Below are positions 1-64,000 of a stretch of 64,000 nucleotides of DNA, in pieces. This DNA is from Sphingomonas sp. dw_22 (lineage in GTDB: Bacteria > Pseudomonadota > Alphaproteobacteria > Sphingomonadales > Sphingomonadaceae), in assembly GCF_018449795.1 (NCBI RefSeq), contig NZ_JAAVVE010000004.1, positions 62,001 to 126,000 of the forward strand, in the 5' to 3' direction. The notes under the pieces were generated by a model, which worked only from the letters and a program-made list of their open reading frames with translations, searched no databases and was not told the DNA's origin. The translations under genes and the position numbers were made by a program. Position 1 is the stretch's first letter; the number at the start of each line of letters is the position of its first letter.

Positions 1-1
1 T

Positions 2-67
2 GCCGAGATGCTCCATCGTGTGGGGCTTGGCGATCTGCTCAAGCCGCGCATGGTGCGACCGGACTAA
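2..67 (+). CDS. C-terminal tail of an unidentified gene (partial)
   Basis: An open frame enters from the left edge and stops at TAA 65-67. It gives 21 residues ending LLKPRMVRPD. Its composition is protein-like and it runs in the same direction as the next gene, but too little is present to name a family. The 166 bases before the next start hold no other convincing gene. Confidence 0.35.
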   Translation, partial: AEMLHRVGLGDLLKPRMVRPD

Positions 68-233
68 CAGCCGCCGCTCGCGAGCTGTCCTTGGGAAGTT
101 ATGTGTTCGAACTTTCCAAAAATGGAAAACAGTTGCCCAATATCTTCTGTTTTATTCCGAATGTGGAGGCATCAAATTCCGAGCGGGACGAGAAGCTGCG
201 GGTGATCGTCACCGCCAAAAAAGGAGAAGTCTC

Positions 234-1040
234 ATGAGCAGGCAGCAGCACGAGGAAGTCGCCAGAATCTGGTTCGCGGCCCTGGGCCGGGGCGATACCG
301 AGACGATGTCGAAGATCAGCACGGACGACCTTACCTGGTGGATCGTGCCGGGCAACAAATTCTCCGGCACCCACACCAAGGCTCAGTTCCTCGGCAATCT
401 TGCGATGCTGTTCGAGAATGCCGCCGGTCCCCTGACGCTCGAATTCCGGGAGATCACCGGTGAGGGCGATCGGCTGTCGATCGTCGCGAAGGGCGATCTG
501 CCGATGAAGGATGGCCGCCGTTATCAGAGCAACTATCATTTCCTGCTCCACTTCCGCGACGGCAAGCTCGCGAGCGGCAAGGAGTTTCTGGACACGCTGC
601 ACGTCAACGAGATCTTCGAGGCGCCCGACGACGGCAATTCGAACGTCGCGACCCTGAAGCATTATCTCGACGCTCTCCACCATGGCGACAAGAACACCAT
701 GGCAAGCATGTTGGCCGAGGACGCACGCTACTGGATACTGCCGGGCACGACCTTCTCCGGCACCTATGACAAGCCCAGCTTCCTGACGCTGGTGGACAAG
801 CTCGTCGAAGCCCAGTCCGCTCCGCTGGATCTCCAGATTGACGAGATCACGGCGCAGGGTGATCGGGTGGCGATCGTCGTGCGCGGCCACATGCCCCTGA
901 AGGCCGGCGGCAGCTACGACAACATCTACCATTGGCTCTTCACCTTCCGCGACGGCCTGATCGTCGATGTGAAGGAGTTTTTCGACACCATGGCTGTCCG
1001 CACGGCCTTCGGCGCTCCCGAGGAACGCGAAGCGGCATGA
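234..1040 (+). CDS. Tandem SnoaL/NTF2-like fold protein
   Basis: The 268-residue protein is built from two SnoaL-like (NTF2 fold) units of about 125 residues each. The halves are clearly related: GDTETM/GDKNTM, WWIVPG/YWILPG, FSGT in both, EIT..GDR in both, and KEFLDT/KEFFDT near each end. I start it at ATG 234 because AAGGAG lies just upstream and the SnoaL homology begins there; the frame is open further upstream without an RBS. SnoaL-like proteins are small cyclases, isomerases or binding proteins, and the substrate cannot be read from the sequence. It leads a same-strand run of oxidoreductase-type genes that continues to 4975. Confidence 0.8.
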   Translation: MSRQQHEEVARIWFAALGRGDTETMSKISTDDLTWWIVPGNKFSGTHTKAQFLGNLAMLFENAAGPLTLEFREITGEGDRLSIVAKGDLPMKDGRRYQSNYHFLLHFRDGKLASGKEFLDTLHVNEIFEAPDDGNSNVATLKHYLDALHHGDKNTMASMLAEDARYWILPGTTFSGTYDKPSFLTLVDKLVEAQSAPLDLQIDEITAQGDRVAIVVRGHMPLKAGGSYDNIYHWLFTFRDGLIVDVKEFFDTMAVRTAFGAPEEREAA

Positions 1041-1167
1041 TGTTCGCGGGATAGCCCGGCATGGACCCAAGCCTCAGCTCGCCTGGGAGCCGGGCCGTCC
1101 CCAAACCAACTCGATCGACGCGGAACGGCGCACGGCATCGATGCCGGCCCGTTCAATGGAGGCAATC

Positions 1168-2226
1168 ATGAAGTACAAGACACTCGGCAATACGGGCCTG
1201 CTGGTTTCCCAGCTTTGCCTCGGAACGATGACGTTCAGTGGCGGCACCGGCGTCTACAAGCATATCGGCAATGTCGGTCAGGCGGGCGCCGACGAGCTGG
1301 TGAAGGCCAGCATCGATGCCGGGATCAACTTCTTCGACACCGCGGATGTCTATTCGGACGGCGAGAGCGAGGAAACGCTCGGCCAGTCGTTCCGGAACCT
1401 GGGCATCGCTCGCAAGGATTATGTGCTTGCCACCAAGGCGTACAGCCGCATGGGGCAAGGCCGCAACAATGTCGGCGCCTCGCGTGGCCACATCATGGAT
1501 GCGATCGACGCAAGCCTGCGTCGCCTCCAGACCGATCACATCGATCTCTACCAGATCCATGCGACGGACACGCTGACGCCGACCGAAGAGACGCTGCGCG
1601 CGCTCGATGACCTCGTCCGCCAGGGCAAGGTTCGCTACATTGGCGTTTCCAACTGGCAGGCATGGCGCATCGCGACAGCGCTCGGCATTTCGGCGCGCCT
1701 CAATCTGGCCCGCTTCGAGACGTTGCAGGCCTATTATTCGATCGCCGGACGGGATCTGGAACGGGAACTTGGCCCGCTCCTCGACGCGGAAAAGATGGGA
1801 CTGCTTGTCTGGAGCCCGCTCGCGGGCGGTCTTCTCTCCGGCAAGTTCAGCCGCGACAACCAGTCGCCCGAAGGCTCCCGCCGCTCGGAATTCGACTTCC
1901 CGATCGTCGACAAGGAGCGCGCGTGGAATGTCATCGACGTTTTGCGCCTGATCGCGGAGGCGCACGGTTGCAGCCCGGCGCGGATCGCGCTTGCCTGGCT
2001 CCTCTCGAAGCCGGTCGTGACCTCGGTGATCGTCGGCGCCAAGCGGCTGAGCCAGCTTGAGGACAATATCGCCGCCATCGATATCACGCTGAGCGAGGAA
2101 GAAATCCGCAAGCTCGATGCGGTCAGCGAGCTGCCTCCGGAATATCCCGGCTGGATGCTTGCCACCCAGGGCGCGGACCGTCTGGGACCTGTCGATCTGT
2201 GGGCCGACAAGACGGCTTCCTCTTGA
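1168..2226 (+). CDS. Aldo/keto reductase
   Basis: A 352-residue NADPH-dependent aldo/keto reductase with the full catalytic tetrad: D57 (FFDTAD), Y62, K90 (LATK) and H131 (YQIHATD). The C-terminal nucleotide-binding part includes SVIVGAKRLSQLEDN, typical of the subfamily that acts on open-chain carbonyls. ATG 1168 is preferred over upstream ATGs because GGAGG at about 1158 is well spaced and MKYKTLGNTGL is the canonical N-terminus. It probably reduces an aldehyde or ketone in the pathway of this cluster; the substrate is unknown. Confidence 0.92.
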   Translation: MKYKTLGNTGLLVSQLCLGTMTFSGGTGVYKHIGNVGQAGADELVKASIDAGINFFDTADVYSDGESEETLGQSFRNLGIARKDYVLATKAYSRMGQGRNNVGASRGHIMDAIDASLRRLQTDHIDLYQIHATDTLTPTEETLRALDDLVRQGKVRYIGVSNWQAWRIATALGISARLNLARFETLQAYYSIAGRDLERELGPLLDAEKMGLLVWSPLAGGLLSGKFSRDNQSPEGSRRSEFDFPIVDKERAWNVIDVLRLIAEAHGCSPARIALAWLLSKPVVTSVIVGAKRLSQLEDNIAAIDITLSEEEIRKLDAVSELPPEYPGWMLATQGADRLGPVDLWADKTASS

Positions 2227-2254
2227 TCGAGCGCTCCCCGCCGGCGAGGACATC

Positions 2255-2587
2255 ATGCGCCACTTCCTGCTCTTCTATGAATACGGCCCCGACTTTGAGG
2301 TCCGCCGTGCGGAGGTCCGCGAACAGCATCTCGCGCGGGCCTGGGCTGCCAGCGCGCGTGGTGAACTCGTCCTCGCCGGCGCGCTTGCCGATCCTTTCGA
2401 CACGGGCGTCCTGCTCTTCAGGGCGGATAGCGCCGTGACCGCGGAGGAATTCGCCCAGTCAGACCCTTACGTGACCAACGGCCTAGTGACGGCGTGGCGC
2501 GTGCGGGAATGGATCACCGCGGTCGGTGAAGAGGCGGCATCGCCCGTGGGCAAGCCAGCTGACACCAGGGAGAACAACGATGAGTAA
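2255..2587 (+). CDS. YciI-like protein
   Basis: A 110-residue YciI-family protein (ferredoxin-like dimeric fold). It starts MRHFLLFYEYGPDF and has a conserved His in REQHLARA plus the DPYV segment typical of the family. Many YciI proteins are small hydrolases or dehalogenase-like partners; no exact reaction can be assigned. The start lies 28 bases after the aldo/keto reductase, and the end overlaps the next SDR start by eight bases, which supports translational coupling in one operon. Confidence 0.8.
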   Translation: MRHFLLFYEYGPDFEVRRAEVREQHLARAWAASARGELVLAGALADPFDTGVLLFRADSAVTAEEFAQSDPYVTNGLVTAWRVREWITAVGEEAASPVGKPADTRENNDE

Positions 2588-3329
2588 GCGACTGGAAGGA
2601 AAGATCGCCGTTGTCACCGGCTCGGCCAAAGGGCTTGGGGCGGCGATCGCGCGACGTTTCGGCGCCGAAGGCGCATCGGTGGTGGTGAACTATGCAACGA
2701 GCGAAGCGGAAGCTGAAAAGGTCGTCCGCGATATCGTCGAGGCCGGAAGCCGGGCCGTGGCCATCAAGGGGAACATGCGCGACCCCGCCGAGGTCGAGCA
2801 GCTTTTCGCGGAGGCGAACCGGGCGTTTGGCCGCATCGATATCCTGGTGAACAACGCCGGACTCTATGATTTCCAGCCACTGGAGAACATCTCGATCGAG
2901 CTGTTCCGCAAGCATATGGAACTGAACGTTTTCGGCTACCTGCTCGCCGTCAAGGAGGCAGTGAAGTACATGCCAGACGGCGGCAGCATCGTGAACATGA
3001 GCTCGACGATCACGATGTTCGGCGCGCCGAACTCCTCCGTCTATGCAGCGAGCAAGGGGGCGATCGACGGCCTGACCCGATCGCTTTCCAATGAACTCGC
3101 GCCGCGCAAGATCCGGGTCAACGCGATCAAGCCGGGCGTCGTCGACACCGAAGGCGTCCAGGCCGGCGGCTTTCTCCAGACCGACTTTGGACCGAATATC
3201 ATCGCGCAGACGCCGCTGCGCCGGCTGGGCGTGCCGGACGATATCACGCCTGCTGCCGTCTATCTGGCGTCCGATGAATCAAGCTGGACCACCGGCGAGT
3301 TCTTCGTGCTCGCCGGCGGGCATCGCTGA
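2580..3329 (+). CDS. Short-chain dehydrogenase/reductase (SDR)
   Basis: A classical SDR of 249 residues. It has TGSAKGLGAA for the Rossmann cofactor loop, NNAG in the fourth strand, and the catalytic Ser-Tyr-Lys as SST.. and VYAASKGA. The ATG at 2580 follows AGGGAG and overlaps the YciI stop. It is likely an NAD(P)H-dependent alcohol/ketone or FabG-like reductase; the family alone does not give the substrate. It sits in the middle of the 234-4975 operon. Confidence 0.9.
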   Translation: MSKRLEGKIAVVTGSAKGLGAAIARRFGAEGASVVVNYATSEAEAEKVVRDIVEAGSRAVAIKGNMRDPAEVEQLFAEANRAFGRIDILVNNAGLYDFQPLENISIELFRKHMELNVFGYLLAVKEAVKYMPDGGSIVNMSSTITMFGAPNSSVYAASKGAIDGLTRSLSNELAPRKIRVNAIKPGVVDTEGVQAGGFLQTDFGPNIIAQTPLRRLGVPDDITPAAVYLASDESSWTTGEFFVLAGGHR

Positions 3330-3367
3330 TCCGCCGGAGAAGGCCGCGAGCGCACAGGAGATTCAGG

Positions 3368-3782
3368 ATGGCTGAAGTCAGCGAAAAGACCCCCGGCGAG
3401 GTGGTCAACCATTATCTCGAAACCTTCTTCAAGAAGGATGTCGACAAGACGCTCGAGTGCCTGACCGACGATGTCGTCTGGAAGGTCCAGGGCGCCGCCG
3501 ATGTGCCGACCGTCGGCGGTACGTCGCGGCAAGGAAGAGGTCAGGGCGTGGATGGCGCTCTTTCCGCTCAATTTCCAGCCTCTCGACTTCCAGATCGAGC
3601 GCACGTTCGAGAATGGCGATCAGGTCGTGCTCACAGGGCATTTCACCCATCGCATTCTCAGCACCGGCCGGGAGTTTAGCAGCGACTTCGCGGCCATCTG
3701 CTCCGTCCGGGACGGCAAGGTGAGCGCGTATAATTTCATCGAGGATTCCTACGCTCTCTGGCGCTCGTTCCAGCCTGAATGA
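3368..3782 (+). pseudogene. SnoaL/NTF2-like protein, frameshifted
   Basis: Two overlapping frames together make one SnoaL-like domain. The first frame from ATG 3368 reads MAEVSEKTPGEVVNHYLETF and stays domain-like to VPTVGG. The second frame picks up at RGKEEVRAWMALFPLNF and runs to the stop at 3782 (ALWRSFQPE). The switch falls at about 3521-3526; removing one base there restores VGGTRGKEEV. Without correction the first frame ends at 3679 in nonsense. It is either a real frameshift mutation or a sequencing error. The intact form would be about 137 residues. Confidence 0.75.
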
Positions 3783-3850
3783 TCGTCGGCTCAATCCACC
3801 TGCGGCGCGAAACTGCGCCTCTTCGTCAATAGCATACCAAGGAAGATACC

Positions 3851-4531
3851 ATGATCGAGCCGACAACCCTGAAGTCGCAGATCGACGGATTTGAGTTCAC
3901 GGCCCTGCGCGCATCGCCGGAAACGACGCGCAAGGGGGGCGTGATCGTCCTTCAGGAGGTATTCGGTCTCGATGAGGCTGTCCGGCAGGATGTCGCCCGC
4001 TGGGCCTGCCTTGGTTTCGAGGTCATTGCACCTTCGCTGTTTGACCGACAGGAACGAGGATTCGTCGCCGGCCATAATGCCGAGGGCCTGGAGATCGGGC
4101 TGCGCTATGCGGCGGAGAACGGCGACGATAATCCGATTTCCGATGTGCAGGCCTGTATCGATGCGCTGAAGGACAGCGGGCCGGTCTTCCTTGTCGGCTA
4201 TTGCTATGGCGGCACCATCACGTGGCGCGCCGCCGCACGGACGAATGGCCTCGCGGCGGCGTCGAGCTATTATGGCGCAGGCGTTGCCGCCTCGGCGGAG
4301 ATGGCTTTGGGATGCCCCGTCATCTGCCATTTCGGCGCCAGGGATCCGTATATCCCGGTTGCCGCGAGCATTGCCGCCATCACTGCGGCACATCCCGACG
4401 TGCCGGTCTATGCGTATGAAAATTCCGGACACGGATTCAATAACGAAGGCCCTGACGCCGATCCGGCCGATGTGCGCCTGGCCCGGGAACGGACATTGAA
4501 ATTCTTCGAGGACAATGCGGGCCGCGACTGA
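3851..4531 (+). CDS. Dienelactone hydrolase family protein
   Basis: A 226-residue alpha/beta hydrolase of the dienelactone hydrolase family. The triad is visible: nucleophile C118 in GYCYGG, D165 in ARDP and H194 in GHGF, with the conserved E36 in LQEVFG. The family opens dienelactones in chlorocatechol degradation, but many members are general carboxymethylene-lactone hydrolases. A GGAAG ribosome site precedes ATG 3851. With a CMD-family protein next, it suggests ring-cleavage product or lactone handling, though no ring-cleaving dioxygenase is nearby. Confidence 0.9.
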   Translation: MIEPTTLKSQIDGFEFTALRASPETTRKGGVIVLQEVFGLDEAVRQDVARWACLGFEVIAPSLFDRQERGFVAGHNAEGLEIGLRYAAENGDDNPISDVQACIDALKDSGPVFLVGYCYGGTITWRAAARTNGLAAASSYYGAGVAASAEMALGCPVICHFGARDPYIPVAASIAAITAAHPDVPVYAYENSGHGFNNEGPDADPADVRLARERTLKFFEDNAGRD

Positions 4532-4627
4532 GACGACCCGCGCCAACCAACGACATCGACGTCCGCACTCCAGGCATGTTCGCGATGCTGCGCGGGCGAG
4601 ACATTCACCATCGAACGGAGGTTACCC

Positions 4628-4975
4628 ATGCACATGCACGACTGGAACACATATCGCCAGCAACTGTTCGCGGGCGTCGGCGAACTCGGCAAGCTGAGCC
4701 CGGACACGGTGCGCGGCTATATGGCCCTTGGCGGAGCAGGCGAGAAGACCGGCCATCTCGATGCCAAGACCCGCGAACTGATCGCGCTGGCCGTCGCCAT
4801 CTCGCTACGCTGCGATGGCTGCATCACCGTCCATACCGATGCGGCGCGGAAGCTCGGGGTCACGCGGGAGGAAATCGCCGAAGCGCTCGGCGTCGCCATC
4901 AGCGTCAATGCCGGCGCCGCCCTTGTCTATTCCACCCGCACGCTGGATGCGTTTGCCGCGGCCGAAGGTGCCTGA
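4628..4975 (+). CDS. Carboxymuconolactone decarboxylase/AhpD-like protein
   Basis: A 115-residue CMD-family protein with the AhpD-type redox motif C62-D-G-C65 followed by H69, and the upstream E50 of the proton relay. The CxxC points to a peroxidase-like AhpD fold rather than a true decarboxylase. GGAGG is correctly placed before ATG 4628. It is the last gene of the rightward cluster and converges with the LysR gene that follows. A thiol peroxidase or electrophile-defence role would fit the neighbours, but this is inference. Confidence 0.85.
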   Translation: MHMHDWNTYRQQLFAGVGELGKLSPDTVRGYMALGGAGEKTGHLDAKTRELIALAVAISLRCDGCITVHTDAARKLGVTREEIAEALGVAISVNAGAALVYSTRTLDAFAAAEGA

Positions 4976-5039
4976 GGATTTCGGGCAGCGGACAACATGA
5001 TCGCATGTCCGCTGTCCGGCACGTTTCAGCGGCCATCGA

Positions 5040-5918
5040 TCAACGGGCCAGGTCGGGGTTCGCCTTCACCTGATCGGCGAGAAAATCGCCGACCGCCTGA
5101 ATGCGGGCGGACGCGATCAGGTCTGCGTGCGTTACCAGCCAGACTTCGTTGCTGAACATCTGATCGGCAGGGACCATACTGATGAAGTCCTCGCCGGCGG
5201 CGAGGAAATCGGGGATCACGGCCAGCCCGAGCCCGGCCCGGACGGCAGCGATCTGGGTGGGCAAGCTGGTCGTAGCCAATGCGATCCGGCAATCGGGATA
5301 CTCCCGCTCAAGCCATGCCGCCGCCGGCAGATGGGCATGGCTCTCATCCCAGGTGATGAAGTGCCGTCCCCCCAGGGGCTCGCCTTCGATGACCGGGTGC
5401 TGCTCGATATAGGCGCGGCTTCCGTAGACCGAGTAGGTCATGTGCCCCACGCGTCTGACCTTCAGGTTTCCGCGCGTTGGCCGCACGACGCGAAGGGCTA
5501 TATCGGCCTCGCGCCGCCCAAGTTCCGCCGCGACCGTGCTGGTGATGATCTCGAGGCAGATGTGCGGATATCGTGCCCGGAAAGCCGGCATGGCAGGGAT
5601 GATCAGGTCGGTTGCGAGACTGTCGGATGTGGCGAGCCGCACGGTTCCGGCCGGCGCCTTGTCGAGACCTGTAGCGCCGCGTTCCAGCGCCAGGATGCTG
5701 TCCTCGACGGCTTGGGCATGCCGCAGGACTTCGCGCCCGGCATCGGTGAGGAAATAGCCCGTCTGGTGACGTGCGAAGAGCGTCATTCCCAAACTTGCTT
5801 CGAATTCGGAAATGCGCCGGCTGACCGTGGACTGGCTGACCCGCAAATCGGCGGAGGTCCGAGTTAGGCTTCCGCTTCGGGCAACTCCTAAAAAATACCG
5901 GAGATCATTCCAATCCAC
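5040..5918 (-). CDS. LysR-family transcriptional regulator
   Basis: A LysR regulator of 292 residues. The N-terminal winged helix (DLRYFLGVARSGSLTRTSADL, VSQSTVSRRI) is followed by a periplasmic-binding-protein-like effector domain. I favour GTG 5918 because GGAAAG precedes it and the protein then begins VDWNDLRYF as relatives do; the frame also allows ATG 5963. It converges with the cluster ending at 4975 and may control it, but no operator can be assigned. Confidence 0.9.
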   Translation of the reverse strand: MDWNDLRYFLGVARSGSLTRTSADLRVSQSTVSRRISEFEASLGMTLFARHQTGYFLTDAGREVLRHAQAVEDSILALERGATGLDKAPAGTVRLATSDSLATDLIIPAMPAFRARYPHICLEIITSTVAAELGRREADIALRVVRPTRGNLKVRRVGHMTYSVYGSRAYIEQHPVIEGEPLGGRHFITWDESHAHLPAAAWLEREYPDCRIALATTSLPTQIAAVRAGLGLAVIPDFLAAGEDFISMVPADQMFSNEVWLVTHADLIASARIQAVGDFLADQVKANPDLAR

Positions 5919-5972
5919 GACGTGCTTTCCATTTTCGAGTCTACGCCCTGCAATATCTTCCATTGGGTTCCA

Positions 5973-6908
5973 TCAACAGATCGGCCCTGTCTTCGGCCCA
6001 ACTCTATTGACGCGGCGCCAGGCTCCCGGGCCGGTCCCCTCTATGCGGTTGAAGGCGCGATTCAGTGCCGCGTCCGTCTCATATCCCACGCGCCGGGCCA
6101 CATCCGAGGTGGCAATCCCTTGCTGCAGCAGAAGCTTCGCGCGGTAGATACGCCAGCGAGTCAGATACTCGACAGGCGTTTCTCCCAGCACGTTCTTGAA
6201 CGTCACCGCAAAGCTGGAGCGAGACATTCCCGCGTGCCGCGCGAGTTCGGCAATCGTCCAGGGAGACGCGATGTCAGCGTGCAAGGCACCAAGCGCGCGG
6301 GAAACGCGCGCGTCGCGCAATCCTGCCAGCCAGCCGGGCGCTTGGCCTCCTTCTGTATCGCACCACGCGCGAAGTGCCTGCACAAAAAGCGCGTTGACCA
6401 GATGTCTGACGACAAGGCCAGCGCCCATGCCATCCAATTTGGTTTCAAGGCCGACCAGTTCGAGGGTCGTCCGCATCAAGGGGCCGCGTACTTCAGCAGA
6501 CTTCAGCAGCGAGATTGCGGGCAGGAGGGACAGAAGCGGTTCGGCCGCGGCAGCGTCGAAGTGGAATCGACCGGACACCAGTTCCGTGACCGCGCCGTTG
6601 CCGCCATATTCATGCGTGAGGCCGTTGATTGTCGAGAATACCGTCTCGCAGGGAACGATCTCCACGCCGGGCTCGCTTACCATCGTAAAGCCGGCGCCAC
6701 CCTTGATGATCAGGCAATCGCCCGCTTCGACCCATATGGGCTCCGGAAAGCCGTCGGCCAGAAGCCAGGATGCACCGCTGCCGACCACGATCAGGCGCGC
6801 CTCGTCGCCCGTCGTGAATGCCACTCCCCAAGGCTCGCGGAAGCGAAGATGCGCGAAGAGCGCATTCTCCACCTGCATCGATGTCAGCATGTCCCCGAGG
6901 ATGTCCAT
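5973..6908 (-). CDS. AraC-family transcriptional regulator
   Basis: A 311-residue regulator with an N-terminal cupin-type ligand domain (AraC_binding_2/cupin_6 type; GDCLIIKGGAGF) and a C-terminal double helix-turn-helix (IAELARHAGMSRSSFAVTFK, then ATSDVARRVGYETDAALNRAF). Such proteins often activate genes for oxidative or detoxification enzymes. The 16-base element at 6921-6936 lies just upstream of its start and recurs inverted upstream of the neighbouring SDR, suggesting autoregulation plus control of that SDR. Confidence 0.92.
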   Translation of the reverse strand: MDILGDMLTSMQVENALFAHLRFREPWGVAFTTGDEARLIVVGSGASWLLADGFPEPIWVEAGDCLIIKGGAGFTMVSEPGVEIVPCETVFSTINGLTHEYGGNGAVTELVSGRFHFDAAAAEPLLSLLPAISLLKSAEVRGPLMRTTLELVGLETKLDGMGAGLVVRHLVNALFVQALRAWCDTEGGQAPGWLAGLRDARVSRALGALHADIASPWTIAELARHAGMSRSSFAVTFKNVLGETPVEYLTRWRIYRAKLLLQQGIATSDVARRVGYETDAALNRAFNRIEGTGPGAWRRVNRVGPKTGPIC

Positions 6909-6920
6909 GCAGCTTTGCTA

Positions 6921-6936
6921 TTGGACGATCCGATAA
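6921..6936 (+). promoter_or_regulatory. Candidate regulator-binding element, copy 1
   Basis: TTGGACGATCCGATAA lies 13 bases upstream of the AraC-family gene. It matches the copy at 7795-7810 (opposite strand) at 15 of 16 positions. It is probably an operator of the AraC-type regulator. Confidence 0.45.
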
Positions 6937-6991
6937 CAATCAATTCAATCGGATGGGCCATTGCCCGGAAAGTCGCGGAGATGCCTCGTCG

Positions 6992-7702
6992 CTAACCGAT
7001 CAGATCAGCGTAGAGGGCCTTGGGGTCCAGCGACAGGGCGCTCTTGATCCGTCGTGTCATGTCGTCGGCGAGCACTTCCCAGTCGCCCGCTTCGATTGCA
7101 TCCAGCGCGGCGTTCGCAACGTTTGCGGGATCATTCTTGGGCATGTCGATGCCCCTCATCATGTCGGTGTCGGTCGCGCCGAGTTGCACGCCCACGACAA
7201 GCGTATTTTGCTTCGCGAGCTCAAGGCGGATGCTGTTGGTGAGACTCCACGCCGCCGCCTTCGCGGCCGAATATGCTTCCGCGCCGGGATAGCTGAACCA
7301 GGACGTCAGCGAGAGCATGTTGACGATGGCGCCGCCGCCATTGTGCGCCAGAATGGGCGAGAAGGCCCGCACCATTCCGAGAAGCCCGAAGAAATGCGTG
7401 TCCATCTCCAGCCGGATCAAATCCAGGTCGCCGAACATCAGGCTCTGGTTCGTGGCGATGCCGGCGTTGTTGATGAGAATCGTCGTATCGCCGGCGATCG
7501 CCGCTGCGGCCGCGATCTGCGCCGGATTCGTTATATCGAGCGCGATATGCTCTGCGCCTTCGATGTCGAGCGCCTCGGGATTGCGACCGGTCGCATAAAC
7601 CTTGCGGGCGCCGCGTTCGATCAGTGCGCGGACATATGCCTTGCCGATCCCCCGGTTAGCACCGGTGACCAGAGCGACGCTTCCTTCTATCTTCACTGGC
7701 AT
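6992..7702 (-). CDS. Short-chain dehydrogenase/reductase (SDR)
   Basis: A 236-residue SDR with TGANRGIGKAY for cofactor binding, NNAG, Ser in LSLTSW and the catalytic AYSAAKAA. The segment YATGRNPEALD after the second strand suggests NADP preference. The family is typical of carbonyl reductases. It lies upstream (on the minus strand) of the AraC gene with only 83 bases between, so both may be co-transcribed. A shared 16-base element lies 92 bases upstream of the start. Confidence 0.9.
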   Translation of the reverse strand: MPVKIEGSVALVTGANRGIGKAYVRALIERGARKVYATGRNPEALDIEGAEHIALDITNPAQIAAAAAIAGDTTILINNAGIATNQSLMFGDLDLIRLEMDTHFFGLLGMVRAFSPILAHNGGGAIVNMLSLTSWFSYPGAEAYSAAKAAAWSLTNSIRLELAKQNTLVVGVQLGATDTDMMRGIDMPKNDPANVANAALDAIEAGDWEVLADDMTRRIKSALSLDPKALYADLIG

Positions 7703-7794
7703 AATTCCCGTTCGAGCCCTTACCCATCGGGGGCTGCGGGCTCCAGTGCTAGACCAACCAACCCGTGCGCGTCAGGATTTGCCGTCCGTCTATT

Positions 7795-7810
7795 TTATTG
7801 GATCGTCCAA
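7795..7810 (-). promoter_or_regulatory. Candidate regulator-binding element, copy 2
   Basis: On the minus strand this reads TTGGACGATCCAATAA, one mismatch from 6921-6936. It lies in the promoter region of the SDR that starts at 7702. A further partial copy (TTGGATC) follows at about 7818. Confidence 0.45.
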
Positions 7811-7859
7811 ATTTCTGTTGGATCAGCCATACGCCGCCGGACCTGATCAGGATGGGATC

Positions 7860-9063
7860 TTATACCACGAGCGCGTACGAAAGACGCTCGAACTCCGCCA
7901 GATCCCGCATGACATAGGCGTCGAGGAAGGGCGTCACCTGGGTCATAAATACTCCGGCCAGATCATTCGTCGGGTCGAGCCAGAAATGGGTATTGAGCAC
8001 ACCGCCCCAGAAAGCGCTGCCAACCGCACGACGCCCCGGCACTTGCTGCTCCGTTCTCGCGGCCATCAGGCTATGGGAGAGTTCGACACCGGGCATCGGG
8101 TCAAGATCGGCAGTCGCGGGGGCAAAGACGGTAGACCGAGGTTCGATGCGAAGTCTCCCGATCTGGTTCTCCAACGCATCGCGGGCGGTCGTTTCGCCGA
8201 GGATGCGAACGCCGTCGAGGCTCCCTATGCCCAGCCACATTCGCAGGAAGCGCAAATAGTCCGGAGCGGTCGAATAAAGGGCATGCCCCATCCCATAGAA
8301 TTCGGGAGTGGCGGGCGGATCAAGGTTCAGGACACTGGGCTCCAGTTCGCCGCTCTCCTTTCGTGCCGAGAGATCGCCCAGCCGGTCAGCGTCTGCCGCA
8401 TTCAGTTCGAAGCTCGTGCTCGTCATGCCGAGCGGCTCGAAAATCTCCTCAATGCAAAAACGGTCGATGCCGCGGCCATCGATGGCGGAGACGACCATGC
8501 CGAGCCAATCGGCGCCACCCCCATATTGCCAGCGCGTGCCGGGATCGAAAGCGAGCGGATAGCCCAGCCCAGCCTTTTGACCGGAGACGATCGAAGGGAT
8601 CGCATTCTCCGAGAGATATTGGCCCACCTCGCCATCCCAGAATTCATAAGCCAGACCGGAGGTGTGGGTTGCGAGATGCCGCAACCTGGCTTTCGTCCTT
8701 GGGGGGCGGCGAACCTGCCCTTCCGGTCCATTTTCAATCACCACGAGTTTGGCGAAATCAGGGAGGATCTCCTCGACGGGCGTATCCCAATCAAGCCGGC
8801 CGCGATCGGCAAGGATCAAGGCGGCAGTCGCGCCAATCGCCTTGCTCATCGAGACAATGCGGAAAATCGTGTCTTCGCCAGCCGCCATTCCGCCCGACCG
8901 CCGCGCCGGACCAGATGGGGCTTGCCGAATTGCCGAGAGCAGCAACGACATAGGGAAGGCCGCCATCGGACACCATCGCGTCCAAGGTCGCATCCAGGGA
9001 TTTCAACTTTTCGGAGCGGGCGGCGTCGACCGCTTTCATTTCCACCTTCGGCATGCTGAGCAA
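7860..9063 (-). pseudogene. Serine hydrolase (class C beta-lactamase fold), frameshifted
   Basis: A beta-lactamase/esterase EstB-type serine hydrolase split over two frames. The N-terminal frame from 9063 reads MLSMPKVEMKAVDAARSEKL to PIWSGAA. The rest, from MAAGEDTIFRI, is in the frame that stops at 7860. The S-x-x-K nucleophile motif is SMSK and a YGGG segment lies downstream. The switch is near 8895-8905; one extra base in GCGGCGG would explain it, and its removal gives GAASGGMAAGED. Reconstructed length is about 400 residues. It is divergent from the LysR gene at 9215. Confidence 0.8.
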
Positions 9064-9214
9064 CTTTTTGGCTGGGAGCAGGATTTTGTCGTTGCGCTCT
9101 AGCGTGCCGGCCAGGCTATTCCCAGCTCATGCAGGCTCATCCCAACATGAAGCCAACTCAACATGGGGCGCTCGCGGATCGCCGTGGCGTACGCCTCACT
9201 TCCGGACAATGCAT

Positions 9215-10175
9215 ATGAGCAGATCGCCCTGACGACATCGAACTCCGGCTTTTGCGGGTGCTCGACGCGCTCCTGGAGACAAATAGCGTCAAGCAGGCGG
9301 CGGCTCTCTTGAATGTCACGCCATCGGCAATCAGCCACTCTCTGGCCGAACTGCGCCGGCGCACGTCCGACCCTCTCCTTGTGAGAAGTGGATCGCGACT
9401 CCGGCCCACGCCCCGCGCGGAGTCGATGCGGCCATTGTTGCGCGCCGGCCTGACCGACCTTCACCGCCTGATCGCGGAACCAATCGAATTCACCCCCGCG
9501 ACCTCCACCCGTAGATTCTCCCTGGCCGCGCCGGAACATATTGTGGTCGGGCAATTGTCGGATGTGCTTCCCGGTCTGATCGCCGAGGCGCCGAAGGCGA
9601 GGTTCGAGCTGTCCTCGGTGTTGGCTGCCCTGCCGGAATTGCTGGATTCCGGATCGCTCGATCTGGCGCTGACCACGCTCTATGCCGACGAAACGCTGAA
9701 ACTTGAGAGCGCGGTGATGCGCGCGCAGCTTTTCGCGGAGCGTTTCGTCTGCATTGGCCGACGTGACCATCCGCTGCTGAAGCACGGCCATATTGATCTC
9801 GCGGATTTTCTTAGCGCACCGCAAATTTCGATCCGGATGCCGGGCGCACGCACCAGCCCCACCGATACCGCCCTGGAGAATGTGGGGCTCGCGCGCCACG
9901 TCGCCCTCACGCTGGGGAGCGCGCATGCGGCTGCGCAATATGTCATTCACTCGGATTTGCTGGCAATGGTGCCCTTCAGCGTAGCGGCGCGTGGCGAAGC
10001 TCTTGGCTTGCTCGCGTACGTCGACCCGCCCATCGAACTTCCGCCGGTTACCGGCATATTGTGGTGGCACAACAGGCTCCATAGTGATCCGGCCCATCGC
10101 TGGTGGAGGGAGAAGGTTGGCCGCCTGCTGCAACCGATCAATTTCGGCGAGCGCCCAGCGGCGCCAACTCTCTAG
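9215..10175 (+). pseudogene. LysR-family regulator with a frameshifted start
   Basis: The LysR DNA-binding helix (SVKQAAALLNVTPSAISHSL) and effector domain are intact from 9252 to 10175, but no good start is in that frame (only TTG 9252 or GTG 9258). ATG 9215 reads MSRSP and then a TGA stop. Removing the T near 9230 fuses it to DDIELRLLRVLDALLET, the normal LysR N-terminus. So the gene has probably suffered a single-base insertion, or carries a sequencing error. It is divergent from the serine hydrolase. A shortened product from TTG 9252 would lack part of helix 1. Confidence 0.7.
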
Positions 10176-10206
10176 CGCCAGCGCCTGCTGATCGCATAAG
10201 TGGCTA

Positions 10207-11097
10207 TCAGACTTCAAAGATCGTGCTGATCCAATCGATGAATGCGCGCACCTGGGGCGCCAGATACTGGCGGTTCGGATACATGACGGAAACGGAGCGC
10301 CGGACTGATTTCAGATGAGGCAGAATCTCGACGAGGCGGCCAGTTTCGAGATGGTCGGCAACGCCAGCCTGAAGAGCCTGGATCATCCCGAGCCCGGCAA
10401 GGGCGCAAGCTACCAGCGCTTCGGAATCGTTCACGAGAATCGATGAGCGCATCCTGACAGGCCGTTCTTCGCCATCCACGACAAAATGCCAGTCGATCGA
10501 GCTCCGACCACGCCCGGCGAAATATGTCACCGCGCGGTGCGCGGATAGGTCTTCAACGGTTTTCGGCACACCGCGCGCGTCCAGATAGTACGGGGACGCG
10601 CACGACACCATCGGGACATGCGCCACGACGCGGCTGATCATGCTGCTGGCAGAAAGCTCACCCAGCCGGACCACGCAATCGACGCCCTCGGCGAGCAGGT
10701 CGACCGGTTGGTCGCTGACACCAAGGATGATTTCAATATCCGGGTAGCGCTCCATGAATTCGGGTAGCCGCGGAATGATAAGCGGCTTGGCAAGCGCGAC
10801 CGGAATATCGACGCGGAGACGGCCTTTGGGTGCCTGTCCCGAACTGCCGAACAGGTTCTGCGCCCCAGCCACGTCTGCCAGAATTTGCGATGCTCGCTCG
10901 TAGAACAGTTCGCCTTCGCCTGTCAGACTCGATCGCCGGGTGGTTCGGTGAAGCAGGCGCACACCGATCGATGCTTCGAGCGCCGAAACCGCATTCGTGA
11001 CGCCGGGCCGGGCCATGCGTAGCGCCGCGGCTGCACGGGCGAAGCTGCCATTATCGGCGACCGCGACAAAGATGCGAAGCTGCTGAACGAAATCCAA
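10207..11097 (-). CDS. LysR-family regulator, CrgA/DmlR-like
   Basis: A 296-residue LysR protein with VQQLRIFVAVADNGSFARAA and VTNAVSALEASIGVRLLHRTTR at the N-terminus, and the effector domain GRLRVDIP... typical of the CrgA/DmlR group. TTG 11097 is chosen because GGAGACAGGA precedes it; an ATG at 11133 without an RBS would add 12 residues. It is divergent from the SDR at 11273, with a perfect 7-base inverted repeat between them, so it likely represses or activates that SDR. Confidence 0.9.
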   Translation of the reverse strand: MDFVQQLRIFVAVADNGSFARAAAALRMARPGVTNAVSALEASIGVRLLHRTTRRSSLTGEGELFYERASQILADVAGAQNLFGSSGQAPKGRLRVDIPVALAKPLIIPRLPEFMERYPDIEIILGVSDQPVDLLAEGVDCVVRLGELSASSMISRVVAHVPMVSCASPYYLDARGVPKTVEDLSAHRAVTYFAGRGRSSIDWHFVVDGEERPVRMRSSILVNDSEALVACALAGLGMIQALQAGVADHLETGRLVEILPHLKSVRRSVSVMYPNRQYLAPQVRAFIDWISTIFEV

Positions 11098-11156
11098 GAT
11101 CCTGTCTCCTGGCGCACAAGGCGCAATCGGCATCCATGTCAGAAAGTGTGACTGAT

Positions 11157-11176
11157 TGTTATCAATTTAGATAACA
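11157..11176. promoter_or_regulatory. Palindromic operator candidate in LysR-SDR divergon
   Basis: TGTTATC-N6-GATAACA, two perfect 7-base arms with an AT-rich spacer, lies between the divergent LysR and SDR genes. It has the size and position of a LysR-type site. Confidence 0.55.
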
Positions 11177-11272
11177 TTGAAGTTTGTTTTGCCATCCTTC
11201 TGACGTTCGGAGCGCTGCCCTACGTTGCGAGGCGAACGTATCAGGCATCGCCATCAAGGAAGGATTGATTTC

Positions 11273-12025
11273 ATGGACCTGCAACTCAGTGGAAAGACCG
11301 CGCTCGTCACGGGCGCCAGCCAGGGCCTCGGCCGCGCGATCGTGAAAACGCTCGCGGGGGAGGGGGTGACCGTGTTCGCGACAGCGCGCAACCCGCAGCT
11401 TCTTGCCAGCCTCGCCAGCGAGATCGAGGCAGACGGCGGCATCAGGCCGACCGTGTTCGAGCAGGATTTCGTGGTCGTCGATGGTCCCCGGAAGATCGCC
11501 GACGCGGCACTGGCTGCCTTGGGGCACGTCGATATCCTGGTCAACAACGCCGGTGGCAGCAGGCCGATGGATATCGATGCCCCCGAAGAGCAGTGGGTGG
11601 AGGGCATGACGCTGAATTTCGACCGTCACCGCCAGCTCACCCAGAAGTTGCTGCCCAATTTCCTGAGCCGAAAGCAGGGCGCGATCATCAGCCTGTCCGG
11701 CAATCTGGAGCCCGAGGTGGTCAATGCCGCGATGGTCGCGAAGGCGGGTCTCGTCGTATGGTCGAAGGGCCTCTCCGAGCAGCTCGGCCAGCATGGCATC
11801 ACCGTGAACTGCGTTCAGCCCGGCCTCATCGATACCGCTCAGATCCGCCGTCTTTATCCAGGTGATGAGCGCCAGAAGTTCGCGCAGCGCGAAATTGCAT
11901 TGCGTGACTTCGGTCAGCCCCAGGACGTCGCCAACGCCGTCACTTTCCTCGCATCGCCCCGCGCAAGGTACATTACGGGTACTGTGATGCTGGTCGACGG
12001 CGGGATGCGGCGACATTCTTTCTGA
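11273..12025 (+). CDS. SDR-family protein lacking the catalytic tyrosine
   Basis: A 250-residue SDR with TGASQGLGRA and NNAG intact. At the active site the usual Y-x-x-x-K reads A-M-V-A-K (GNLEPEVVNAAMVAKAGL), so the catalytic Tyr position is Ala while the Lys and the preceding Ser (SLSGN) remain. It ends with the normal GTVMLVDGG. An atypical SDR subgroup with N-A-A before the Lys exists, as far as I recall, so this may be a natural variant with altered chemistry. AAGGAAGG precedes ATG 11273. Confidence 0.88.
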   Translation: MDLQLSGKTALVTGASQGLGRAIVKTLAGEGVTVFATARNPQLLASLASEIEADGGIRPTVFEQDFVVVDGPRKIADAALAALGHVDILVNNAGGSRPMDIDAPEEQWVEGMTLNFDRHRQLTQKLLPNFLSRKQGAIISLSGNLEPEVVNAAMVAKAGLVVWSKGLSEQLGQHGITVNCVQPGLIDTAQIRRLYPGDERQKFAQREIALRDFGQPQDVANAVTFLASPRARYITGTVMLVDGGMRRHSF

Positions 12026-12124
12026 TGCGGTCTGAACCGACCCCAAAGCAGCACGGATCGGGGCAGAACCGCCTCTCCAGCGAGACTTCGCGAGTCGTCA
12101 TTCAACCTGCGTGCGAATTTTCCA

Positions 12125-12178
12125 ACCGGTCGCTATTGAAGGTTTGACGGCTATGGCGCGGATTTGATAACGACCGGT
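12125..12178. promoter_or_regulatory. Long inverted repeat upstream of quinone oxidoreductase remnant
   Basis: ACCGGTCGCTAT (12125-12136) and ATAACGACCGGT (12167-12178) pair at 11 of 12 positions across a 30-base spacer. The 11-mer GATAACGACCG at 12166 recurs exactly at 14779 in the TetR/MFS intergenic region. This suggests a common TetR-type operator family. Confidence 0.4.
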
Positions 12179-12212
12179 ATGAAATTTCCACGCTGGCATA
12201 AGGGCTGCCAGC

Positions 12213-12429
12213 ATGATGCGCTCCATACGCATTCACGAGTTCGGCGATGCCAGCGTTCTTCGTCTGGAGGAGGTCACGGTCGGAGATCCTGCTCGTGGCG
12301 AGGTTCGCCTCCGCGGATGGAGCCTTCCATCCCGTCGTTGCGCGAACCTTCAGCCTTGACGAGATCGCCGAAGCGCACCGGTTCATGGAAGCCGGTGAGC
12401 AGATCGGCAAGATCATTGTCACCGTCTGA
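12213..12429 (+). pseudogene. Zinc-type/quinone oxidoreductase remnant with internal deletion
   Basis: The first 34 codons read MMRSIRIHEFGDASVLRLEE, the N-terminus of NADPH:quinone oxidoreductases (MDR family). The last 40 or so codons, in another frame, read FHPVVARTFSLDEIAEAHRF then GEQIGKIIVTV, the family's canonical C-terminus. Everything between (Rossmann and most catalytic sequence, roughly 250 residues) is missing. The junction lies at about 12300-12320. It is a clear deletion relic, not a functional small protein. Confidence 0.8.
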
Positions 12430-12473
12430 TGGGCATGTTCTCACAACTCCGCATTGCGACAGGTAGGCAAAAG

Positions 12474-13451
12474 ATGACCGCAGAACCGCGTTGGAAGATC
12501 GCTATTCTCGACGATTATCAGGGTGTGGCCCTGCGCATGGCCGATTGGTCGGTGCTGTCGAACGATGCGACGGTGACGGTCTTCAAAGATCATGTCGTCG
12601 AGCCTGATGCAATTGTCGGACGCCTGACGGACTTCGATATCATCTGCGTGATGCGCGAGCGCACGCCTTTGACGCGCGCGATCATCGAGCGTCTTCCTCG
12701 GCTGCGCGTCATAATGTCGACAGGACCACGCAATGCGTCGATCGATCTCGAGGCTGCCAACGAGCGCGGGATTTCGGTTCTGCACACCGGCTATTCGTCG
12801 TCACCGACGATCGAGCTGACCTGGGCGTTGATCCTCGCGAGCATGCGCGACATCGTCGGCGAGAGCGCCGCGGTGCGTGAGGGCGGCTGGCAGCGTTCCG
12901 TTGGCGACGATCTCGCGGGCGGCACGCTCGGCGTGCTCGGGCTGGGCAGCGTGGGTTCGCAGGTCGCACGAATCGGACGCGCCTTCGGAATGGACGTCAT
13001 CGCCTGGAGCCAGAACCTGACCGAGGATCGGGCACAGGAGGTTGGCGCGCGGCTGGTGACGAAGGAAGAACTTTTCGCGCAGGCTGATATCGTCACCATC
13101 CATGTTGTGCTCAGCCAACGCACCCGTGGGCTGGTCGGCGCGGAGGAGCTCGCGCTGATGAAACCGACGGCGCGTCTCATCAATACATCGCGTGGACCGA
13201 TCGTGGTCGAGAAAGCCTTGATCGATGCCCTGCGCAACGGACGGATCGCGGGTGCGGCCATCGATGTCTTCGATCAGGAGCCGCTGCCGCTCGATCACCC
13301 CTTTCGCGCTCTCCCACGCCTGCTCGCGACGCCCCATATCGGCTATGTGTCGCGCAATCTCTATCGACGGTTCTACGGGGACACGGTCCAGAACATCGGG
13401 CAGTGGATACGAGAATCCGGAACAGCTTCTCCGTCCAGCAAGATCGGGTGA
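12474..13451 (+). CDS. D-2-hydroxyacid dehydrogenase family protein
   Basis: A 325-residue NAD(P)-dependent D-2-hydroxyacid dehydrogenase. The catalytic set is R240 (NTSRGPIV), E269 (FDQEP) and H288 (ATPHIGY); GLGSVG at 156-161 binds the dinucleotide. ATG 12474 is chosen over 12429 because the domain begins at WKIAILDDYQ. Related enzymes reduce 2-oxoacids such as glyoxylate, hydroxypyruvate or phenylpyruvate. It follows the quinone oxidoreductase relic and precedes a TetR gene by seven bases. Confidence 0.9.
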   Translation: MTAEPRWKIAILDDYQGVALRMADWSVLSNDATVTVFKDHVVEPDAIVGRLTDFDIICVMRERTPLTRAIIERLPRLRVIMSTGPRNASIDLEAANERGISVLHTGYSSSPTIELTWALILASMRDIVGESAAVREGGWQRSVGDDLAGGTLGVLGLGSVGSQVARIGRAFGMDVIAWSQNLTEDRAQEVGARLVTKEELFAQADIVTIHVVLSQRTRGLVGAEELALMKPTARLINTSRGPIVVEKALIDALRNGRIAGAAIDVFDQEPLPLDHPFRALPRLLATPHIGYVSRNLYRRFYGDTVQNIGQWIRESGTASPSSKIG

Positions 13452-13458
13452 TTTATCA

Positions 13459-14063
13459 ATGTCCGGACGCCCCCGCGAATTCGATCCCACCGAAGCCCTT
13501 CAGAGCGCGATGGAGGTGTTCTGGCACAAGGGGTATGAAGGCACATCGGTCAGCGACCTGACGGACGCGATGGGGATCAGCCGGCCAAGCATGTATGCGG
13601 CGTTCGGGAACAAAAAAGCTCTCTTTCACGCGGTCGTCATGCAGTATGACGCGCAACACAAAAACATCCTGGAAAAGGCGCTCGAGGCACCAAATGCCAG
13701 GATGTGGCCAGGCTTGTCCTCAGGGGCGTGGCGAGGCTGGTAACCTACACCGGCGGAAACACGCCTCCGGGCAGCTTGCTGTTGCAGGCAGGCCTGAGCT
13801 GCAGCGATGCTGATATCCCGGCCGAACTGGCCAGCCAGCGAGCCCATTGGGAAACAGCCATCTGCAACCGATTCATTCGGGCCAAGGCCGACGGTGACCT
13901 TGTCCCAACCGCCGATCCTGCACTGCTGGCGCGGCACACGGTAGCCGTCCTGATGGGCATGAGCGTTTTGGCGACCCAAGGGGTCAGCCGGGATGAATTG
14001 TTGAGCCTTGCGGAAATGGCCGTGATGCCCGTTGCGGCGGCGACCCGATCGATCCCGACATGA
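13459..14063 (+). pseudogene. TetR-family regulator, frameshifted
   Basis: The N-terminal frame from ATG 13459 (MSGRPREFDPTEALQSAM, HTH with GISRPSMYAAFGNKKALF) is TetR-like to EAPNAR. The C-terminal ligand domain continues in the +1 frame as DVARLVLRGVARLVTYTGG and ends at 14063. Adding one G to CCAGGATG at about 13698 rejoins the frames. The uncorrected first frame stops at 13743, leaving the DNA-binding part only. It resembles the TetR at 14127-14720 in the HTH (both have REFD.. and YxAFGNK). Confidence 0.8.
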
Positions 14064-14126
14064 CTGCCGGGCGCTTCGGCGTCATCGGCGGCTAACCGAC
14101 CGAATCCCCTCGATCCCAGCCGCTAC

Positions 14127-14720
14127 CTACGCCTCGGCCGGAAGCGGCCATGTGTCGAGCACATGTGCGGCGATCGCGCGGAGCGACGCCTTGGAGGCTC
14201 CGGCCCTGGCCTGGACGGCCAAGCCATGATTGACTGCTGTCACATAGCCCGCCAGCATCGCGCAGTCGGTCGCTTGCGGGAGTTCTCCCTTCCGAACCGC
14301 GCGCTCCAATCTGTTTCGCCAGGCATCCTCGCCCGTCTTTTGCCGAGCGATGAGTTCCTGGCGCAGCGGTTCGGCTTCGTCGGAGCAGGCCAGCGCGCCA
14401 TTCATGACTGCGCATCCCCGGCCCACGCCGCCTAGCGTCTGGACCTCGATCGACCCGTCGAAAAATCGACGGACCGCATCGCGGATTCTCGGTTCGGCAA
14501 GGGCCTCGCCCAGATAGGTTGTATACTTCTCCTCGTATCGATCGATCGCCTTGCGGAAGAGCGCCGCCTTGTTCCCGAACGCGGAATAGAGACCGGGTCG
14601 CACGACACCGGTGGCGCGCGTGAGATCCTCGAAGGAGGTTCCTTCGTAACCCTTCTCCCAGAACACGAACAGGGCAGCTTCCAGCGCCTTGTCCACGTCA
14701 AATTCCCGATGTCGTCCCAT
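14127..14720 (-). CDS. TetR-family transcriptional regulator
   Basis: A 197-residue TetR repressor. The HTH is FEDLTRATGVVRPGLYSAFG and the ligand domain carries the cysteine-containing GRGCAVMNGALACSDE, as in the TetR_C group typified by YxaF/NemR-like sensors. Start ATG 14720 has GAGG five bases upstream; the frame remains open far upstream only because of GC-rich antisense sequence. It is divergent from an MFS exporter with a palindromic operator between, so it probably represses exporter and itself, perhaps sensing electrophiles. Confidence 0.9.
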   Translation of the reverse strand: MGRHREFDVDKALEAALFVFWEKGYEGTSFEDLTRATGVVRPGLYSAFGNKAALFRKAIDRYEEKYTTYLGEALAEPRIRDAVRRFFDGSIEVQTLGGVGRGCAVMNGALACSDEAEPLRQELIARQKTGEDAWRNRLERAVRKGELPQATDCAMLAGYVTAVNHGLAVQARAGASKASLRAIAAHVLDTWPLPAEA

Positions 14721-14787
14721 GGCAGCCTCTTTTCGATACCAACCATTATGGAAAGCTTGACGCCGAAAGTCCAGATAGGATAACGAC

Positions 14788-14810
14788 CGATACCATAATG
14801 ATCGGTATCG
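14788..14810. promoter_or_regulatory. TetR-type operator palindrome
   Basis: CGATACC-N9-GGTATCG, perfect 7-base arms, lies 14 bases before the MFS start and in front of the divergent TetR gene. A half-site-like GATACCAACCATTATGG sits at about 14736-14752 nearer the TetR gene. Confidence 0.6.
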
Positions 14811-14823
14811 AATCGGAGTCCTC

Positions 14824-16356
14824 GTGATCAGCGCTGTGCCAGTACAGGAGGACATCGTTCGCCCCGGGGGGTCGGGCTGGCCGGGGGTCGCCTCGATCGC
14901 CGCCGGCACGTTTGTGCTCGTCACGACCGAGTTCCTGCCGATCGGCCTATTGTCTCCGCTGGCGGCGGATCTGCGCGTTTCGGAAGGCGTGGCGGGTCTT
15001 TCGGTCACCGCGCCGGGCTTCATCGCCGCGATCGCCGGCCCGCTATTGGCCTTGCTGGCGGGGAATATCGATCGGCGGATCGTGGTGATCGCTTTCACCG
15101 TGTCGATCATGGTGTCGAACCTGATCGCCGCCATCGCCCCGAATTTCGCCGTGTTTCTGGTGGGGCGTCTGGTCCTCGGCCTGGCGGTCGGCGGCCTGTG
15201 GACCTTCGCCATAGCCGTTGGCCGGCGGCTCGTGCCGGAAAGCGCGGGCGCGAGGGCGACGTCGATCATTTCGATCGGCATCTCGGCCGGCACCGTCTTC
15301 GGCATGCCGGTCGGCGCGCTCTTCGGCCATCTGGTCGGATGGCGCGCGGTGTTCGCCGCGAACGCCGTTCTCGGCCTTGCGGTGCTGCTTCTCCAGTGCC
15401 GCTTCCTACCGCGCATCGCGGCGAGCACCGCCATCGGCGCGCGCCACTTGTTCGAGTTCGCGCGGGTGCCGATGGCGCGGGTCGGCCTGATCGCGAGCGG
15501 CCTCATCGCCGGCGGCCACTTCATTGCCTATACTTTTCTTGAGCCCTTCCTGCGCAGCACGCTCGCGCTGGGGCAGACCGGCGTGGCCCTGGCGCTGGCA
15601 GGCTATGCCATCGCGGGCATTATCGGGTCTTTCCTGGGCGAGCGCCTGGCTGTCCACAATGTTCGGCGTGCGTTCACCATCTCGGCGGCCGTACTCGGTC
15701 TGTCTGTGCTGGCGGCCGCCGCAACCGCGGGCACGCCCGCCGGCGCCATTGCGATGGTCCTGATCTGGGGCACGGCCTTCGGAGCATGGCCTGTCTGCGT
15801 CCAGATCTGGATGTTCACCTCCTCACCCAAACTCTACGAGGCCGGCTCCGCGCTGATGGTCAGCGCGTTCCAGATCTCCTTGGCGGCAGGCGCCACGATC
15901 GGCGGCCTTCTCGTCGATTCCATGGGCGTCGGAACCGCCTTTCTTGCCAGCGGCGTCGTCGCGATTGCCGGCGCGGTGTGCGCGCTCTCCGCCCTGGCGT
16001 GCCGGCCCCAACACACGGTTCGAACGCGGCACTGGGAGAAGCAAAATGAAGATCGGAGTCCTTGGCGCGGCCACTGTGGGCATGACGCTCGCGACCAGGT
16101 TCGCCGGAGGCGGTCACAACGTTCTCATCGCCAACAGCCGTGGGCCGGAAAGCCTGGCCGCGAGTCTTGCGGAAGCCGGCAGCTTGGCGAAGCCTGCCGC
16201 CGTTTCGGAGGTGCTCGCGTGCGATGTCGTGTTCCTCGCAGTGCCCTGGCTGAAGGTGCGCGCGGTGCTGGGGCCGGACATCGCCTGGGACGGCCGCATC
16301 CTGGTCGACACCACCAATATCTTTCTCAGCTATGCCCCGGATTACCGCGTCGATGA
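14824..16356 (+). CDS. MFS exporter (DHA1 type), apparently missing its own stop
   Basis: The first 400 or so residues are a 12-helix major facilitator of the AraJ/NepI-like drug/sugar efflux group: TTEFLPIGLLSPLAADLRVS in helix 1, GRLVLGLAVGG and the motif GMPVGALFGHLVGWRAVF. From about residue 400 (position 16020) the frame runs 310 bases into the next gene and reads Arg/His/Gly-rich nonsense. A TGA in a different frame overlaps the next ATG (AAATGA at 16045-16049) and was probably the original stop. So a one-base change near the 3' end is likely. Start GTG 14824. Confidence 0.8.
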   Translation: MISAVPVQEDIVRPGGSGWPGVASIAAGTFVLVTTEFLPIGLLSPLAADLRVSEGVAGLSVTAPGFIAAIAGPLLALLAGNIDRRIVVIAFTVSIMVSNLIAAIAPNFAVFLVGRLVLGLAVGGLWTFAIAVGRRLVPESAGARATSIISIGISAGTVFGMPVGALFGHLVGWRAVFAANAVLGLAVLLLQCRFLPRIAASTAIGARHLFEFARVPMARVGLIASGLIAGGHFIAYTFLEPFLRSTLALGQTGVALALAGYAIAGIIGSFLGERLAVHNVRRAFTISAAVLGLSVLAAAATAGTPAGAIAMVLIWGTAFGAWPVCVQIWMFTSSPKLYEAGSALMVSAFQISLAAGATIGGLLVDSMGVGTAFLASGVVAIAGAVCALSALACRPQHTVRTRHWEKQNEDRSPWRGHCGHDARDQVRRRRSQRSHRQQPWAGKPGRESCGSRQLGEACRRFGGARVRCRVPRSALAEGARGAGAGHRLGRPHPGRHHQYLSQLCPGLPRR

Positions 16357-16660
16357 CCTCAAGGGCGATACCGGCAGCGAGATCGTTGCGAGGCTGGCAC
16401 CCTCCGCCCGCGTGGTGAAGGCGTTCAACACGCTGCCGTTCAACCGGATGTTCGCGCCGACGCCGGCGGGCTTGAAGCGGGTGCTGTTCGTCGCCGGGGA
16501 TGCCGACGACGCTGTGTCGACGGTCTCGGGTCTCGTCAAGGAGATCGGCCTTCATCCCATCGCGCTTGGTCGCCTTGCCGAAGCCGGTCGCCAGATGGAA
16601 GTCGGCGGCCCGCTCAGCTCGCTGGAGCTCCTGACGCCCGCGAACGCGGGCGCGTCGTGA
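16046..16660 (+). CDS. NADP oxidoreductase, F420-dependent-reductase-like
   Basis: A 204-residue NAD(P)-binding protein of the NADPH:F420 oxidoreductase/coenzyme F420-dependent reductase fold. It begins MKIGVLGAATVGMTLATRFA with NSRGPESLA after strand two (NADP-type), then VFLAVPW and VVKAFNTLPF, which are hallmark segments. Without F420 in this type of organism, it likely acts as an NADP-dependent reductase of unknown substrate. ATG 16046 overlaps the presumed original MFS stop. Confidence 0.85.
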   Translation: MKIGVLGAATVGMTLATRFAGGGHNVLIANSRGPESLAASLAEAGSLAKPAAVSEVLACDVVFLAVPWLKVRAVLGPDIAWDGRILVDTTNIFLSYAPDYRVDDLKGDTGSEIVARLAPSARVVKAFNTLPFNRMFAPTPAGLKRVLFVAGDADDAVSTVSGLVKEIGLHPIALGRLAEAGRQMEVGGPLSSLELLTPANAGAS

Positions 16661-16710
16661 GCGACGCATCCAACCTGCCACCAGACCCGAACAATCGAAG
16701 GAGCCGCTCC

Positions 16711-17490
16711 ATGGCCGAACTCGCTGAAGCAGCGAATACCTCCCTTTCCGGTAAAGTCGCGCTCATGACCGGTGCCGCGCGCGGCATCGGCGTCGAGATC
16801 GGCCGCAAGCTCGCGGCGCTCGGCGCGCACGTCATCGTCGCCGCGCGCGACGGCCGGAAAGCGGAAGAGGTCGCGGCCGACCTGCGCGCGCGGGGCGGCG
16901 AAGCCTCGGCCCTGAAGCTCGACGTCACCAGCGAGGAAGATCGCAAGGCCGCTTATGCAGCGATCGAGGCGGCGCACGGCAAGCTCGATATCCTGATCAA
17001 CAACGCCGGCATCCTGCTCGACAGTCCCGACGGCGGCACCCCAGCGCCCCGCCAGCCCAGCGTGGCCCTGCCGGACGTGGTGCGCGAGACGTTCGAGGTG
17101 AACTTCTTCGCGCCCATCTTCCTCACCCAGCGCCTGCTGCCGCTGCTCCAGCGGTCGGACGCGCCGCGCGTGGTCAACGTGTCGAGCATCCGTGGTTCGC
17201 TGGCGCATCTCTCCGATCCGACGTCGCCGGTCTATCCAGTCCGCGCGCTCGGCTATGACACATCCAAGGCCGCGCTCAATGCCTTCACGATCCTGCTCGC
17301 GGCGGAACTGCGCGGCACGCCGATCAAGATCAACGCCATCCATCCGGGCTGGGTGAAAACCGAGATGGGCGGCGGCGCGGCCCCCGTCAGCGTCGAAGAC
17401 GGCGCGCGCACGGCCGTCCAATACGCCACCCTCGATGCTGACGGCCCGACCGGCGGCTTCTTCTTCCTCGACGAGCGCCTGCCCTGGTGA
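16711..17490 (+). CDS. Short-chain dehydrogenase/reductase (SDR)
   Basis: A 259-residue SDR with TGAARGIGVEI, NNAG, Ser in VSSIRG and YDTSKAALN. A longer insertion between strand 5 and the active-site Tyr (about ten residues) and a C-terminus ending FFFLDERLPW without the usual VDGG resemble carbonyl reductases of the CBR1-like group. GAAGGAG supports ATG 16711; an upstream GTG 16657 overlapping the preceding stop is the alternative. Confidence 0.9.
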   Translation: MAELAEAANTSLSGKVALMTGAARGIGVEIGRKLAALGAHVIVAARDGRKAEEVAADLRARGGEASALKLDVTSEEDRKAAYAAIEAAHGKLDILINNAGILLDSPDGGTPAPRQPSVALPDVVRETFEVNFFAPIFLTQRLLPLLQRSDAPRVVNVSSIRGSLAHLSDPTSPVYPVRALGYDTSKAALNAFTILLAAELRGTPIKINAIHPGWVKTEMGGGAAPVSVEDGARTAVQYATLDADGPTGGFFFLDERLPW

Positions 17491-17535
17491 GGCGCGGGCC
17501 CGATTAACCCTTCCCAATCACAGAGAGAGTTCACA

Positions 17536-18291
<756 letters not shown>

Positions 18292-18331
18292 CATTGCCGA
18301 TTCTATCCCTCGCTTCCCACGGAGATCCGCA

Positions 18332-19426
18332 ATGGGCGCAGCCCCGCATCTTTTCCAGACCGGTCGCATCGGCGACCTCGATATCCCGAACCGCATCGTG
18401 ATGGCGCCCATGACACGCGCCCGCGCGAGCGAGGACGCGGTTCCGACCGGCATGATGGTCACTTATTATGCCCAGCGCGCCAGCGCGGGCCTCATCATCA
18501 GCGAAGGCACGATCGTCAGCCGGGAGGCGACCGGCTATATCAAGGTACCGGGCCTCTTCACCGCCGAGCAGATCGCGTCATGGCGCCCCGTCACCGACGC
18601 CGTTCATGCCAGAGGCGGCCGCATCTTCACCCAGCTATGGCATGTCGGCCGGATTTCGCATCCCGACCTGCTCGACGGCGCGCTGCCGCTCGCGCCTTCG
18701 GCCATCAATCCCGGCTTCGAATCCTACACGAAGAACGGCCGGATGGAGACCGTAACCCCACGCGCGATGTCGCTCGACGATATCCGCCGGACCATCGACG
18801 ATTTCGCGACAGCGGCCAGCAATGCGATCGAGGCCGGTTTCGACGGTGTCGAGCTGCACGCGGCCAATGCCTATCTGATCCATGAATTCCTGGTGCCGAG
18901 CGCCAATCAACGGACGGACGACTATGGGGGCAGCGTCGAAAACCGGGCGCGCTTCCTCCTCGAAGTCGTCGATGCGGTGGCGGGTGCCATCGGAAGCCAT
19001 CGCGTCGGCGTGCGCCTCAATCCGTGCCTCGATGGACCGGCGGGCATCGTGCTCGATGACGAAGCGCGGAAGACCTACGACTATGCGATCCGGGCGCTCG
19101 ACACCCGGAATCTCGCATTCCTCCATCTGGCGGCGCTGATGTTCACCCCCGGACTCGACTCAGCGGACCGCACGATCGAGATGGGCCGTCGCTACCGCCC
19201 GCTCTACTCGGGTGCCCTGATCATCAACGCGGCCATGACCAGGGAAACCGCCGAAGCGGCCATCGCCGAAGGGGTCGCCGACTATGTGGCCTTCGGGAAG
19301 TCCTTCGTCGCGAACCCCGACCTCGTCGAACGCTTCCGGGACGATCTCCCGCTCGCCGATCTCGACCCGGCCAATCTCTATACCGGCGGGTTCTCCGGAT
19401 ATCTCGACTATCCACCTGCCGCCTGA
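18332..19426 (+). CDS. Old Yellow Enzyme family alkene reductase
   Basis: A 364-residue FMN flavoprotein of the OYE/NemA/XenB group. Substrate ligands H176 and N179 (ELHAANAYLI) and the proton donor Y181 are present, as is the FMN-site MAPMTR (residues 24-29). QLWHVGRISHP and SANQRTDDYGGS are family signatures. Members reduce activated C=C bonds of enones, N-ethylmaleimide and nitro-compounds with NADPH. Its place beside a TetR-controlled exporter and several SDRs suggests electrophile or xenobiotic handling. Confidence 0.93.
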   Translation: MGAAPHLFQTGRIGDLDIPNRIVMAPMTRARASEDAVPTGMMVTYYAQRASAGLIISEGTIVSREATGYIKVPGLFTAEQIASWRPVTDAVHARGGRIFTQLWHVGRISHPDLLDGALPLAPSAINPGFESYTKNGRMETVTPRAMSLDDIRRTIDDFATAASNAIEAGFDGVELHAANAYLIHEFLVPSANQRTDDYGGSVENRARFLLEVVDAVAGAIGSHRVGVRLNPCLDGPAGIVLDDEARKTYDYAIRALDTRNLAFLHLAALMFTPGLDSADRTIEMGRRYRPLYSGALIINAAMTRETAEAAIAEGVADYVAFGKSFVANPDLVERFRDDLPLADLDPANLYTGGFSGYLDYPPAA

Positions 19427-19478
19427 CGGCCGGCCGCCGCTCATGGGCGCATTCCGCTTAGCAAGAAAGATTCAGGAC

Positions 19479-20225
19479 ATGAAACTTGATGGAAAGATCG
19501 CCGTCGTCACGGGCGGCAGCTCGGGCATCGGACTGGCGACCGCCAGGACGTTCCTCGCCGAGGGCGCGCGGGTTTACATTACCGGGCGCCGGCAGGCCAA
19601 ACTCGACGATGTCGTCGTAGCGCTCGGGTCGAACGCGGTAGCGGTTCAGGGCGACGTCTCAAAGCCGGCCGACCTTGATCGGCTCTATGCGCTGATCCGC
19701 AAGGAAGTGGGGCACGTCGACATCGTCTTCGCCAATGCCGGCATCGGCGAGGTCGCGCCGCTTGGCGAACTCACCGAGGAGCATGTCGACGCGCTTCTCG
19801 ACATCAACATCAAGGGCGTGATCTGGACGGTACAGAAGGCGCTCCCGCTGATGGGGCGTGGCGGCTCCATCATCCTCAACGCCTCGATCGTCGCGAGCAA
19901 GGGCTGGGCCAACTGGAGCGTCTACAGTGCAACCAAGGCAGCGGTCCGTTCCTTCGCGCGCACCTGGGCGTCCGACCTCAAAGGCCGGGATATTCGTGTC
20001 AATGCGGTCAGCCCCGGTGTTATCCTGACGCCGGGCCACAGTAAGACTGGCCTCCAGGCTGCGGAGCTTGAGGCGTTCTACACCTACGCTGCCGGCATCA
20101 CCCCGCTGGGCCGCAACGGGGAGGACAGCGAGGTCGCCAAGGTGGTCGCATTCCTGGCTTCGGACGACAGCAGCTTCGTGACGGGCAGCGAGATCTTCGC
20201 CGATGGCGGGTTCGCGCAAGTCTGA
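19479..20225 (+). CDS. Short-chain dehydrogenase/reductase (SDR)
   Basis: A 248-residue SDR: TGGSSGIGLAT, TGRRQAKLD (NADP-type), ANAG in place of NNAG, Ser in LNASIVASKG, VYSATKAAVRS and the terminal GSEIFADGGFAQV. It is the last gene of the rightward run that begins with the MFS exporter. A weak AGGA lies just before ATG 19479. It converges with the LysR gene at 20260. Confidence 0.9.
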   Translation: MKLDGKIAVVTGGSSGIGLATARTFLAEGARVYITGRRQAKLDDVVVALGSNAVAVQGDVSKPADLDRLYALIRKEVGHVDIVFANAGIGEVAPLGELTEEHVDALLDINIKGVIWTVQKALPLMGRGGSIILNASIVASKGWANWSVYSATKAAVRSFARTWASDLKGRDIRVNAVSPGVILTPGHSKTGLQAAELEAFYTYAAGITPLGRNGEDSEVAKVVAFLASDDSSFVTGSEIFADGGFAQV

Positions 20226-20259
20226 CGCAACGGTCCGGGCCGCCCGAACGAACAGGGAT

Positions 20260-21177
20260 TCAGGCGGTCCGCTCCGGCCTGTAGATTTCGGCGAAGACCT
20301 TGACCAGCCAGTCGATGAACACACGGAGGCGCGTGTTCATATAGCGGTTCGAGGGATAGAGGACGTGGAACGGGTGGTTCGGCCGGACCCATTCCGTGAG
20401 GATCGGCACCAGCCGGCCTTCCTTGATCGCTGGCCGCAGCTTCCATTCGAAGCTCTGCAGCACGCCCAGACCGGCGATGCCGGCGGCGAGATGGGCGTTG
20501 CTCTCGTTCACGCTCAGGATCGACCGACCCGTGATCGTGACCCGGTCCTCTCCGCGCTCGAACCTGAAGGCGGTTGGCCGGCCAGTCCGCGCCAGGCGGT
20601 AATGGATCAGCGCGTGACCGTCGGTGAGCTCGTCAGGGTGCCGGGGGATTCCATGCCGCTCGAGATAGTCCGGGCCGGCCGCCGTCAGCCATGGCGAGGA
20701 ACCCAGCAGCCGGCTGATGATGGTCTGATCGCTGAGTTCGCCGCCACGGATCGCGCAATCCGCCCCCTCCCGGATCATATGAACCGAGCGGTCGGAAACG
20801 CCGATCTCGATCTCAATCTCCGGATATTCGGCCTGGAACTGCGGCAGCGCGGGGATCAGCACCTCGCTCGCAACCCACGAGCTGGTGTGGACGGCGAGCC
20901 TGCCGCGCGGCTTCACACGCTCGCCATCGAACACGCTGTCGATGTCGGGAAGCTGCTGGAGCCAGGCCGAGGCGCGCTCGTAGTAGATCGCGCCCTCCTT
21001 GGTGACCTGGACCGATCGCGTCGTCCGGTTCAGCAACCGCACGCGCAGATGGCCTTCGAGTTCGCCGACGATCTTACTCACCGTGGCCTTCGGCATGTCG
21101 AGCGCATCCGCGGCGCTGGTGAACCCGCCGGTTTCGACCACGCGGCAAAAGGCCTTCATCGCCAGAAGCTGGTCCAT
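20260..21177 (-). CDS. LysR-family regulator, CrgA/DmlR-like
   Basis: A 305-residue LysR protein. The HTH region is MKAFCRVVETGGFTSAADAL with VRLLNRTTRSV, and the effector domain starts GRLAVHTSSW. It is related to the regulator at 10207-11097. It is divergent from the SDR at 21372 with an 8-base-arm palindrome between. These pairs are commonly SDR repressors or activators induced by aldehydes or quinones; the inducer here is unknown. Confidence 0.92.
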   Translation of the reverse strand: MDQLLAMKAFCRVVETGGFTSAADALDMPKATVSKIVGELEGHLRVRLLNRTTRSVQVTKEGAIYYERASAWLQQLPDIDSVFDGERVKPRGRLAVHTSSWVASEVLIPALPQFQAEYPEIEIEIGVSDRSVHMIREGADCAIRGGELSDQTIISRLLGSSPWLTAAGPDYLERHGIPRHPDELTDGHALIHYRLARTGRPTAFRFERGEDRVTITGRSILSVNESNAHLAAGIAGLGVLQSFEWKLRPAIKEGRLVPILTEWVRPNHPFHVLYPSNRYMNTRLRVFIDWLVKVFAEIYRPERTA

Positions 21178-21208
21178 ATTCTTCCTTCGCGCCCGATATC
21201 GGAATCCG

Positions 21209-21230
21209 ATTGTCTATGGCTGTAGACAAT
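21209..21230. promoter_or_regulatory. Palindromic operator candidate in second LysR-SDR divergon
   Basis: ATTGTCTA-N6-TAGACAAT has perfect 8-base arms and lies 32 bases upstream of the LysR start. Its architecture (arms of 7-8, spacer of 6) equals that of 11157-11176, although the arm sequence differs. Confidence 0.55.
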
Positions 21231-21371
21231 TATTCCCCAATAACTGCGCTAATCAACAACAATCGGTACCCCCATCTCTGTGGCGCGGCGACGGTGCCGC
21301 AGCATGATCGGGGCGTCCGCATCCAGCCAGGTTGAACGGCACACGACCGCATCCATTACAGGAAGACGAAA

Positions 21372-22117
21372 ATGACAGAAATTCTCGCTGGAAAGATCGC
21401 GCTCGTGACAGGCGGCGGACGCGGCATCGGCGCCGCCATTGCGCTCGAGCTGCTTCTCAGGGCGCAACCGTGGCGCTCAGCTATTCGGCAAGCGAGGCGA
21501 AGGCGAAGGAGATCGTCGCCAAAATCGAGGCGGCTGGCGGCTCGGCGATCGCATTGAAAGCCGACCAGTCGGTCGAGAGCGAAGTCATCGGACTCATCGC
21601 GGCGGTTGTCGAACGGTTCGGCAAGCTCGACATCCTGGTCAACAATGCCGGTGTGTTCGAGGCCGGCACCATTCCCGATACGCTCGATACGAGCCGCTTC
21701 GAGCGACAGGTAGCGATCAACTACCAAGCGGTGGTCGTGGCTATTCGCGAAGCCTCGCGTGTGATGGGCGAGGGTGGTCGGATCATCTCGCTTTCGACGG
21801 GACTCGCAGCGCGGGCGAGCTGGCCCGGCATCGCCGACTACAGCGCCACCAAGCGCGCCATCGAGGGCTACACCAAGGGCGCAGCCCGCGACCTGGGTGC
21901 CAAGGGGATCACCGTCAACGTCATCGGCACCGGTTCGATCGATACGGACATGAATCCTTCCGACGGGCCGCTGGGTGAGTATCAAAAGGCCGCAACGGCG
22001 CTGGGCCGGTTTGGCCGACCTGAGGAGATCGCGGCGGTGGTTGCCTTCATCGCGAGCCCTGCCGCGAGCTATGTCACCGGCGCGATCATCCCCGTAGACG
22101 GTGGCTACACGGCTTGA
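21372..22117 (+). pseudogene. FabG-like SDR, frameshifted near the N-terminus
   Basis: From ATG 21372 the frame reads MTEILAGKIALVTGGGRGIG then AAIALEL, a canonical SDR start, but then turns to nonsense and stops at 21557. The rest of the SDR is in another frame beginning SQGATVALSYSASEAKA and contains NNAG, YSATKRAIEG and the end GAIIPVDGGYTA at 22117. Inserting one base in GAGCTGCTTCTCAG near 21452 gives LELAASQGATV and restores a 248-residue enzyme. As read, no full product is made. Confidence 0.82.
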
Positions 22118-22978
22118 TCCCTGTCTTAGCGTCCTCGGCCATCGTGCCGGGGACGTGGGCGAAGCGCGGTTCGGCGTGGGACGATATTTCCCTCTCGGCG
22201 GAATGTTTGCCGAGCCTCCCGGTCTCGCCACCGTCTGGCGGCAGCTATCGAGTGGTTCCGCTCATTCCGTGAACGTCCGACTTGTTGGCGGAAGCGGAAA
22301 TGTCCTTCGCCGACCGTGAAACATCTGCTTTTCGATCGGCATTCCCAAAAGCCGACAGGCCGCTGATGGCCCAAAATGGCCATGCGATTGATGCCAGATC
22401 AAGAGCAGAAAAGGCTGATAAACCGTTTCGCCGCGTTCCTGAGCTATGCGCGCTGATGGAAGGGCGAGATTGGCTGGCGTCCGTCTCATGGAAGCCTGAG
22501 CTATACCACTGCACCCCACAGGGAATGTGGGAACTCTTGTGGTATCAGATTTCCTGATCAACCCATTTCACGCGCAAAATCAACGCGATAAATCGCTTGA
22601 CTGGTGACCCCTACGGTCACCCGGTTTCCGTGGCAAGGTATTGATCTTGCTACAGTATTCGCCGTAAGCGAAGCACTAATACCATCACAAGTACCATCGG
22701 TCCAGCGAGATAATATGGGTCTGTCTGAAGTCGATGAGGACCGGCCCCATGCCTCTCATTGGCAGTCGCCATTCCTCCCCCGGGAGAAATGCGACCGACC
22801 ACGAGAACAACCGACGAAGCTCGTAAGCCGGACTTCGCGCGCTGCCGGTGCGAATGGACTTCGCCAATAACAGCAGGTCCATCACCTTCTCATTTCTGCA
22901 ACTCCGGCGGGAAACCCAACTCGAAGTCGGAAAGATGCGCGGCGGTGCCGAACGGCAGGCAGTTGACAATGGCCCGTC
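22118..22978. other. Gene-poor gap holding the left element boundary
   Basis: No convincing gene in 861 bases. Short open frames occur (for example 22282-22557, 91 codons) but lack an RBS, recognisable domains and consistent codon use. The 15-base tRNA-Glu repeat at 22602-22616 divides the gap into chromosomal flank (left) and the end of the mobile element (right). Confidence 0.6.
22602..22616 (+). repeat. Left attachment-site repeat (copy of tRNA-Glu 3' end)
   Basis: TGGTGACCCCTACGG is identical, in the same orientation, to 43681-43695, the 3' end of tRNA-Glu including CCA, discriminator and acceptor strand. It lies where the distal att site of an element integrated at that tRNA should be. 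Confidence 0.75.
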
Positions 22979-24148
22979 TCAATTCGGCTTCCATCCAAAG
23001 GCCGCCATCATGATGTTGAAGAGCTGCGTGTTGGAGAAGAAGCCACGGACGCTATCGGCGCCCGGCCCCATCGCGACGGCAACGACTTCTTCTCCGGCAT
23101 GAGCCCCCTTCGCATCAGCCGCAACTACCTTGGGCTGGTCAGGATTGTCGGCGGCGATTTGATCTGCAAGCGGTTGTCCGCGTTTTCCGGAACGCAACTT
23201 CAGATCATAGGAATGATCGGCGACGAAGAGGATCAGCGTATCCTCGCCTACGACCTCGCTGACCCGTCGGATCAGATTGTCCATCTCGACGGCATGGGTC
23301 AGGCCCTTTTTCAGATCGTTGGTATGCATGTCCCACTCGACCATCAGGAAATAGCCTTTCGGGTTGCGGCTCAGGCTCGAAATGGTGGCTTCCACGGCAG
23401 GGATGGGGGCATAGTCCTCGTCGCGGAGAATGGCCGCTCTTCTCGTCTTGGGCGTCAGCACCGACGGATCGTCACCGAAGAGATAGCCCGATCCCGCGAA
23501 TGTCTCGGCGGCGGTCCTGCCGGTCCTGGTGAAAGCCGCCTCGGCTGCGTCGCGGTCCTTGCCGATCAATATGTCCACACCGTCGCCATAGCGTGGCGCC
23601 AGCAATTGCCGGAATATCTCGTCCTTGTCGGAACGCTTCGCTACATGCGCATAGCAGGCCGCAGGAGTCGCATCCCAGATCGGCATGTTGGTGATCACGC
23701 CAGTGGAGAGTCCGCGCTCCTCTGCATATTCGAGGACCGTCTTCACCGGCGTGACCGTCCCATTGGTGGATGGGATGACGGAGCTCATGCCGTTATTGGT
23801 CTTATGGCCGGTGACGATGGCGGTCATGCCCGCAGCAGAATCCGTCACCCAGCTATCGAGCGCCGATGTGTCCGATAGCGCGACATAGGGCATGGACTGG
23901 ATGAACAGCGATTGGGGACGATCATGGGCATAAATGCTCGCGGCGCTCAGCGTCGGCAGTCCGCCGGCATCGCCAAGGAACAATATGACGTTTCGCGCTT
24001 GCCGTCCTTGAATCTTCGCGGGGTGCTCCCTGGCTTCGACGGGCGCGTTGGTGCAAACGAGGAGGGCGCTCATCACAAGAGCGAGAGCCGACATGACTCC
24101 CGCATATCCGCGCCAGAAGAGATTGGAACGACGAACAAGTGTGGACAT
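22979..24148 (-). CDS. Secreted alkaline phosphatase (PhoA superfamily)
   Basis: A 389-residue metal-dependent phosphatase. An N-terminal signal segment (about residues 12-39, ending VEA) precedes the catalytic domain. Metal ligand D60 (LFLGDAGG), nucleophile S104 (TDSAAGMTA), and the later WDMHTND, VADHS and HAGEEV ligand segments are all present. It releases phosphate from organic esters in the periplasm or outside. ATG 24148 has AAGGA upstream; TTG 24157 overlapping the previous stop is possible. It is the last gene of the FecI-FecR-TonB-phosphatase cluster. Confidence 0.9.
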   Translation of the reverse strand: MSTLVRRSNLFWRGYAGVMSALALVMSALLVCTNAPVEAREHPAKIQGRQARNVILFLGDAGGLPTLSAASIYAHDRPQSLFIQSMPYVALSDTSALDSWVTDSAAGMTAIVTGHKTNNGMSSVIPSTNGTVTPVKTVLEYAEERGLSTGVITNMPIWDATPAACYAHVAKRSDKDEIFRQLLAPRYGDGVDILIGKDRDAAEAAFTRTGRTAAETFAGSGYLFGDDPSVLTPKTRRAAILRDEDYAPIPAVEATISSLSRNPKGYFLMVEWDMHTNDLKKGLTHAVEMDNLIRRVSEVVGEDTLILFVADHSYDLKLRSGKRGQPLADQIAADNPDQPKVVAADAKGAHAGEEVVAVAMGPGADSVRGFFSNTQLFNIMMAAFGWKPN

Positions 24149-24153
24149 GCGAC

Positions 24154-25293
24154 TCAATCCTTATGCGGCCTTCTCTTGTTAGTCATATCAAGAGAAATAT
24201 CGAAATTATGTTGACCGCTGTCTTTGACAGATTTGGTGGTTGTGACAATTTTACTATCCACCGTATCATAAGTGATCACTCGTATTGCATTCCCGGATGG
24301 GGAAAAGCGATATATCCGAATGGCGCCGCCGTGCTCCGCCGTCGGCTGATAGTCGCTGGGTGAATGCACGATATGGCCGTGGTCATCCCGGCTATAATCG
24401 CTCAGTAGCGCATGAACGATATTGCCATGATCGCCGGTGAGTTTTAAATATTGCGCATTCGGCGTGCTTTGATCGCCATTCAGGATCAGGCGGATATTCG
24501 GGTGCCGCCTGAATGACTTGTCCCATAGCTGCTGAGGCGTGTTGCCCGCTTCCCCATGCACTTTCTTCCATTGCATGACGCCCTGCGGCAACAGGCTTCC
24601 GTTCTCGCCCTTTTTCGGCTCCCGAATCGGGCCGAGGAACATGTGCGTCACGACGATCCCGAAGCGGCTCTTGTAGCGATCGAGGATCGTATCGACCCAT
24701 CGCAATACATCGTTGGGCGCATTGCATTCAACATGAAGGATCACGAAATTCAGCCCACCGGCGGAAAATAGCTGATAGCTGTTGGCGTTGTTGCTGGAAA
24801 ATCCGGGATGCCCCCGCTCGCCTTTGAAATAGCCCCCATACCAGGGGAATTTCCGGAAGCGCGAAGCCGGGAAATATTTCTGGAACAGCGAGGAATCCCC
24901 CGGGTTGGTCATGTCGTGATTGCCGACCACCAGGCCATAGGGAACGACGCCGTGGAAACGGTCCAGATAGCGGCGCGCCAGTTCCCACTGAAGCTCGTTA
25001 TTGGAGTCAACGATGTCGCCGCCATGGGTGACGAAGGCTACTTTCTGGCTCTTGAGGTTGGCGACGACCCATCGCGTTTCCGCATCGAAAACCGGGTTCT
25101 CCGTGGGAAGATCGACATCGCGCTGGAGGGCCGTTCCCCGGCCCAGGTAGCCCTGCGTGTCGGACAGCATGACAATGCTGAAGCTGCCCTCGGGGGCGGG
25201 GTCGAGCGAAGTCGTTTGCGCCGTGGTCACGGCTGGATGCAGCGACAAGGCGATGGCCGCGCAAGCTGTGGCCATCATTGCGAAAAATCTCAT
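24154..25293 (-). CDS. Secreted calcineurin-like metallophosphoesterase
   Basis: A 379-residue protein with a signal peptide (MRFFAMMATACAAIALSLHP, cleavage after about AQ at 26) and the metallophosphoesterase signature: D45 in LSDTQG, D93 in GGDIVD, GNHD at 124-127, and a downstream VVTHMF. Family members are phosphodiesterases or monoesterases using two metal ions. Its stop overlaps the start region of the alkaline phosphatase, and it follows the TonB receptor by 68 bases. A plausible role is stripping phosphate from a substrate the receptor binds; this is inference. Confidence 0.9.
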   Translation of the reverse strand: MRFFAMMATACAAIALSLHPAVTTAQTTSLDPAPEGSFSIVMLSDTQGYLGRGTALQRDVDLPTENPVFDAETRWVVANLKSQKVAFVTHGGDIVDSNNELQWELARRYLDRFHGVVPYGLVVGNHDMTNPGDSSLFQKYFPASRFRKFPWYGGYFKGERGHPGFSSNNANSYQLFSAGGLNFVILHVECNAPNDVLRWVDTILDRYKSRFGIVVTHMFLGPIREPKKGENGSLLPQGVMQWKKVHGEAGNTPQQLWDKSFRRHPNIRLILNGDQSTPNAQYLKLTGDHGNIVHALLSDYSRDDHGHIVHSPSDYQPTAEHGGAIRIYRFSPSGNAIRVITYDTVDSKIVTTTKSVKDSGQHNFDISLDMTNKRRPHKD

Positions 25294-25361
25294 CCGTCAG
25301 GCTCCTTGCTTCGATCGGCCATGAAGATGGCCGATCGGGATGCCGATGTGCTTCGACAAAT

Positions 25362-28300
25362 TCAGAAACGGACGCGCAGGCCCATGGTGAAGTAACGATA
25401 TTGCGCGGCGGCGGGGGTACCGCGATTGACCGGATAGGAATATCCGACCCCGCTGGTGCTGATGAAAAGCGGCGGATTCGTATTCAGGAGATTCTGCACA
25501 TTCACATAGAGATCGGTTTCGACACCAGCCACATGGAAGGTTTTGCTGATGCTGAGATCGATGGCATTGAATGATTTGATATTGGGTTCGGCAAATACCT
25601 GGGAAGAATTGGTGCGGTGGCTGTATCGGCTGTACCAGGTGTCCTGAATATTGATCGTCCAGTCATCGACATCATAATTCACGAACAGCGTTGCCCGCCC
25701 CTTCGGGAGCGCCGGAAAACTGGGGATCGCCCCGGCCGTGGCGAACGTATCGTTGCGCGGCTGATAGGTCCCCAGCAGGCGAAGGCTCAATTTCCCCGGC
25801 GCGGAGGCGGCGATGGCCGACAAGGGAAAGTTGTAACCCAGTTCGACATTAACACCTTCGGTGCTCTGCTGGGCGACATTCACATTCTGCGATGTGATGG
25901 CCGTGGGAGCGTTCGCGGGCGAGGTATAGCCCGGCTGCCCCGGCGCGATGGGCCGGGTCGCCAGCTTGCAGAAGGGTGAATCATAATTCGGAGCCGAGGC
26001 TATGCACAATTGCTGGATGGCAAGCGTGGCATAGGCCGCGACGGCGATGCCATCGGTTATCTTGATGTTATAATAGTCCACGGCAAGGGTCAGGCGCGGA
26101 ATGAAGCTCGGGGTCAGCACGATGCCCGCGGTCCAGGCATCCGATTTTTCCGGCTTAAGGTCGGGATTGCTGTTCGTGGTCTGCTTGACGGAGACGGCAG
26201 TGTTGGTCAGCAAATCGGTGAAGGTGGTATTGTTAACCTGGGCCCTCGCAAAGAGGTCGTTCAGATTGGGCGCGCGAATATCGCGCGACCGCGTCCCGCG
26301 AAAGCTCAGCTCATCGCTGAGCCGCCACATGACGCCGGCTTTCCAAGTCTGGACGCTGCCCGATGTGTTGTAATGGGTGAAGCGGCCTGCCGCATCCACA
26401 CGCAGGCTCTTGATCAGCGGAAGATCCTTCAGGATCGGGACGTTGATCTCGCCACCGATTTCCTGGACCGCCTGATGCTGTATCGGAATGGCGTTGACGG
26501 TCGTCTGGGTATATAGGCCGCCCGCCGAACAGAGACGAAGCCCAGTGCAATCCACAACGTCATCCGGCGAGAAGAGGCTGTCGATGCGGAAGCTGCTCCA
26601 GCGGGCCTCGCCAGACAGCGCGGCGCTCACCGGGCCGGCGGGCAGCTTGAAAATATCGCCCGAGATCGACCCGCTGACATCATGCTTGTCGTTGAGCATG
26701 TCGTACCAGGTTTTCTGGCTGACATAGTCGAATTGTTCCTGGGTGACGGCACCAGGCCCGAAAGGGTTGATCGGCAGGCATCCCGGATAGAGCGAGGCGG
26801 AGGCAGTGAGGGAAACCTGGCAAACCACCTTGCCGTTCGCATCGAGCACGGCGTCGCGTGCCGCCGCCAGCTTCTGGTTGTTCACACCGATCGCCGAGAC
26901 CCTTTGCTTCACCTGGGCATAGGAGTAAAACAGGTCGTAATGGAGACGGTCCCATAGCGATCCTTCCAGCCCCGCCTCGCCGGACAAAAACCGGTTTGTC
27001 GACGTTTGGCTGTAGGTTCTGCCGTTCGCGGACTTGTTGTCGATTTGTTGCGTCACCCTCGCGACCGAGAATGTCCCCGCAGTGCTCGCCAGCAGAGCCT
27101 GCGCGGCCGGCGTGAGGAAAGCATTGGTGCTGTAGAAGCTGCCTCCGAGGGAGTTTCCTCCATAGGTATGATAGCTTTTGCTAGTCGCCAGGAAACCTTG
27201 CACATAGAAGGTGGCACTGTCGCTCAGATCATAGCTGAAGCGGCCAAAGGCGTTGAATCTTTCAAGCGTTGACTGAAAGCCGACCTGCGTCGCCACGTAG
27301 CCGCCATCGCCGCCGTCCGAGAGATTGTTGGTGCCGGTCGCCGTCCCCTTGTCGAACGGGCCGATAACTCCGTTAGTGACGAATTGCATGCCATTGGCGG
27401 CGCAACCCGTGCAGGTGATGAGGCCACCAGCGCTGTTGTTGGTGGCCCGGGCGTACTGGATCGCGACATAGGGGCTTGCCGCCGTACCCAGCCCCTTATA
27501 GGCCCATTGCTGGCCGCCTTCGATATAGGGGCGATCACCTTGCAGGATATAGGGTCGGTGATAATAGCTGACCGCTCCTTCGATGTGGCCGCGTCCGTCG
27601 AATATTTCCCTACCGCCAGCCACGGAGGCCCGCCAGGATTCGCCATCGCCAAAATTCGAGATGCCGGCGTTGGCGTCGAACTTCACGCCTTTGAACTTCT
27701 TATCGAGAATGTAATTGACAACGCCGGTGATCGCATCGGAGCCATAGACGGCCGAAGAACCGCCCGTAGTGATTTCCACTTTTTTTATTATCGCCGTCGG
27801 TATGACATCGACGTTCACCGAACCATCCGCATTGGCGGGGGGGACACGGTGGCCGTCCAACAAGACCAGCGTACGATTGGCACCGAGATTCAAGAGGCTA
27901 ATGTTGGTACCGTTCGAGTTCCTCACAGGACCGCCCAAACTAAACCCGTTCTGGCCGCCGAGAATCGAAGGCATCTTGAGCAGTGCGTCGGTGATGGTCG
28001 AAGGCGTGGTTTTATCCAGTTCCTCAGCCGAAAGCGCCACCACCGGCGTAGGCGAATTGAAAGTATCGGTGATGACGCGCGATCCGGTGACAGTGATATC
28101 GCTTTCCGGGGCGGGCGCCGCTGATTCACGCCTGGCGGCGACGGTTGCAACCTGCCGCTCGGGAAAGCGACTCGCCGATTCTCGATTTGTCTGATTCTGG
28201 CGGTCGGAGGAACCACCCGGCACGACCAGAAAAGCGTCCCCGCGCTTCTGCCAGGTCAGCCCCGATCCGCGCAGAAGCTGGCTCAGAGCCGCCTCGACCA

Positions 28301-28526
28301 ACGAAGCTGCCGAGATCGCAGGCGCCCGCTTTCCACGCAGCAGGGCCTGATCGTAGAGTATCTGTGCGCCGGACTGCCGCGACAGCGCGTTCAGTGAATC
28401 TGTGAGGCTTGCCGAAGGAAGCGAGATGTTGCTTTGCGCCAGCGCCGGAGATGCGACGCTAGTAGCGCCAATGATGAGAGTGAAGGCGGCGACGCCTGCA
28501 CGAAGCGAACCTTGGAACCTGGACAC
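25362..28526 (-). CDS. TonB-dependent receptor with STN signalling domain
   Basis: A 1054-residue outer-membrane receptor: signal peptide to ALAQ (31), STN (secretin/TonB N-terminal) domain at about 35-105 for contact with FecR, plug at about 145-265 (SDITVTGSRV as TonB-box region, VEITTGGSSAVYGSDAITGV), and a long beta-barrel ending in the aromatic YRYFTMGLRVRF. The plug resembles large receptors of sphingomonads for complex organic ligands rather than typical siderophores. Upstream FecR and sigma genes make it a cell-surface signalling receptor. Confidence 0.93.
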   Translation of the reverse strand: MSRFQGSLRAGVAAFTLIIGATSVASPALAQSNISLPSASLTDSLNALSRQSGAQILYDQALLRGKRAPAISAASLVEAALSQLLRGSGLTWQKRGDAFLVVPGGSSDRQNQTNRESASRFPERQVATVAARRESAAPAPESDITVTGSRVITDTFNSPTPVVALSAEELDKTTPSTITDALLKMPSILGGQNGFSLGGPVRNSNGTNISLLNLGANRTLVLLDGHRVPPANADGSVNVDVIPTAIIKKVEITTGGSSAVYGSDAITGVVNYILDKKFKGVKFDANAGISNFGDGESWRASVAGGREIFDGRGHIEGAVSYYHRPYILQGDRPYIEGGQQWAYKGLGTAASPYVAIQYARATNNSAGGLITCTGCAANGMQFVTNGVIGPFDKGTATGTNNLSDGGDGGYVATQVGFQSTLERFNAFGRFSYDLSDSATFYVQGFLATSKSYHTYGGNSLGGSFYSTNAFLTPAAQALLASTAGTFSVARVTQQIDNKSANGRTYSQTSTNRFLSGEAGLEGSLWDRLHYDLFYSYAQVKQRVSAIGVNNQKLAAARDAVLDANGKVVCQVSLTASASLYPGCLPINPFGPGAVTQEQFDYVSQKTWYDMLNDKHDVSGSISGDIFKLPAGPVSAALSGEARWSSFRIDSLFSPDDVVDCTGLRLCSAGGLYTQTTVNAIPIQHQAVQEIGGEINVPILKDLPLIKSLRVDAAGRFTHYNTSGSVQTWKAGVMWRLSDELSFRGTRSRDIRAPNLNDLFARAQVNNTTFTDLLTNTAVSVKQTTNSNPDLKPEKSDAWTAGIVLTPSFIPRLTLAVDYYNIKITDGIAVAAYATLAIQQLCIASAPNYDSPFCKLATRPIAPGQPGYTSPANAPTAITSQNVNVAQQSTEGVNVELGYNFPLSAIAASAPGKLSLRLLGTYQPRNDTFATAGAIPSFPALPKGRATLFVNYDVDDWTINIQDTWYSRYSHRTNSSQVFAEPNIKSFNAIDLSISKTFHVAGVETDLYVNVQNLLNTNPPLFISTSGVGYSYPVNRGTPAAAQYRYFTMGLRVRF

Positions 28527-28645
28527 GATGTAATCCCCCTGAGCGTGAGTTGATTGGGTTCAGGGGAAAGACGCGGCGATTGCCGAAATTTGCCAAAGTT
28601 TTTTGTTGCATTTTAGTGACGAGATCGAGCGACGCGGAAGGCCGT

Positions 28646-29593
28646 TCAATTCTTGGAGAGGATTACGGCATCATCGGTCTGATGGACCCGGAAAGTATGG
28701 GTGATGGCCAGGTTCTGGAGTTGGCCGACCGGATCGGTCAGGCGTATCCGTCCGCCTACGAGCTTGTTCGCCAAGCTTTCATCCTCAATCCTGATCGGCA
28801 ATGGTGAGAGGCTTTGCAGATCGGCGACCACTTGCCGTAGAGGCACACCCCTGTATTCCACCCACTCGCTGCGCCAGCGGGCGACGTTCTTCAGGCTGAC
28901 ATCCTCGATCTGGCTCAGGCCCGCTTGGTCGAGCGTGGCCGCCTGATTGGCGGCGAGCCGGATCGGCTTGCTGTACCAGCCATTGCGACTGAATTGGACG
29001 ACACCCGTAGCAACCGTGACTCGGATACTTTCTGGTCTGCTCAAGACCTCGAAGCTGGTCCCGACGTCCACGATGCGAGCGTTACCGGTATCGACCCTGA
29101 ACGGGCGACCCGTATCATGCGCGACATCAGCGAAGATCGCGCCGTGGGTCAGCTTTACTTCGCGGTAGTGCCGTGTGTAGCGGACCTTGACCTCCGCGCC
29201 GCCCGCCAAGGTTAGCTGTGTTCCGTCTGCCAACGTGACGTTCTGGACCTTCCCATCCGCCACCGCATATTCTTCGGGTTGGGCAAGGCGCAACTCGACC
29301 CAAGGCATGGCTTTGTAGCTGCCTGCCGCAACCAACATGACGGCCACGCCACCCACCAGCCAAGTGGGTCTGGATGGACCTCGACGCCCATAGGCGCGCA
29401 AGGCCGCGTCCATGTCCCGCCCCATGATGTGCCGCCACATTGAATCGAACACCGATCGGCGGCGAGGATCGCCGGCGAGCCATTCGTTAAAAGCTGTCTC
29501 ATCGAAAGGGTCGTCGCTCGTGCGGCGATCAATCCACTGCGCGGCCTCGAACTCGATGGAGTTAGTCTCGGACAGGGTCGCCTCGTTGCTCAA
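28646..29593 (-). CDS. FecR-family anti-sigma/signal transducer
   Basis: A 315-residue FecR protein. The cytoplasmic N-terminal part (FEAAQWIDRRTSDDPFDETA then FNEWLAGDPRR) should bind the ECF sigma factor. A single membrane helix lies at about 77-97 (WLVGGVAVMLVAAGSYKAM) and the periplasmic FecR domain follows (GAIFADVAHDTGRPF, DVGTSFEV). The C-terminal STN-like part contacts the receptor. Its start overlaps the sigma gene by 32 bases. Confidence 0.92.
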   Translation of the reverse strand: MSNEATLSETNSIEFEAAQWIDRRTSDDPFDETAFNEWLAGDPRRRSVFDSMWRHIMGRDMDAALRAYGRRGPSRPTWLVGGVAVMLVAAGSYKAMPWVELRLAQPEEYAVADGKVQNVTLADGTQLTLAGGAEVKVRYTRHYREVKLTHGAIFADVAHDTGRPFRVDTGNARIVDVGTSFEVLSRPESIRVTVATGVVQFSRNGWYSKPIRLAANQAATLDQAGLSQIEDVSLKNVARWRSEWVEYRGVPLRQVVADLQSLSPLPIRIEDESLANKLVGGRIRLTDPVGQLQNLAITHTFRVHQTDDAVILSKN

Positions 29594-30077
29594 TTCTCTG
29601 AATCGCCAGATGCAGGTCCACCATGGCTCTTGCCATATGATGGCTGACGGCGCTGGGGGAAAGACTCAAATCGCTGCCCACTTCGCCCGGAGATTGCCCA
29701 TGCACGCGGCGTCGGATGAAAACCTCGCGGCGCAAGGGAGGCATTTTCTTGAGGATGTCCGCGACCAGCGCGATCAACTGGCGGCGCTCTATCTGCTGAT
29801 CCACGGTCGGCAGCGGACAGGCCATCGTGTCCGACAACTCGACCACCGGAACCCGTTGGACGCGGCGGAAATGGTCCCGCACTAGATTGAGCGAGATACG
29901 ACGCAATAGCGCGCGGGCATTGGTCACGGTGTTGTCTGGTTTCGCCTCAAAGACCAACAATCGGAGATAGGCCTCCTGAACGATGTCCTCGCTCAATGCC
30001 GAGTCGCGCACCTGCCGCCCTACATATTGCAGTAAATCAGTGCGTTGTGCGGTCAGTTGAGAAGCGCGGGAAGCCAT
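29562..30077 (-). CDS. ECF RNA polymerase sigma factor, FecI-like
   Basis: A 171-residue ECF sigma factor. Region 2 has SEDIVQEAYLRLL and RISLNLVRDHFRR; region 4 has PPLRREVFIRRRVHGQSPGE and SPSAVSHHMARAM. It is the first gene of the minus-strand cluster sigma-FecR-TonB receptor-phosphoesterase-phosphatase. By analogy with FecI it should drive the receptor promoter in the 119-base gap at 28527-28645 when ligand is bound. Confidence 0.92.
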   Translation of the reverse strand: MASRASQLTAQRTDLLQYVGRQVRDSALSEDIVQEAYLRLLVFEAKPDNTVTNARALLRRISLNLVRDHFRRVQRVPVVELSDTMACPLPTVDQQIERRQLIALVADILKKMPPLRREVFIRRRVHGQSPGEVGSDLSLSPSAVSHHMARAMVDLHLAIQRIEQRGDPVRD

Positions 30078-30156
30078 CGCGCCGCCATAAAAGTACGATA
30101 TGACAGTGCGGTTTCACCGCCGTCGATGCTGTAACCACTAAGGGCGAAGGCGATGG

Positions 30157-30870
30157 TTAGCGGCCGTTGGTATTCGGAACCTCAATGCCGATGGTGCATC
30201 GCACTAGCTGCTTGGTCTTGGCGGCCTGCTGCTCGCAAGCGGCGATTGCGTCGCGGTTGGCCTGCCGCATATCGGCGGCGTCAACGACGGCCTGCCAGCC
30301 TTCCGGGTTCCCGGCGCGCATCAACCGGATTCCCGCGTCCCATAGCGTCGGCTCGCGGACGACACGCGCGGCGAGGTGTTCGGGCCAGTGCCAGCCTGTC
30401 GGCGCAATGCGCGCACCAAAACCGGGGATCGCAGTCATGACCAGGCATCCGGCGACGAAGCCGCCGCCTGCCGCCCACCATAGGTTGCGATTCTGCTGGT
30501 CGATGGTGGTTGCTGTGCCGATGGTTGCCCACAAGGTGCGCGCGTTTTCGGTAAGTTCGCGCGCTGCTTTGGTAAGCATGGCCTGATCCTCGCGCCGCGC
30601 CATCACCGCCGCCGCCTCGAACCGCGCCTGAAAATCCTCTGGCGTCATCTGCAAGGCGGGTGCGCTCTCAATGGCGATCAACGATTTGGCGATCTTGGCA
30701 AGGGTGTTGCTGTAGTCGGGAACCTCGATTTCCGCCTTCTCGGTCGCCAGATGTTCGACGGCGCGGCGCAACAGCGCCAATTCGCCCCTTAGCTCGGTAA
30801 AGGCCCGCGTCGCCGGGTCCGGTGCGGGCGGCTCGTAGGGCAATGCGTTGGGCCAGCGTTTTTCGTCCAT
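30157..30870 (-). CDS. DUF6118-like relaxase-associated protein
   Basis: A 237-residue protein with a Pro-rich N-terminus, a probable coiled coil (ELRGELALLRRAVEHLATEK) and one membrane helix at about 130-149 (LWWAAGGGFVAGCLVMTAIP). It matches what I recall of DUF6118 proteins that sit directly after Ti-type TraA relaxases in sphingomonad elements. Its function is unknown; a membrane-linked mobilization accessory is plausible. It follows traA by nine bases. Confidence 0.75.
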   Translation of the reverse strand: MDEKRWPNALPYEPPAPDPATRAFTELRGELALLRRAVEHLATEKAEIEVPDYSNTLAKIAKSLIAIESAPALQMTPEDFQARFEAAAVMARREDQAMLTKAARELTENARTLWATIGTATTIDQQNRNLWWAAGGGFVAGCLVMTAIPGFGARIAPTGWHWPEHLAARVVREPTLWDAGIRLMRAGNPEGWQAVVDAADMRQANRDAIAACEQQAAKTKQLVRCTIGIEVPNTNGR

Positions 30871-30879
30871 GTCTTTCTC

Positions 30880-33800
30880 CTATCGGCTCATTCCAAGGCC
30901 GCCGCCATGATCGAACGGCACGGAGTCCGCCAAATCACGGGCAAGGCTGCGGCCCATATCCACGTCGATGCCCAATTCCTGACGCCGCCCGGACAGCAGC
31001 GATTCCACCTGCGCGTCGCGTTCAAGGCTTTTCGCCATCCCGGCCATTTCCTGACCGACGCGCTTCGCGTCCCGAAAATCGCCATCGCGCCGTAGCTCGT
31101 CCTGCGCCTGCCGGAGCTGCTGCCAGCCCTCCACGAAGCGGTCGGCGCGGCTGTAGGGATCGGCCCGCAATTCCGCCTCTTGGCTCATCGCCCGTAGCGC
31201 GGCCTGGCCTCGCCCCTCCGCGGCCTCGCGGATCAGTTCCGGTTCGCCCCGGAACGCGCTGTTCAAGTCGGTTGAGGCATTGGGCCGGATCGCGTCCAGT
31301 CCTTCGCGCGCGCGGTCGAACGCCTCGCGCTGGTGAGGCATGGCGTCGATGCCCTGCGCGCGGGTCTGCTGGATGGCATCCAAGGCGCGCGCATAACGCT
31401 CGACCGCGCCGCGCACGCCTCCGGCGCGCATCGGCTGCGGGTCGTGGTCGCGCTGCTGCTGGCGGGCCGGATCGCGCTCGGCCTTGGGCATCGCGCCGCT
31501 CAAGTCCAGCCCGTCGAAGATGCCGCGCGGACGTTCGGACGCTGCCGATGCCGCGTGATCCTGACCGGCCAGCGAGAGGCGCAAGCCCTCGAAGATCCCG
31601 CGCGCCTTCTCGGCCACCGGACGGATGATCTCGGCAATACGCTCGCCAAGGCCGATGCCACGCTGCTCGGCAAACTGCTGCGCCGGGTCACGTGCGGCCT
31701 GATAGTCGCTCGCCATGTCTTTGGTGCGCTCTCGCGAAAGCGTCTGAACGAGTTTGGACTGATCCCGGAAATCATCACGGCCGTAGTGAAGCGCCATGCC
31801 GTCGCGGTGGCGCGTCATCCCGACATAGGAGCCATGCCGATCCATCCCCGGCGTGGCGAGCATATGCGAGCGATCCACGCTCATGCCCTGCGCCTTGTGG
31901 ATCGTGGCGGCGTAGCCATGATCGAGGTCGCGATAGTCCTTGAGGTCGAACGACACGGAGCGCCCGTCATCGGTGCGCACGGTCATGCTCTGCTGGTTCA
32001 CCTGCTCGACGGTGCCTAGCGTGCCGTTCTTCACCGCAAGGTCGCGCTCGTTGCGAAGGAACATGATGCGATCGCCGCTGGCGAAGGCGCGCGCGCCGCG
32101 CTCGGTTTTCACGCGAACATCGTCGCCAAGCTCGCCCGCTGCCCGCATCCGGTCGCGCGCCGCCTCGTTCAGTTCGCGGACCCCGTCATTGGTATGCGTG
32201 AGGATGATCCGGGTTTGATCGGGGGCGGCGATGCGCTCGCGGTCCCAACGCTCGACAAGCTCGCTGCGCGCCTGCTCGCGCGTTTCGGCCGCGTGAACCA
32301 TGCCCCGCTCGGCATAGGCCCGGATTGCTTCGCCAGTGCGGCCGGTCGCCAGATGCCGGGTGGCGTCCTGTTGCCAGCTTTCATGCTGGCGGCGAACCTC
32401 CGTAATCTCGACGCCGCCATGCCGCTCGTGGATGGCGCGGAAGGCCGCGCCCGCCTCGATCGCCTGCAACTGCTGCGGGTCGCCCACCAGCACGACCTTG
32501 GCCCCCGCGTCGGCGGCATGGGACAGAACGCACTCCATCTGGCGCGTGCCGACCATGCCCGCTTCGTCGATCACCAGCACGTCGCGCGAAGTCAGAAGGT
32601 CGCGGCCCTGCGACCATCCATGTTCCATGCTGGCGATGGTGCGTGAGGCGATGCCGGAGCCGTTCTCCAACTCCTCCGCCGCGATCCCCGACAACGCCGC
32701 GCCGCGCACCGCATAGCCGCTGCGCTCCCACGCCTCCCGCGCCACGCCAAGCATGGCGCTCTTGCCGGTCCCGGCGTAACCGACGACGACGCTCAAATCC
32801 CGCTCGCCGGTCACATGCTCGAACGCCGCGCGTTGCTCCCCGGTCAACTCCAACCCGCGCCCCTCCGCGCTGGTCAAAGCCGCTTCGCGCGCCTGCTCGT
32901 CGGTGTGGTGCCGTTCGCGCTCGGCCATCAATTCCGATGCGCGCTGCAACCGCTGCTCGGTTTCGATCATGTAGCGCGACGTGAACCTGTTGTCGCCGCG
33001 CGCGTCCTTGCCCAAGGCGATCATGTCGGGCGATGTGCGAACGGCGCTCATCGCCCGATCATATTGCTCCTTGCCGTCGCTGTGCCGGTGGATGAACATC
33101 GCAAGGTCGCGATTGGTGAACGTCGCCTGCTGGTGGGTGATCGCGTCGAGCGCGATGCGCGGCTCCGCGATGATCTTTTCGCCGTTGCGATTTGCAATCT
33201 CGCGGTGCTGCTCGATGCGCTCGGACTCAAGCCCGCGCTCGCCCATGCGCGAAGCTGCGGGGCCGATCTTGTCTTGCGGCTCAAGGTCGATGCCTTGCGC
33301 CTCAAGACTGCGATGGTCGATCCGTGCATCTATGTCGAGTTCGACAAGGCGCGCGTTGACGTGATCGGCCCACCGCTCGCGCCACTGTTCGACAAGTTCG
33401 GTGCGGTTCCAGTCACGTTCCTTCTGCCCGAACTCATCGGGACCGACTTCGCGCATGGTGAGCATAACATGGGCATGGGGTTTGGGCTGGCCGTCCGCGC
33501 CCATATCCCAATGCACATTCAAATCCGCGATCATGCCGCGTTCGACAAACTCCGCTTGCACAAAGTCGCGGGCCAGTTCGATGCCTTGTGCCTTGTCCAT
33601 CTCGCGCGGAATGGAAAACTCCACCTCGCGGGCAAGCTGCGCGTCCTTGCGCTTCTCGCCTGCCTCGACCTCGTTCCAGAGGGTTTCCCGATCCGACAGG
33701 CGTTCGGGCGCGCCTTCGGGCAGCATGATCTCGCTATGCTCGACGCCCGACTTGGCGCGGAAATCATGGTCGCGGTCCAGCCGCTCGTCGTGCAGCCGCT

Positions 33801-33885
33801 CGCCAGCCCGATAGGCAGCGGCTGCGACGGCGCTGCGGCCGCTGGAACGGCCAATGACCTGAACGCTGAAATGGTAGATCGCCAT
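30880..33885 (-). CDS. traA: Ti-type conjugative relaxase/helicase TraA (MOBQ)
   Basis: A 1001-residue relaxase. The MobA/MobL domain spans about 1-230: Y25 (AAYRAG) is the probable nicking Tyr and H125, H137, H139 (NVHWDMGADGQPKPHAHV) are the metal ligands. A RecD/TraI-like helicase follows with Walker A GYAGTGKS at 369-376 and Walker B VLVIDEAGMVG. The protein nicks oriT and unwinds the strand for transfer. It is divergent from TraC/TraD-like genes with a candidate oriT in the gap, the order seen in Ti-plasmid Tra regions. Confidence 0.93.
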   Translation of the reverse strand: MAIYHFSVQVIGRSSGRSAVAAAAYRAGERLHDERLDRDHDFRAKSGVEHSEIMLPEGAPERLSDRETLWNEVEAGEKRKDAQLAREVEFSIPREMDKAQGIELARDFVQAEFVERGMIADLNVHWDMGADGQPKPHAHVMLTMREVGPDEFGQKERDWNRTELVEQWRERWADHVNARLVELDIDARIDHRSLEAQGIDLEPQDKIGPAASRMGERGLESERIEQHREIANRNGEKIIAEPRIALDAITHQQATFTNRDLAMFIHRHSDGKEQYDRAMSAVRTSPDMIALGKDARGDNRFTSRYMIETEQRLQRASELMAERERHHTDEQAREAALTSAEGRGLELTGEQRAAFEHVTGERDLSVVVGYAGTGKSAMLGVAREAWERSGYAVRGAALSGIAAEELENGSGIASRTIASMEHGWSQGRDLLTSRDVLVIDEAGMVGTRQMECVLSHAADAGAKVVLVGDPQQLQAIEAGAAFRAIHERHGGVEITEVRRQHESWQQDATRHLATGRTGEAIRAYAERGMVHAAETREQARSELVERWDRERIAAPDQTRIILTHTNDGVRELNEAARDRMRAAGELGDDVRVKTERGARAFASGDRIMFLRNERDLAVKNGTLGTVEQVNQQSMTVRTDDGRSVSFDLKDYRDLDHGYAATIHKAQGMSVDRSHMLATPGMDRHGSYVGMTRHRDGMALHYGRDDFRDQSKLVQTLSRERTKDMASDYQAARDPAQQFAEQRGIGLGERIAEIIRPVAEKARGIFEGLRLSLAGQDHAASAASERPRGIFDGLDLSGAMPKAERDPARQQQRDHDPQPMRAGGVRGAVERYARALDAIQQTRAQGIDAMPHQREAFDRAREGLDAIRPNASTDLNSAFRGEPELIREAAEGRGQAALRAMSQEAELRADPYSRADRFVEGWQQLRQAQDELRRDGDFRDAKRVGQEMAGMAKSLERDAQVESLLSGRRQELGIDVDMGRSLARDLADSVPFDHGGGLGMSR

Positions 33886-33914
33886 AGCGATATACCATCT
33901 ACTGCCTTAAGCGC

Positions 33915-33943
33915 ACGTCGGCACGACGTATAAGCGCGCCCTT
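33915..33943. other. Candidate MOBQ-type oriT
   Basis: A perfect inverted repeat ACGTCG-GCA-CGACGT (33915-33929) is followed at once by ATAAGCGCGCCCTT, close to the nic region of RSF1010 and Ti plasmids (consensus around TAA-x-x-GCGCCCT). It lies in the divergent traA/traC gap. Nicking should occur within or just beside the GCGCCCT core. Confidence 0.65.
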
Positions 33944-34058
33944 CTCGAATAAAATCCGAGCAGGGACTAGATGGTTCCAGAGCGTCCCGGCGACTCTACT
34001 GCATTACGCAAAACGATAACCTAGTATCACTCCATCAAACAAGGATGGAGACTTTGCG

Positions 34059-34364
34059 ATGCGTAAGCCGCGCGACTTTGATTCGGAATTGAAGGCGCTG
34101 GCCGATAAGGCCAAGGCCATCAAGGAACGCCGCGTGCGCCAGTTTGGCGAACTGGTGGCGGCAACGGGGGCCGATGTGCTCGACGCTGACTTGCTCGCGG
34201 GCGCGCTGCTCGATGCCGTCGCCAGCAAGGATGCCGCCACAAGGGAGGGCTGGCGCAAGGCGGGCACGGCCTTCTTTCGCAGCAAGGCACGCAAGCCTGC
34301 GTCGCTATCTGAACACAATCCGGAAGGCGCTCTACCGCTTGAAGGCGGCGCGGCATCGGGTTGA
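34059..34364 (+). CDS. traC: Conjugal transfer protein TraC-like
   Basis: A 101-residue soluble protein, highly charged in the first half (DSELKALADKAKAIKERRVR), then an Ala/Asp-rich helix region (FGELVAATGADVLDADLLAG). The pattern and position match small TraC/TraD relaxosome proteins encoded opposite traA in alphaproteobacterial elements. It probably helps the relaxase bind oriT. GGAG lies ten bases before ATG 34059. The name rests on context and recall of family appearance. Confidence 0.7.
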   Translation: MRKPRDFDSELKALADKAKAIKERRVRQFGELVAATGADVLDADLLAGALLDAVASKDAATREGWRKAGTAFFRSKARKPASLSEHNPEGALPLEGGAASG

Positions 34365-34380
34365 GGCGCAAAAGGCACGA

Positions 34381-34611
34381 ATGGACACGCGGGAGTGGGT
34401 GATGAAACGGCGAGAGCGAACGCGCCACTTGATCGAGTTGGGCGGCTTGGTGGTCAAGGCGGGGCTGGTCGATCTGACTGACGATGATCGCGCCACGCTC
34501 TACGGCGCGTTCCTGTCGATCTCAGGGAAGCTGCAAAACGAGGAGCGCGCCAACGCGCTCGCCCTGTGGCAGCGGCGCGGCAAACGGGCATTTGAGGCGG
34601 AGCAGGAGTGA
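34381..34611 (+). CDS. traD: Conjugal transfer protein TraD-like
   Basis: A 76-residue protein (MDTREWVMKRRERTRHLIEL, GGLVVKAGLVDLTDDDRATL) that matches the short TraD proteins following TraC in Ti-type transfer regions, not the large TraD coupling ATPase. The start at ATG 34381 lies 16 bases after the TraC stop; the same frame is open upstream but is only shadow there. Likely role: relaxosome accessory. Confidence 0.75.
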   Translation: MDTREWVMKRRERTRHLIELGGLVVKAGLVDLTDDDRATLYGAFLSISGKLQNEERANALALWQRRGKRAFEAEQE

Positions 34612-34756
34612 AGATGTAAAGCCCGTATGCAACGAATGATGCCGATGATTTTTCATTCAGTGGCCTTGGCCTCACAATGGAAAGCTGATCTTCGACATGA
34701 GCAGGGACCGCGCGCTTTGATCGGACAGGCAAAAGTTCCAGCCATTCCTAATGACC

Positions 34757-36226
34757 CTAAATGCCCGCTCCCGTTAAATTGGCCACAGGATGCGGGGCGC
34801 GCTGGCGCCGGGTAAGCAGGAGCAACCATGTCGCCATCAGAATAAGGCTAACTTCCGTTATCACAGTTGGCGGCGAGGAAGCAGTTGCAGCCCCGACAAC
34901 GTGGCGTCCGACGAGCAGCAGAACATAGCAACCGGCCGTAACGACACGTGCCAGCCGCGACGAAAGCACAAATCGGCGCCCAGACAAGCTAATTATGGCG
35001 ACGGCGGCTGCCGTAATCCCCATTAACAGCCAGGGGGTCGTGCGGAAAAATAAATTGCCGGTCAGCAGGATCAGCGGCAGCACCACGTAGAGCACATTAT
35101 TGGCGTGATAGAGCCGCTCCGAAATGCTTTCCTCACTCACCACCCTGTTACCGTCGCGCAACCACAGCAGCTTCATGCCACTGTCGATGACCCAAAGGCA
35201 GAGCAGACTGAGCACGATATAGACGGTCAGCACGCCGACACCTCCGAACCGCGCATAGTGGATCGGCCGCAGCGCGCTTTCTATCACACCCCACGCACCT
35301 CCCGCCGGCTGGCGCTGAACGACCGTAAGACGGCCATCGGCGAGGTCGCAACGCGCCTCGACCGAGCCACCGCCCTCGCCAGACCATTGCAGGCTGTTCA
35401 GCCGCAGGAACCGGATGTCCAGTCGATCACCGTTTCGCTCAACGCCGGCAAAGCGGGTTCGGGGCAGGAGGTCCGCCGCACGTGTAACGCATGCATCTAG
35501 CCGTCCCACCGCCGCAGGCGAGGGCGCTTCCGGAATCCCACGCGGCGGGACGGCGGGGCGGCTCTCGCCGGCCAACGCCATCGCGATCGGCACCGTGGCG
35601 ATCTTCATGCCCAATATCGCGCCGGTCAACGCCATTACGAGAAGGAATGGCGTCAGCCACAGGCCGATGCGCTTATGACTCTCACTCAGGTTGAGGATGC
35701 GGGACCGGCGACGCCATTTCCAAGCTTCTTTGAACTGCTTGCCGTGAATGAAAAGGCCGGCGCCAACCAGGATGGTGATGAAGGTGCCCGTCAGTCCCAT
35801 CGCCAGCCGTCCCCAGGGCTTGGGCAGCAGCAAGTCGGTGTGGATGCGGCGAAACAAGCCGTCCAGGGCGAAATTGTTCCATTCGTCCCGCAGCCCGGTC
35901 GTCGGATTGACCATCAGCACGACGGGCTTTCCGCCCGCCGCACCTGGTCCAGCATAGACGTAAAAGGGCCGCATAGGCGTCGGCGCGACCATGTTCCAGC
36001 GCGGCCCCCCATCATTTCGGGCATGAACGAACCGAAGCACCTCACTCGGACTCGCCGTCGGCTGATCATATGCTGCAGCCACGTCCGGTCTAAGCCACGG
36101 CCGGGCAAGGTCCGCATAGAGCGAGAGGATTCCGGTCCAGATCGACCAGGAGATCAGCAGCAGGAAGACAAGGCTCACCGCGCCATGAATGGCGAGCAGC
36201 CGCTTCGAGATCGCCTTGCGGTTCAC
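34757..36226 (-). CDS. PepSY-associated membrane protein (iron uptake)
   Basis: A 489-residue inner-membrane protein of the PepSY_TM family (PiuB/FhuF-neighbour type). Helices near the N-terminus (LLAIHGAVSLVFLLLISWSI), around GLTGTFITILVGAGLFI and LWLTPFLLVMALTGAILG, and a block of about five at the C-terminus. Such proteins occur with TonB siderophore receptors and are thought to reduce or release iron from siderophore in the periplasm. GTG 36226 overlaps the previous stop (GTGA); a start at 36280 would lie inside the upstream gene. Confidence 0.88.
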   Translation of the reverse strand: MNRKAISKRLLAIHGAVSLVFLLLISWSIWTGILSLYADLARPWLRPDVAAAYDQPTASPSEVLRFVHARNDGGPRWNMVAPTPMRPFYVYAGPGAAGGKPVVLMVNPTTGLRDEWNNFALDGLFRRIHTDLLLPKPWGRLAMGLTGTFITILVGAGLFIHGKQFKEAWKWRRRSRILNLSESHKRIGLWLTPFLLVMALTGAILGMKIATVPIAMALAGESRPAVPPRGIPEAPSPAAVGRLDACVTRAADLLPRTRFAGVERNGDRLDIRFLRLNSLQWSGEGGGSVEARCDLADGRLTVVQRQPAGGAWGVIESALRPIHYARFGGVGVLTVYIVLSLLCLWVIDSGMKLLWLRDGNRVVSEESISERLYHANNVLYVVLPLILLTGNLFFRTTPWLLMGITAAAVAIISLSGRRFVLSSRLARVVTAGCYVLLLVGRHVVGAATASSPPTVITEVSLILMATWLLLLTRRQRAPHPVANLTGAGI

Positions 36227-36426
36227 GACTCGGCCTTTCGCAAGGTGAACCATAGGACGGCAAATAGCAGCAGCGTCCACAGCAGGCAGCTACCGATCGC
36301 CACGGCAAACAGGGCGCTCCCGCCCTTGAGGCCCGAGAGACGCGCCAGGCCGACCAGCGCAGCAACGCTCGCGGGAAGGCCTATAACTAGTGTCGCAAGC
36401 GTTATCATGAGGGTTCGGAGCATCAT
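36223..36426 (-). CDS. Small two-helix membrane protein of iron-uptake operon
   Basis: A 67-residue hydrophobic protein (MMLRTLMITLATLVIGLPAS; SALFAVAIGSCLLWTLLLFA) with two membrane helices. It overlaps both neighbours by 4 bases (ATGA and GTGA), so all four genes from the TonB receptor to the PepSY protein are tightly coupled. Similar tiny proteins (DUF3649/DUF3325-like) accompany siderophore receptor/PepSY operons; a firm family cannot be given. Confidence 0.75.
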   Translation of the reverse strand: MMLRTLMITLATLVIGLPASVAALVGLARLSGLKGGSALFAVAIGSCLLWTLLLFAVLWFTLRKAES

Positions 36427-36596
36427 TGGCGGCGCTCGCTCATCGCCCAACTCAGCGCAGCTCCAGACAGGCCGAGGCTGAACAGCGCAAGCACAATCCC
36501 CGGTCCCGCCCCAAGCAGGGCCACACCACCGATAAACGTGCCGCACTCAAGCAACCCCAGCGTCAGCCAGGGACGCCTGAACCCTCCAAACCGCAC
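36423..36596 (-). CDS. 57-residue membrane protein, GTG start
   Basis: A short frame from GTG 36596 to TGA 36423-36425 encodes VRFGGFRRPWLTLGLLECGT and continues with a strongly hydrophobic stretch (IGGVALLGAGPGIVLALFSL). Two membrane helices are predicted by eye. It starts five bases after the receptor stop and overlaps the next gene by ATGA. No ATG in frame, so simple gene-finders may miss it. It probably forms a small complex with the 67-residue neighbour and the PepSY protein. Confidence 0.65.
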   Translation of the reverse strand: MRFGGFRRPWLTLGLLECGTFIGGVALLGAGPGIVLALFSLGLSGAALSWAMSERRQ

Positions 36597-36598
36597 GC

Positions 36599-38986
36599 TC
36601 AGAACTCGAAGCCGATGCCGGCGAAGACCGTGCGCGGAGCGCCGACCGAGATACGGAAGGTGCCGCCTGATGCGGTATAGTAGCGCTCATCACCGATGTT
36701 CTTGACGCCAGCGGTGAGGCGCAGCTGACGACCTGCCCCCGCCGGAATATAATACCAGGCCGAGCCATCTACTACGAAATAGTCGCCTAGAGCGAAGCTA
36801 TGCTGGATGTCACCGTAGCGCTGCGAAGCATAGACCGCGCCCAGCCCAGCCCCAAGGCCGTGGAAGGGGCTGGCCTGATCCTTCACTTCGTAACTGATAT
36901 AGGCATTGGCGTTGTAACGCGGCACATTGGTGGGCAGTTGGCCGTCGAGGGCGGGGTCTCGGCTTACCACCTGGGCGTCGGCGTAGCCGAAGCCAGCGCG
37001 CACGTTGAGGCCGGGAAGCGGCGAACCGATGGCGCTGATTTCGACGCCGCGCGAAGTCTGCCCGCCTGTGAGGAAGGGCACGCCGTTGGCGACTTCGACG
37101 AGGTTGCTTTGCTTGATGTCGAACCAGGCGGCGGTCAGCAGCAGCCGGTTCGAGAACAGTGCTTGCTTGACGCCCGCCTCGACCATCCGCCCTTCTTGCG
37201 CGGGGAAGATCATCGGCGCGTTCTCGTAAAAGTTCTGCGGCTGAAAGGTGTCGGAATAGTTGGCGTAGAGAGTCCAGTCCGGCGCCGGCTTGTAGGTCAG
37301 CGCACCGCTCTTGGTGAACTTGTGCTCGGTCGGATAGGGGAAGTTGCTCGCCCCGGCGCCGACGATCGCCCGGTTGTCGAAGTCCCCGCTATAGGCCTCG
37401 TAGCGCGCGCCGAGCGACAGTGTCAGCGGTTCGGCGAGTTGGATGTCGGCCTGGATATAAGGGCCGTAATCCTCCTGCTTGACCGAGCGCAGCGTCCGCG
37501 TCGTCGCAGCCGCACCGTTGTTTACGAGTTGGTCGGAGCGGGAGTCGAGAACCGTGCCGAACGTCTGGTCCGCGCCGACATAGTTGATCCAGCTTTCGGT
37601 CTGGCGGCGGTATTCGACGCCGGCCACCACCTTGTAAGGCAGGATCAGCTCGCCTTCGCCGCGCAGCTGGACCCGTCCGAAATAGGTTCTGAGCGCCCGA
37701 TCGTCATTGCCTTCGACGCGGCGGGTCAGCGTGCCGTTGGCTGCGACGGCCCGGACCTCCGTGTGGACCTCGCCGGTGTCCTCGCCATTGTAGAGCAGCT
37801 TGCTCTCGACCTGCCACCTGTCTGAAATCGGCACGGCAAGATCGGCGGAGACGAGATTATAGACCGACTCGCGCCGCGCAAACGGCGCGTCATACCGTGT
37901 CCCGCGGCCCAAGTCGGGAATGAAGCGCGCGCCGCCCCCGCCCGGGACCGGCACGGTGATGAAGCCGCGGTCCATCGGGCGATCATCATCGCCATGCTCG
38001 TAGGTGAGGTTGGCAGTGGCGCCGCTCTCGCCGAACCAGCTCACGCTGCCGTTGACGAAGAGGCGCTTGGTGTCGGAGGTATCGCGAAAGGTATGGCCAT
38101 TCTCGTAGCTGCTAGTGACCCGGTAGGCGAACCTGTCGCCGGCAAACCCGCCGGTCACATCGACATAGCCCTGCCGTTCACCCCGACTGTCGATATTTGC
38201 CTCGATATGCCGATAATCCTGTAGTTGTGGTTTCTTGGTAATGATGTTGACCAGGCCGCCGGGCGTCATCTGGCCGATGTCCGAGGTTGGCCCTTTCAGA
38301 ATCTCGACGCTTGCGACGGTGCTCGGATCGACGATGCTGTTGGTCTTCATGCGGACGCCGTCACGATAGACGTCGTCACGGCGGCGAAAGCCGCGGATGA
38401 TATAGTCCTCGCGCGTTCCGCCGTAGCCGTCATTGTTCACGACGTTGGCGGAGTAACGATAAATCTCGCTCAGTTCGCGGATGTGCTGATCGCGCAGGAG
38501 CTGCTCGGGGATCGTATCGACCGAACGCGGCGTATCGAGGATGTCCTTCTGGATGCGGCTTCCGGTTTGCGGCGTGCGGCTGAAATAACGCGCCTCGGGC
38601 GTGCCGGTGACGACAATGTCGGCAACCTCGGCAGTGCGATCGTCCCCCTGAGCTGTCGCCGCGACTAGTTCATAACCGCCGCGACCGTCGAGCTGGGCAC
38701 GCAGGCCCGTTCCGGTAAGAAGCTGGGCTAGTGCCTGCTCTGTAGAATAGCTCCCGCGTAGCCCCGGTGTCCGCAGGCCGCGTAGACGGGCGGCGTCGAC
38801 CGCAATCATTACATTCGCTTGGCGCCCCAGCCGGGCGATAGCTGCGCCGAGCGAGCCGGCCGGGATATCGAAGCTGCGAACGACCGTTTGCGCCTGCGCC
38901 GGCACAACTGCGACGACGGCCGCACACCCCGTTGCGAAAAGGATAGCCGCCGCGCCGCCAGCGGCGTGGGTCTTGAACGAAATCAT
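36599..38986 (-). CDS. TonB-dependent siderophore receptor with STN domain
   Basis: A 795-residue FpvA/FhuE-type receptor: signal peptide to about 33 (AQAQ), STN domain about 38-108 (RSFDIPAGSLGAAIARLGRQ), TonB-box region VADIVVTG, plug with LDTPRSVDTIPEQLLRDQ, YIIRGFRRRDDVYRDGVRM and VEILKGPTSDIGQMTPGGLV (siderophore-receptor signatures), then the barrel ending APRTVFAGIGFEF. The STN domain and upstream FecR/FecI genes mean its own ligand controls its expression. Confidence 0.94.
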   Translation of the reverse strand: MISFKTHAAGGAAAILFATGCAAVVAVVPAQAQTVVRSFDIPAGSLGAAIARLGRQANVMIAVDAARLRGLRTPGLRGSYSTEQALAQLLTGTGLRAQLDGRGGYELVAATAQGDDRTAEVADIVVTGTPEARYFSRTPQTGSRIQKDILDTPRSVDTIPEQLLRDQHIRELSEIYRYSANVVNNDGYGGTREDYIIRGFRRRDDVYRDGVRMKTNSIVDPSTVASVEILKGPTSDIGQMTPGGLVNIITKKPQLQDYRHIEANIDSRGERQGYVDVTGGFAGDRFAYRVTSSYENGHTFRDTSDTKRLFVNGSVSWFGESGATANLTYEHGDDDRPMDRGFITVPVPGGGGARFIPDLGRGTRYDAPFARRESVYNLVSADLAVPISDRWQVESKLLYNGEDTGEVHTEVRAVAANGTLTRRVEGNDDRALRTYFGRVQLRGEGELILPYKVVAGVEYRRQTESWINYVGADQTFGTVLDSRSDQLVNNGAAATTRTLRSVKQEDYGPYIQADIQLAEPLTLSLGARYEAYSGDFDNRAIVGAGASNFPYPTEHKFTKSGALTYKPAPDWTLYANYSDTFQPQNFYENAPMIFPAQEGRMVEAGVKQALFSNRLLLTAAWFDIKQSNLVEVANGVPFLTGGQTSRGVEISAIGSPLPGLNVRAGFGYADAQVVSRDPALDGQLPTNVPRYNANAYISYEVKDQASPFHGLGAGLGAVYASQRYGDIQHSFALGDYFVVDGSAWYYIPAGAGRQLRLTAGVKNIGDERYYTASGGTFRISVGAPRTVFAGIGFEF

Positions 38987-39060
38987 ATACGCCCCGCACT
39001 TGTGTTGCTCTCACAAGGAAGGACGAGCGAGTTTCCCAAACAGCTCAAGATGGATGGAAA

Positions 39061-40035
39061 CTAGTCCCCACGACGCAAGCTGAGGTCGCCTCCGGGCAAG
39101 GACGTGATGACAAGATCGACCGCATGGGCAATGCCCTCGACGGCACGATCGGTGTCGCGAAGCGAATAACTGCCGGTCACACGCAACCCGCTCAGCTTGG
39201 CCGCATCAAAGCGAACCGGGCGTGCCCTGTATCGGTTGAGTTCCGCTAGCACCTCCGTGACGGGCCGGTCGTCCGCCTCCAGCCAACCTTCGGTCCATAG
39301 CGATGCCTGCGCCGGGTCGACGCGCGCCTCCATCTGGACGGCGGCGGCATTCAGACGCGCGCGTTCGCCCGGCCCAAGGGTGCGGCACAGCGCTCGGCCG
39401 TCGACGATCACTGGGCAGACGCGCACATGTGATCGCGTGACCGTCACGAGCGTCCCGCTCTTGTCGCGACGGACGATGAACGCCGTCCCGAGCGCGGTTG
39501 CCGTGCCTTCCGGTGTTTCGACAACGAACGGCTTGTTCGGATCACGCATGACATCGACCAGAACTTGACCCTGATCGAGATGCACAATTCGATGCGTTCG
39601 CGTGATCCGGACATCAACCGCGCCATCGGTGTCGAGAGTCACCCGACTGCCGTCGGTAAGCGCGATCTCCTGTTGCTCGCCCGGTGCCGTTCTATAATTC
39701 TCCTCGGTGCCTGAAGGGGACAGGGCTTGCAAAGAAATCCATGTTCCCCCGGCGATGATCGCAGCACTCACGCCGAGAGCTGTCAGACGCATGCGACGAG
39801 TCCGCCGACGGATAGCCGAGTGCAACGCCTCCTGCTCGATTGCGCTGGTGCTCGATACGGTCTGCGTGAAAGCCTGAAGCCGCCGAAACGCTTCACGATG
39901 CTCTGGCGCTTGTGCGCACCACTCCTCGCAGGCGGCGCGATCAGTTTCGGTCGCATCGTCGGCGTCGAGGATCGCCGCCCAGCGCGCGGCGCCGGCGAGG
40001 GTTTCGCGGCTTGGTTTCGACTCTGGTGGACTCAC
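39061..40035 (-). CDS. FecR-family anti-sigma/signal transducer
   Basis: A 324-residue FecR protein with the N-terminal sigma-binding part (AARWAAILDADDATETDRAA then CEEWCAQAPEHREAFRRL), a membrane helix at about 85-105 (LTALGVSAAIIAGGTWISL), and the FecR domain (GQVLVDVMRDPNKPF, ALGTAFIV). GTG 40035 immediately follows the TAG of the sigma gene. It should relay occupancy of the siderophore receptor downstream. Confidence 0.92.
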   Translation of the reverse strand: MSPPESKPSRETLAGAARWAAILDADDATETDRAACEEWCAQAPEHREAFRRLQAFTQTVSSTSAIEQEALHSAIRRRTRRMRLTALGVSAAIIAGGTWISLQALSPSGTEENYRTAPGEQQEIALTDGSRVTLDTDGAVDVRITRTHRIVHLDQGQVLVDVMRDPNKPFVVETPEGTATALGTAFIVRRDKSGTLVTVTRSHVRVCPVIVDGRALCRTLGPGERARLNAAAVQMEARVDPAQASLWTEGWLEADDRPVTEVLAELNRYRARPVRFDAAKLSGLRVTGSYSLRDTDRAVEGIAHAVDLVITSLPGGDLSLRRGD

Positions 40036-40545
40036 CTAATCTTCATACAGAAGAGTGAGGCATTCCGCATTGGCGAGCGCGATATGCCGCTTGACGGTGC
40101 TGAGCGATATTCCGAGCTTCGCTGCGATCTGCGATTGCTCCAATCCAGCGATGCGACGCAGGTAGAAAGCATCGCGGGCCTGCTGCGGAAGCGCCTCGAT
40201 TACGCGCAGGATCGCATTCAGCATCTGCACGGCCTCGACGATCCGCTCGGGCGTGAGGGCGTCCGCATGATCGTCGCGGGCGGCTACGGCTTCGAGCACT
40301 GCTCGCTCCACGTCCCGCCGCCGCCCTTCGTCAATCAAGAGCCGCCGCGCGACCGTGGCAAGATAACTACGCGGCGCAGTCAGCGCGACATGATCGGTGC
40401 GTTCAATGAGACGGCAGAAAGTATCTTGCGCCAAGTCGGCGGCACGCTCGGGACAGCGCGTGCGGCGTCGTAACCACCCCTGGAGCCATTCCGCATGCGT
40501 CGCATAGAGCGAGCCAATCTCAATTGTTGCGACAGCGCTTGACAA
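40036..40545 (-). CDS. fecI: ECF sigma factor, FecI-like
   Basis: A 169-residue FecI-type sigma factor: AADLAQDTFCRLIER and SYLATVARRLLIDEGRRR in region 2, and LPQQARDAFYLRRIAGLEQS, ISLSTVKRHIALANAECL in region 4, which match FecI closely. It heads the module sigma-FecR-siderophore receptor-two small membrane proteins-PepSY protein. In family members, FUR represses the sigma gene; I did not find a clear Fur box in 40546-40806. Confidence 0.92.
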   Translation of the reverse strand: MSSAVATIEIGSLYATHAEWLQGWLRRRTRCPERAADLAQDTFCRLIERTDHVALTAPRSYLATVARRLLIDEGRRRDVERAVLEAVAARDDHADALTPERIVEAVQMLNAILRVIEALPQQARDAFYLRRIAGLEQSQIAAKLGISLSTVKRHIALANAECLTLLYED

Positions 40546-40806
40546 GATATTCTTTCGCGCCCGGTGAGCGATTGAATCGGAGTTCTAGGACAGTTGGGCG
40601 CCTACCGTAATTGCGAAGCATTTGCAATGATGGTTCTTGATAGCCTCTCCTCCGTCGTTTCTGAATGAAGGCAGGTTCCGTGTTGAATAATTGGAATGGC
40701 TGATGCGTGCGTAATCCGGTCGGACGGCCGGACTGGCAATCGGGGTGAAGCCGTCCAACGCAACCAAACTGCGCCGAGCGGAAGCCGCGAAGGTAAGCGC
40801 CAAGGA

Positions 40807-41133
40807 TCAGGCGTGAATGTCGCCAACGCCGGTCAGATGCAGGACACCCTTGCCCGGCAACTCAACCCGTAGTTCCAGCTTGCCACCTGCGGCTTCCACG
40901 AAGCGGCGCAACGTCGAAAGATAAAGGTCGGTCTGACGCTCGATCTTGTGAACGGAAGGCTGCTTCACGCCCAAGGTTTCCGCGATCTGCTCCTGGCTGC
41001 GCTCGGCAAGCTGGCGCAACGCTTTCAGTCCCTCGACCTCCGCGATTAGCTCCTTCGTGCGCGCCTCGATCCGGCGGCGGCTATCTTCGGGCAGAGCGGT
41101 CATGATCTCGCTGCGCGAACGTCCCATCGTCAT
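40807..41133 (-). CDS. HigA-like XRE antitoxin
   Basis: A 108-residue protein with a helix-turn-helix in the middle (QLAERSQEQIAETLGVKQPS then VHKIERQ) and the ending ELRVELPGKGVLHLTGVGDI. This is the XRE antitoxin pattern paired with Gp49-like toxins. It overlaps the upstream toxin by 4 bases (ATGA). Toxin-first order is typical of HigBA and related pairs. Such pairs stabilise mobile elements. Confidence 0.85.
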   Translation of the reverse strand: MTMGRSRSEIMTALPEDSRRRIEARTKELIAEVEGLKALRQLAERSQEQIAETLGVKQPSVHKIERQTDLYLSTLRRFVEAAGGKLELRVELPGKGVLHLTGVGDIHA

Positions 41134-41492
41134 TTCTCCTTCGCGGCCAATGCCGCCAGATGCTCGTCAAACCGCTTGTCGGCCTTGGCGATCAGCGTTT
41201 TGTAGAACCGCTTCTGCACCACGCCCGCCTTGTCGCCAGCGACAAGCAAAATGGCCTCTCGCTCCGGGTCGAACGCGAAGGCCACGCGCCATACGCCGCT
41301 ATCGGCATTGAAGCGCAATTCCTTCATGTTCGCATGTCGCGATCCGCCAAGCGTATCGGCATGCGGACGGCCAAGCCGGGGGCCGTAAAGTTCCAGAAGC
41401 CCCGTTGCGGCTAAAAGCTCATCCTGCACCGCATCGGGCATCGCGTCATATTCGGCATCGAAAGCGTCATGGTTGCGAACCGTCCACGGCAT
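41130..41492 (-). CDS. HigB-like RelE-family toxin (Gp49/DUF891 type)
   Basis: A 120-residue RelE/ParE-superfamily protein of the phage Gp49-like type. Hallmarks: LELYGPRLGRPHADTLGGSR, MKELRFNADSGVWRVAFAFD, and FYKTLIAKADKRFDEHLAAL. These toxins cleave mRNA at the ribosome. It is first in the operon, followed by its antitoxin. A repeated GGGCTATAT lies just upstream and is probably bound by the complex. Confidence 0.87.
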   Translation of the reverse strand: MPWTVRNHDAFDAEYDAMPDAVQDELLAATGLLELYGPRLGRPHADTLGGSRHANMKELRFNADSGVWRVAFAFDPEREAILLVAGDKAGVVQKRFYKTLIAKADKRFDEHLAALAAKEK

Positions 41493-41496
41493 AGGG

Positions 41497-41533
41497 GGCT
41501 ATATATCCTCTGGGCTATATTTTGTCCATAGCC
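41497..41533. promoter_or_regulatory. Putative autoregulatory repeats of the toxin-antitoxin operon
   Basis: GGGCTATAT occurs at 41497-41505 and 41512-41520 (15-base period), and GGCTAT...ATAGCC forms an inverted repeat (41513-41533). All lie within 41 bases upstream of the toxin start, where a HigA-type repressor would bind. Confidence 0.5.
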
Positions 41534-41539
41534 TTGAAG

Positions 41540-41800
41540 CTATGGGATTGCATGGTGGTTATCGTCTTGCCGGGTCAATACACGATAGCCACCATCCACC
41601 TGCTCGGCGTAAACGGAAAAAATCCCATGCCGTCTTACCAAGTTGACGCAATCGGCGCTGTAGTGCCTCTCCCTCTTGCGCGGAGGGGCGAACCGATAAA
41701 GCATGGCAACGTGGCAATGGCGGGTCACTGGAAAAAGGCTCGTCATGCCCTGCGAATCCGAATCACGCCCGTTGCGTCGGGCCGCTTCCTCTCTCGACAA
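41540..41800 (-). CDS. Hypothetical protein, doubtful
   Basis: An 86-codon frame on the minus strand. The C-terminal half (ADCVNLVRRHGIFSVYAEQV, DGGYRVLTRQ) reads like real protein, the first part less so; the true start may be ATG at the M of MTSLFPV or MLYRF. It lies between the toxin-antitoxin pair and AlpA, where small cargo genes often sit. A competing frame on the other strand (41522-42007) looks non-coding. Otherwise 41534-42052 shows no clear gene. Confidence 0.3.
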   Translation of the reverse strand: MSREEAARRNGRDSDSQGMTSLFPVTRHCHVAMLYRFAPPRKRERHYSADCVNLVRRHGIFSVYAEQVDGGYRVLTRQDDNHHAIP

Positions 41801-42052
41801 ACCGGCAAATGCCGTGACTTATTTGTCACGGTCGACAGAGAAGCGTGCAAGTATAGTTCGGCAAGTTATGCCCTATATCGCCGTCCACCGACATACGCCG
41901 CCGTTTTCCGTAGTTCGCCGTCGTTTCCCGCCTTTACCTACATTTATACCGCCGTGAGCACTATGCTCGCCACATCTCGGCTAAGCGGCTCTTGCGTGGC
42001 GGGTTAGAGCTGCCAATTCTTCGTTTCAGGGGGCTTCATCAACCGTCATAGA

Positions 42053-42271
42053 ATGAAAGCCCGTCCCGTGAGTAACAAAGAAAGGATTATCCGTCTCAAG
42101 ACCGTGCTGACCCGCACCGGGCTTTCCCGTTCCACCCTCTACCGCAAGATCGGCGAAGGCACGTTCCCGCGCCAGGTGCCGATCAGCGTCCACGGCACCG
42201 GCTGGCATGAATCTGCCGTCGATCGCTGGATTGCCGATCCTATGAGCTACCGCGAAGATCGCGCCGAATGA
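42053..42271 (+). CDS. AlpA-family excisionase/regulator
   Basis: A 72-residue AlpA (MerR-like winged helix) protein: RLKTVLTRTGLSRSTLYRKI, GEGTFPRQVPI, WHESAVDRWI. In P4-type elements AlpA activates the integrase and promotes excision. It converges with the integrase gene (12-base gap). The start is ATG 42053, or GTG at 42068 with MSNKERIIRL-like beginning. Confidence 0.9.
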   Translation: MKARPVSNKERIIRLKTVLTRTGLSRSTLYRKIGEGTFPRQVPISVHGTGWHESAVDRWIADPMSYREDRAE

Positions 42272-42283
42272 CGCGAGGCCGGG

Positions 42284-43516
42284 CTATTGCCCGGCCTTCG
42301 CCTTACGGAACGTGCCCTTGATGACCTTCGCGCCGTCGCGGAGGAAATCCAGATGATCGGACCAATGCTGCATCATGCGGACGCGCTCGTCCCAATATTC
42401 GCCGCGTGTGTAGGCACGGCGCACCGCGTTGTTGTCGCAATGAGCAAGCTGGCGCTCGATCGCGTCGGGATGCCATAGGCCCATTTCGTTCAAGAGCGTG
42501 GCCGCCATCGCCCGGAAGCCGTGGCCGGTCATCTCGTCCTGGGCGAAGCCCAGGCGCCGCAGCGCCGCGTTGATGGTGTTTTCCGACATGGGGCGATCGA
42601 CCGAACGCAGCGAGGGGAACAGGAAGCTGCTGTAGTCCTCGTCATGCTCGATGGTTTCGAGGATCGCCAGCGCCTGCCGGGACAGGGGGATGCTGTGGAC
42701 GCGCCGCATCTTGGTCTTGTGCTTCGGGATGACCCAAAGCGCCTTGTCAAAATCGAAGTCGGCCCATTCGGCATAGCGCAACTCGCCCGGCCGGACGAAC
42801 ACATGCGGTAGGAGGCGAAGCGCCGCCTTGGTGTTGGGATGCCCCTCGAACGCCTCAAGGGCGCGCAACAGGCCGCCTGCCTCACTGGCGCTGGTGATCG
42901 CCGCCCGATGGATGGGCTGGGGTGCGATCAGCGCGCCGCGCAGATCGGCGGCAACGTCTCGCTCGGCGCGGGCCGTGGCGATGGCGTAGCGGAATATCTG
43001 GCTGGCAGTGCTGCGCAGCCGCTTCGCGGTTTCGTAGCGGCCCTTGCCCTCCATCTTGCGGAGCATGACAAGAAGCTCCTGTGCGGAAATGGAGGCGATA
43101 GGACGCTTGCCGATGGACTCGTTGATGAAGTCCAGCAGCCAGCGCAATTTCTTCATGGTGACGGCGGAGCGGCCTTCGCGCTCGACCTTCACAAGCCATT
43201 CGTCGGCAACCGCCTTGAAGCTGTTGGATGCGGCGACCGCCGCCGCAACCTTTTCCAGCTTGATCCGCTCAGCCGGATCGTCGCCGCGCGCCAGAACCTT
43301 TCGCGCCGCGTCCCGTTGCTCGCGGGCTTCGGCAAGGCCGGTGTCGGGATAGACGCCGAAGGCCAGCGTCTTTTGTTTGCCCAAGTGGCGATAGTTCATC
43401 CGCCAGTAGCGGCCGCCATTGGGAGTGACATACAGGAACAGCCCGTCGCCATCGGTGAGTTTGTAGGGCTTTGCACGACCCTTGGCATTTTTGATCGAAA
43501 CAGCGGTAAGCGCCAT
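42284..43516 (-). CDS. P4-type tyrosine integrase
   Basis: A 410-residue site-specific recombinase. N-terminal arm-type DNA-binding domain (DUF4102; KPYKLTDGDGLFLYVTPNGG), then a core-binding domain, and the catalytic domain with R242 (VRPGELRYAEW), H332-x-x-R335 (HGFR), H359 and nucleophile Y369 (NNAVRRAYTRGEYW). It transcribes away from tRNA-Glu and lies 165 bases from its 3' end, the usual P4/island arrangement. It should catalyse insertion at, and with AlpA excision from, the tRNA gene. Confidence 0.95.
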   Translation of the reverse strand: MALTAVSIKNAKGRAKPYKLTDGDGLFLYVTPNGGRYWRMNYRHLGKQKTLAFGVYPDTGLAEAREQRDAARKVLARGDDPAERIKLEKVAAAVAASNSFKAVADEWLVKVEREGRSAVTMKKLRWLLDFINESIGKRPIASISAQELLVMLRKMEGKGRYETAKRLRSTASQIFRYAIATARAERDVAADLRGALIAPQPIHRAAITSASEAGGLLRALEAFEGHPNTKAALRLLPHVFVRPGELRYAEWADFDFDKALWVIPKHKTKMRRVHSIPLSRQALAILETIEHDEDYSSFLFPSLRSVDRPMSENTINAALRRLGFAQDEMTGHGFRAMAATLLNEMGLWHPDAIERQLAHCDNNAVRRAYTRGEYWDERVRMMQHWSDHLDFLRDGAKVIKGTFRKAKAGQ

Positions 43517-43680
43517 GATGGTATCTCCTTTTGGGGGAGGACCGCGCTACCATCAGATATACCATCAAGACGGTGGTATCCGGTGGCACGAAGCCGCTCC
43601 GTATGGGATACCTATACCACGAAAAACCCGCAGAAATCAGACAGTTATGGCATCTTCTGGAACCCTCTGGGAGAGGATTT

Positions 43681-43695
43681 TGGTGACCCCTACGG
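43681..43695 (+). repeat. Right attachment-site repeat within tRNA-Glu 3' end
   Basis: Second copy of TGGTGACCCCTACGG. It forms the CCA end, discriminator, acceptor strand and the first T-stem bases of tRNA-Glu. Identical to 22602-22616. Confidence 0.75.
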
Positions 43696-43756
43696 GAATC
43701 GAACCCGTGTTTCAGCCGTGAAAGGGCCGCGTCCTAGACCGCTAGACGAAGGGGCC
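43681..43756 (-). tRNA. tRNA-Glu (anticodon TTC)
   Basis: On the minus strand a full cloverleaf: acceptor GGCCCCT with AGGGGTC, discriminator A and encoded CCA; D-arm TCTAGCGGTCTAGGA; anticodon arm with loop CTTTCAC (anticodon TTC); T-arm CGGGTTCGATTCCCG. Length 76. Its 3' end serves as the integration site of the element to the left, and the tRNA sequence stays intact. Confidence 0.95.
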
Positions 43757-43862
43757 GTTTAGCGTGGAGCGGGCGAACTAGGGAAACAGAAGCGGCTGGT
43801 CAACACCTCAATCGCCCTTCCTGGCCATTCCAGCGATGCTGGCGCATCACCGGAACCTCAGG

Positions 43863-45629
43863 CTACTCCGCCCAGGCCGCATCTTCTATGTGGAGCTCGG
43901 CGGCGGGGCGGGCGCCCCAGTCGTCGATCCGCGCGCGGCCGGCCAGCCAGAGCTTGCGATGGCGGGGCGCGGAGAGCAGCGCCTGGCCCAGTTCGGTCTC
44001 CGCCTGGCGGAAGGCGACTGCCTTCAGGCTGCCTCCGCCGTCGCCCGAGACGATGACGCGGACATGGCCGCCCGATCCCACCACATCGGCCTTTATGATG
44101 CTCACCGGGCCGGCGGCGACGCGCGGGGCGGGCCAGCCCATGCCATAGGGGCCGCCGGCCTCCATCGCGGTGACGAGGTCCGGATTCACGCCCGCCGCGG
44201 TGACGACGGCATCGAGCATCAGCGCGCGCTCGCCCATCGCTTGCGTCACCCGTTCGGAGAGGCGCTCCTCCAGGAAATCGGCAAAGGCGTCGAGCCGGTC
44301 CTCGGCGATGGTGACGCCGCAGGCCATTGCGTGGCCTCCGCCGGCATGGAGCAGGCCGGCGTCCTTGGCGGCCATGACCGCGGCGCCGAGATCGACTCCG
44401 GCGATCGAGCGGCCCGATCCCTTGCCGATGCCGTTCTCATCGAGCGCGATGACGATCGAGGGGCGGCCGAGCTTCTCCTTGAGGCGGCCGGCGACGATGC
44501 CGATCACGCCGGCATGCCAGCCGCGCGCGGCGATGACCGCAACGGCGCGGTTGCCCTGGCGGAGGCCGATCTCCTCGGCTTCGCGCTGGACATCGGCCTC
44601 GATCGCGCGGCGCTCCTCGTTGAGCTGGTTGAGTTCCTCGGCGATGGCGCGAGCCTCGTCGGGATCGCGGGTAGTGAGCAGGCGGACACCGAGATCGGAG
44701 CGGCCCACGCGCCCTCCGGCATTGATGCGCGGGCCGAGCGCGAAGCCGAGATCGGTGCAGGTCGGCGCGCGGGTGAGGCGCGACGCCTCGATCAGCGCGT
44801 TGAGGCCGATATTGCGGCGCTGGCCCATCACCTTGAGGCCCTGGGCGACGAAGGCGCGGTTGAGGCCCTTGAGCGCGGCGACGTCGGCCACGGTGCCGAG
44901 CGCGACGATATCGAGCAGGTCAAGCAGGCGCGGCTCGGCGCGGGCGGCGAAATAGCCGCGGGCGCGCAGCGTGCGGATCAGCGCTGCCCCGAGCAGGAAG
45001 GCGACGCCGACGGCGGCGAGATGGCCGTGCGCGGCGCCCTCGGCCTCGTCGAGCCGGTTGGGGTTCACCAGCGCCAGCGCGACGGGCAGCTCGGCCGTGC
45101 ATTTGTGATGATCGACCACGATCACCTCGGCATGGGCGGCGCGGGCCATCTCCAGCGCCTCGAACGCCTGGGCGCCGCAATCGACGGTGACGATCAACCC
45201 GGCGCCTTCCGCCTTGAGCCGCACCAGCGCCTCGCCCGAGGGGCCATAGCCCTCCATCAGGCGATCGGGGATATAGGGCCGCGCCTCCAGCCCCAGGTCG
45301 CGCAGCAGCAGGATCAGCAGCGCGGCGGAGGTCGCCCCGTCGACATCGTAATCGCCGAAGATCGCGACCTGCTCGCGCGCCTCGACCGCATCGGCCAGGC
45401 GTTCGGCGGCCCGGTCCATGTCGCGGAAGATCGACGGATCGGGCATGAAGGCGCGGATGCTGGGATTGCGGTGCCGCTCCAGATCGTCGCGCGCCACGCC
45501 GCGCGTCATCAGGAGCTGAGTGACCAGATCGTCGGGCGCGAAGCCGGGATCGCGCGCGTCGGTCGCCAGCCCGCGCCAGCGCCAGGGCTGGCCGAGGATC
45601 GAACGGTGGATGTTGAGGACGCTGGACAT
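43863..45629 (-). CDS. recJ: Single-stranded-DNA-specific exonuclease RecJ
   Basis: A 588-residue RecJ. The DHH-family motifs are clear: FGDYDVDG at 92-98, VDHHKC at 172-177, plus the DHHA1 signature GGGHAMACG further on. RecJ degrades single-stranded DNA 5' to 3' in recombination and mismatch repair. ATG 45629 (MSSVLNIHRSIL) is preferred; the frame is open to 45701 upstream but overlaps the neighbouring gene's 3' end. It probably belongs to the host chromosome. Confidence 0.95.
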   Translation of the reverse strand: MSSVLNIHRSILGQPWRWRGLATDARDPGFAPDDLVTQLLMTRGVARDDLERHRNPSIRAFMPDPSIFRDMDRAAERLADAVEAREQVAIFGDYDVDGATSAALLILLLRDLGLEARPYIPDRLMEGYGPSGEALVRLKAEGAGLIVTVDCGAQAFEALEMARAAHAEVIVVDHHKCTAELPVALALVNPNRLDEAEGAAHGHLAAVGVAFLLGAALIRTLRARGYFAARAEPRLLDLLDIVALGTVADVAALKGLNRAFVAQGLKVMGQRRNIGLNALIEASRLTRAPTCTDLGFALGPRINAGGRVGRSDLGVRLLTTRDPDEARAIAEELNQLNEERRAIEADVQREAEEIGLRQGNRAVAVIAARGWHAGVIGIVAGRLKEKLGRPSIVIALDENGIGKGSGRSIAGVDLGAAVMAAKDAGLLHAGGGHAMACGVTIAEDRLDAFADFLEERLSERVTQAMGERALMLDAVVTAAGVNPDLVTAMEAGGPYGMGWPAPRVAAGPVSIIKADVVGSGGHVRVIVSGDGGGSLKAVAFRQAETELGQALLSAPRHRKLWLAGRARIDDWGARPAAELHIEDAAWAE

Positions 45630-45672
45630 GTCGGCGCTGTGTGGGCTCGGGGATTGCGCTTGTCGAGCGGCG

Positions 45673-46395
45673 TCAGTCGGCATCCTCCACGCCGGAGACA
45701 TAGGTCTGGATCGGCAGGCGGAGCCAGACGCCTTCGCGGAACCATTTGGTGACGATGTGCTTCGTCCCCTCGATCACGCGCATCCCTTCGTGCAGCGTGT
45801 CGTAATTGGGGGTGCCGTCGGGCATCATGTTGTTCCAGGCCACCAGCAGGCCGCGCTTCGGCTTGAAGCGGATGCCGGCACGAGGGAACCAGGTCGCGCC
45901 GCCTTCCTCGACATCGCTGAGATAGACCATGGCCGTCCAGGTGCGCTGGCCGCCGGTTTCCAGCATGCGCTGCCAATAGTCGCTGCTCTCATGGAAATAA
46001 TCGCAATGCGCGCGGAACTGCTGGTTGGGCGCATAGCGCTGGCCCTGGAGCGTCTCGGCGTTTTCCGATGGGATGCCCAGCAGATCGGCGATCCGCTCGT
46101 CGATGGCAAGCACGTCCTCGGACCAGCGGTGCAGGTCCGAACTGTCGCTGGTGCGGTATTCGGGATCCTGGCTTGTGGCGAGTAGGGTGGAGGGGCGCGG
46201 ATTGCTGTCGATCAGCGCGATCAGCGCGTCGCACTCGGCATCGCTCAGGAAATCGGGATAGGTGTAGATCTGCGCCGTCTCGACCTTGGCGCGCTTCACA
46301 TTGGGGTTGGCCTCCAGCCGCGCGACGACATCGCGCCCGATCTGCGCGCGCTTGGGGGAGGGCGATCCCGATACTCTGCCGATAACCTTGCTCAC
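45673..46395 (-). CDS. 2OG-Fe(II) oxygenase, prolyl 4-hydroxylase-like
   Basis: A 240-residue P4Hc-domain dioxygenase. Iron ligands H130, D132 (AHCDYF) and H202 (TLHEG), and the 2-oxoglutarate-binding K212 (GTKHIVTKW) are in place. It hydroxylates a Pro or related residue of an unknown protein. GTG 46395 is my choice of start (VSKVIGRVSG); a TTG at 46431 is possible. It lies 43 bases upstream of recJ on the same strand. Confidence 0.9.
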   Translation of the reverse strand: MSKVIGRVSGSPSPKRAQIGRDVVARLEANPNVKRAKVETAQIYTYPDFLSDAECDALIALIDSNPRPSTLLATSQDPEYRTSDSSDLHRWSEDVLAIDERIADLLGIPSENAETLQGQRYAPNQQFRAHCDYFHESSDYWQRMLETGGQRTWTAMVYLSDVEEGGATWFPRAGIRFKPKRGLLVAWNNMMPDGTPNYDTLHEGMRVIEGTKHIVTKWFREGVWLRLPIQTYVSGVEDAD

Positions 46396-46448
46396 GTTCC
46401 GGCAATTCGCGCCATGCGCAGCGGATTGCAAGCATCAAGCCGCAAACA

Positions 46449-46477
46449 GGGGCTCGGCGATCGATCGGCCGAGCCCC
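46449..46477 (-). terminator. Strong hairpin, likely terminator after the RcnB-like gene
   Basis: GGGGCTCGGC and GCCGAGCCCC form a perfect 10-base stem with a 9-base loop, 31 bases past the stop of the gene ending at 46508. Only a weak T tract follows (TGTTTG), so it may be an imperfect intrinsic terminator. Confidence 0.55.
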
Positions 46478-46507
46478 CGGATCTCCGGCAAGGGGAGCGG
46501 GGCCCCC

Positions 46508-47371
46508 TTACCAGAAGATGTCGTAGATCGTGTCGACCACTTCGCCGGTCTCGACATCGACGAGCAGCGCATCGTTGTAATAGCGCACCCAGCGATACGG
46601 CCCGTAGACCTCGGGCAGGCGATAATAATAGGGATCGTTGATCCAATATTGCGACGAGAACAGGATCGAATCGAGCGTGTAGCCGATCGAGAAGCGGCGA
46701 TAGCCATAGCCCCAGCCGCCGGGCGCATAATAGCGCGGCAGGCGATAGAGGTTGCGGTTCGAGTTGCGATAGCCGCGCCAGTCATAGCGGTTGTCGTTCC
46801 GCCAGCCATTGTTCCAGCGTCCGCCGCGATCGCCGCGCCAGGCGTTGTTGCCGCGATTCCAGTCGCGGCCACGGTTATCGTTCCAGTTGCGGTTGCCTCG
46901 GTTCCAGTCGCGGTTGCCGCGATCATATTGGCCGCGATTGCCGTTATACTGGCCGCCCTGGTTGCCGCGCCATTGCTGCGTGCCTTGGCCGTTCTGGCGA
47001 TCACGCCACTGGCGCTGCTGCTGGCCCTGAGGGGCTTGGAAGCGCTGGCCTTGCGGCGCCTGGAACTGCCGTCCGCCCTGAGGCGCCTGGCCGCGGTTTC
47101 CGCCGCTACGGTCGCTGTCCCACTGGCGCTGCGGCTGGCCCGCATTGGGCTGCTGCTGCGGGCGCGGGCCGCGATCGGGCCGGGCCTGCGGAGCCTGTTG
47201 CTGCCGCTGCTGGCCACCCCAGTTGCGCTGGGGCTGCGGCTGGGATTGCTGCGAGGCGCCGCGATCGCCACCACGGCCGCCCCAGCGGCCTCCGCCACGG
47301 TCCTGCGCGAGCGCTGCCGGCGGGACCAGGGCCGTTGCGGCGATGATCGCCGCGAGTATGGTTTTCTTCAT
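46508..47371 (-). CDS. RcnB-like secreted protein, Q/N/R/G-rich
   Basis: A 287-residue exported protein. A signal peptide (MKKTILAAIIAATALVPPAA, cut at ALAQ) is followed by about 170 residues of low complexity dominated by Q, G, R, N and W (repeated NRDWNRGN-type units). The C-terminal RcnB domain has YRLPRYYAPGGWGYGYRRFS and VRYYNDALLVDVETGEVVDT. E. coli RcnB helps periplasmic Ni/Co homeostasis; in sphingomonads the family is expanded with unclear roles. ATG 47371 gives a good signal peptide. Confidence 0.85.
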   Translation of the reverse strand: MKKTILAAIIAATALVPPAALAQDRGGGRWGGRGGDRGASQQSQPQPQRNWGGQQRQQQAPQARPDRGPRPQQQPNAGQPQRQWDSDRSGGNRGQAPQGGRQFQAPQGQRFQAPQGQQQRQWRDRQNGQGTQQWRGNQGGQYNGNRGQYDRGNRDWNRGNRNWNDNRGRDWNRGNNAWRGDRGGRWNNGWRNDNRYDWRGYRNSNRNLYRLPRYYAPGGWGYGYRRFSIGYTLDSILFSSQYWINDPYYYRLPEVYGPYRWVRYYNDALLVDVETGEVVDTIYDIFW

Positions 47372-47482
47372 GAACTTAGTCTCCGCTGGGACCGGCAAGG
47401 CACCGGGGATCCAGATGACAACTGGTGTACGAACCGGGCGATGAGCGGTTCCTGAATTCGAGTGAAAGCGGATTGAAAGGAA

Positions 47483-47995
47483 TCAGGGTTCTTCCGCCGG
47501 TGCAGATACTTGCGCGTCGGGGCCAGGAACAAGCGGCGCATCGCCGCGGGTGATGCGTGCGGCCTCGGTGATCGCGTCGAGCAGGCGCGGATAGATGCCG
47601 CAACGACAGATGTTCGGGATCGCCGACTTGATGTCGTCTTCGGAGGGATTGCGATTGCTGCGCAGCAAAACCGACGCGGCCATGACGATGCCGGGGATGC
47701 AATAGCCGCATTGCGAGATGTTGCCGGCGATCAGCGCCTGCTGCACGGGGTGGCTGCGATCCCTGGACAGTCCCTCGATCGTGGTGACGAACGTGCCCTC
47801 CAGCGCGCCGATCGTTTCCTGGCAGGCCAGCCGCGCGGTGCCGTCGACATCGACGGTGCAGGCGCCGCAATCGCCGGTGCCGCAGCCATATTTGGTGCCG
47901 GTGAGATTGGAGGCGTCGCGCAGTGCCCAGAGCAGGGGTGTCGCCGGGTCCATCCTGTACTCGACCGGCTGGTTGTTCACGGTGAAGCGAGTCAT
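47483..47995 (-). CDS. 2Fe-2S subunit of a xanthine-dehydrogenase-type oxidoreductase (IorA-like)
   Basis: A 170-residue ferredoxin-type subunit with two [2Fe-2S] clusters: C38, C43, C46, C58 (YGCGTGDCGAC) and C96, C99, C130, C132 (QCGYC; CRC). It matches IorA, the small subunit of isoquinoline 1-oxidoreductase/aldehyde dehydrogenases. The large molybdopterin subunit, which normally sits next to it, is absent here, so its partner must be encoded elsewhere or it is a relic. Confidence 0.9.
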   Translation of the reverse strand: MTRFTVNNQPVEYRMDPATPLLWALRDASNLTGTKYGCGTGDCGACTVDVDGTARLACQETIGALEGTFVTTIEGLSRDRSHPVQQALIAGNISQCGYCIPGIVMAASVLLRSNRNPSEDDIKSAIPNICRCGIYPRLLDAITEAARITRGDAPLVPGPDAQVSAPAEEP

Positions 47996-48072
47996 TTTCG
48001 AACCCTAGCGGGAAACCGGTCGTTTCCGAAGCCGGCATTGTGCCGCAGCGCTGCCGGGGCGACATTCCGGCG

Positions 48073-48873
<801 letters not shown>

Positions 48874-48938
48874 GGGCTGATTCAGCGGATTGAAAGCCTT
48901 CGCCGGGGAAGGTTGTCCCAATGCTGCCAGATCATATT

Positions 48939-49289
48939 CTAGCGCAGGACCGCCCCGGCGAGCATGGCTGCGGCGGCAAGCGCGGCGAGCAGCCAATAGC
49001 CCCATGGCCCTGACGATGCGAGCAATGGGCTGTCTGGGTCGATCTCCTTCGGGTCGACCCCACTTTCCAGGGCGAGCGCGGTGCGGAATCGTTCCCAGGT
49101 GCCGGGCTGATCGGCTTCGGCTGGTGGAAGCGCCTTGCAGAGCGTGGCATAGACATCGCCGGCGGTGCGCCACTTGCCGGCGTCCCCATAGTCCAGGGTG
49201 ATGCCGAACGCGTCCTCGACATCGCCGATGGCGACGATCTCGTCGCCGTCGCCGCCCAGGCCGACGCTTTTCGGCGACGCTGCCTTCAT
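48939..49289 (-). CDS. Hypothetical protein with one C-terminal membrane helix
   Basis: A 116-residue protein. Residues 1-90 are soluble and acidic (GDEIVAIGDVEDAFGITLDY, AGDVYATLCKALPP), somewhat like acyl-carrier-protein helices but without the DSL attachment serine. A hydrophobic helix ends the protein (GYWLLAALAAAAMLAGAVLR). It follows the class II aldolase gene on the same strand (1-base gap). I do not recognise the family with confidence. Confidence 0.65.
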   Translation of the reverse strand: MKAASPKSVGLGGDGDEIVAIGDVEDAFGITLDYGDAGKWRTAGDVYATLCKALPPAEADQPGTWERFRTALALESGVDPKEIDPDSPLLASSGPWGYWLLAALAAAAMLAGAVLR

Positions 49290-49290
49290 C

Positions 49291-50052
49291 CTAGTCCCGC
49301 CAGCTCTTGTCCGTCCGATCCACCAGCCGCACCATCGCCGCGAAGTCCGCGGTGCCGGGGCCGCCGGGCACCTGGGCCATGTGGATGTCGCGCTGGTGGA
49401 CGGCGACGACTTCGTCGGAGACCATCAGCGGCGTGCCCATCGACGCGGTGGCGATCTGGATCTCGCAGGCGCGCTGGAGCGACCAGTGCTTGATGAACGC
49501 CTCGGGCAGGGTGCGACCCATCACCAGGATGCCGTGGTTCCTGAGCAGCATCACCCGCTTGTCGCCGAGATGCGCTAGCAGCCGCTCGCCCTCTTCGTCG
49601 CGCACCGTCACCCCCTCGAAATCATGATAGGCGATCTGGCCGGCGAAGTTGCAGGCATAGAAATTGGTGGGCTGGAGCCCGCCCTCGACCGAGGCCACCG
49701 CCATGCCGGCAGTAGTATGGGTATGGGCGATGCAATGCGCGTCGGGCAGATGGCGGTGGAACAGCGCATGCTGGACGAAGCCGGCGCGGTTCACTGGATA
49801 GGGCGAGTCGTCGAGCTTGTTGCCGTCGATGTCGATCTTGACCAGGTTCGACGCCTTCACTTCGCTGAAGTGCAGGCCGAAGGGATTGATGAGGAAGGCG
49901 CCTTCCTCGCCCGGCACCTTCAACGTGATGTGGTTGTAGATCATCTCGGACCAGCCGAGCATGTCGAACACACGGTAGCAGGAGGCGAGCTGCTGCCGGG
50001 CCTCCCATTCGGCTTCGGTGACGCGGGGCTTCTGCGCGAGCGCGGTGGCCAT
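49291..50052 (-). CDS. Class II aldolase/adducin family protein
   Basis: A 253-residue class II aldolase. Zn ligands are in HTHTTA (about 110-115) and RNHGIL. A preceding MIYNHITLKVPG is typical of the group annotated as AraD/FucA-like aldolases in proteobacteria. The substrate is unknown. ATG 50052 is set by MATALAQKPRVTEAEW; the same frame is open further upstream only as antisense noise. Confidence 0.88.
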   Translation of the reverse strand: MATALAQKPRVTEAEWEARQQLASCYRVFDMLGWSEMIYNHITLKVPGEEGAFLINPFGLHFSEVKASNLVKIDIDGNKLDDSPYPVNRAGFVQHALFHRHLPDAHCIAHTHTTAGMAVASVEGGLQPTNFYACNFAGQIAYHDFEGVTVRDEEGERLLAHLGDKRVMLLRNHGILVMGRTLPEAFIKHWSLQRACEIQIATASMGTPLMVSDEVVAVHQRDIHMAQVPGGPGTADFAAMVRLVDRTDKSWRD

Positions 50053-50102
50053 GATACCTCTCCAAGGCTTTTTCGTGGATTGGGTATGCCACGCAAGTTG
50101 GG

Positions 50103-51509
50103 CTAACGGAAGACGTAAGGCACCACCGAGCGCCGGTCTGCGTCGATCTCGATCACCGATCCTGCGGGCGGGAAGGCGCGCTGGTCGCAGCGGTCGCGGG
50201 GGCAGATGCGGCAGGATGCGCCGATCGGAGTCGCCGCGCCGCCGGTGCGGATCGCATCGGCATAGACGAAGTCGGCGGCGTGGGTTTCCTCGCAGCCCAG
50301 TGCGACCGCGTAGCGGCGGGGCGGGCGCGTGTAGCTGCCCGAGGGCTTCACCAGCCCCTTCGCCATCGAGACGTAGCGGCTGCCGTCGGGCATCTCGGCG
50401 AGCTGGACGAGGATGCGATCGGGGATCGCCACCGCCTCGTGCACTACCCAGAGCGGGCAAGCGCCGCCGAAACGGGCGAACTGGAGCCGGGTCGCGGAAT
50501 GCCGCTTGGTGATGTTGCCCGCCATGTCGACGCGGCAGAAGAAGAAGGGAACGCCCGCCGCGCCGGGGCGCTGGAGCGTCGAGAGGCGGTGGCACGCCTG
50601 TTCGAAGCTGACCGCGAAGCGCTGGCGCAGGCGATCGATGTCGTGGCGCGTTGCGTGCGCGGCGGCGCGGAAGCGGCCATAGGGCATCAGCAGCGCGCCT
50701 GCGGCATAATTGGCGAGGCCGACGCTCAGCAGCTCGCGCGAGGCGGGGGCGATCAGTCCCGAGGCATCGACCACCAGCCGCATCTCGTTGGCGAATTCGT
50801 AGCGCACCAGCCGGTGGGCGAGGAGGAAGTTGCGGCTCTCCGGCGGGAGGCTGCTGTTGAGTGACAGGAGCCGCTGGGTATCGTCGAAGCGGCTGAGCTG
50901 GCTGCCGTCGCCGTCCTCGCTGGCGACGCGGACGCCGTGCCACAGGCGCAGCCGGTCCTCCAGCGCGCGAGCCACCGGCCCGTCGTCCAGCGCCTCGGCC
51001 AGCGCCTCGGCCGAGCGGTCTATCGCGTCGATATAATTGCCCTCGGCCTGGAACCAGTCGCGCACTTCTTCCCAGGGAAGGGGCGCGGCGTCGCTCGATC
51101 CGGTGTCGAACCGGTCGTCCAGCACGCGGAGCTGCTCCTGGGTGCGGCGCCAGGCGTCGTGGAGCGCGACCATGCGGCGGGCGAGCAGGGGCTGCTGCTC
51201 CAGGCCGCGGCGCACATCCGCCTCGTCCATGCGATCGGCGGGGACGCTGGTGTCGGTCGCGGCGTCGATCGTGCGGAGGAGCGCGGCGGTCTCGGCCTCG
51301 CCGCCGATCTCGGACGCTTCGAGCGGGAATTCGCGGGCGAGGGCGAGCAGGACGATGTCGGTGATCGGCCGGTCGTTATTCTCGATCTGCGAGAGGTAGG
51401 AGACCGAGATGCCCAGCCGCGCGGCCATCGCCGCCTGGCTGACGCCGACGCGGCGGCGCAGCTCGCGCAGGCGGAATCCTTCGAACAGGCGGCGGCGGGG
51501 GGAGGCCAT
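50103..51509 (-). CDS. Short-chain fatty acyl-CoA regulator (ScfR/MccR type)
   Basis: A 468-residue regulator. N-terminal XRE helix-turn-helix (RRRVGVSQAAMAARLGISVS then YLSQIENNDRP), a central IrrE/ImmA-like peptidase domain (EFANEMRLVVDA region) and a C-terminal DUF2083 part with conserved Cys (GASCRICPRDRC). Family members sense propionyl-CoA or methylcitrate-type metabolites and control propionate genes. It is divergent from pccB (104-base gap), as in other sphingomonads. Confidence 0.92.
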   Translation of the reverse strand: MASPRRRLFEGFRLRELRRRVGVSQAAMAARLGISVSYLSQIENNDRPITDIVLLALAREFPLEASEIGGEAETAALLRTIDAATDTSVPADRMDEADVRRGLEQQPLLARRMVALHDAWRRTQEQLRVLDDRFDTGSSDAAPLPWEEVRDWFQAEGNYIDAIDRSAEALAEALDDGPVARALEDRLRLWHGVRVASEDGDGSQLSRFDDTQRLLSLNSSLPPESRNFLLAHRLVRYEFANEMRLVVDASGLIAPASRELLSVGLANYAAGALLMPYGRFRAAAHATRHDIDRLRQRFAVSFEQACHRLSTLQRPGAAGVPFFFCRVDMAGNITKRHSATRLQFARFGGACPLWVVHEAVAIPDRILVQLAEMPDGSRYVSMAKGLVKPSGSYTRPPRRYAVALGCEETHAADFVYADAIRTGGAATPIGASCRICPRDRCDQRAFPPAGSVIEIDADRRSVVPYVFR

Positions 51510-51544
51510 GCCCCCACTATATCTGCAAACCCATGCCACGCAAC

Positions 51545-51563
51545 TTTGCAACATTGCATTTGC
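51545..51563. promoter_or_regulatory. TTTGC-rich candidate operator in ScfR-pccB promoter region
   Basis: TTTGCAACATTGCATTTGC, with a further CTGCAAAC at 51523-51530. TTTGCAA-like sites are the known targets of RamB/ScfR-type regulators. It sits between the divergent starts. Confidence 0.4.
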
Positions 51564-51613
51564 GCTTGGCCGGGCGCCCTGTGCAGTAGGCCGCGCCTTG
51601 CAAGGGGACACGG

Positions 51614-53140
51614 ATGTCGTCGACGATCGAAGAACTGGAACGCCGCCGCGCCGCCGCGCGGCTGGGAGGAGGCCAGAAGCGCATCGATGCGCAGCACGCC
51701 AAGGGCAAGCTGACCGCGCGCGAGCGGATCGAGGTGCTGCTCGATCAGGGATCGTTCGAGGAGCTCGACATGTATGTCGAGCATAACTGCGTCGATTTCG
51801 GGATGCAGGACCAGATCGTTCCCGGCGACGGCGTGATCACCGGCAGCGGCACGGTCAACGGCCGGCTGGTCTTCGTGTTCAGCCAGGACTTCACCGTGTT
51901 CGGCGGCTCGCTCTCGGAGCGGCATGCGCAGAAGATCTGCAAGGTCATGGACATGGCGATGAAGGTCGGCGCGCCGCTGATCGGGCTGAACGACAGCGGC
52001 GGCGCGCGCATCCAGGAGGGAGTGGCGAGCCTGGCCGGCTATGCCGAGGTGTTCCAGCGCAACGTGCTGGCGAGCGGCGTGGTGCCGCAGATCTCGCTCA
52101 TCATGGGGCCGTGCGCGGGTGGCGCGGTCTATTCGCCTGCAATGACGGACTTCATCTTCATGGTGAAGGATTCGTCCTATATGTTCGTTACCGGCCCGGA
52201 TGTAGTGAAGACCGTTACCAACGAGATCGTCACGCAGGAGGAACTGGGTGGTGCGGTGACGCATACCACGAAGTCGGGGGTCGCTGACCTGGCCTTCGAC
52301 AATGATATCGAGGCGCTGCTCGCGGCCCGCGACTTCGTGGATTATCTGCCGGCCTCGAACCGCGAGGCGGTGCCCGAGCGGCCGTGCGACGATCCCTGGG
52401 ATCGGATCGAGGAGAGCCTCGACACGCTGATCCCGCCGAGCGCGAACCAGCCCTATGACATGCACGAGCTGATCCGGAAGACGCTCGACGAGGGCGAGTT
52501 CTTCGAGATCCAGCCGAGCCATGCGGGCAATATCCTGATCGGCTTTGGCCGGATCGAGGGGCGCACGGTGGGCGTGGTGGCGAACCAGCCGATGGTGCTG
52601 GCCGGATGCCTCGACATCAATTCGTCCAAGAAGGCGGCGCGGTTCGTGCGCTTCTGCGATGCATTCGACATTCCGATCGTGACGTTCGTCGACGTGCCGG
52701 GCTTCCTGCCGGGCGTGGGGCAGGAGCATTCGGGGATCATCAAGCATGGCGCGAAGCTGCTGTTCGCCTATGCGGAGGCGACCGTGCCCAAGATCACCGT
52801 CATCACGCGGAAAGCCTATGGCGGGGCGTATGACGTGATGAGCTCGAAGCATCTGCGCGGCGATCTGAACTATGCCTGGCCGACCGCCGAGATCGCGGTG
52901 ATGGGCGCCAAGGGCGCGGTGGAGATCATCTTCCGCGGCCGCACGCCCGAGGAGATCGCCGAGCGGACCGCCGAATATGAGGCACGCTTCGCCAATCCGT
53001 TCGTTGCGGCGAGCAAGGGGTTCGTCGATGAGGTCATCATGCCGCATTCGACACGCCGGAGGATCGCGCTGGGGCTACGGAAGCTGCGCAACAAGCAGCT
53101 CGAGAATCCGTGGAAGAAGCATGACAATATTCCGCTATGA
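51614..53140 (+). CDS. pccB: Propionyl-CoA carboxylase beta subunit
   Basis: A 508-residue carboxyltransferase subunit of the PccB/AccD-like family. Signatures: [58 protein letters not shown] and [19 protein letters not shown]. It transfers CO2 from biotin to propionyl-CoA, forming (S)-methylmalonyl-CoA, together with PccA at 58514. It heads the propionate operon. Confidence 0.96.
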
Positions 53141-53141
53141 A

Positions 53142-53249
53142 CTCCCCTCCCGCTTGCGGGAGGGGCTAGGGGAAGGCGTGTTCCTTTCCATTATTCAAAT
53201 CGGTTGCGGACAGGCCCTCCCTCGGCCGCTCTCGCAAGCGGGAGGGGAG
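53142..53249. repeat. Pair of inverted REP-like palindromes
   Basis: CCCCTCCCGC-TT-GCGGGAGGGG (53144-53165) is a perfect 10-base hairpin. A second, inverted copy (CTCGCAAGCGGGAGGGGAG, 53231-53249) follows, so the two form a head-to-head pair. The distal copy overlaps the ribosome-binding region of the next gene. Confidence 0.7.
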
Positions 53250-53254
53250 AGATC

Positions 53255-53677
53255 ATGAAACTCGGCCGCCTCAACCATGTCGGCATCGCGACGCCTTCGA
53301 TCGAAGCGTCTATCGCCTTCTATCGCGACGTGATGGGCGCCGAGGTGATCCGGGAGCCCTTCGACATGCCCACGCAGGGCGTGAAGGTCTGCTTCGTCGA
53401 CACGCCGAACAGCCAGATCGAACTGATCGAGCCGCTGGGCGAGAATTCACCGATCCATGGCTTCCTTGCCAGGAACCCGTCGGGCGGGCAGCATCACCTC
53501 TGCTACGAAGTGCCCGACATTTACGAGGCCAAGGCGTGGTTCGAGGCGAAGGGCGCCAAGCTGCTCGGCGAGCCGCGGATCGGGGCGCACGGGACGCCGA
53601 TCTTCTTCGTCCACCCCAAGGACATGGGCGGCGTGCTGACCGAGATCATGGAAACGCCGAAGGGAGACGGGCATTGA
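53255..53677 (+). CDS. mce: Methylmalonyl-CoA epimerase
   Basis: A 140-residue glyoxalase/VOC-fold epimerase. LNHVGIATPSIEASIAFY, HHLCYEVPDI and VLTEIME are family marks, giving the metal-binding His and Glu residues. It interconverts (S)- and (R)-methylmalonyl-CoA, needed before the mutase. The RBS is the G-rich end of the REP palindrome (GGGAGGGGAG) before ATG 53255. Confidence 0.94.
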   Translation: MKLGRLNHVGIATPSIEASIAFYRDVMGAEVIREPFDMPTQGVKVCFVDTPNSQIELIEPLGENSPIHGFLARNPSGGQHHLCYEVPDIYEAKAWFEAKGAKLLGEPRIGAHGTPIFFVHPKDMGGVLTEIMETPKGDGH

Positions 53678-54438
53678 GCGATGTCCTTTACACGCTCGAC
53701 GGCGACGTCGCCGTCATTCGGCTCAACCGGCCCGACGAGCTCAACGCGCTGACGCTCGACATGCTCGATCTGCTCGCCGCGACGCTCGCCCGCGCGGTGG
53801 AGGATGGCGCGCGCGCGGTGCTGCTGACAGGCGAGGGCAGGGCCTTCTGCTCGGGCGCGTCGCTCAGGCAGGGTGCGGGCGGTGATCCGGGCGAGCGACT
53901 GCGCAATCACTACAACCCCGTCCAGCAGGCCATGGCCGATCTGCCGATCCCGATCGTCAGCGCGGTGAACGGCGCGGCGGCGGGCGCGGGCGCTGCGATC
54001 GCGTTGGGGGCGGACATCGTCGTGGCCGCCACAGATTCCTATCTGCTGCTCGCTTTCGCCAATATCGGGCTGGTTCCCGATGCGGGCGCGACCTGGCTGA
54101 TCGCCAAGGCAGCGGGGCGCGCCAAGGTGCTGGAGATGGCGCTGCTCGGCGAACGGCTCCACGCGCATGAGGCGAAGGAGGCGGGGCTCGTCACCCATGT
54201 GACCGACAACAGCGCGCTGTTCGAGATGGCGATGGGTTATGCCCGGCGGCTGGCGTCCATGCCGACGGTCGCGCTGGGGCTGATCCGCAAGCAGGTGAAG
54301 GCCGCGCTTTCGGGCACGCTGGAGGAGACGCTCGCGCTGGAGGCGGAGCACCAGTCGATCGCGGCGCGTTCCGAGGATTTCCGCGAGGGCGTCGCGGCGT
54401 TTCTCCAGAAGCGCAAGCCGGAGTTCAAGGGACGATGA
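53674..54438 (+). CDS. Enoyl-CoA hydratase/isomerase family protein
   Basis: A 254-residue crotonase-fold protein. Oxyanion-hole segments are AFCSGASLRQ and AVNGAAAGAGAAIALGADIV, and the Glu/Asp active-site region IGLVPDAGATW matches enoyl-CoA hydratases of the PaaG type. TTG 53674 overlaps the epimerase stop (TTGA), a translationally coupled start. It likely links upstream beta-oxidation to the propionate branch; the exact acyl-CoA is unknown. Confidence 0.9.
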   Translation: MSDVLYTLDGDVAVIRLNRPDELNALTLDMLDLLAATLARAVEDGARAVLLTGEGRAFCSGASLRQGAGGDPGERLRNHYNPVQQAMADLPIPIVSAVNGAAAGAGAAIALGADIVVAATDSYLLLAFANIGLVPDAGATWLIAKAAGRAKVLEMALLGERLHAHEAKEAGLVTHVTDNSALFEMAMGYARRLASMPTVALGLIRKQVKAALSGTLEETLALEAEHQSIAARSEDFREGVAAFLQKRKPEFKGR

Positions 54439-54456
54439 TGGGATCGGCTGGAATCT

Positions 54457-54594
54457 CCCTCTCCCGTTGGGAGAGGGAAGGGCCCCGCTCGGCGCAGCCG
54501 AGTGGGAAGGGTGAGGGCGGCATGAAATTGCTGGCACCTGCCCGCACCCTTCCGCCGACTTCGTCGGCTCCCTCCCTCTCCCAAAGGGAGAGGG
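54457..54594. repeat. REP-like hairpin cluster
   Basis: Four palindromes in 138 bases: CCCTCTCCC-gtt-GGGAGAGGG (54457-54477), GCTCGGC-gca-GCCGAG(T), GCCGAC-ttc-GTCGGC (54554-54568) and CCCTCTCCC-aaa-GGGAGAGGG (54574-54594). The outer two are near-identical. The last one carries the ribosome-binding sequence for the mutase gene. Confidence 0.7.
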
Positions 54595-54597
54595 TTT

Positions 54598-56739
54598 GTG
54601 GTTGAAAAACCGAACCTCGACGCCTGGGCCGAAGCCGCCGCGAAGGAAGTGAAGGGCCGTGACCTGACCTGGCACACGCCGGAGGGGATCGACGTCAAGC
54701 CGCTCTACACTCCCGAGGATGTGGCGGGCATCGACCCCGGCCTGCCGGGCTTCGCGCCGTTTACCCGGGGCGTGCGCGCGAGCATGTATGCCGGGCGGCC
54801 CTGGACGGTTCGGCAATATGCGGGCTTCTCTACCGCCGAGGAATCCAACGCCTTCTATCGCCGCAACCTGGCGGCGGGGCAGAAGGGACTTAGCGTCGCC
54901 TTCGATCTCGCCACGCATCGCGGCTATGACAGCGATCATCCGCGCGTCACCGGCGATGTCGGCAAGGCGGGGGTGGCGATCGACACGATCGAGGACATGA
55001 AGATCCTGTTCGACGGGATACCACTCGATCAGATGTCGGTCTCGATGACGATGAACGGCGCGGTGATCCCGATCCTTGCCTTCTTCATCGTCGCGGGCGA
55101 GGAGCAGGGCGTCCCTCAGGAGAAGCTGGACGGCACGATCCAGAACGACATCCTGAAGGAGTTCATGGTCCGCAACACCTATATCTATCCGCCCGAGCCG
55201 AGCATGCGGATCATCTCGGACATCTTCGCCTATACCTCGACCCATATGCCGAAGTTCAACAGCATCTCCATCTCCGGCTATCACATGCAGGAGGCCGGAG
55301 CGACGCAGGTGCAGGAGCTGGCCTTCACCATCGCCGACGGCATGGAATATGTGAAGTATGGCGTCGCCTCGGGGCTGGATATCGACAAGTTCGCGGGGCG
55401 GCTGTCGTTCTTCTTCGCGATCGGCATGAACTTCTTCATGGAGATCGCCAAGCTGCGCGCGGCGCGGGTGCTGTGGCACCGGGTGATGACGAAGCTGGGC
55501 GCGCAGGACGAGCGTTCCAAGATGCTGCGCACGCATTGCCAGACCTCGGGCGTCTCGCTCACCGAGCAGGATCCCTACAACAACGTCATGCGCACCACGA
55601 TCGAGGCGATGGCGGCGATGCTGGGCGGCACCCAGAGCCTCCACACCAATGCATTGGACGAGGCGATCGCGCTGCCCACCGACTTCTCCGCCCGGATCGC
55701 GCGCAACACGCAGATCGTGATCCAGGAAGAGACGGGGATGACCAAGGTGGTCGATCCCCTGGGCGGCTCCTATTATGTCGAGGCGCTGACGCAGGAACTG
55801 GTCGACCGCGCCTGGGAGATCATCGCGCGGGTCGAGGCCGAGGGCGGCATGGCCAAGGCCGTGGCGGCCGGCTGGCCCAAGGCGATGATCGAAGAGGCTG
55901 CCGCCGCCACCGCCGCGCGGATCGACCGGGGCGAGCAGGTGATCGTCGGTGTCAACAAATATCGCAAGGACGGCGAGGATCCGATCGACATCCTCGATGT
56001 CGACAACCACGCGGTACGCGAGGCGCAGATCGCGCGGATCAAGCGGGTGAAGGCCGAGCGCGACGAGGCGGCGTGTCAGGCGGCGCTGGAGGCGCTGCGC
56101 GTCGGCGCAGAGGGCAAGGAGAATCTGCTCGGTCTCGCGGTGGAATGTGCCCGCAGGCGCGCGACGCTGGGCGAGATCTCGTCGGCGATGGAGGCGGGTT
56201 TCGGCCGCTATGCGACTCAGCCCGAGCCGGTGAAGGGTATCTATGGCGGCGCCTATGCCGACGATATCCGTTGGGAACGGCTGAAGGACGGCCTGGCCGC
56301 CACCGAGCGGCGGCTGGGCCGCAAGCCGCGCATGCTGGTCGCCAAGATGGGGCAGGACGGGCATGATCGCGGGGCGAACCTCGTCTCGTCGGCGTTCGGC
56401 GATTTGGGGTTCGAGGTGGTGCCGGGCCCGCTCTTCCAGACTCCGCAGGAAGCGGCCGCCTTGGCCCTGGAGAAGAATGTCGATGTCGTCGGCGCCTCCA
56501 GCCTCGCGGCGGGGCACAAGACGCTGATCCCTGAGCTGATCCGCGAATTGCAGGACGCCGGCCGCGCCGACATCAAGGTGGTCGCGGGCGGCGTCATCCC
56601 CGCGCAGGATTACGAATTCCTGCGCGAGGCCGGCGTGCAGGCCATCTTTGGTCCGGGAACGAACCTCGTTAAGGCGGCCGAGGAAGTGCTCCGGCTGCTG
56701 GGGCACAATATGCCCCCGATCGAGGAAGCCGCCGAATGA
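54598..56739 (+). CDS. scpA: Methylmalonyl-CoA mutase (single chain)
   Basis: A 713-residue adenosylcobalamin-dependent mutase. The TIM-barrel catalytic part ([40 protein letters not shown]) runs to about 550, then the B12-binding domain with the DxHxxG signature ([14 protein letters not shown]). It isomerises (R)-methylmalonyl-CoA to succinyl-CoA. Start GTG 54598. Length fits the homodimeric ScpA/Sbm type. A MeaB/ArgK chaperone is not in this window. Confidence 0.96.
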
Positions 56740-57734
56740 GTAGTGAAGTGCGTACCGACTGGACCCGCGACGCGATCGCCGCGCTGTTCGACATGCCGTT
56801 CCTGGACTTGGTGTACGAGGCGGCGTCGGTCCATCGCGCACATCATCCGCGCAATGCCGTGCAGCTCTCGACCCTGCTCTCGATCAAGACCGGCGGCTGC
56901 GCGGAGGATTGCGGCTATTGCAGCCAGTCGGCCCATGCCGAGACGGGGCTGAAAGCCACCAAGCTGATGGACGTGCGCGCGGTGCTCCAGGCGGCGGCGC
57001 AGGCCAAGGACGATGGCTCGTCCCGCTTCTGCATGGGCGCGGCGTGGCGCAGCCCCAAGGACCGCGACATGCCCGCCATCGTGGAGATGGTTAAGGGCGT
57101 GCGGCAGATGGGCATGGAGACCTGCATGACGCTGGGCATGCTCAGCGAGGGGCAGGCGAAGACGCTCGCCGATGCGGGGCTCGATTACTACAACCACAAT
57201 ATCGACACCTCGCCCGAGAACTACGCCAACGTCATCACCACGCGCGGCTTCGAGGAGCGGATCGAGACGCTGGAGCATGTCCGCTCGGCGGGGATCAATG
57301 TGTGTTGCGGCGGGATCGTCGGCATGGGCGAGACGCGCGCGGACCGGGTGGGCTTCCTCCACGCGCTGGCGACGATGCCGCACCCGGAAAGCGTGCCGAT
57401 CAACGCGCTGGTGCCGGTGAAGGGCACCGTGCTGGGCGACATGCTGGCGGATACGCCGCTCGCCAAGATCGACGAGATCGAGTTCGTGCGTACCGTGGCG
57501 GTGGCGCGGATCCTGATGCCGCTGTCGATGGTGCGGCTGTCGGCCGGCCGCGAGAGCATGAGCGACGAGACGCAGGCTTTGTGCTTCCTGGCGGGGGCTA
57601 ACTCGATCTTCACCGGCGACAAACTGCTGACGGCCGGCAATGCAGGCGACGACAAGGACGCGGCGCTGTTCGCGCGGCTCGGCGTCACGGCGATGCAAGG
57701 CGAGGTGAAGGCGGAACTGGAGGCTGCGGAGTGA
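56736..57734 (+). CDS. bioB: Biotin synthase
   Basis: A 332-residue radical-SAM enzyme with the [4Fe-4S] triad C55-x3-C59-x2-C62 ([10 protein letters not shown]) and family signatures [23 protein letters not shown]-like [12 protein letters not shown] and AGRESMSDE. It inserts sulfur into dethiobiotin to form biotin. Its start overlaps the mutase stop (ATGA). Location between mutase and pccA ties biotin supply to the biotin-dependent carboxylase. Confidence 0.96.
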
Positions 57735-58111
57735 TCCTCTTTGCGGCGGCGATCCTGCTGCAGGATTGGCACCCGGCGCCCTGTACGGACAAGAGCGAGC
57801 GCGGTGACATCCGCTGCGCTCAGCGCGATCTCGCCAAGGCGGAGCGTGCGATGGGAACTGTGTTCAGTCAGGCGATCTTCCGGTTGCAGCACTGCACGCC
57901 GCGCAACTCGACATCCTGCTATAACCGGCCGCGCGCGATCAAGCTGCTCCAGGCCGAGCAGCGGACATGGCTCGCCTGGCGGAATGCCCATTGCGATGTC
58001 GTCGCCTTCGGCATGGAGGGAACCTCCGGTGAGATTCAGGTGCGAAGCGATTGCAGGACCGGGTTGACCGTGGCCCGTACCAAAGAATTGCAAGAGGTGG
58101 GGCACCGCTGA
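57731..58111 (+). CDS. LprI-like (DUF1311) protein
   Basis: A 126-residue likely periplasmic protein with a short hydrophobic N-terminus, several Cys ([18 protein letters not shown]) and the LprI core [18 protein letters not shown]. LprI-domain proteins of Mycobacterium inhibit lysozyme; in proteobacteria the role is mostly unknown. Start GTG 57731 overlaps the bioB stop (GTGA), so it is translated in the same operon. Confidence 0.8.
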
Positions 58112-58130
58112 CCATGCTGGAGACTGCACA

Positions 58131-58514
58131 ATGATCTCGCTGGCGATGGCCCTGCTGTTGGCGGATGCCCAGACCGACGCGCAATGCAGCAATGCCGTCA
58201 CCCAGGCGGATATGACGGGCTGCGCGGTGCGGGAATTCAACGCGGCGGACGCGGCGATGAACCGGCAGTGGAAGCTGACGCTGGCAGCGATGCACAATGC
58301 GGACCGCTATCCCGCGCAGGACGGGCGCCCCACCTATGCCAACCAGTTGCTGGCCGCCCAGCGGGCATGGCTCGCCTATCGCGACACGCATTGCGTCAGC
58401 GCCGGATATGCCGCGCGTGGCGGCAGCATGGAGCCGATGCTCGTCGCCCAATGCCGGGCTAAACTCACGCGCGAGCGCACCGAACAGCTCAAAGCCCTTA
58501 TCGGAAACCATTGA
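58131..58514 (+). CDS. LprI-like (DUF1311) protein, paralogue
   Basis: A 127-residue protein with a signal peptide-like start (MISLAMALLLADAQTDAQCS) and the same LprI core, LLAAQRAWLAYRDTHCVSAG. Conserved Cys occur at CSNAV, GCAV, HCV and QCRA. It is a diverged duplicate of the preceding gene. The stop touches the pccA start (ATTGATG). Confidence 0.85.
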   Translation: MISLAMALLLADAQTDAQCSNAVTQADMTGCAVREFNAADAAMNRQWKLTLAAMHNADRYPAQDGRPTYANQLLAAQRAWLAYRDTHCVSAGYAARGGSMEPMLVAQCRAKLTRERTEQLKALIGNH

Positions 58515-60514
58515 TGTTCAAAAAAATCCTGGTCGCCAATCGCGGCGAGATCGCCTGCCGTGTGATGCGCACCGCCAAGAAGATGGGGATCGCCACGGTG
58601 GCGGTCTATTCTGATGCCGATGCCCGCGCACCGCATGTGCGGATGGCGGACGAGGCGGTGCGGCTTGGGCCGGCGCCGGCGGCGGAGAGCTATCTGCGCG
58701 CGGACCTGATCCTGCTCGCCGCCAAGGAGACCGGGGCGGACTGCATCCATCCAGGCTATGGCTTCCTCTCCGAGCGCGAGAGCTTCGCGCGCGCCTGCGC
58801 CGAAGCGGGGATCGCGTTTGTCGGCCCGCCGCCGGGCGCGATCGCGGCGATGGGCGACAAGATCGAATCGAAGAAGCTCGCCAAAGCGGCCGGCGTGAAC
58901 GTCGTCCCCGGCTTCCTGGGCGAGATCGCGGATACCGAGGAAGCGGTGCGGATCGCTTCCGAGATCGGCTATCCGGTGATGATGAAGGCTTCCGCCGGCG
59001 GCGGCGGCAAGGGGATGCGGCTCGCGTACAGCGAGCAGGACGTGCGCGAAGGCTTCGAGGCTACCAAGCGCGAGGGGCTCGCCAGCTTCGGCGACGACCG
59101 CGTCTTCATCGAGAAGTTCATCGAGCAGCCGCGCCATATCGAGATCCAGGTGCTGGGCGACCAGCATGGCAACATCGTCTATCTGGGCGAGCGCGAATGC
59201 TCGATCCAGCGGCGCCACCAGAAGGTGGTGGAGGAAGCCCCGTCGCCCTTCGTCACGCCGGAGATGCGCAAGGCGATGGGCGAGCAAGCCGTCGCGCTGG
59301 CGCGGGCGGTGGACTATTTCAGCGCGGGCACGGTCGAACTGATCGTCTCGGGCGCCGACAAGACGGGGCAGGGCTTCTACTTCCTGGAGATGAATACCCG
59401 GCTCCAGGTGGAGCATCCGGTGACGGAGTGCATCACCGGGCTCGATCTCGTCGAGCAGATGATCCGCGTCGCGGCCGGGGAGAAGTTCGCCTTCACCCAG
59501 GAAGAGGTGACGCTCACCGGCTGGGCGATTGAGAATCGCGTCTATGCCGAGGATCCCTATCGCGGCTTCCTGCCCTCCACCGGGCGGCTGGTGCGCTATC
59601 GGCCGCCCGCGCAGGGGGACGGGGTTCGCGTCGATGACGGTGTGGTCGAGGGCGGCGAGGTCTCGATGTTCTACGATCCGATGATCGCCAAGCTGGTCAC
59701 TTATGGGGCGACGCGCGACGAGGCTGCGGACAAGCAGGTCGTCGCGCTCGATCGCTTCCGGATCGACGGGATCGGCCACAATATCGATTTCCTCTCGGCG
59801 ATCATGCAGCATCCGCGCTTCCGTGAAGGCGCGCTGACCACGGGCTTCATCGCTGAGGAATATCCGGAGGGATTCCATGGCGCGCCCGCTTCGGCGACGC
59901 TCAGGCGCAAACTGGCGGCGGTGGCCGTGGCAATCGACCTCGAACGATCCCATCGTGCATCATGTATTTCGGGCCAGCTCGCGGATCGGGTGATCGGGGC
60001 GGCCGAACGCACGGTGATGATCGACGGCGAGCGGTTCGAGATCACCGTCGATGGTTATGAAGGCGGATTGCTCGTCAATTTCGGTCCGGCGGAGCCGCCG
60101 CTCGACCTGATCGGTCATTGGCGCCCCGGCGAGCCGCTGTTCGCGGCAACGATCGATGACGAGCCGCTCACGGTCGGGATCGATCGCAAGGGTGCCGCGT
60201 GGAAGCTCACCGCGCACGGCGCTTCGCATCTGGTCGGGGTGCTGCCGCCGCACATCGCGCAATATCGCCACCACATGATCGAGAAGGTGCCGCCCGACCT
60301 CTCCAAATTCCTGCTCGCGCCGATGCCGGGGCTGCTCACCCGGCTCCATGTCGCGCCCGGCGATCAGGTCGAGGCGGGCCAGCCGCTTGCGGTGGTCGAG
60401 GCGATGAAGATGGAGAATATCCTCCGCGCGGAGCGTGCAGGGACTGTCAGGGCCGCCAATTTCGGTCCCGGCGACAGCCTGGCCGTGGACGCCGCCATCC
60501 TGGAATTCGAATAG
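58514..60514 (+). CDS. pccA: Propionyl-CoA/acyl-CoA carboxylase alpha subunit (biotin carboxylase + BCCP)
   Basis: A 666-residue protein. The biotin carboxylase domain (1-450: KILVANRGEIACRVMRTAKK, ASAGGGGKGMRLAYSE, EMNTRLQVEHPVTE) is followed by the BT linker and a C-terminal biotinyl domain with EAMKMEN, whose Lys carries biotin. It carboxylates biotin and passes CO2 to PccB. ATG 58514 is one codon after a TTG; MFKKILVANRGEIA is the canonical start. Confidence 0.96.
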   Translation: MFKKILVANRGEIACRVMRTAKKMGIATVAVYSDADARAPHVRMADEAVRLGPAPAAESYLRADLILLAAKETGADCIHPGYGFLSERESFARACAEAGIAFVGPPPGAIAAMGDKIESKKLAKAAGVNVVPGFLGEIADTEEAVRIASEIGYPVMMKASAGGGGKGMRLAYSEQDVREGFEATKREGLASFGDDRVFIEKFIEQPRHIEIQVLGDQHGNIVYLGERECSIQRRHQKVVEEAPSPFVTPEMRKAMGEQAVALARAVDYFSAGTVELIVSGADKTGQGFYFLEMNTRLQVEHPVTECITGLDLVEQMIRVAAGEKFAFTQEEVTLTGWAIENRVYAEDPYRGFLPSTGRLVRYRPPAQGDGVRVDDGVVEGGEVSMFYDPMIAKLVTYGATRDEAADKQVVALDRFRIDGIGHNIDFLSAIMQHPRFREGALTTGFIAEEYPEGFHGAPASATLRRKLAAVAVAIDLERSHRASCISGQLADRVIGAAERTVMIDGERFEITVDGYEGGLLVNFGPAEPPLDLIGHWRPGEPLFAATIDDEPLTVGIDRKGAAWKLTAHGASHLVGVLPPHIAQYRHHMIEKVPPDLSKFLLAPMPGLLTRLHVAPGDQVEAGQPLAVVEAMKMENILRAERAGTVRAANFGPGDSLAVDAAILEFE

Positions 60515-60680
60515 CTTGCGGGCGGCTTTACGCATCATCGTGCCGTTCTGAACCCGGATCAACAAGTGTAACCGCGCCCGCTTTCGCCTTTGGTTCACAA
60601 AGGGATGGCGGTATCTGTCCATCGCGTTACGATGGTTGCCCCACAAGCCGAACAAGGCGTGGGCTGGGGAGTGCTTGAGA

Positions 60681-61358
60681 GTGCAGGAGGAGGATGACAG
60701 CTTCACGCGGTGGATCGAGGCCTGTGCAGCCGGCGAGCTGCTGGGCATCGCCAGCGCGGCGCTGTGGTGGGTCACCTGCGATCGCTTCGATCCCGCGCCG
60801 GTGGGGCTTACCGCACAGATCGTAATGCTGGTCGCGAAGGCCGGAAGCGGAGTCCTTCAGGGTCTGATCCTGGGCTATCTCCAGGGCTGGGCGCTGCGGC
60901 GCCCCTATCCGGCGCTGGGCGTGGGGCATTGGGCCTCCGCGACGACGGCGATCGCGACGGCGGGATGGGGGCTGGCTGCCTGGGTATCGGTCTTCGGGCT
61001 GGAGAGCGGGCCGGAGGCGCCGGTGCTCGATCTGCTCCAGACCGCGCTCACCGCCGCACTGTTCGGCATCGTCGTCGGATTGCTCTTCGGAACGGTCCAG
61101 GCGCTGGTATTGCGCGGCGTCGCCTATGGCGCGCATTGGTGGATCCTCGCCAACATGATCGGCTGGGGGCTGGCCTTGCCGTGCATCTATGTCGCGTCCG
61201 CGGTGGGCAGCGCCGATCCGGGCTCGCTGGAAATCGCGTTCCGCGGGCTGATCGGCGGCGTCGTCTCGGGCGTGGTGCTGGGCACGGTGACGGGCCTCTC
61301 GTTCAACCTGATGCCGTCGCGCCGTCCGTCAACCGAATCGCTCGACGTCAGGTTCTGA
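60681..61358 (+). CDS. Hypothetical multi-helix membrane protein
   Basis: A 225-residue protein with about six hydrophobic segments (LLGIASAALWWVTCDR; IVMLVAKAGSGVLQGLILGY; ASATTAIATAGWGLAAWVSV; TALTAALFGIVVGLLFGTVQ; NMIGWGLALPCIYVASAVGS; GLIGGVVSGVVLGTVTGLSF). No known family is recognised. GTG 60681 after GGGGAG is the best start; the region back to 60636 is also open. It converges with the VapC-type toxin, overlapping it by 11 bases. Confidence 0.7.
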   Translation: MQEEDDSFTRWIEACAAGELLGIASAALWWVTCDRFDPAPVGLTAQIVMLVAKAGSGVLQGLILGYLQGWALRRPYPALGVGHWASATTAIATAGWGLAAWVSVFGLESGPEAPVLDLLQTALTAALFGIVVGLLFGTVQALVLRGVAYGAHWWILANMIGWGLALPCIYVASAVGSADPGSLEIAFRGLIGGVVSGVVLGTVTGLSFNLMPSRRPSTESLDVRF

Positions 61359-61845
61359 CGAACAGGTTCTTGAGCCAGAGCGGGCCGGTGTGCGCCGCTT
61401 GGCCCCAATCCGCTTCCTCGTCGAACGCATCTGGCGCATAGCCCCAGGGATTGAAGACCTTGACCCGGCCCGCCTTGAACGCGGCGGGGGTGCGGGTGAC
61501 CAGCGTTAGGCCGTGTTCGAGCGCCGTCGCGGCGATCAGGCCGTCACGCGCATCGGCATAGGCGAGCTGGGCGCGCCGGCGCACTACCGCCGTGTCTATC
61601 GCCAGGATGCGTCCTTCGAACGCGGGCAGCACCTGCTTGTCGATCCAGTCGCGGAGCGCGGTTCCTGCCACCTTGTCCTGGCGTTCGACTGCGGCGGCGC
61701 CGGTGTCGAGCTCGAGAAGGGCCAGCGCGGAAAGGAACAGGCTCTGTCGCGGCACGCTTGCCGCCCAGCCCGCAAGGCCGGGATCGGTGCGCCCGGCCTT
61801 GGCCTTGCGCAGCTCGAATACGACGCCGGTATCGAGCAGGTACAT
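61348..61845 (-). CDS. vapC: PIN-domain toxin, VapC/FitB-like
   Basis: A 165-residue PIN-domain RNase. It starts MYLLDTGVVFELRKAKAGRT with D5 as first acidic residue, E45 (ALALLELDTG), and D in YADARDGLIAATAL plus the terminal TRTPAAFKAGRVKVFNPW. Such toxins cleave tRNA or rRNA. Its ATG overlaps the antitoxin stop (TGATG). C-terminus extends about 25 residues beyond the usual length. Confidence 0.88.
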   Translation of the reverse strand: MYLLDTGVVFELRKAKAGRTDPGLAGWAASVPRQSLFLSALALLELDTGAAAVERQDKVAGTALRDWIDKQVLPAFEGRILAIDTAVVRRRAQLAYADARDGLIAATALEHGLTLVTRTPAAFKAGRVKVFNPWGYAPDAFDEEADWGQAAHTGPLWLKNLFVRT

Positions 61846-62090
61846 CAGCCGGCGCTCCTGTCCCAGGCGCCGCCCGCGCGCGCCGCTTCCAGGTCGATCT
61901 CCGTGGTGGCCGGCATTGCCAGAAGCTCGACGATCGTCTCGCCATGGCCGGTCAACTGGCGGAACGCCTCGATGCTCATCAAGACATGGGTGGGCTTGCC
62001 GCGATCGGTGATGAAGACCGGTTCGAGTCGCGCGGCGCGCTTGGCGCGGCTCACATCCTGGTTGAGATCGCGGCTGCTGATGACCTTCAT
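61845..62090 (-). CDS. Phd/YefM-type antitoxin
   Basis: An 81-residue antitoxin: MKVISSRDLNQDVSRAKRAA and PVFITDRGKPTHVLMSIEAF are the Phd/YefM DNA-binding core, and the rest should wrap the VapC toxin. It precedes and overlaps the toxin gene. It is expected to autoregulate the pair. Confidence 0.88.
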   Translation of the reverse strand: MKVISSRDLNQDVSRAKRAARLEPVFITDRGKPTHVLMSIEAFRQLTGHGETIVELLAMPATTEIDLEAARAGGAWDRSAG

Positions 62091-62297
62091 ATCGAGCCTG
62101 TATAGCTACACTTGACAGCGTTGGCGTGTAGGCACGTTACTACCTTGTGTCGGTTCGGCAACATTTCATTTGCCGGTCATGAAAAACCGCATTCCCCAAT
62201 CCCGATCGCTGCAATTTCCGGTTGCGCGCGATCCCTGAACTGCGCTCCCTGAAGCCAGATCGTGCGAAAACGACGCGAAGCAAGCCGGGGGGAGAAT

Positions 62298-63674
62298 ATG
62301 ATGCTGACGGATCTGTTGAACGATGCCGTGCGCGTGGCAGGCGATATATTGAGCGCGCATGGTCCGGCGGTGAACGCCGCCAAGAGCTTCGCCCCGAGCG
62401 ACTACAGCATCCATTTCTTCCTGCAGCTCGCGGTAATCATCCTCGCGTGCCGCGTCTTCGGCTGGCTCGGCCAGAAATTCCTGGGCCAGCCCCAGGTGGT
62501 GGGCGAGATGGTCGCGGGCGTGGTGCTCGGGCCATCGCTGCTCGGCTTGCTCTTCCCCGATTTCCAGGCGCTGCTGTTTCCCAAGGAGACCAAGAACGTC
62601 CTCTATGCCGGGGCACAGCTCGGCGTGGGGCTCTACATGTTCCTGGTCGGCACGACGCTGCGGCTCGATCACTTCCAGAGCAAGGGCAAGAGCGCGTTCG
62701 GCGTCTCGATGGCGGGAATCATCGTGCCGTTCCTGATCGCCACGGCGATCACGCCCTTCCTGCTGACGGTGCCCGGCCTGTTCGCACCCGGCATCAGCCA
62801 GTCCAACGCGACCTTGTTCATGGGCGCGTGCATCGCGCTCACCGCGTTCCCGATGCTCGCGCGCATCATCAACGAGCGCGGGCTTGCCAATAGCGCGCTC
62901 GGCACGCTCACGCTCACGGCCGGCGCGTTCGACGACGCGGCGTCGTGGTGCGTGCTCGCAGTGGTGCTGGCGACCTTCGGCGGCGGACCCGGGATCGCGG
63001 TGCTCGCGATCGGCGGCGGCGTGCTCTATGCCGCCTTCATCCTGGTGTTCGGCCGCAGGCTGCTCGCGCCGCTCGGCCGGATGGTCGAGGCCAAGGGCGA
63101 GATGAGCACCGGCATACTCGCGATCACGATGATGTTCTTCTGCCTCTCGGCGTTCCTGACGGACGCGATCGGCATCCATGCGGTGTTCGGCGGCTTCCTG
63201 CTGGGGGTGGCGATGCCGCGCGGCCTGTTCACCCAGGAGATCAAGCGCAAGGTGGAGCCGCTCGCGCTCGTCCTGCTGGTGCCGATGTTCTTCACCTATT
63301 CAGGGCTCAACACCCGGATGGACATGGTGAATTCGGTGCCGCTGCTCCTGATCGCACTGGGCGTCCTGGCGGCCTCGATCCTTGCCAAGTTCGGCGCCTG
63401 CTGGGCCGCGGCGCGGCTGGCCGGGGAGGACAACCGCACCGCATTGGGCATCGGTGCGCTGATGAACTCGCGCGGACTGATGGAGCTTATCATCATCAAT
63501 ATCGGCCTGCAGAAGGGCATCATCGGCCCCACGCTCTTCTCGATGCTGGTGCTGATGGCGATCGTCACCACGGTGATGGCGACTCCGTTGTTCGAGCTGG
63601 TCTATGGCCGCAAGGCGCGCCAGACCGGCGAGCTGGGCGCCGTTCCCGGCAGCATGGCCGCCGGCGCCGTCTGA
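62298..63674 (+). CDS. Cation:proton antiporter, CPA2 family
   Basis: A 458-residue membrane protein with about 12 helices of the monovalent cation:proton antiporter-2 family (KefB/Na+-H+ exchanger type). Motifs include LGQPQVVGEMVAGVVLGPSL, GAQLGVGLYMFLVGTTLRLD, LTLTAGAFDDAASWCVLAVV with the Asp pair, and GFLLGVAMPRGLFTQEIKRK. GGGGGGAGA lies before ATG 62298; an ATG three bases later is equally good. No TrkA-N domain is attached. Confidence 0.9.
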   Translation: MMLTDLLNDAVRVAGDILSAHGPAVNAAKSFAPSDYSIHFFLQLAVIILACRVFGWLGQKFLGQPQVVGEMVAGVVLGPSLLGLLFPDFQALLFPKETKNVLYAGAQLGVGLYMFLVGTTLRLDHFQSKGKSAFGVSMAGIIVPFLIATAITPFLLTVPGLFAPGISQSNATLFMGACIALTAFPMLARIINERGLANSALGTLTLTAGAFDDAASWCVLAVVLATFGGGPGIAVLAIGGGVLYAAFILVFGRRLLAPLGRMVEAKGEMSTGILAITMMFFCLSAFLTDAIGIHAVFGGFLLGVAMPRGLFTQEIKRKVEPLALVLLVPMFFTYSGLNTRMDMVNSVPLLLIALGVLAASILAKFGACWAAARLAGEDNRTALGIGALMNSRGLMELIIINIGLQKGIIGPTLFSMLVLMAIVTTVMATPLFELVYGRKARQTGELGAVPGSMAAGAV

Positions 63675-63690
63675 AATCGCGGATCGCCCC

Positions 63691-64000
63691 TTAAACCGCG
63701 AGCAACTGCTCGTCGTCGGCGTTTATCCGGGCGATGAGTTCGCGGTGCGAGGGGAGATCGTGCATCGCGCGCTCGCCGAAATTGCGGATGCGCGCGAAGA
63801 TCCGCTCCGCCGCGGCGACATGGGGGAAATCGCCGCGCGCCGGCCCCAGATCGGTTTTGAACTCCATCCCGTAGAGGATGTACTGATAGTTGAAGAAGGC
63901 GAAGCTTTCGAGATCGAGGACGAAATCGAAGCGGCCGGGCGGGCGATAGCGCCATTGATCGAGCAGTCCGGCCAGCCGATCGGGAATCGAGCCGGCCTGA
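63691..64000 (-). CDS. C-terminal part of an unidentified protein (partial)
   Basis: An open frame enters from the right edge and stops at TAA 63691-63693. It reads DQWRYRPPGRFDFVLDLESF, FNYQYILYGMEFKTDL and RNFGERAMHDLPSHRELIAR. It looks like a C-terminal domain of the proteins annotated as tryptophan 7-halogenase in sphingomonad TonB loci, but I cannot confirm this. It converges with the antiporter gene (16-base gap). Confidence 0.5.
   Translation of the reverse strand, partial: QAGSIPDRLAGLLDQWRYRPPGRFDFVLDLESFAFFNYQYILYGMEFKTDLGPARGDFPHVAAAERIFARIRNFGERAMHDLPSHRELIARINADDEQLLAV

Follow-up and report, generated by a model that had tools for sequence, protein, structure and literature searches.

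A five-gene locus carried by a mobile element of Sphingomonas sp. dw_22 probably serves the ligand-induced scavenging of organophosphorus compounds, and is best read, by analogy, as a SusD-less counterpart of the phosphate utilisation systems (PUS) of Flavobacterium. In order, its genes encode an ECF sigma factor, FecR, an STN-type TonB receptor, a calcineurin-like metallophosphoesterase and a PhoA-family phosphatase. Organic phosphorus is a main phosphorus reserve of soil and water, and for most sphingomonad TonB receptors we know of no substrate. Similar receptor-plus-phosphatase loci recur in related bacteria, which suggests a kit of exchangeable parts for detecting phosphorus in organic matter and harvesting it. 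Here, we describe the locus, the recurrence of its receptor-phosphatase link and the explanations that compete for it, and then compare it with known systems.

The locus and its mobile element

All five genes lie on the minus strand of the window (the whole stretch of 64,000 nucleotides that was analysed), at the place given in a preliminary description, 22979-30077. Each has Pfam matches over the cut-off (Sigma70_r2 and r4_2; FecR; STN, Plug and TonB barrel; Metallophos; Alk_phosphatase). The features referred to below are the following:

22602..22616, no strand assigned: putative attachment-site repeat, left end of the element (15-bp exact match, tRNA-Glu 3' end)
22979..24157, minus: exported (signal by eye) PhoA-family phosphatase, VEWDxHT subfamily, 392 aa (Alk_phosphatase E 7.8e-43; subfamily alignment; tree)
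24154..25293, minus: exported (signal by eye) calcineurin-like metallophosphoesterase, 379 aa (Metallophos E 4.3e-8)
25362..28526, minus: TonB-dependent receptor with STN signalling domain, 1054 aa (STN, Plug, barrel)
28646..29593, minus: FecR-type anti-sigma factor, 315 aa, one transmembrane stretch by eye (FecR domain E 1.6e-18)
29562..30077, minus: ECF sigma factor, 171 aa (Sigma70_r2 and r4_2)
30050..30120, minus: region upstream of the sigma gene (one perfect Pho half-site, CTGTCAT)
30880..33885, minus: TraA-type relaxase (PRK13889 and TraA_Ti over their cut-offs)
42284..43516, minus: phage-type integrase, 410 aa (Phage_integrase, Phage_int_M, Arm-DNA-bind_3)
43681..43756, minus: tRNA-Glu, right end of the element (repeat 43681-43695)

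By their coordinates, the sigma and FecR genes overlap by 32 nt, gaps of 119 nt and 68 nt separate the receptor gene from those of FecR and the metallophosphoesterase, respectively, and the metallophosphoesterase and PhoA genes overlap by 4 nt. All five reading frames are open, and both enzymes have, by eye, Sec-type signal sequences at their N-termini. The cluster unites what defines FecI/FecR cell-surface signalling, namely an ECF sigma factor, an anti-sigma factor with a FecR domain and an STN-type TonB receptor.

The placement on a mobile element, also part of the preliminary description, is supported by the TraA relaxase, the phage-type integrase and the tRNA-Glu gene, whose 3' end is repeated exactly over 15 bp (22602-22616 and 43681-43695; BLAST E 0.006 within the window). 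The repeat positions give a length of about 21.1 kb, and the locus is cargo near one end of this 21-kb element. A plasmid search with the DNA of 22000-34000 returned 40 records, and the 20 listed match the relaxase part only. A further sigma-FecR-STN receptor set, with a PepSY_TM gene, is found on the same element.

When family genomes were surveyed for the five-gene set, as had been proposed, the window metallophosphoesterase was matched at E<=1e-20 in one of 249, its own, and the exact set was not found outside this genome among the genomes searched. Matches to the enzyme in plasmids number 35 of 72,556 records, all below 60% identity; none was found in viral contigs, nor any at E<=0.1 among solved structures. 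The same genome holds a second ECF-FecR-STN receptor-X-PhoA locus (L013), with a PhoA that is 79% identical, and similar sets occur outside the Alphaproteobacteria, in Acidobacteriota (L083, L086 and L092) and Opitutaceae (L055). Outside annotated records, genes were called by our own codon-usage script, which can miss genes (e.g. the PhoA of L020).

The two phosphatases

Calcineurin-like metallophosphoesterases have five metal-binding motifs. In an alignment of the window enzyme with seven relatives, motifs DTQ, GDxxD, GNHD and TH are kept and motif V is changed from GH to GD, Asp standing where all seven relatives have His. The enzyme may be impaired because this conserved His is lost. A single-sequence structure model was dropped for its mean pLDDT of 37.7.

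In PhoA, residues D63, S107, T164, E274, D314, H315 and H353, which we take to be the nucleophile Ser and the metal ligands by correspondence to E. coli PhoA, are invariant in 11 aligned sequences; together with the Alk_phosphatase domain, they mark the protein by sequence as an alkaline phosphatase. Compared with three solved enzymes, the protein has 5 fewer residues between E274 and the following His.

A recurring link between PhoA and TonB receptors

In 25 of 37 alphaproteobacterial loci that hold this PhoA subfamily, one of the four genes upstream of PhoA encodes a co-directional TonB receptor; the same is true of 2 of 74 control genes (Fisher 1e-13), where the near-identical pairs L033/L035 and L045/L081 are counted separately and four upstream genes inside the locus were needed for control genes but not for PhoA genes. 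The receptor directly adjoins PhoA in 9/37 of these loci and in 3/113 controls, and on the control-gene comparison chance adjacency of the two was rejected. The preliminary description had named phosphatase genes independent of the receptor in most genomes as evidence against its reading; such independence is seen in part, by the rule used in 12 of the 37 alphaproteobacterial loci and also in most of the other loci given below, while the remaining 25 of the 37 keep the link. Its proposal of ligand-induced scavenging of a phosphorylated organic compound is still the best reading because the link recurs with distantly related receptors. A co-directional receptor or barrel upstream of PhoA was not found in 39 of 43 other loci, several of them on short contigs and with partial receptor detection. 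In the family sample, an adjacent receptor set was found at 6 of 11 PhoA places, window included (at most six candidates were scored per genome, and misses are possible).

Mapped on the PhoA tree (38 alphaproteobacterial rows), the set of partners changes 16 times or more, and a quick receptor tree scatters the linked receptors over at least four distinct positions. Judging from these trees, the link seems to have arisen repeatedly. The receptor tree leaves out L035 as a near-duplicate of L033, and its row L029_1766_LINK is mislabelled, the receptor beside that PhoA being split over two frames and left out for length. The window PhoA is closest to that of loci with a different receptor and a different enzyme. 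The extra enzyme varies between loci (phytase, as in Sphingomonas abaci, L052; PhoD; metallophosphoesterase; or a predicted beta-propeller), and companions acting on organophosphorus comprise beta-propeller phytase (some by Pfam, others by similarity), PhoD, metallophosphoesterase and GDPD. For partner protein X13 (L023 with L024 and L013), a structure model of modest quality (mean pLDDT 60.7) gave 50 listed Foldseek matches, mostly propellers (kelch, sialidase-like and others) with TM to query <=0.44, and no function was drawn from them.

This recurrence bears on the proposal that the set was assembled by chance on the mobile element, with PhoA and the metallophosphoesterase as passengers functionally untied from the receptor. 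Such an assembly would fit a set seen in its own genome only, among the genomes searched, and an enzyme with an altered motif V. It is nonetheless highly improbable in view of the tight spacing, the overlap of the last two genes, the open frames throughout and a receptor-PhoA link that returns across genomes.

Receptor, switch and regulatory sites

The nearest relatives found for the window receptor stand at 50% (L107/L110), 41% and 40%, in a search that scored the two best candidates per genome and may have missed others. The nearest receptors L110, L111 and L112 neighbour genes for a PQQ dehydrogenase with a glucose/sorbosone dehydrogenase, a beta-helix protein or a carboxylesterase, and no phosphatase genes were found beside the closest relatives. 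With relatives near such sugar-oxidation, beta-helix or esterase genes, the receptor has a plausible candidate ligand in a phosphorylated sugar or polysaccharide. The same neighbourhoods, and a module without a convincing Pho box, would also suit a receptor that carries a sugar or other carbon compound from which the phosphatases strip phosphate for carbon use, the signal being the carbon ligand and not phosphate need. We regard this as unlikely, since these receptor relatives lack phosphatases and, elsewhere, PhoA pairs with quite different receptors plus phytase or PhoD.

Receptor-linked loci differ in their switch: in some it is ECF/FecR, with receptors that carry STN, in others a two-component system, and in the rest none was seen. 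Regulator and receptor type agree. An STN match was obtained in 11 of 11 tested receptors linked to ECF/FecR, 8 of them at E<=1e-3 on whole proteins and the others from N-terminal pieces at a laxer limit; among receptors lacking this link there was none in 16 at E<=1e-3, the laxer limit having been applied to the ECF/FecR-linked set only.

Upstream of the sigma gene, the best score for a full Pho box is 10/14 (shuffle fraction 0.07, not significant), and a scan of the whole window allowing up to 3 mismatches gave 3 matches against 3.06 expected. Among 41 regions upstream of relatives, 6 contain Pho-box-like sites at shuffle fraction <=0.02. An ECF promoter pattern was detected in 5 of 12 FecR-receptor gaps, of which those of L029, L030, L036 and L063 closely resemble each other, and was not found in the window. 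Promoter and terminator scans (6 against 3.2 and 8 against 7.0 expected) were not used.

FecI/FecR/STN receptor sets mostly serve iron. The locus could accordingly be an iron uptake set whose phosphatases help to free iron bound by phosphorylated chelators, for instance phytate-like ligands, and the additional sigma-FecR-STN receptor set on the element points the same way. However, of the 25 alphaproteobacterial loci with a linked receptor, just 9 use ECF/FecR as the switch, and sites resembling a Pho box are seen in several relatives, which makes an iron function quite improbable.

Proposed mechanism and wider reading

In the preferred organophosphorus reading, an extracellular phosphorus-containing organic ligand would be bound by the STN-type receptor, whose STN domain would signal to FecR and so free the ECF sigma factor. 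The freed sigma factor would raise transcription of the receptor, metallophosphoesterase and PhoA genes, presumably as one transcript. The ligand would be either imported via the receptor or degraded by the exported enzymes, if these are catalytically active, and phosphate freed by PhoA would then be taken up. Weighing against this reading are the module's lack of a significant Pho box and of the ECF promoter pattern, the phosphatase-free neighbourhoods of the closest receptors, the altered motif V and the PhoA loci in which no linked receptor was found.

More tentatively, the locus may belong to a broad class of organophosphorus utilisation loci outside the Bacteroidetes, built around one PhoA subfamily much as polysaccharide utilisation loci are, in which receptor, switch and first-step hydrolase are exchanged per phosphorus compound. 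The switches would be ECF/FecR with STN receptors, or two-component systems with carboxypeptidase-regulatory-domain receptors, and the first-step hydrolases phytase, PhoD with a nuclease-like protein, metallophosphoesterase or a Pfam-less beta-propeller. The window would hold a version that is carried by a mobile element, is adapted to a phosphorylated carbohydrate and includes a metallophosphoesterase yet to be characterised. If true, the neighbouring hydrolase could predict the receptor ligand in a recurring, swappable receptor-switch-phosphatase design, and FecI/FecR signalling in Alphaproteobacteria would be used for phosphorus, beyond iron alone. Since such a set travels on an integrative element, phosphorus niches may be transferable.

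Comparison with known systems

No description of a proteobacterial locus type like this one was found in the literature searched. The initial view that no named system has this composition nevertheless has to be revised, given the precedents of Flavobacterium PUS and Pseudomonas aeruginosa VreAIR. With the ferric citrate system FecA-FecR-FecI, the locus shares the signalling chain of STN receptor, FecR and ECF sigma factor; it differs in cargo and receptor, and its NCBIfam scores fall well short of the cut-offs for FecR (68 of 385) and FecA (39 of 1100). In VreAIR, FecI-type signalling is linked to phosphate starvation and needs a pho box; VreA has an STN domain, lacks a barrel and is mostly soluble, and the regulon includes type II secretion genes (PMC2729926, PMC4971064). 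The window has FecI/FecR-type signalling genes like VreA-VreI-VreR (PUMA3), but its receptor is complete with plug and barrel, and a convincing pho box is not seen.

In another alphaproteobacterium, Citromicrobium bathyomarinum, a TonB receptor gene likewise adjoins that of an organophosphate hydrolase, there a phytase, and ECF/FecR is not mentioned in the part of the source available (PMC3400609); the window instead has a metallophosphoesterase and PhoA. The Caulobacter PhoB regulon places TonB receptors, phytase and phosphatases under phosphate control, and is described, in the available part of the paper, as a regulon and not as a single locus like the window's (PMC11208175). The closest parallel is offered by the PUS clusters, which combine an ECF sigma factor (PUS I) or FecR-like regulator (PUS II) with a TonB-dependent SusC/D pair and PhoA or phosphodiesterases, are induced by phosphate depletion and are proposed to bind, import and degrade organophosphorus (PMC8115612). 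Unlike these Bacteroidetes systems with their SusC/SusD pair, the five window genes have no SusD family match, and no SusD-like protein was found among them or in 10 further element genes scanned; like PUS, the locus clusters a TonB-dependent transporter with phosphomonoesterase or phosphodiesterase genes.

The module and its carrier element

The five-gene module is present as it had been described, within 22979-30077 and with all genes on the minus strand:

30077-29562, minus: ECF sigma factor
29593-28646, minus: FecR protein
28526-25362, minus: TonB receptor with STN, plug and barrel, 1054 residues
25293-24154, minus: calcineurin-like metallophosphoesterase
24157-22979, minus: PhoA-family phosphatase
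adjoining the module: TraA-type relaxase and DUF6118 gene
43681-43756: tRNA-Glu, with a phage-type integrase beside it

Gene spacing is operon-like, with a single gap of 119 nt between the FecR and receptor genes, where a second promoter is usual in FecI-type systems. By gene content the module qualifies as a FecI/FecR signalling system, and both the metallophosphoesterase and PhoA have N-terminal signal sequences, as judged by eye.

The proposed location on a mobile element was also borne out. An exact copy of the last 15 tRNA-Glu bases lies at 22602-22616, 362 nt from the end of PhoA, and together the relaxase, the integrase at tRNA-Glu and this far-end repeat identify the module as cargo carried at the left extremity of a roughly 21-kb element. 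The right flank (tRNA-Glu onward) has strong matches (E <1e-170) in 37 of 41 genus genomes, including the strain's own; the left flank gave no more than partial matches in the 40 other genus genomes, the best spanning 146 nt. Further along the element, at 34757-40299, lies another sigma-FecR-STN receptor set, iron-uptake-like and accompanied by a PepSY_TM gene, and a small gene pair at 40807-41492 (Gp49-like, DUF891, and helix-turn-helix) looks like a putative toxin-antitoxin system. To the left of the element, window positions 1-22117 hold many genes that by eye resemble short-chain dehydrogenases; this stretch, whose last 1.3 kb is matched only partly in the 40 other genus genomes, may be another acquired block.

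Distribution of the gene set

The metallophosphoesterase is matched at E<=1e-20 in one of 249 family genomes, that of the strain itself, and at E<=1e-15 in 4 of 398 phylum genomes, the other three matches having 25-30% identity and lying in open frames of 793-2072 aa. No gene resembling this metallophosphoesterase was detected in the PhoA loci from named genomes (the best 80 of 171). The receptor is matched at E<=1e-150 in three of 298 family genomes, with two candidates scored per genome (the own genome, G182 with two copies, and G225), and PhoA at E<=1e-30 in nine of 298, at 11 places. A receptor set adjoins PhoA at six of these (the window and loci L013, L015, L017, L020 and L021) and is not adjacent at the remaining five (L014, L016, L018, L019 and L022). 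L013, the second locus in the own genome, has the same plan as the window, ECF-FecR-STN receptor-X-PhoA, with 79% identity in PhoA, only 31% in the receptor and 25% in FecR.

The receptor-PhoA link

Named genomes were scanned with a PhoA alignment, which matched Alphaproteobacteria, Acidobacteriota and Verrucomicrobiota, and the best 80 of 171 loci were analysed. Of these, 37 were counted as alphaproteobacterial from their record titles, including L051 (a Caulobacter MAG), and L048 (a Hyphomicrobiales MAG) is among the other 43. PhoA was called linked if a co-directional TonB receptor was among the four genes upstream of it, with no change of strand in between. Within these best 80 of 171 loci, this held for 25/37 alphaproteobacterial PhoA genes versus 2/74 control genes from the same loci (Fisher 1e-13); the counts were 9/37 versus 3/113 within the nearest gene, 20/37 versus 2/95 within two and 24/37 versus 2/85 within three. 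Four of the other 43 loci have a co-directional upstream receptor or barrel: Opitutaceae L055 (receptor, phytase, metallophosphoesterase, GDPD, PhoA, regulator and kinase) and Acidobacteriota L083, L086 and L092 (outer-membrane barrel and PhoA, with phytase in two of the three). The 39 loci lacking one include short contigs; L079 has a barrel, but on the strand opposite to PhoA, and no barrel family was seen in eight further large neighbours scanned.

Companion genes and switches

Companions were labelled by similarity to a small panel, with Pfam run on example loci. Nine linked loci have ECF sigma and FecR (L023, L024, L029, L030, L031, L036, L041, L049 and L063). Eight have a histidine kinase, with a response regulator called in six (L028, L032, L037, L047, L053 and L061) and none called in L033 and L035; in L028 a metallophosphoesterase gene separates regulator from kinase, and L032 combines kinase and phytase. 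A beta-propeller phytase occurs without ECF/FecR or kinase in six (L026, L034, L052, L054, L067 and L090), and L042 and L044 have neither switch nor phytase. In L029 the PhoA-linked receptor gene (6985-9923) is split between two frames, being either broken or affected by a sequencing error.

Between STN receptor and PhoA, three loci encode X13, a protein of 408-415 aa (L013 7087-8313, L023 8687-9934, L024 8566-9810), without a Pfam match in L013 and L023; it is predicted with modest confidence to be a beta-propeller, and might represent a novel hydrolase of organophosphates or a protein that binds them. In L041 (8886-9881) and L049 (5071-6069) the gene beside PhoA encodes a protein of 331-332 aa whose motifs, on inspection by eye, resemble those of S1/P1 nucleases, the L041 copy having no Pfam match; both loci also encode a 517-aa protein, which is PhoD in L041.

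A quick tree was built from 57 receptors and has several long branches; on it, PhoA-linked receptors occupy at least four separate places, or six when groups joined only weakly are counted individually. These places hold the window receptor; X13-type receptors; those of the phytase and two-component types; and those of L041/L049, L020 and the L030 group. With support 99, the window receptor clusters with those of L110-L112, which have sugar dehydrogenase, beta-helix or esterase genes beside the receptor and no phosphatase neighbours. The PhoA of the window and the three X13-type PhoA form sister groups (support 100/96), and the PhoA tree (38 alphaproteobacterial rows, some forks weak) requires at least 16 partner-set changes, or 12 if the classes are only ECF, other and none. 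Both trees suggest that the receptor-PhoA combination arose several times. The switch matches the receptor type: STN was found in 11/11 ECF-linked receptors tested (L029 outside the 11), in 8/11 whole receptors at E<=1e-3 and, under a laxer limit, in 9/9 N-terminal pieces, of which six fall below Pfam's cut-off, the window and L013 receptors being above it. At E<=1e-3, STN was found in 0/16 receptors linked to other switch types or none; in its place, 14 of these 16 carry a carboxypeptidase-regulatory domain.

Catalytic residues and phosphate control

The expected catalytic residues are kept in all 11 aligned sequences of the PhoA subfamily, which has VEWDxHT (window 22979-24157) where three solved alkaline phosphatases have a metal-binding loop five residues longer. 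In the metallophosphoesterase, four of the five motifs are conserved, and Asp replaces the motif V His of 7/7 relatives; judged from sequence, it may be altered or impaired.

Pho boxes were sought in 41 regions, each covering roughly 220 nt ahead of a first gene, with significance taken as a shuffle fraction. Six regions have a Pho-box-like site at <=0.02 (two X13-type, three phytase-type and one unlinked PhoA); the window scores 10/14 (0.07) with one perfect half-site, and L013 is at chance (0.495), as are 7/8 two-component regions. These scans make phosphate control likely for some relatives and no more than possible for the window module.

Comparison with known systems

The preliminary description read the module as scavenging organic phosphorus compounds, which is largely right in direction, and held that no named system has this composition, which is wrong. 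The relevant passages of PMC8115612 describe the Flavobacterium phosphate utilisation systems PUS I/II, induced by phosphate depletion, as a TonB-dependent SusC/D pair together with periplasmic phosphodiesterases or PhoA1 and either an ECF sigma or a FecR-like regulator. Passages elsewhere tie a FecI-type system, VreAIR of P. aeruginosa, to phosphate starvation (PMC2729926, PMC4971064), put a phytase gene next to one for a TonB receptor in Citromicrobium (PMC3400609) and list TonB receptors, phytase and phosphatases in the Caulobacter PhoB regulon (PMC11208175). To judge by its genes, the window module would work in PUS fashion; none of its five genes is a SusD partner, though, and its induction is at most putative, so we do not file the module as a PUS member. 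The wider result, and the part most worth following, is a receptor-switch-phosphatase plan with swappable parts, built around one PhoA subfamily.
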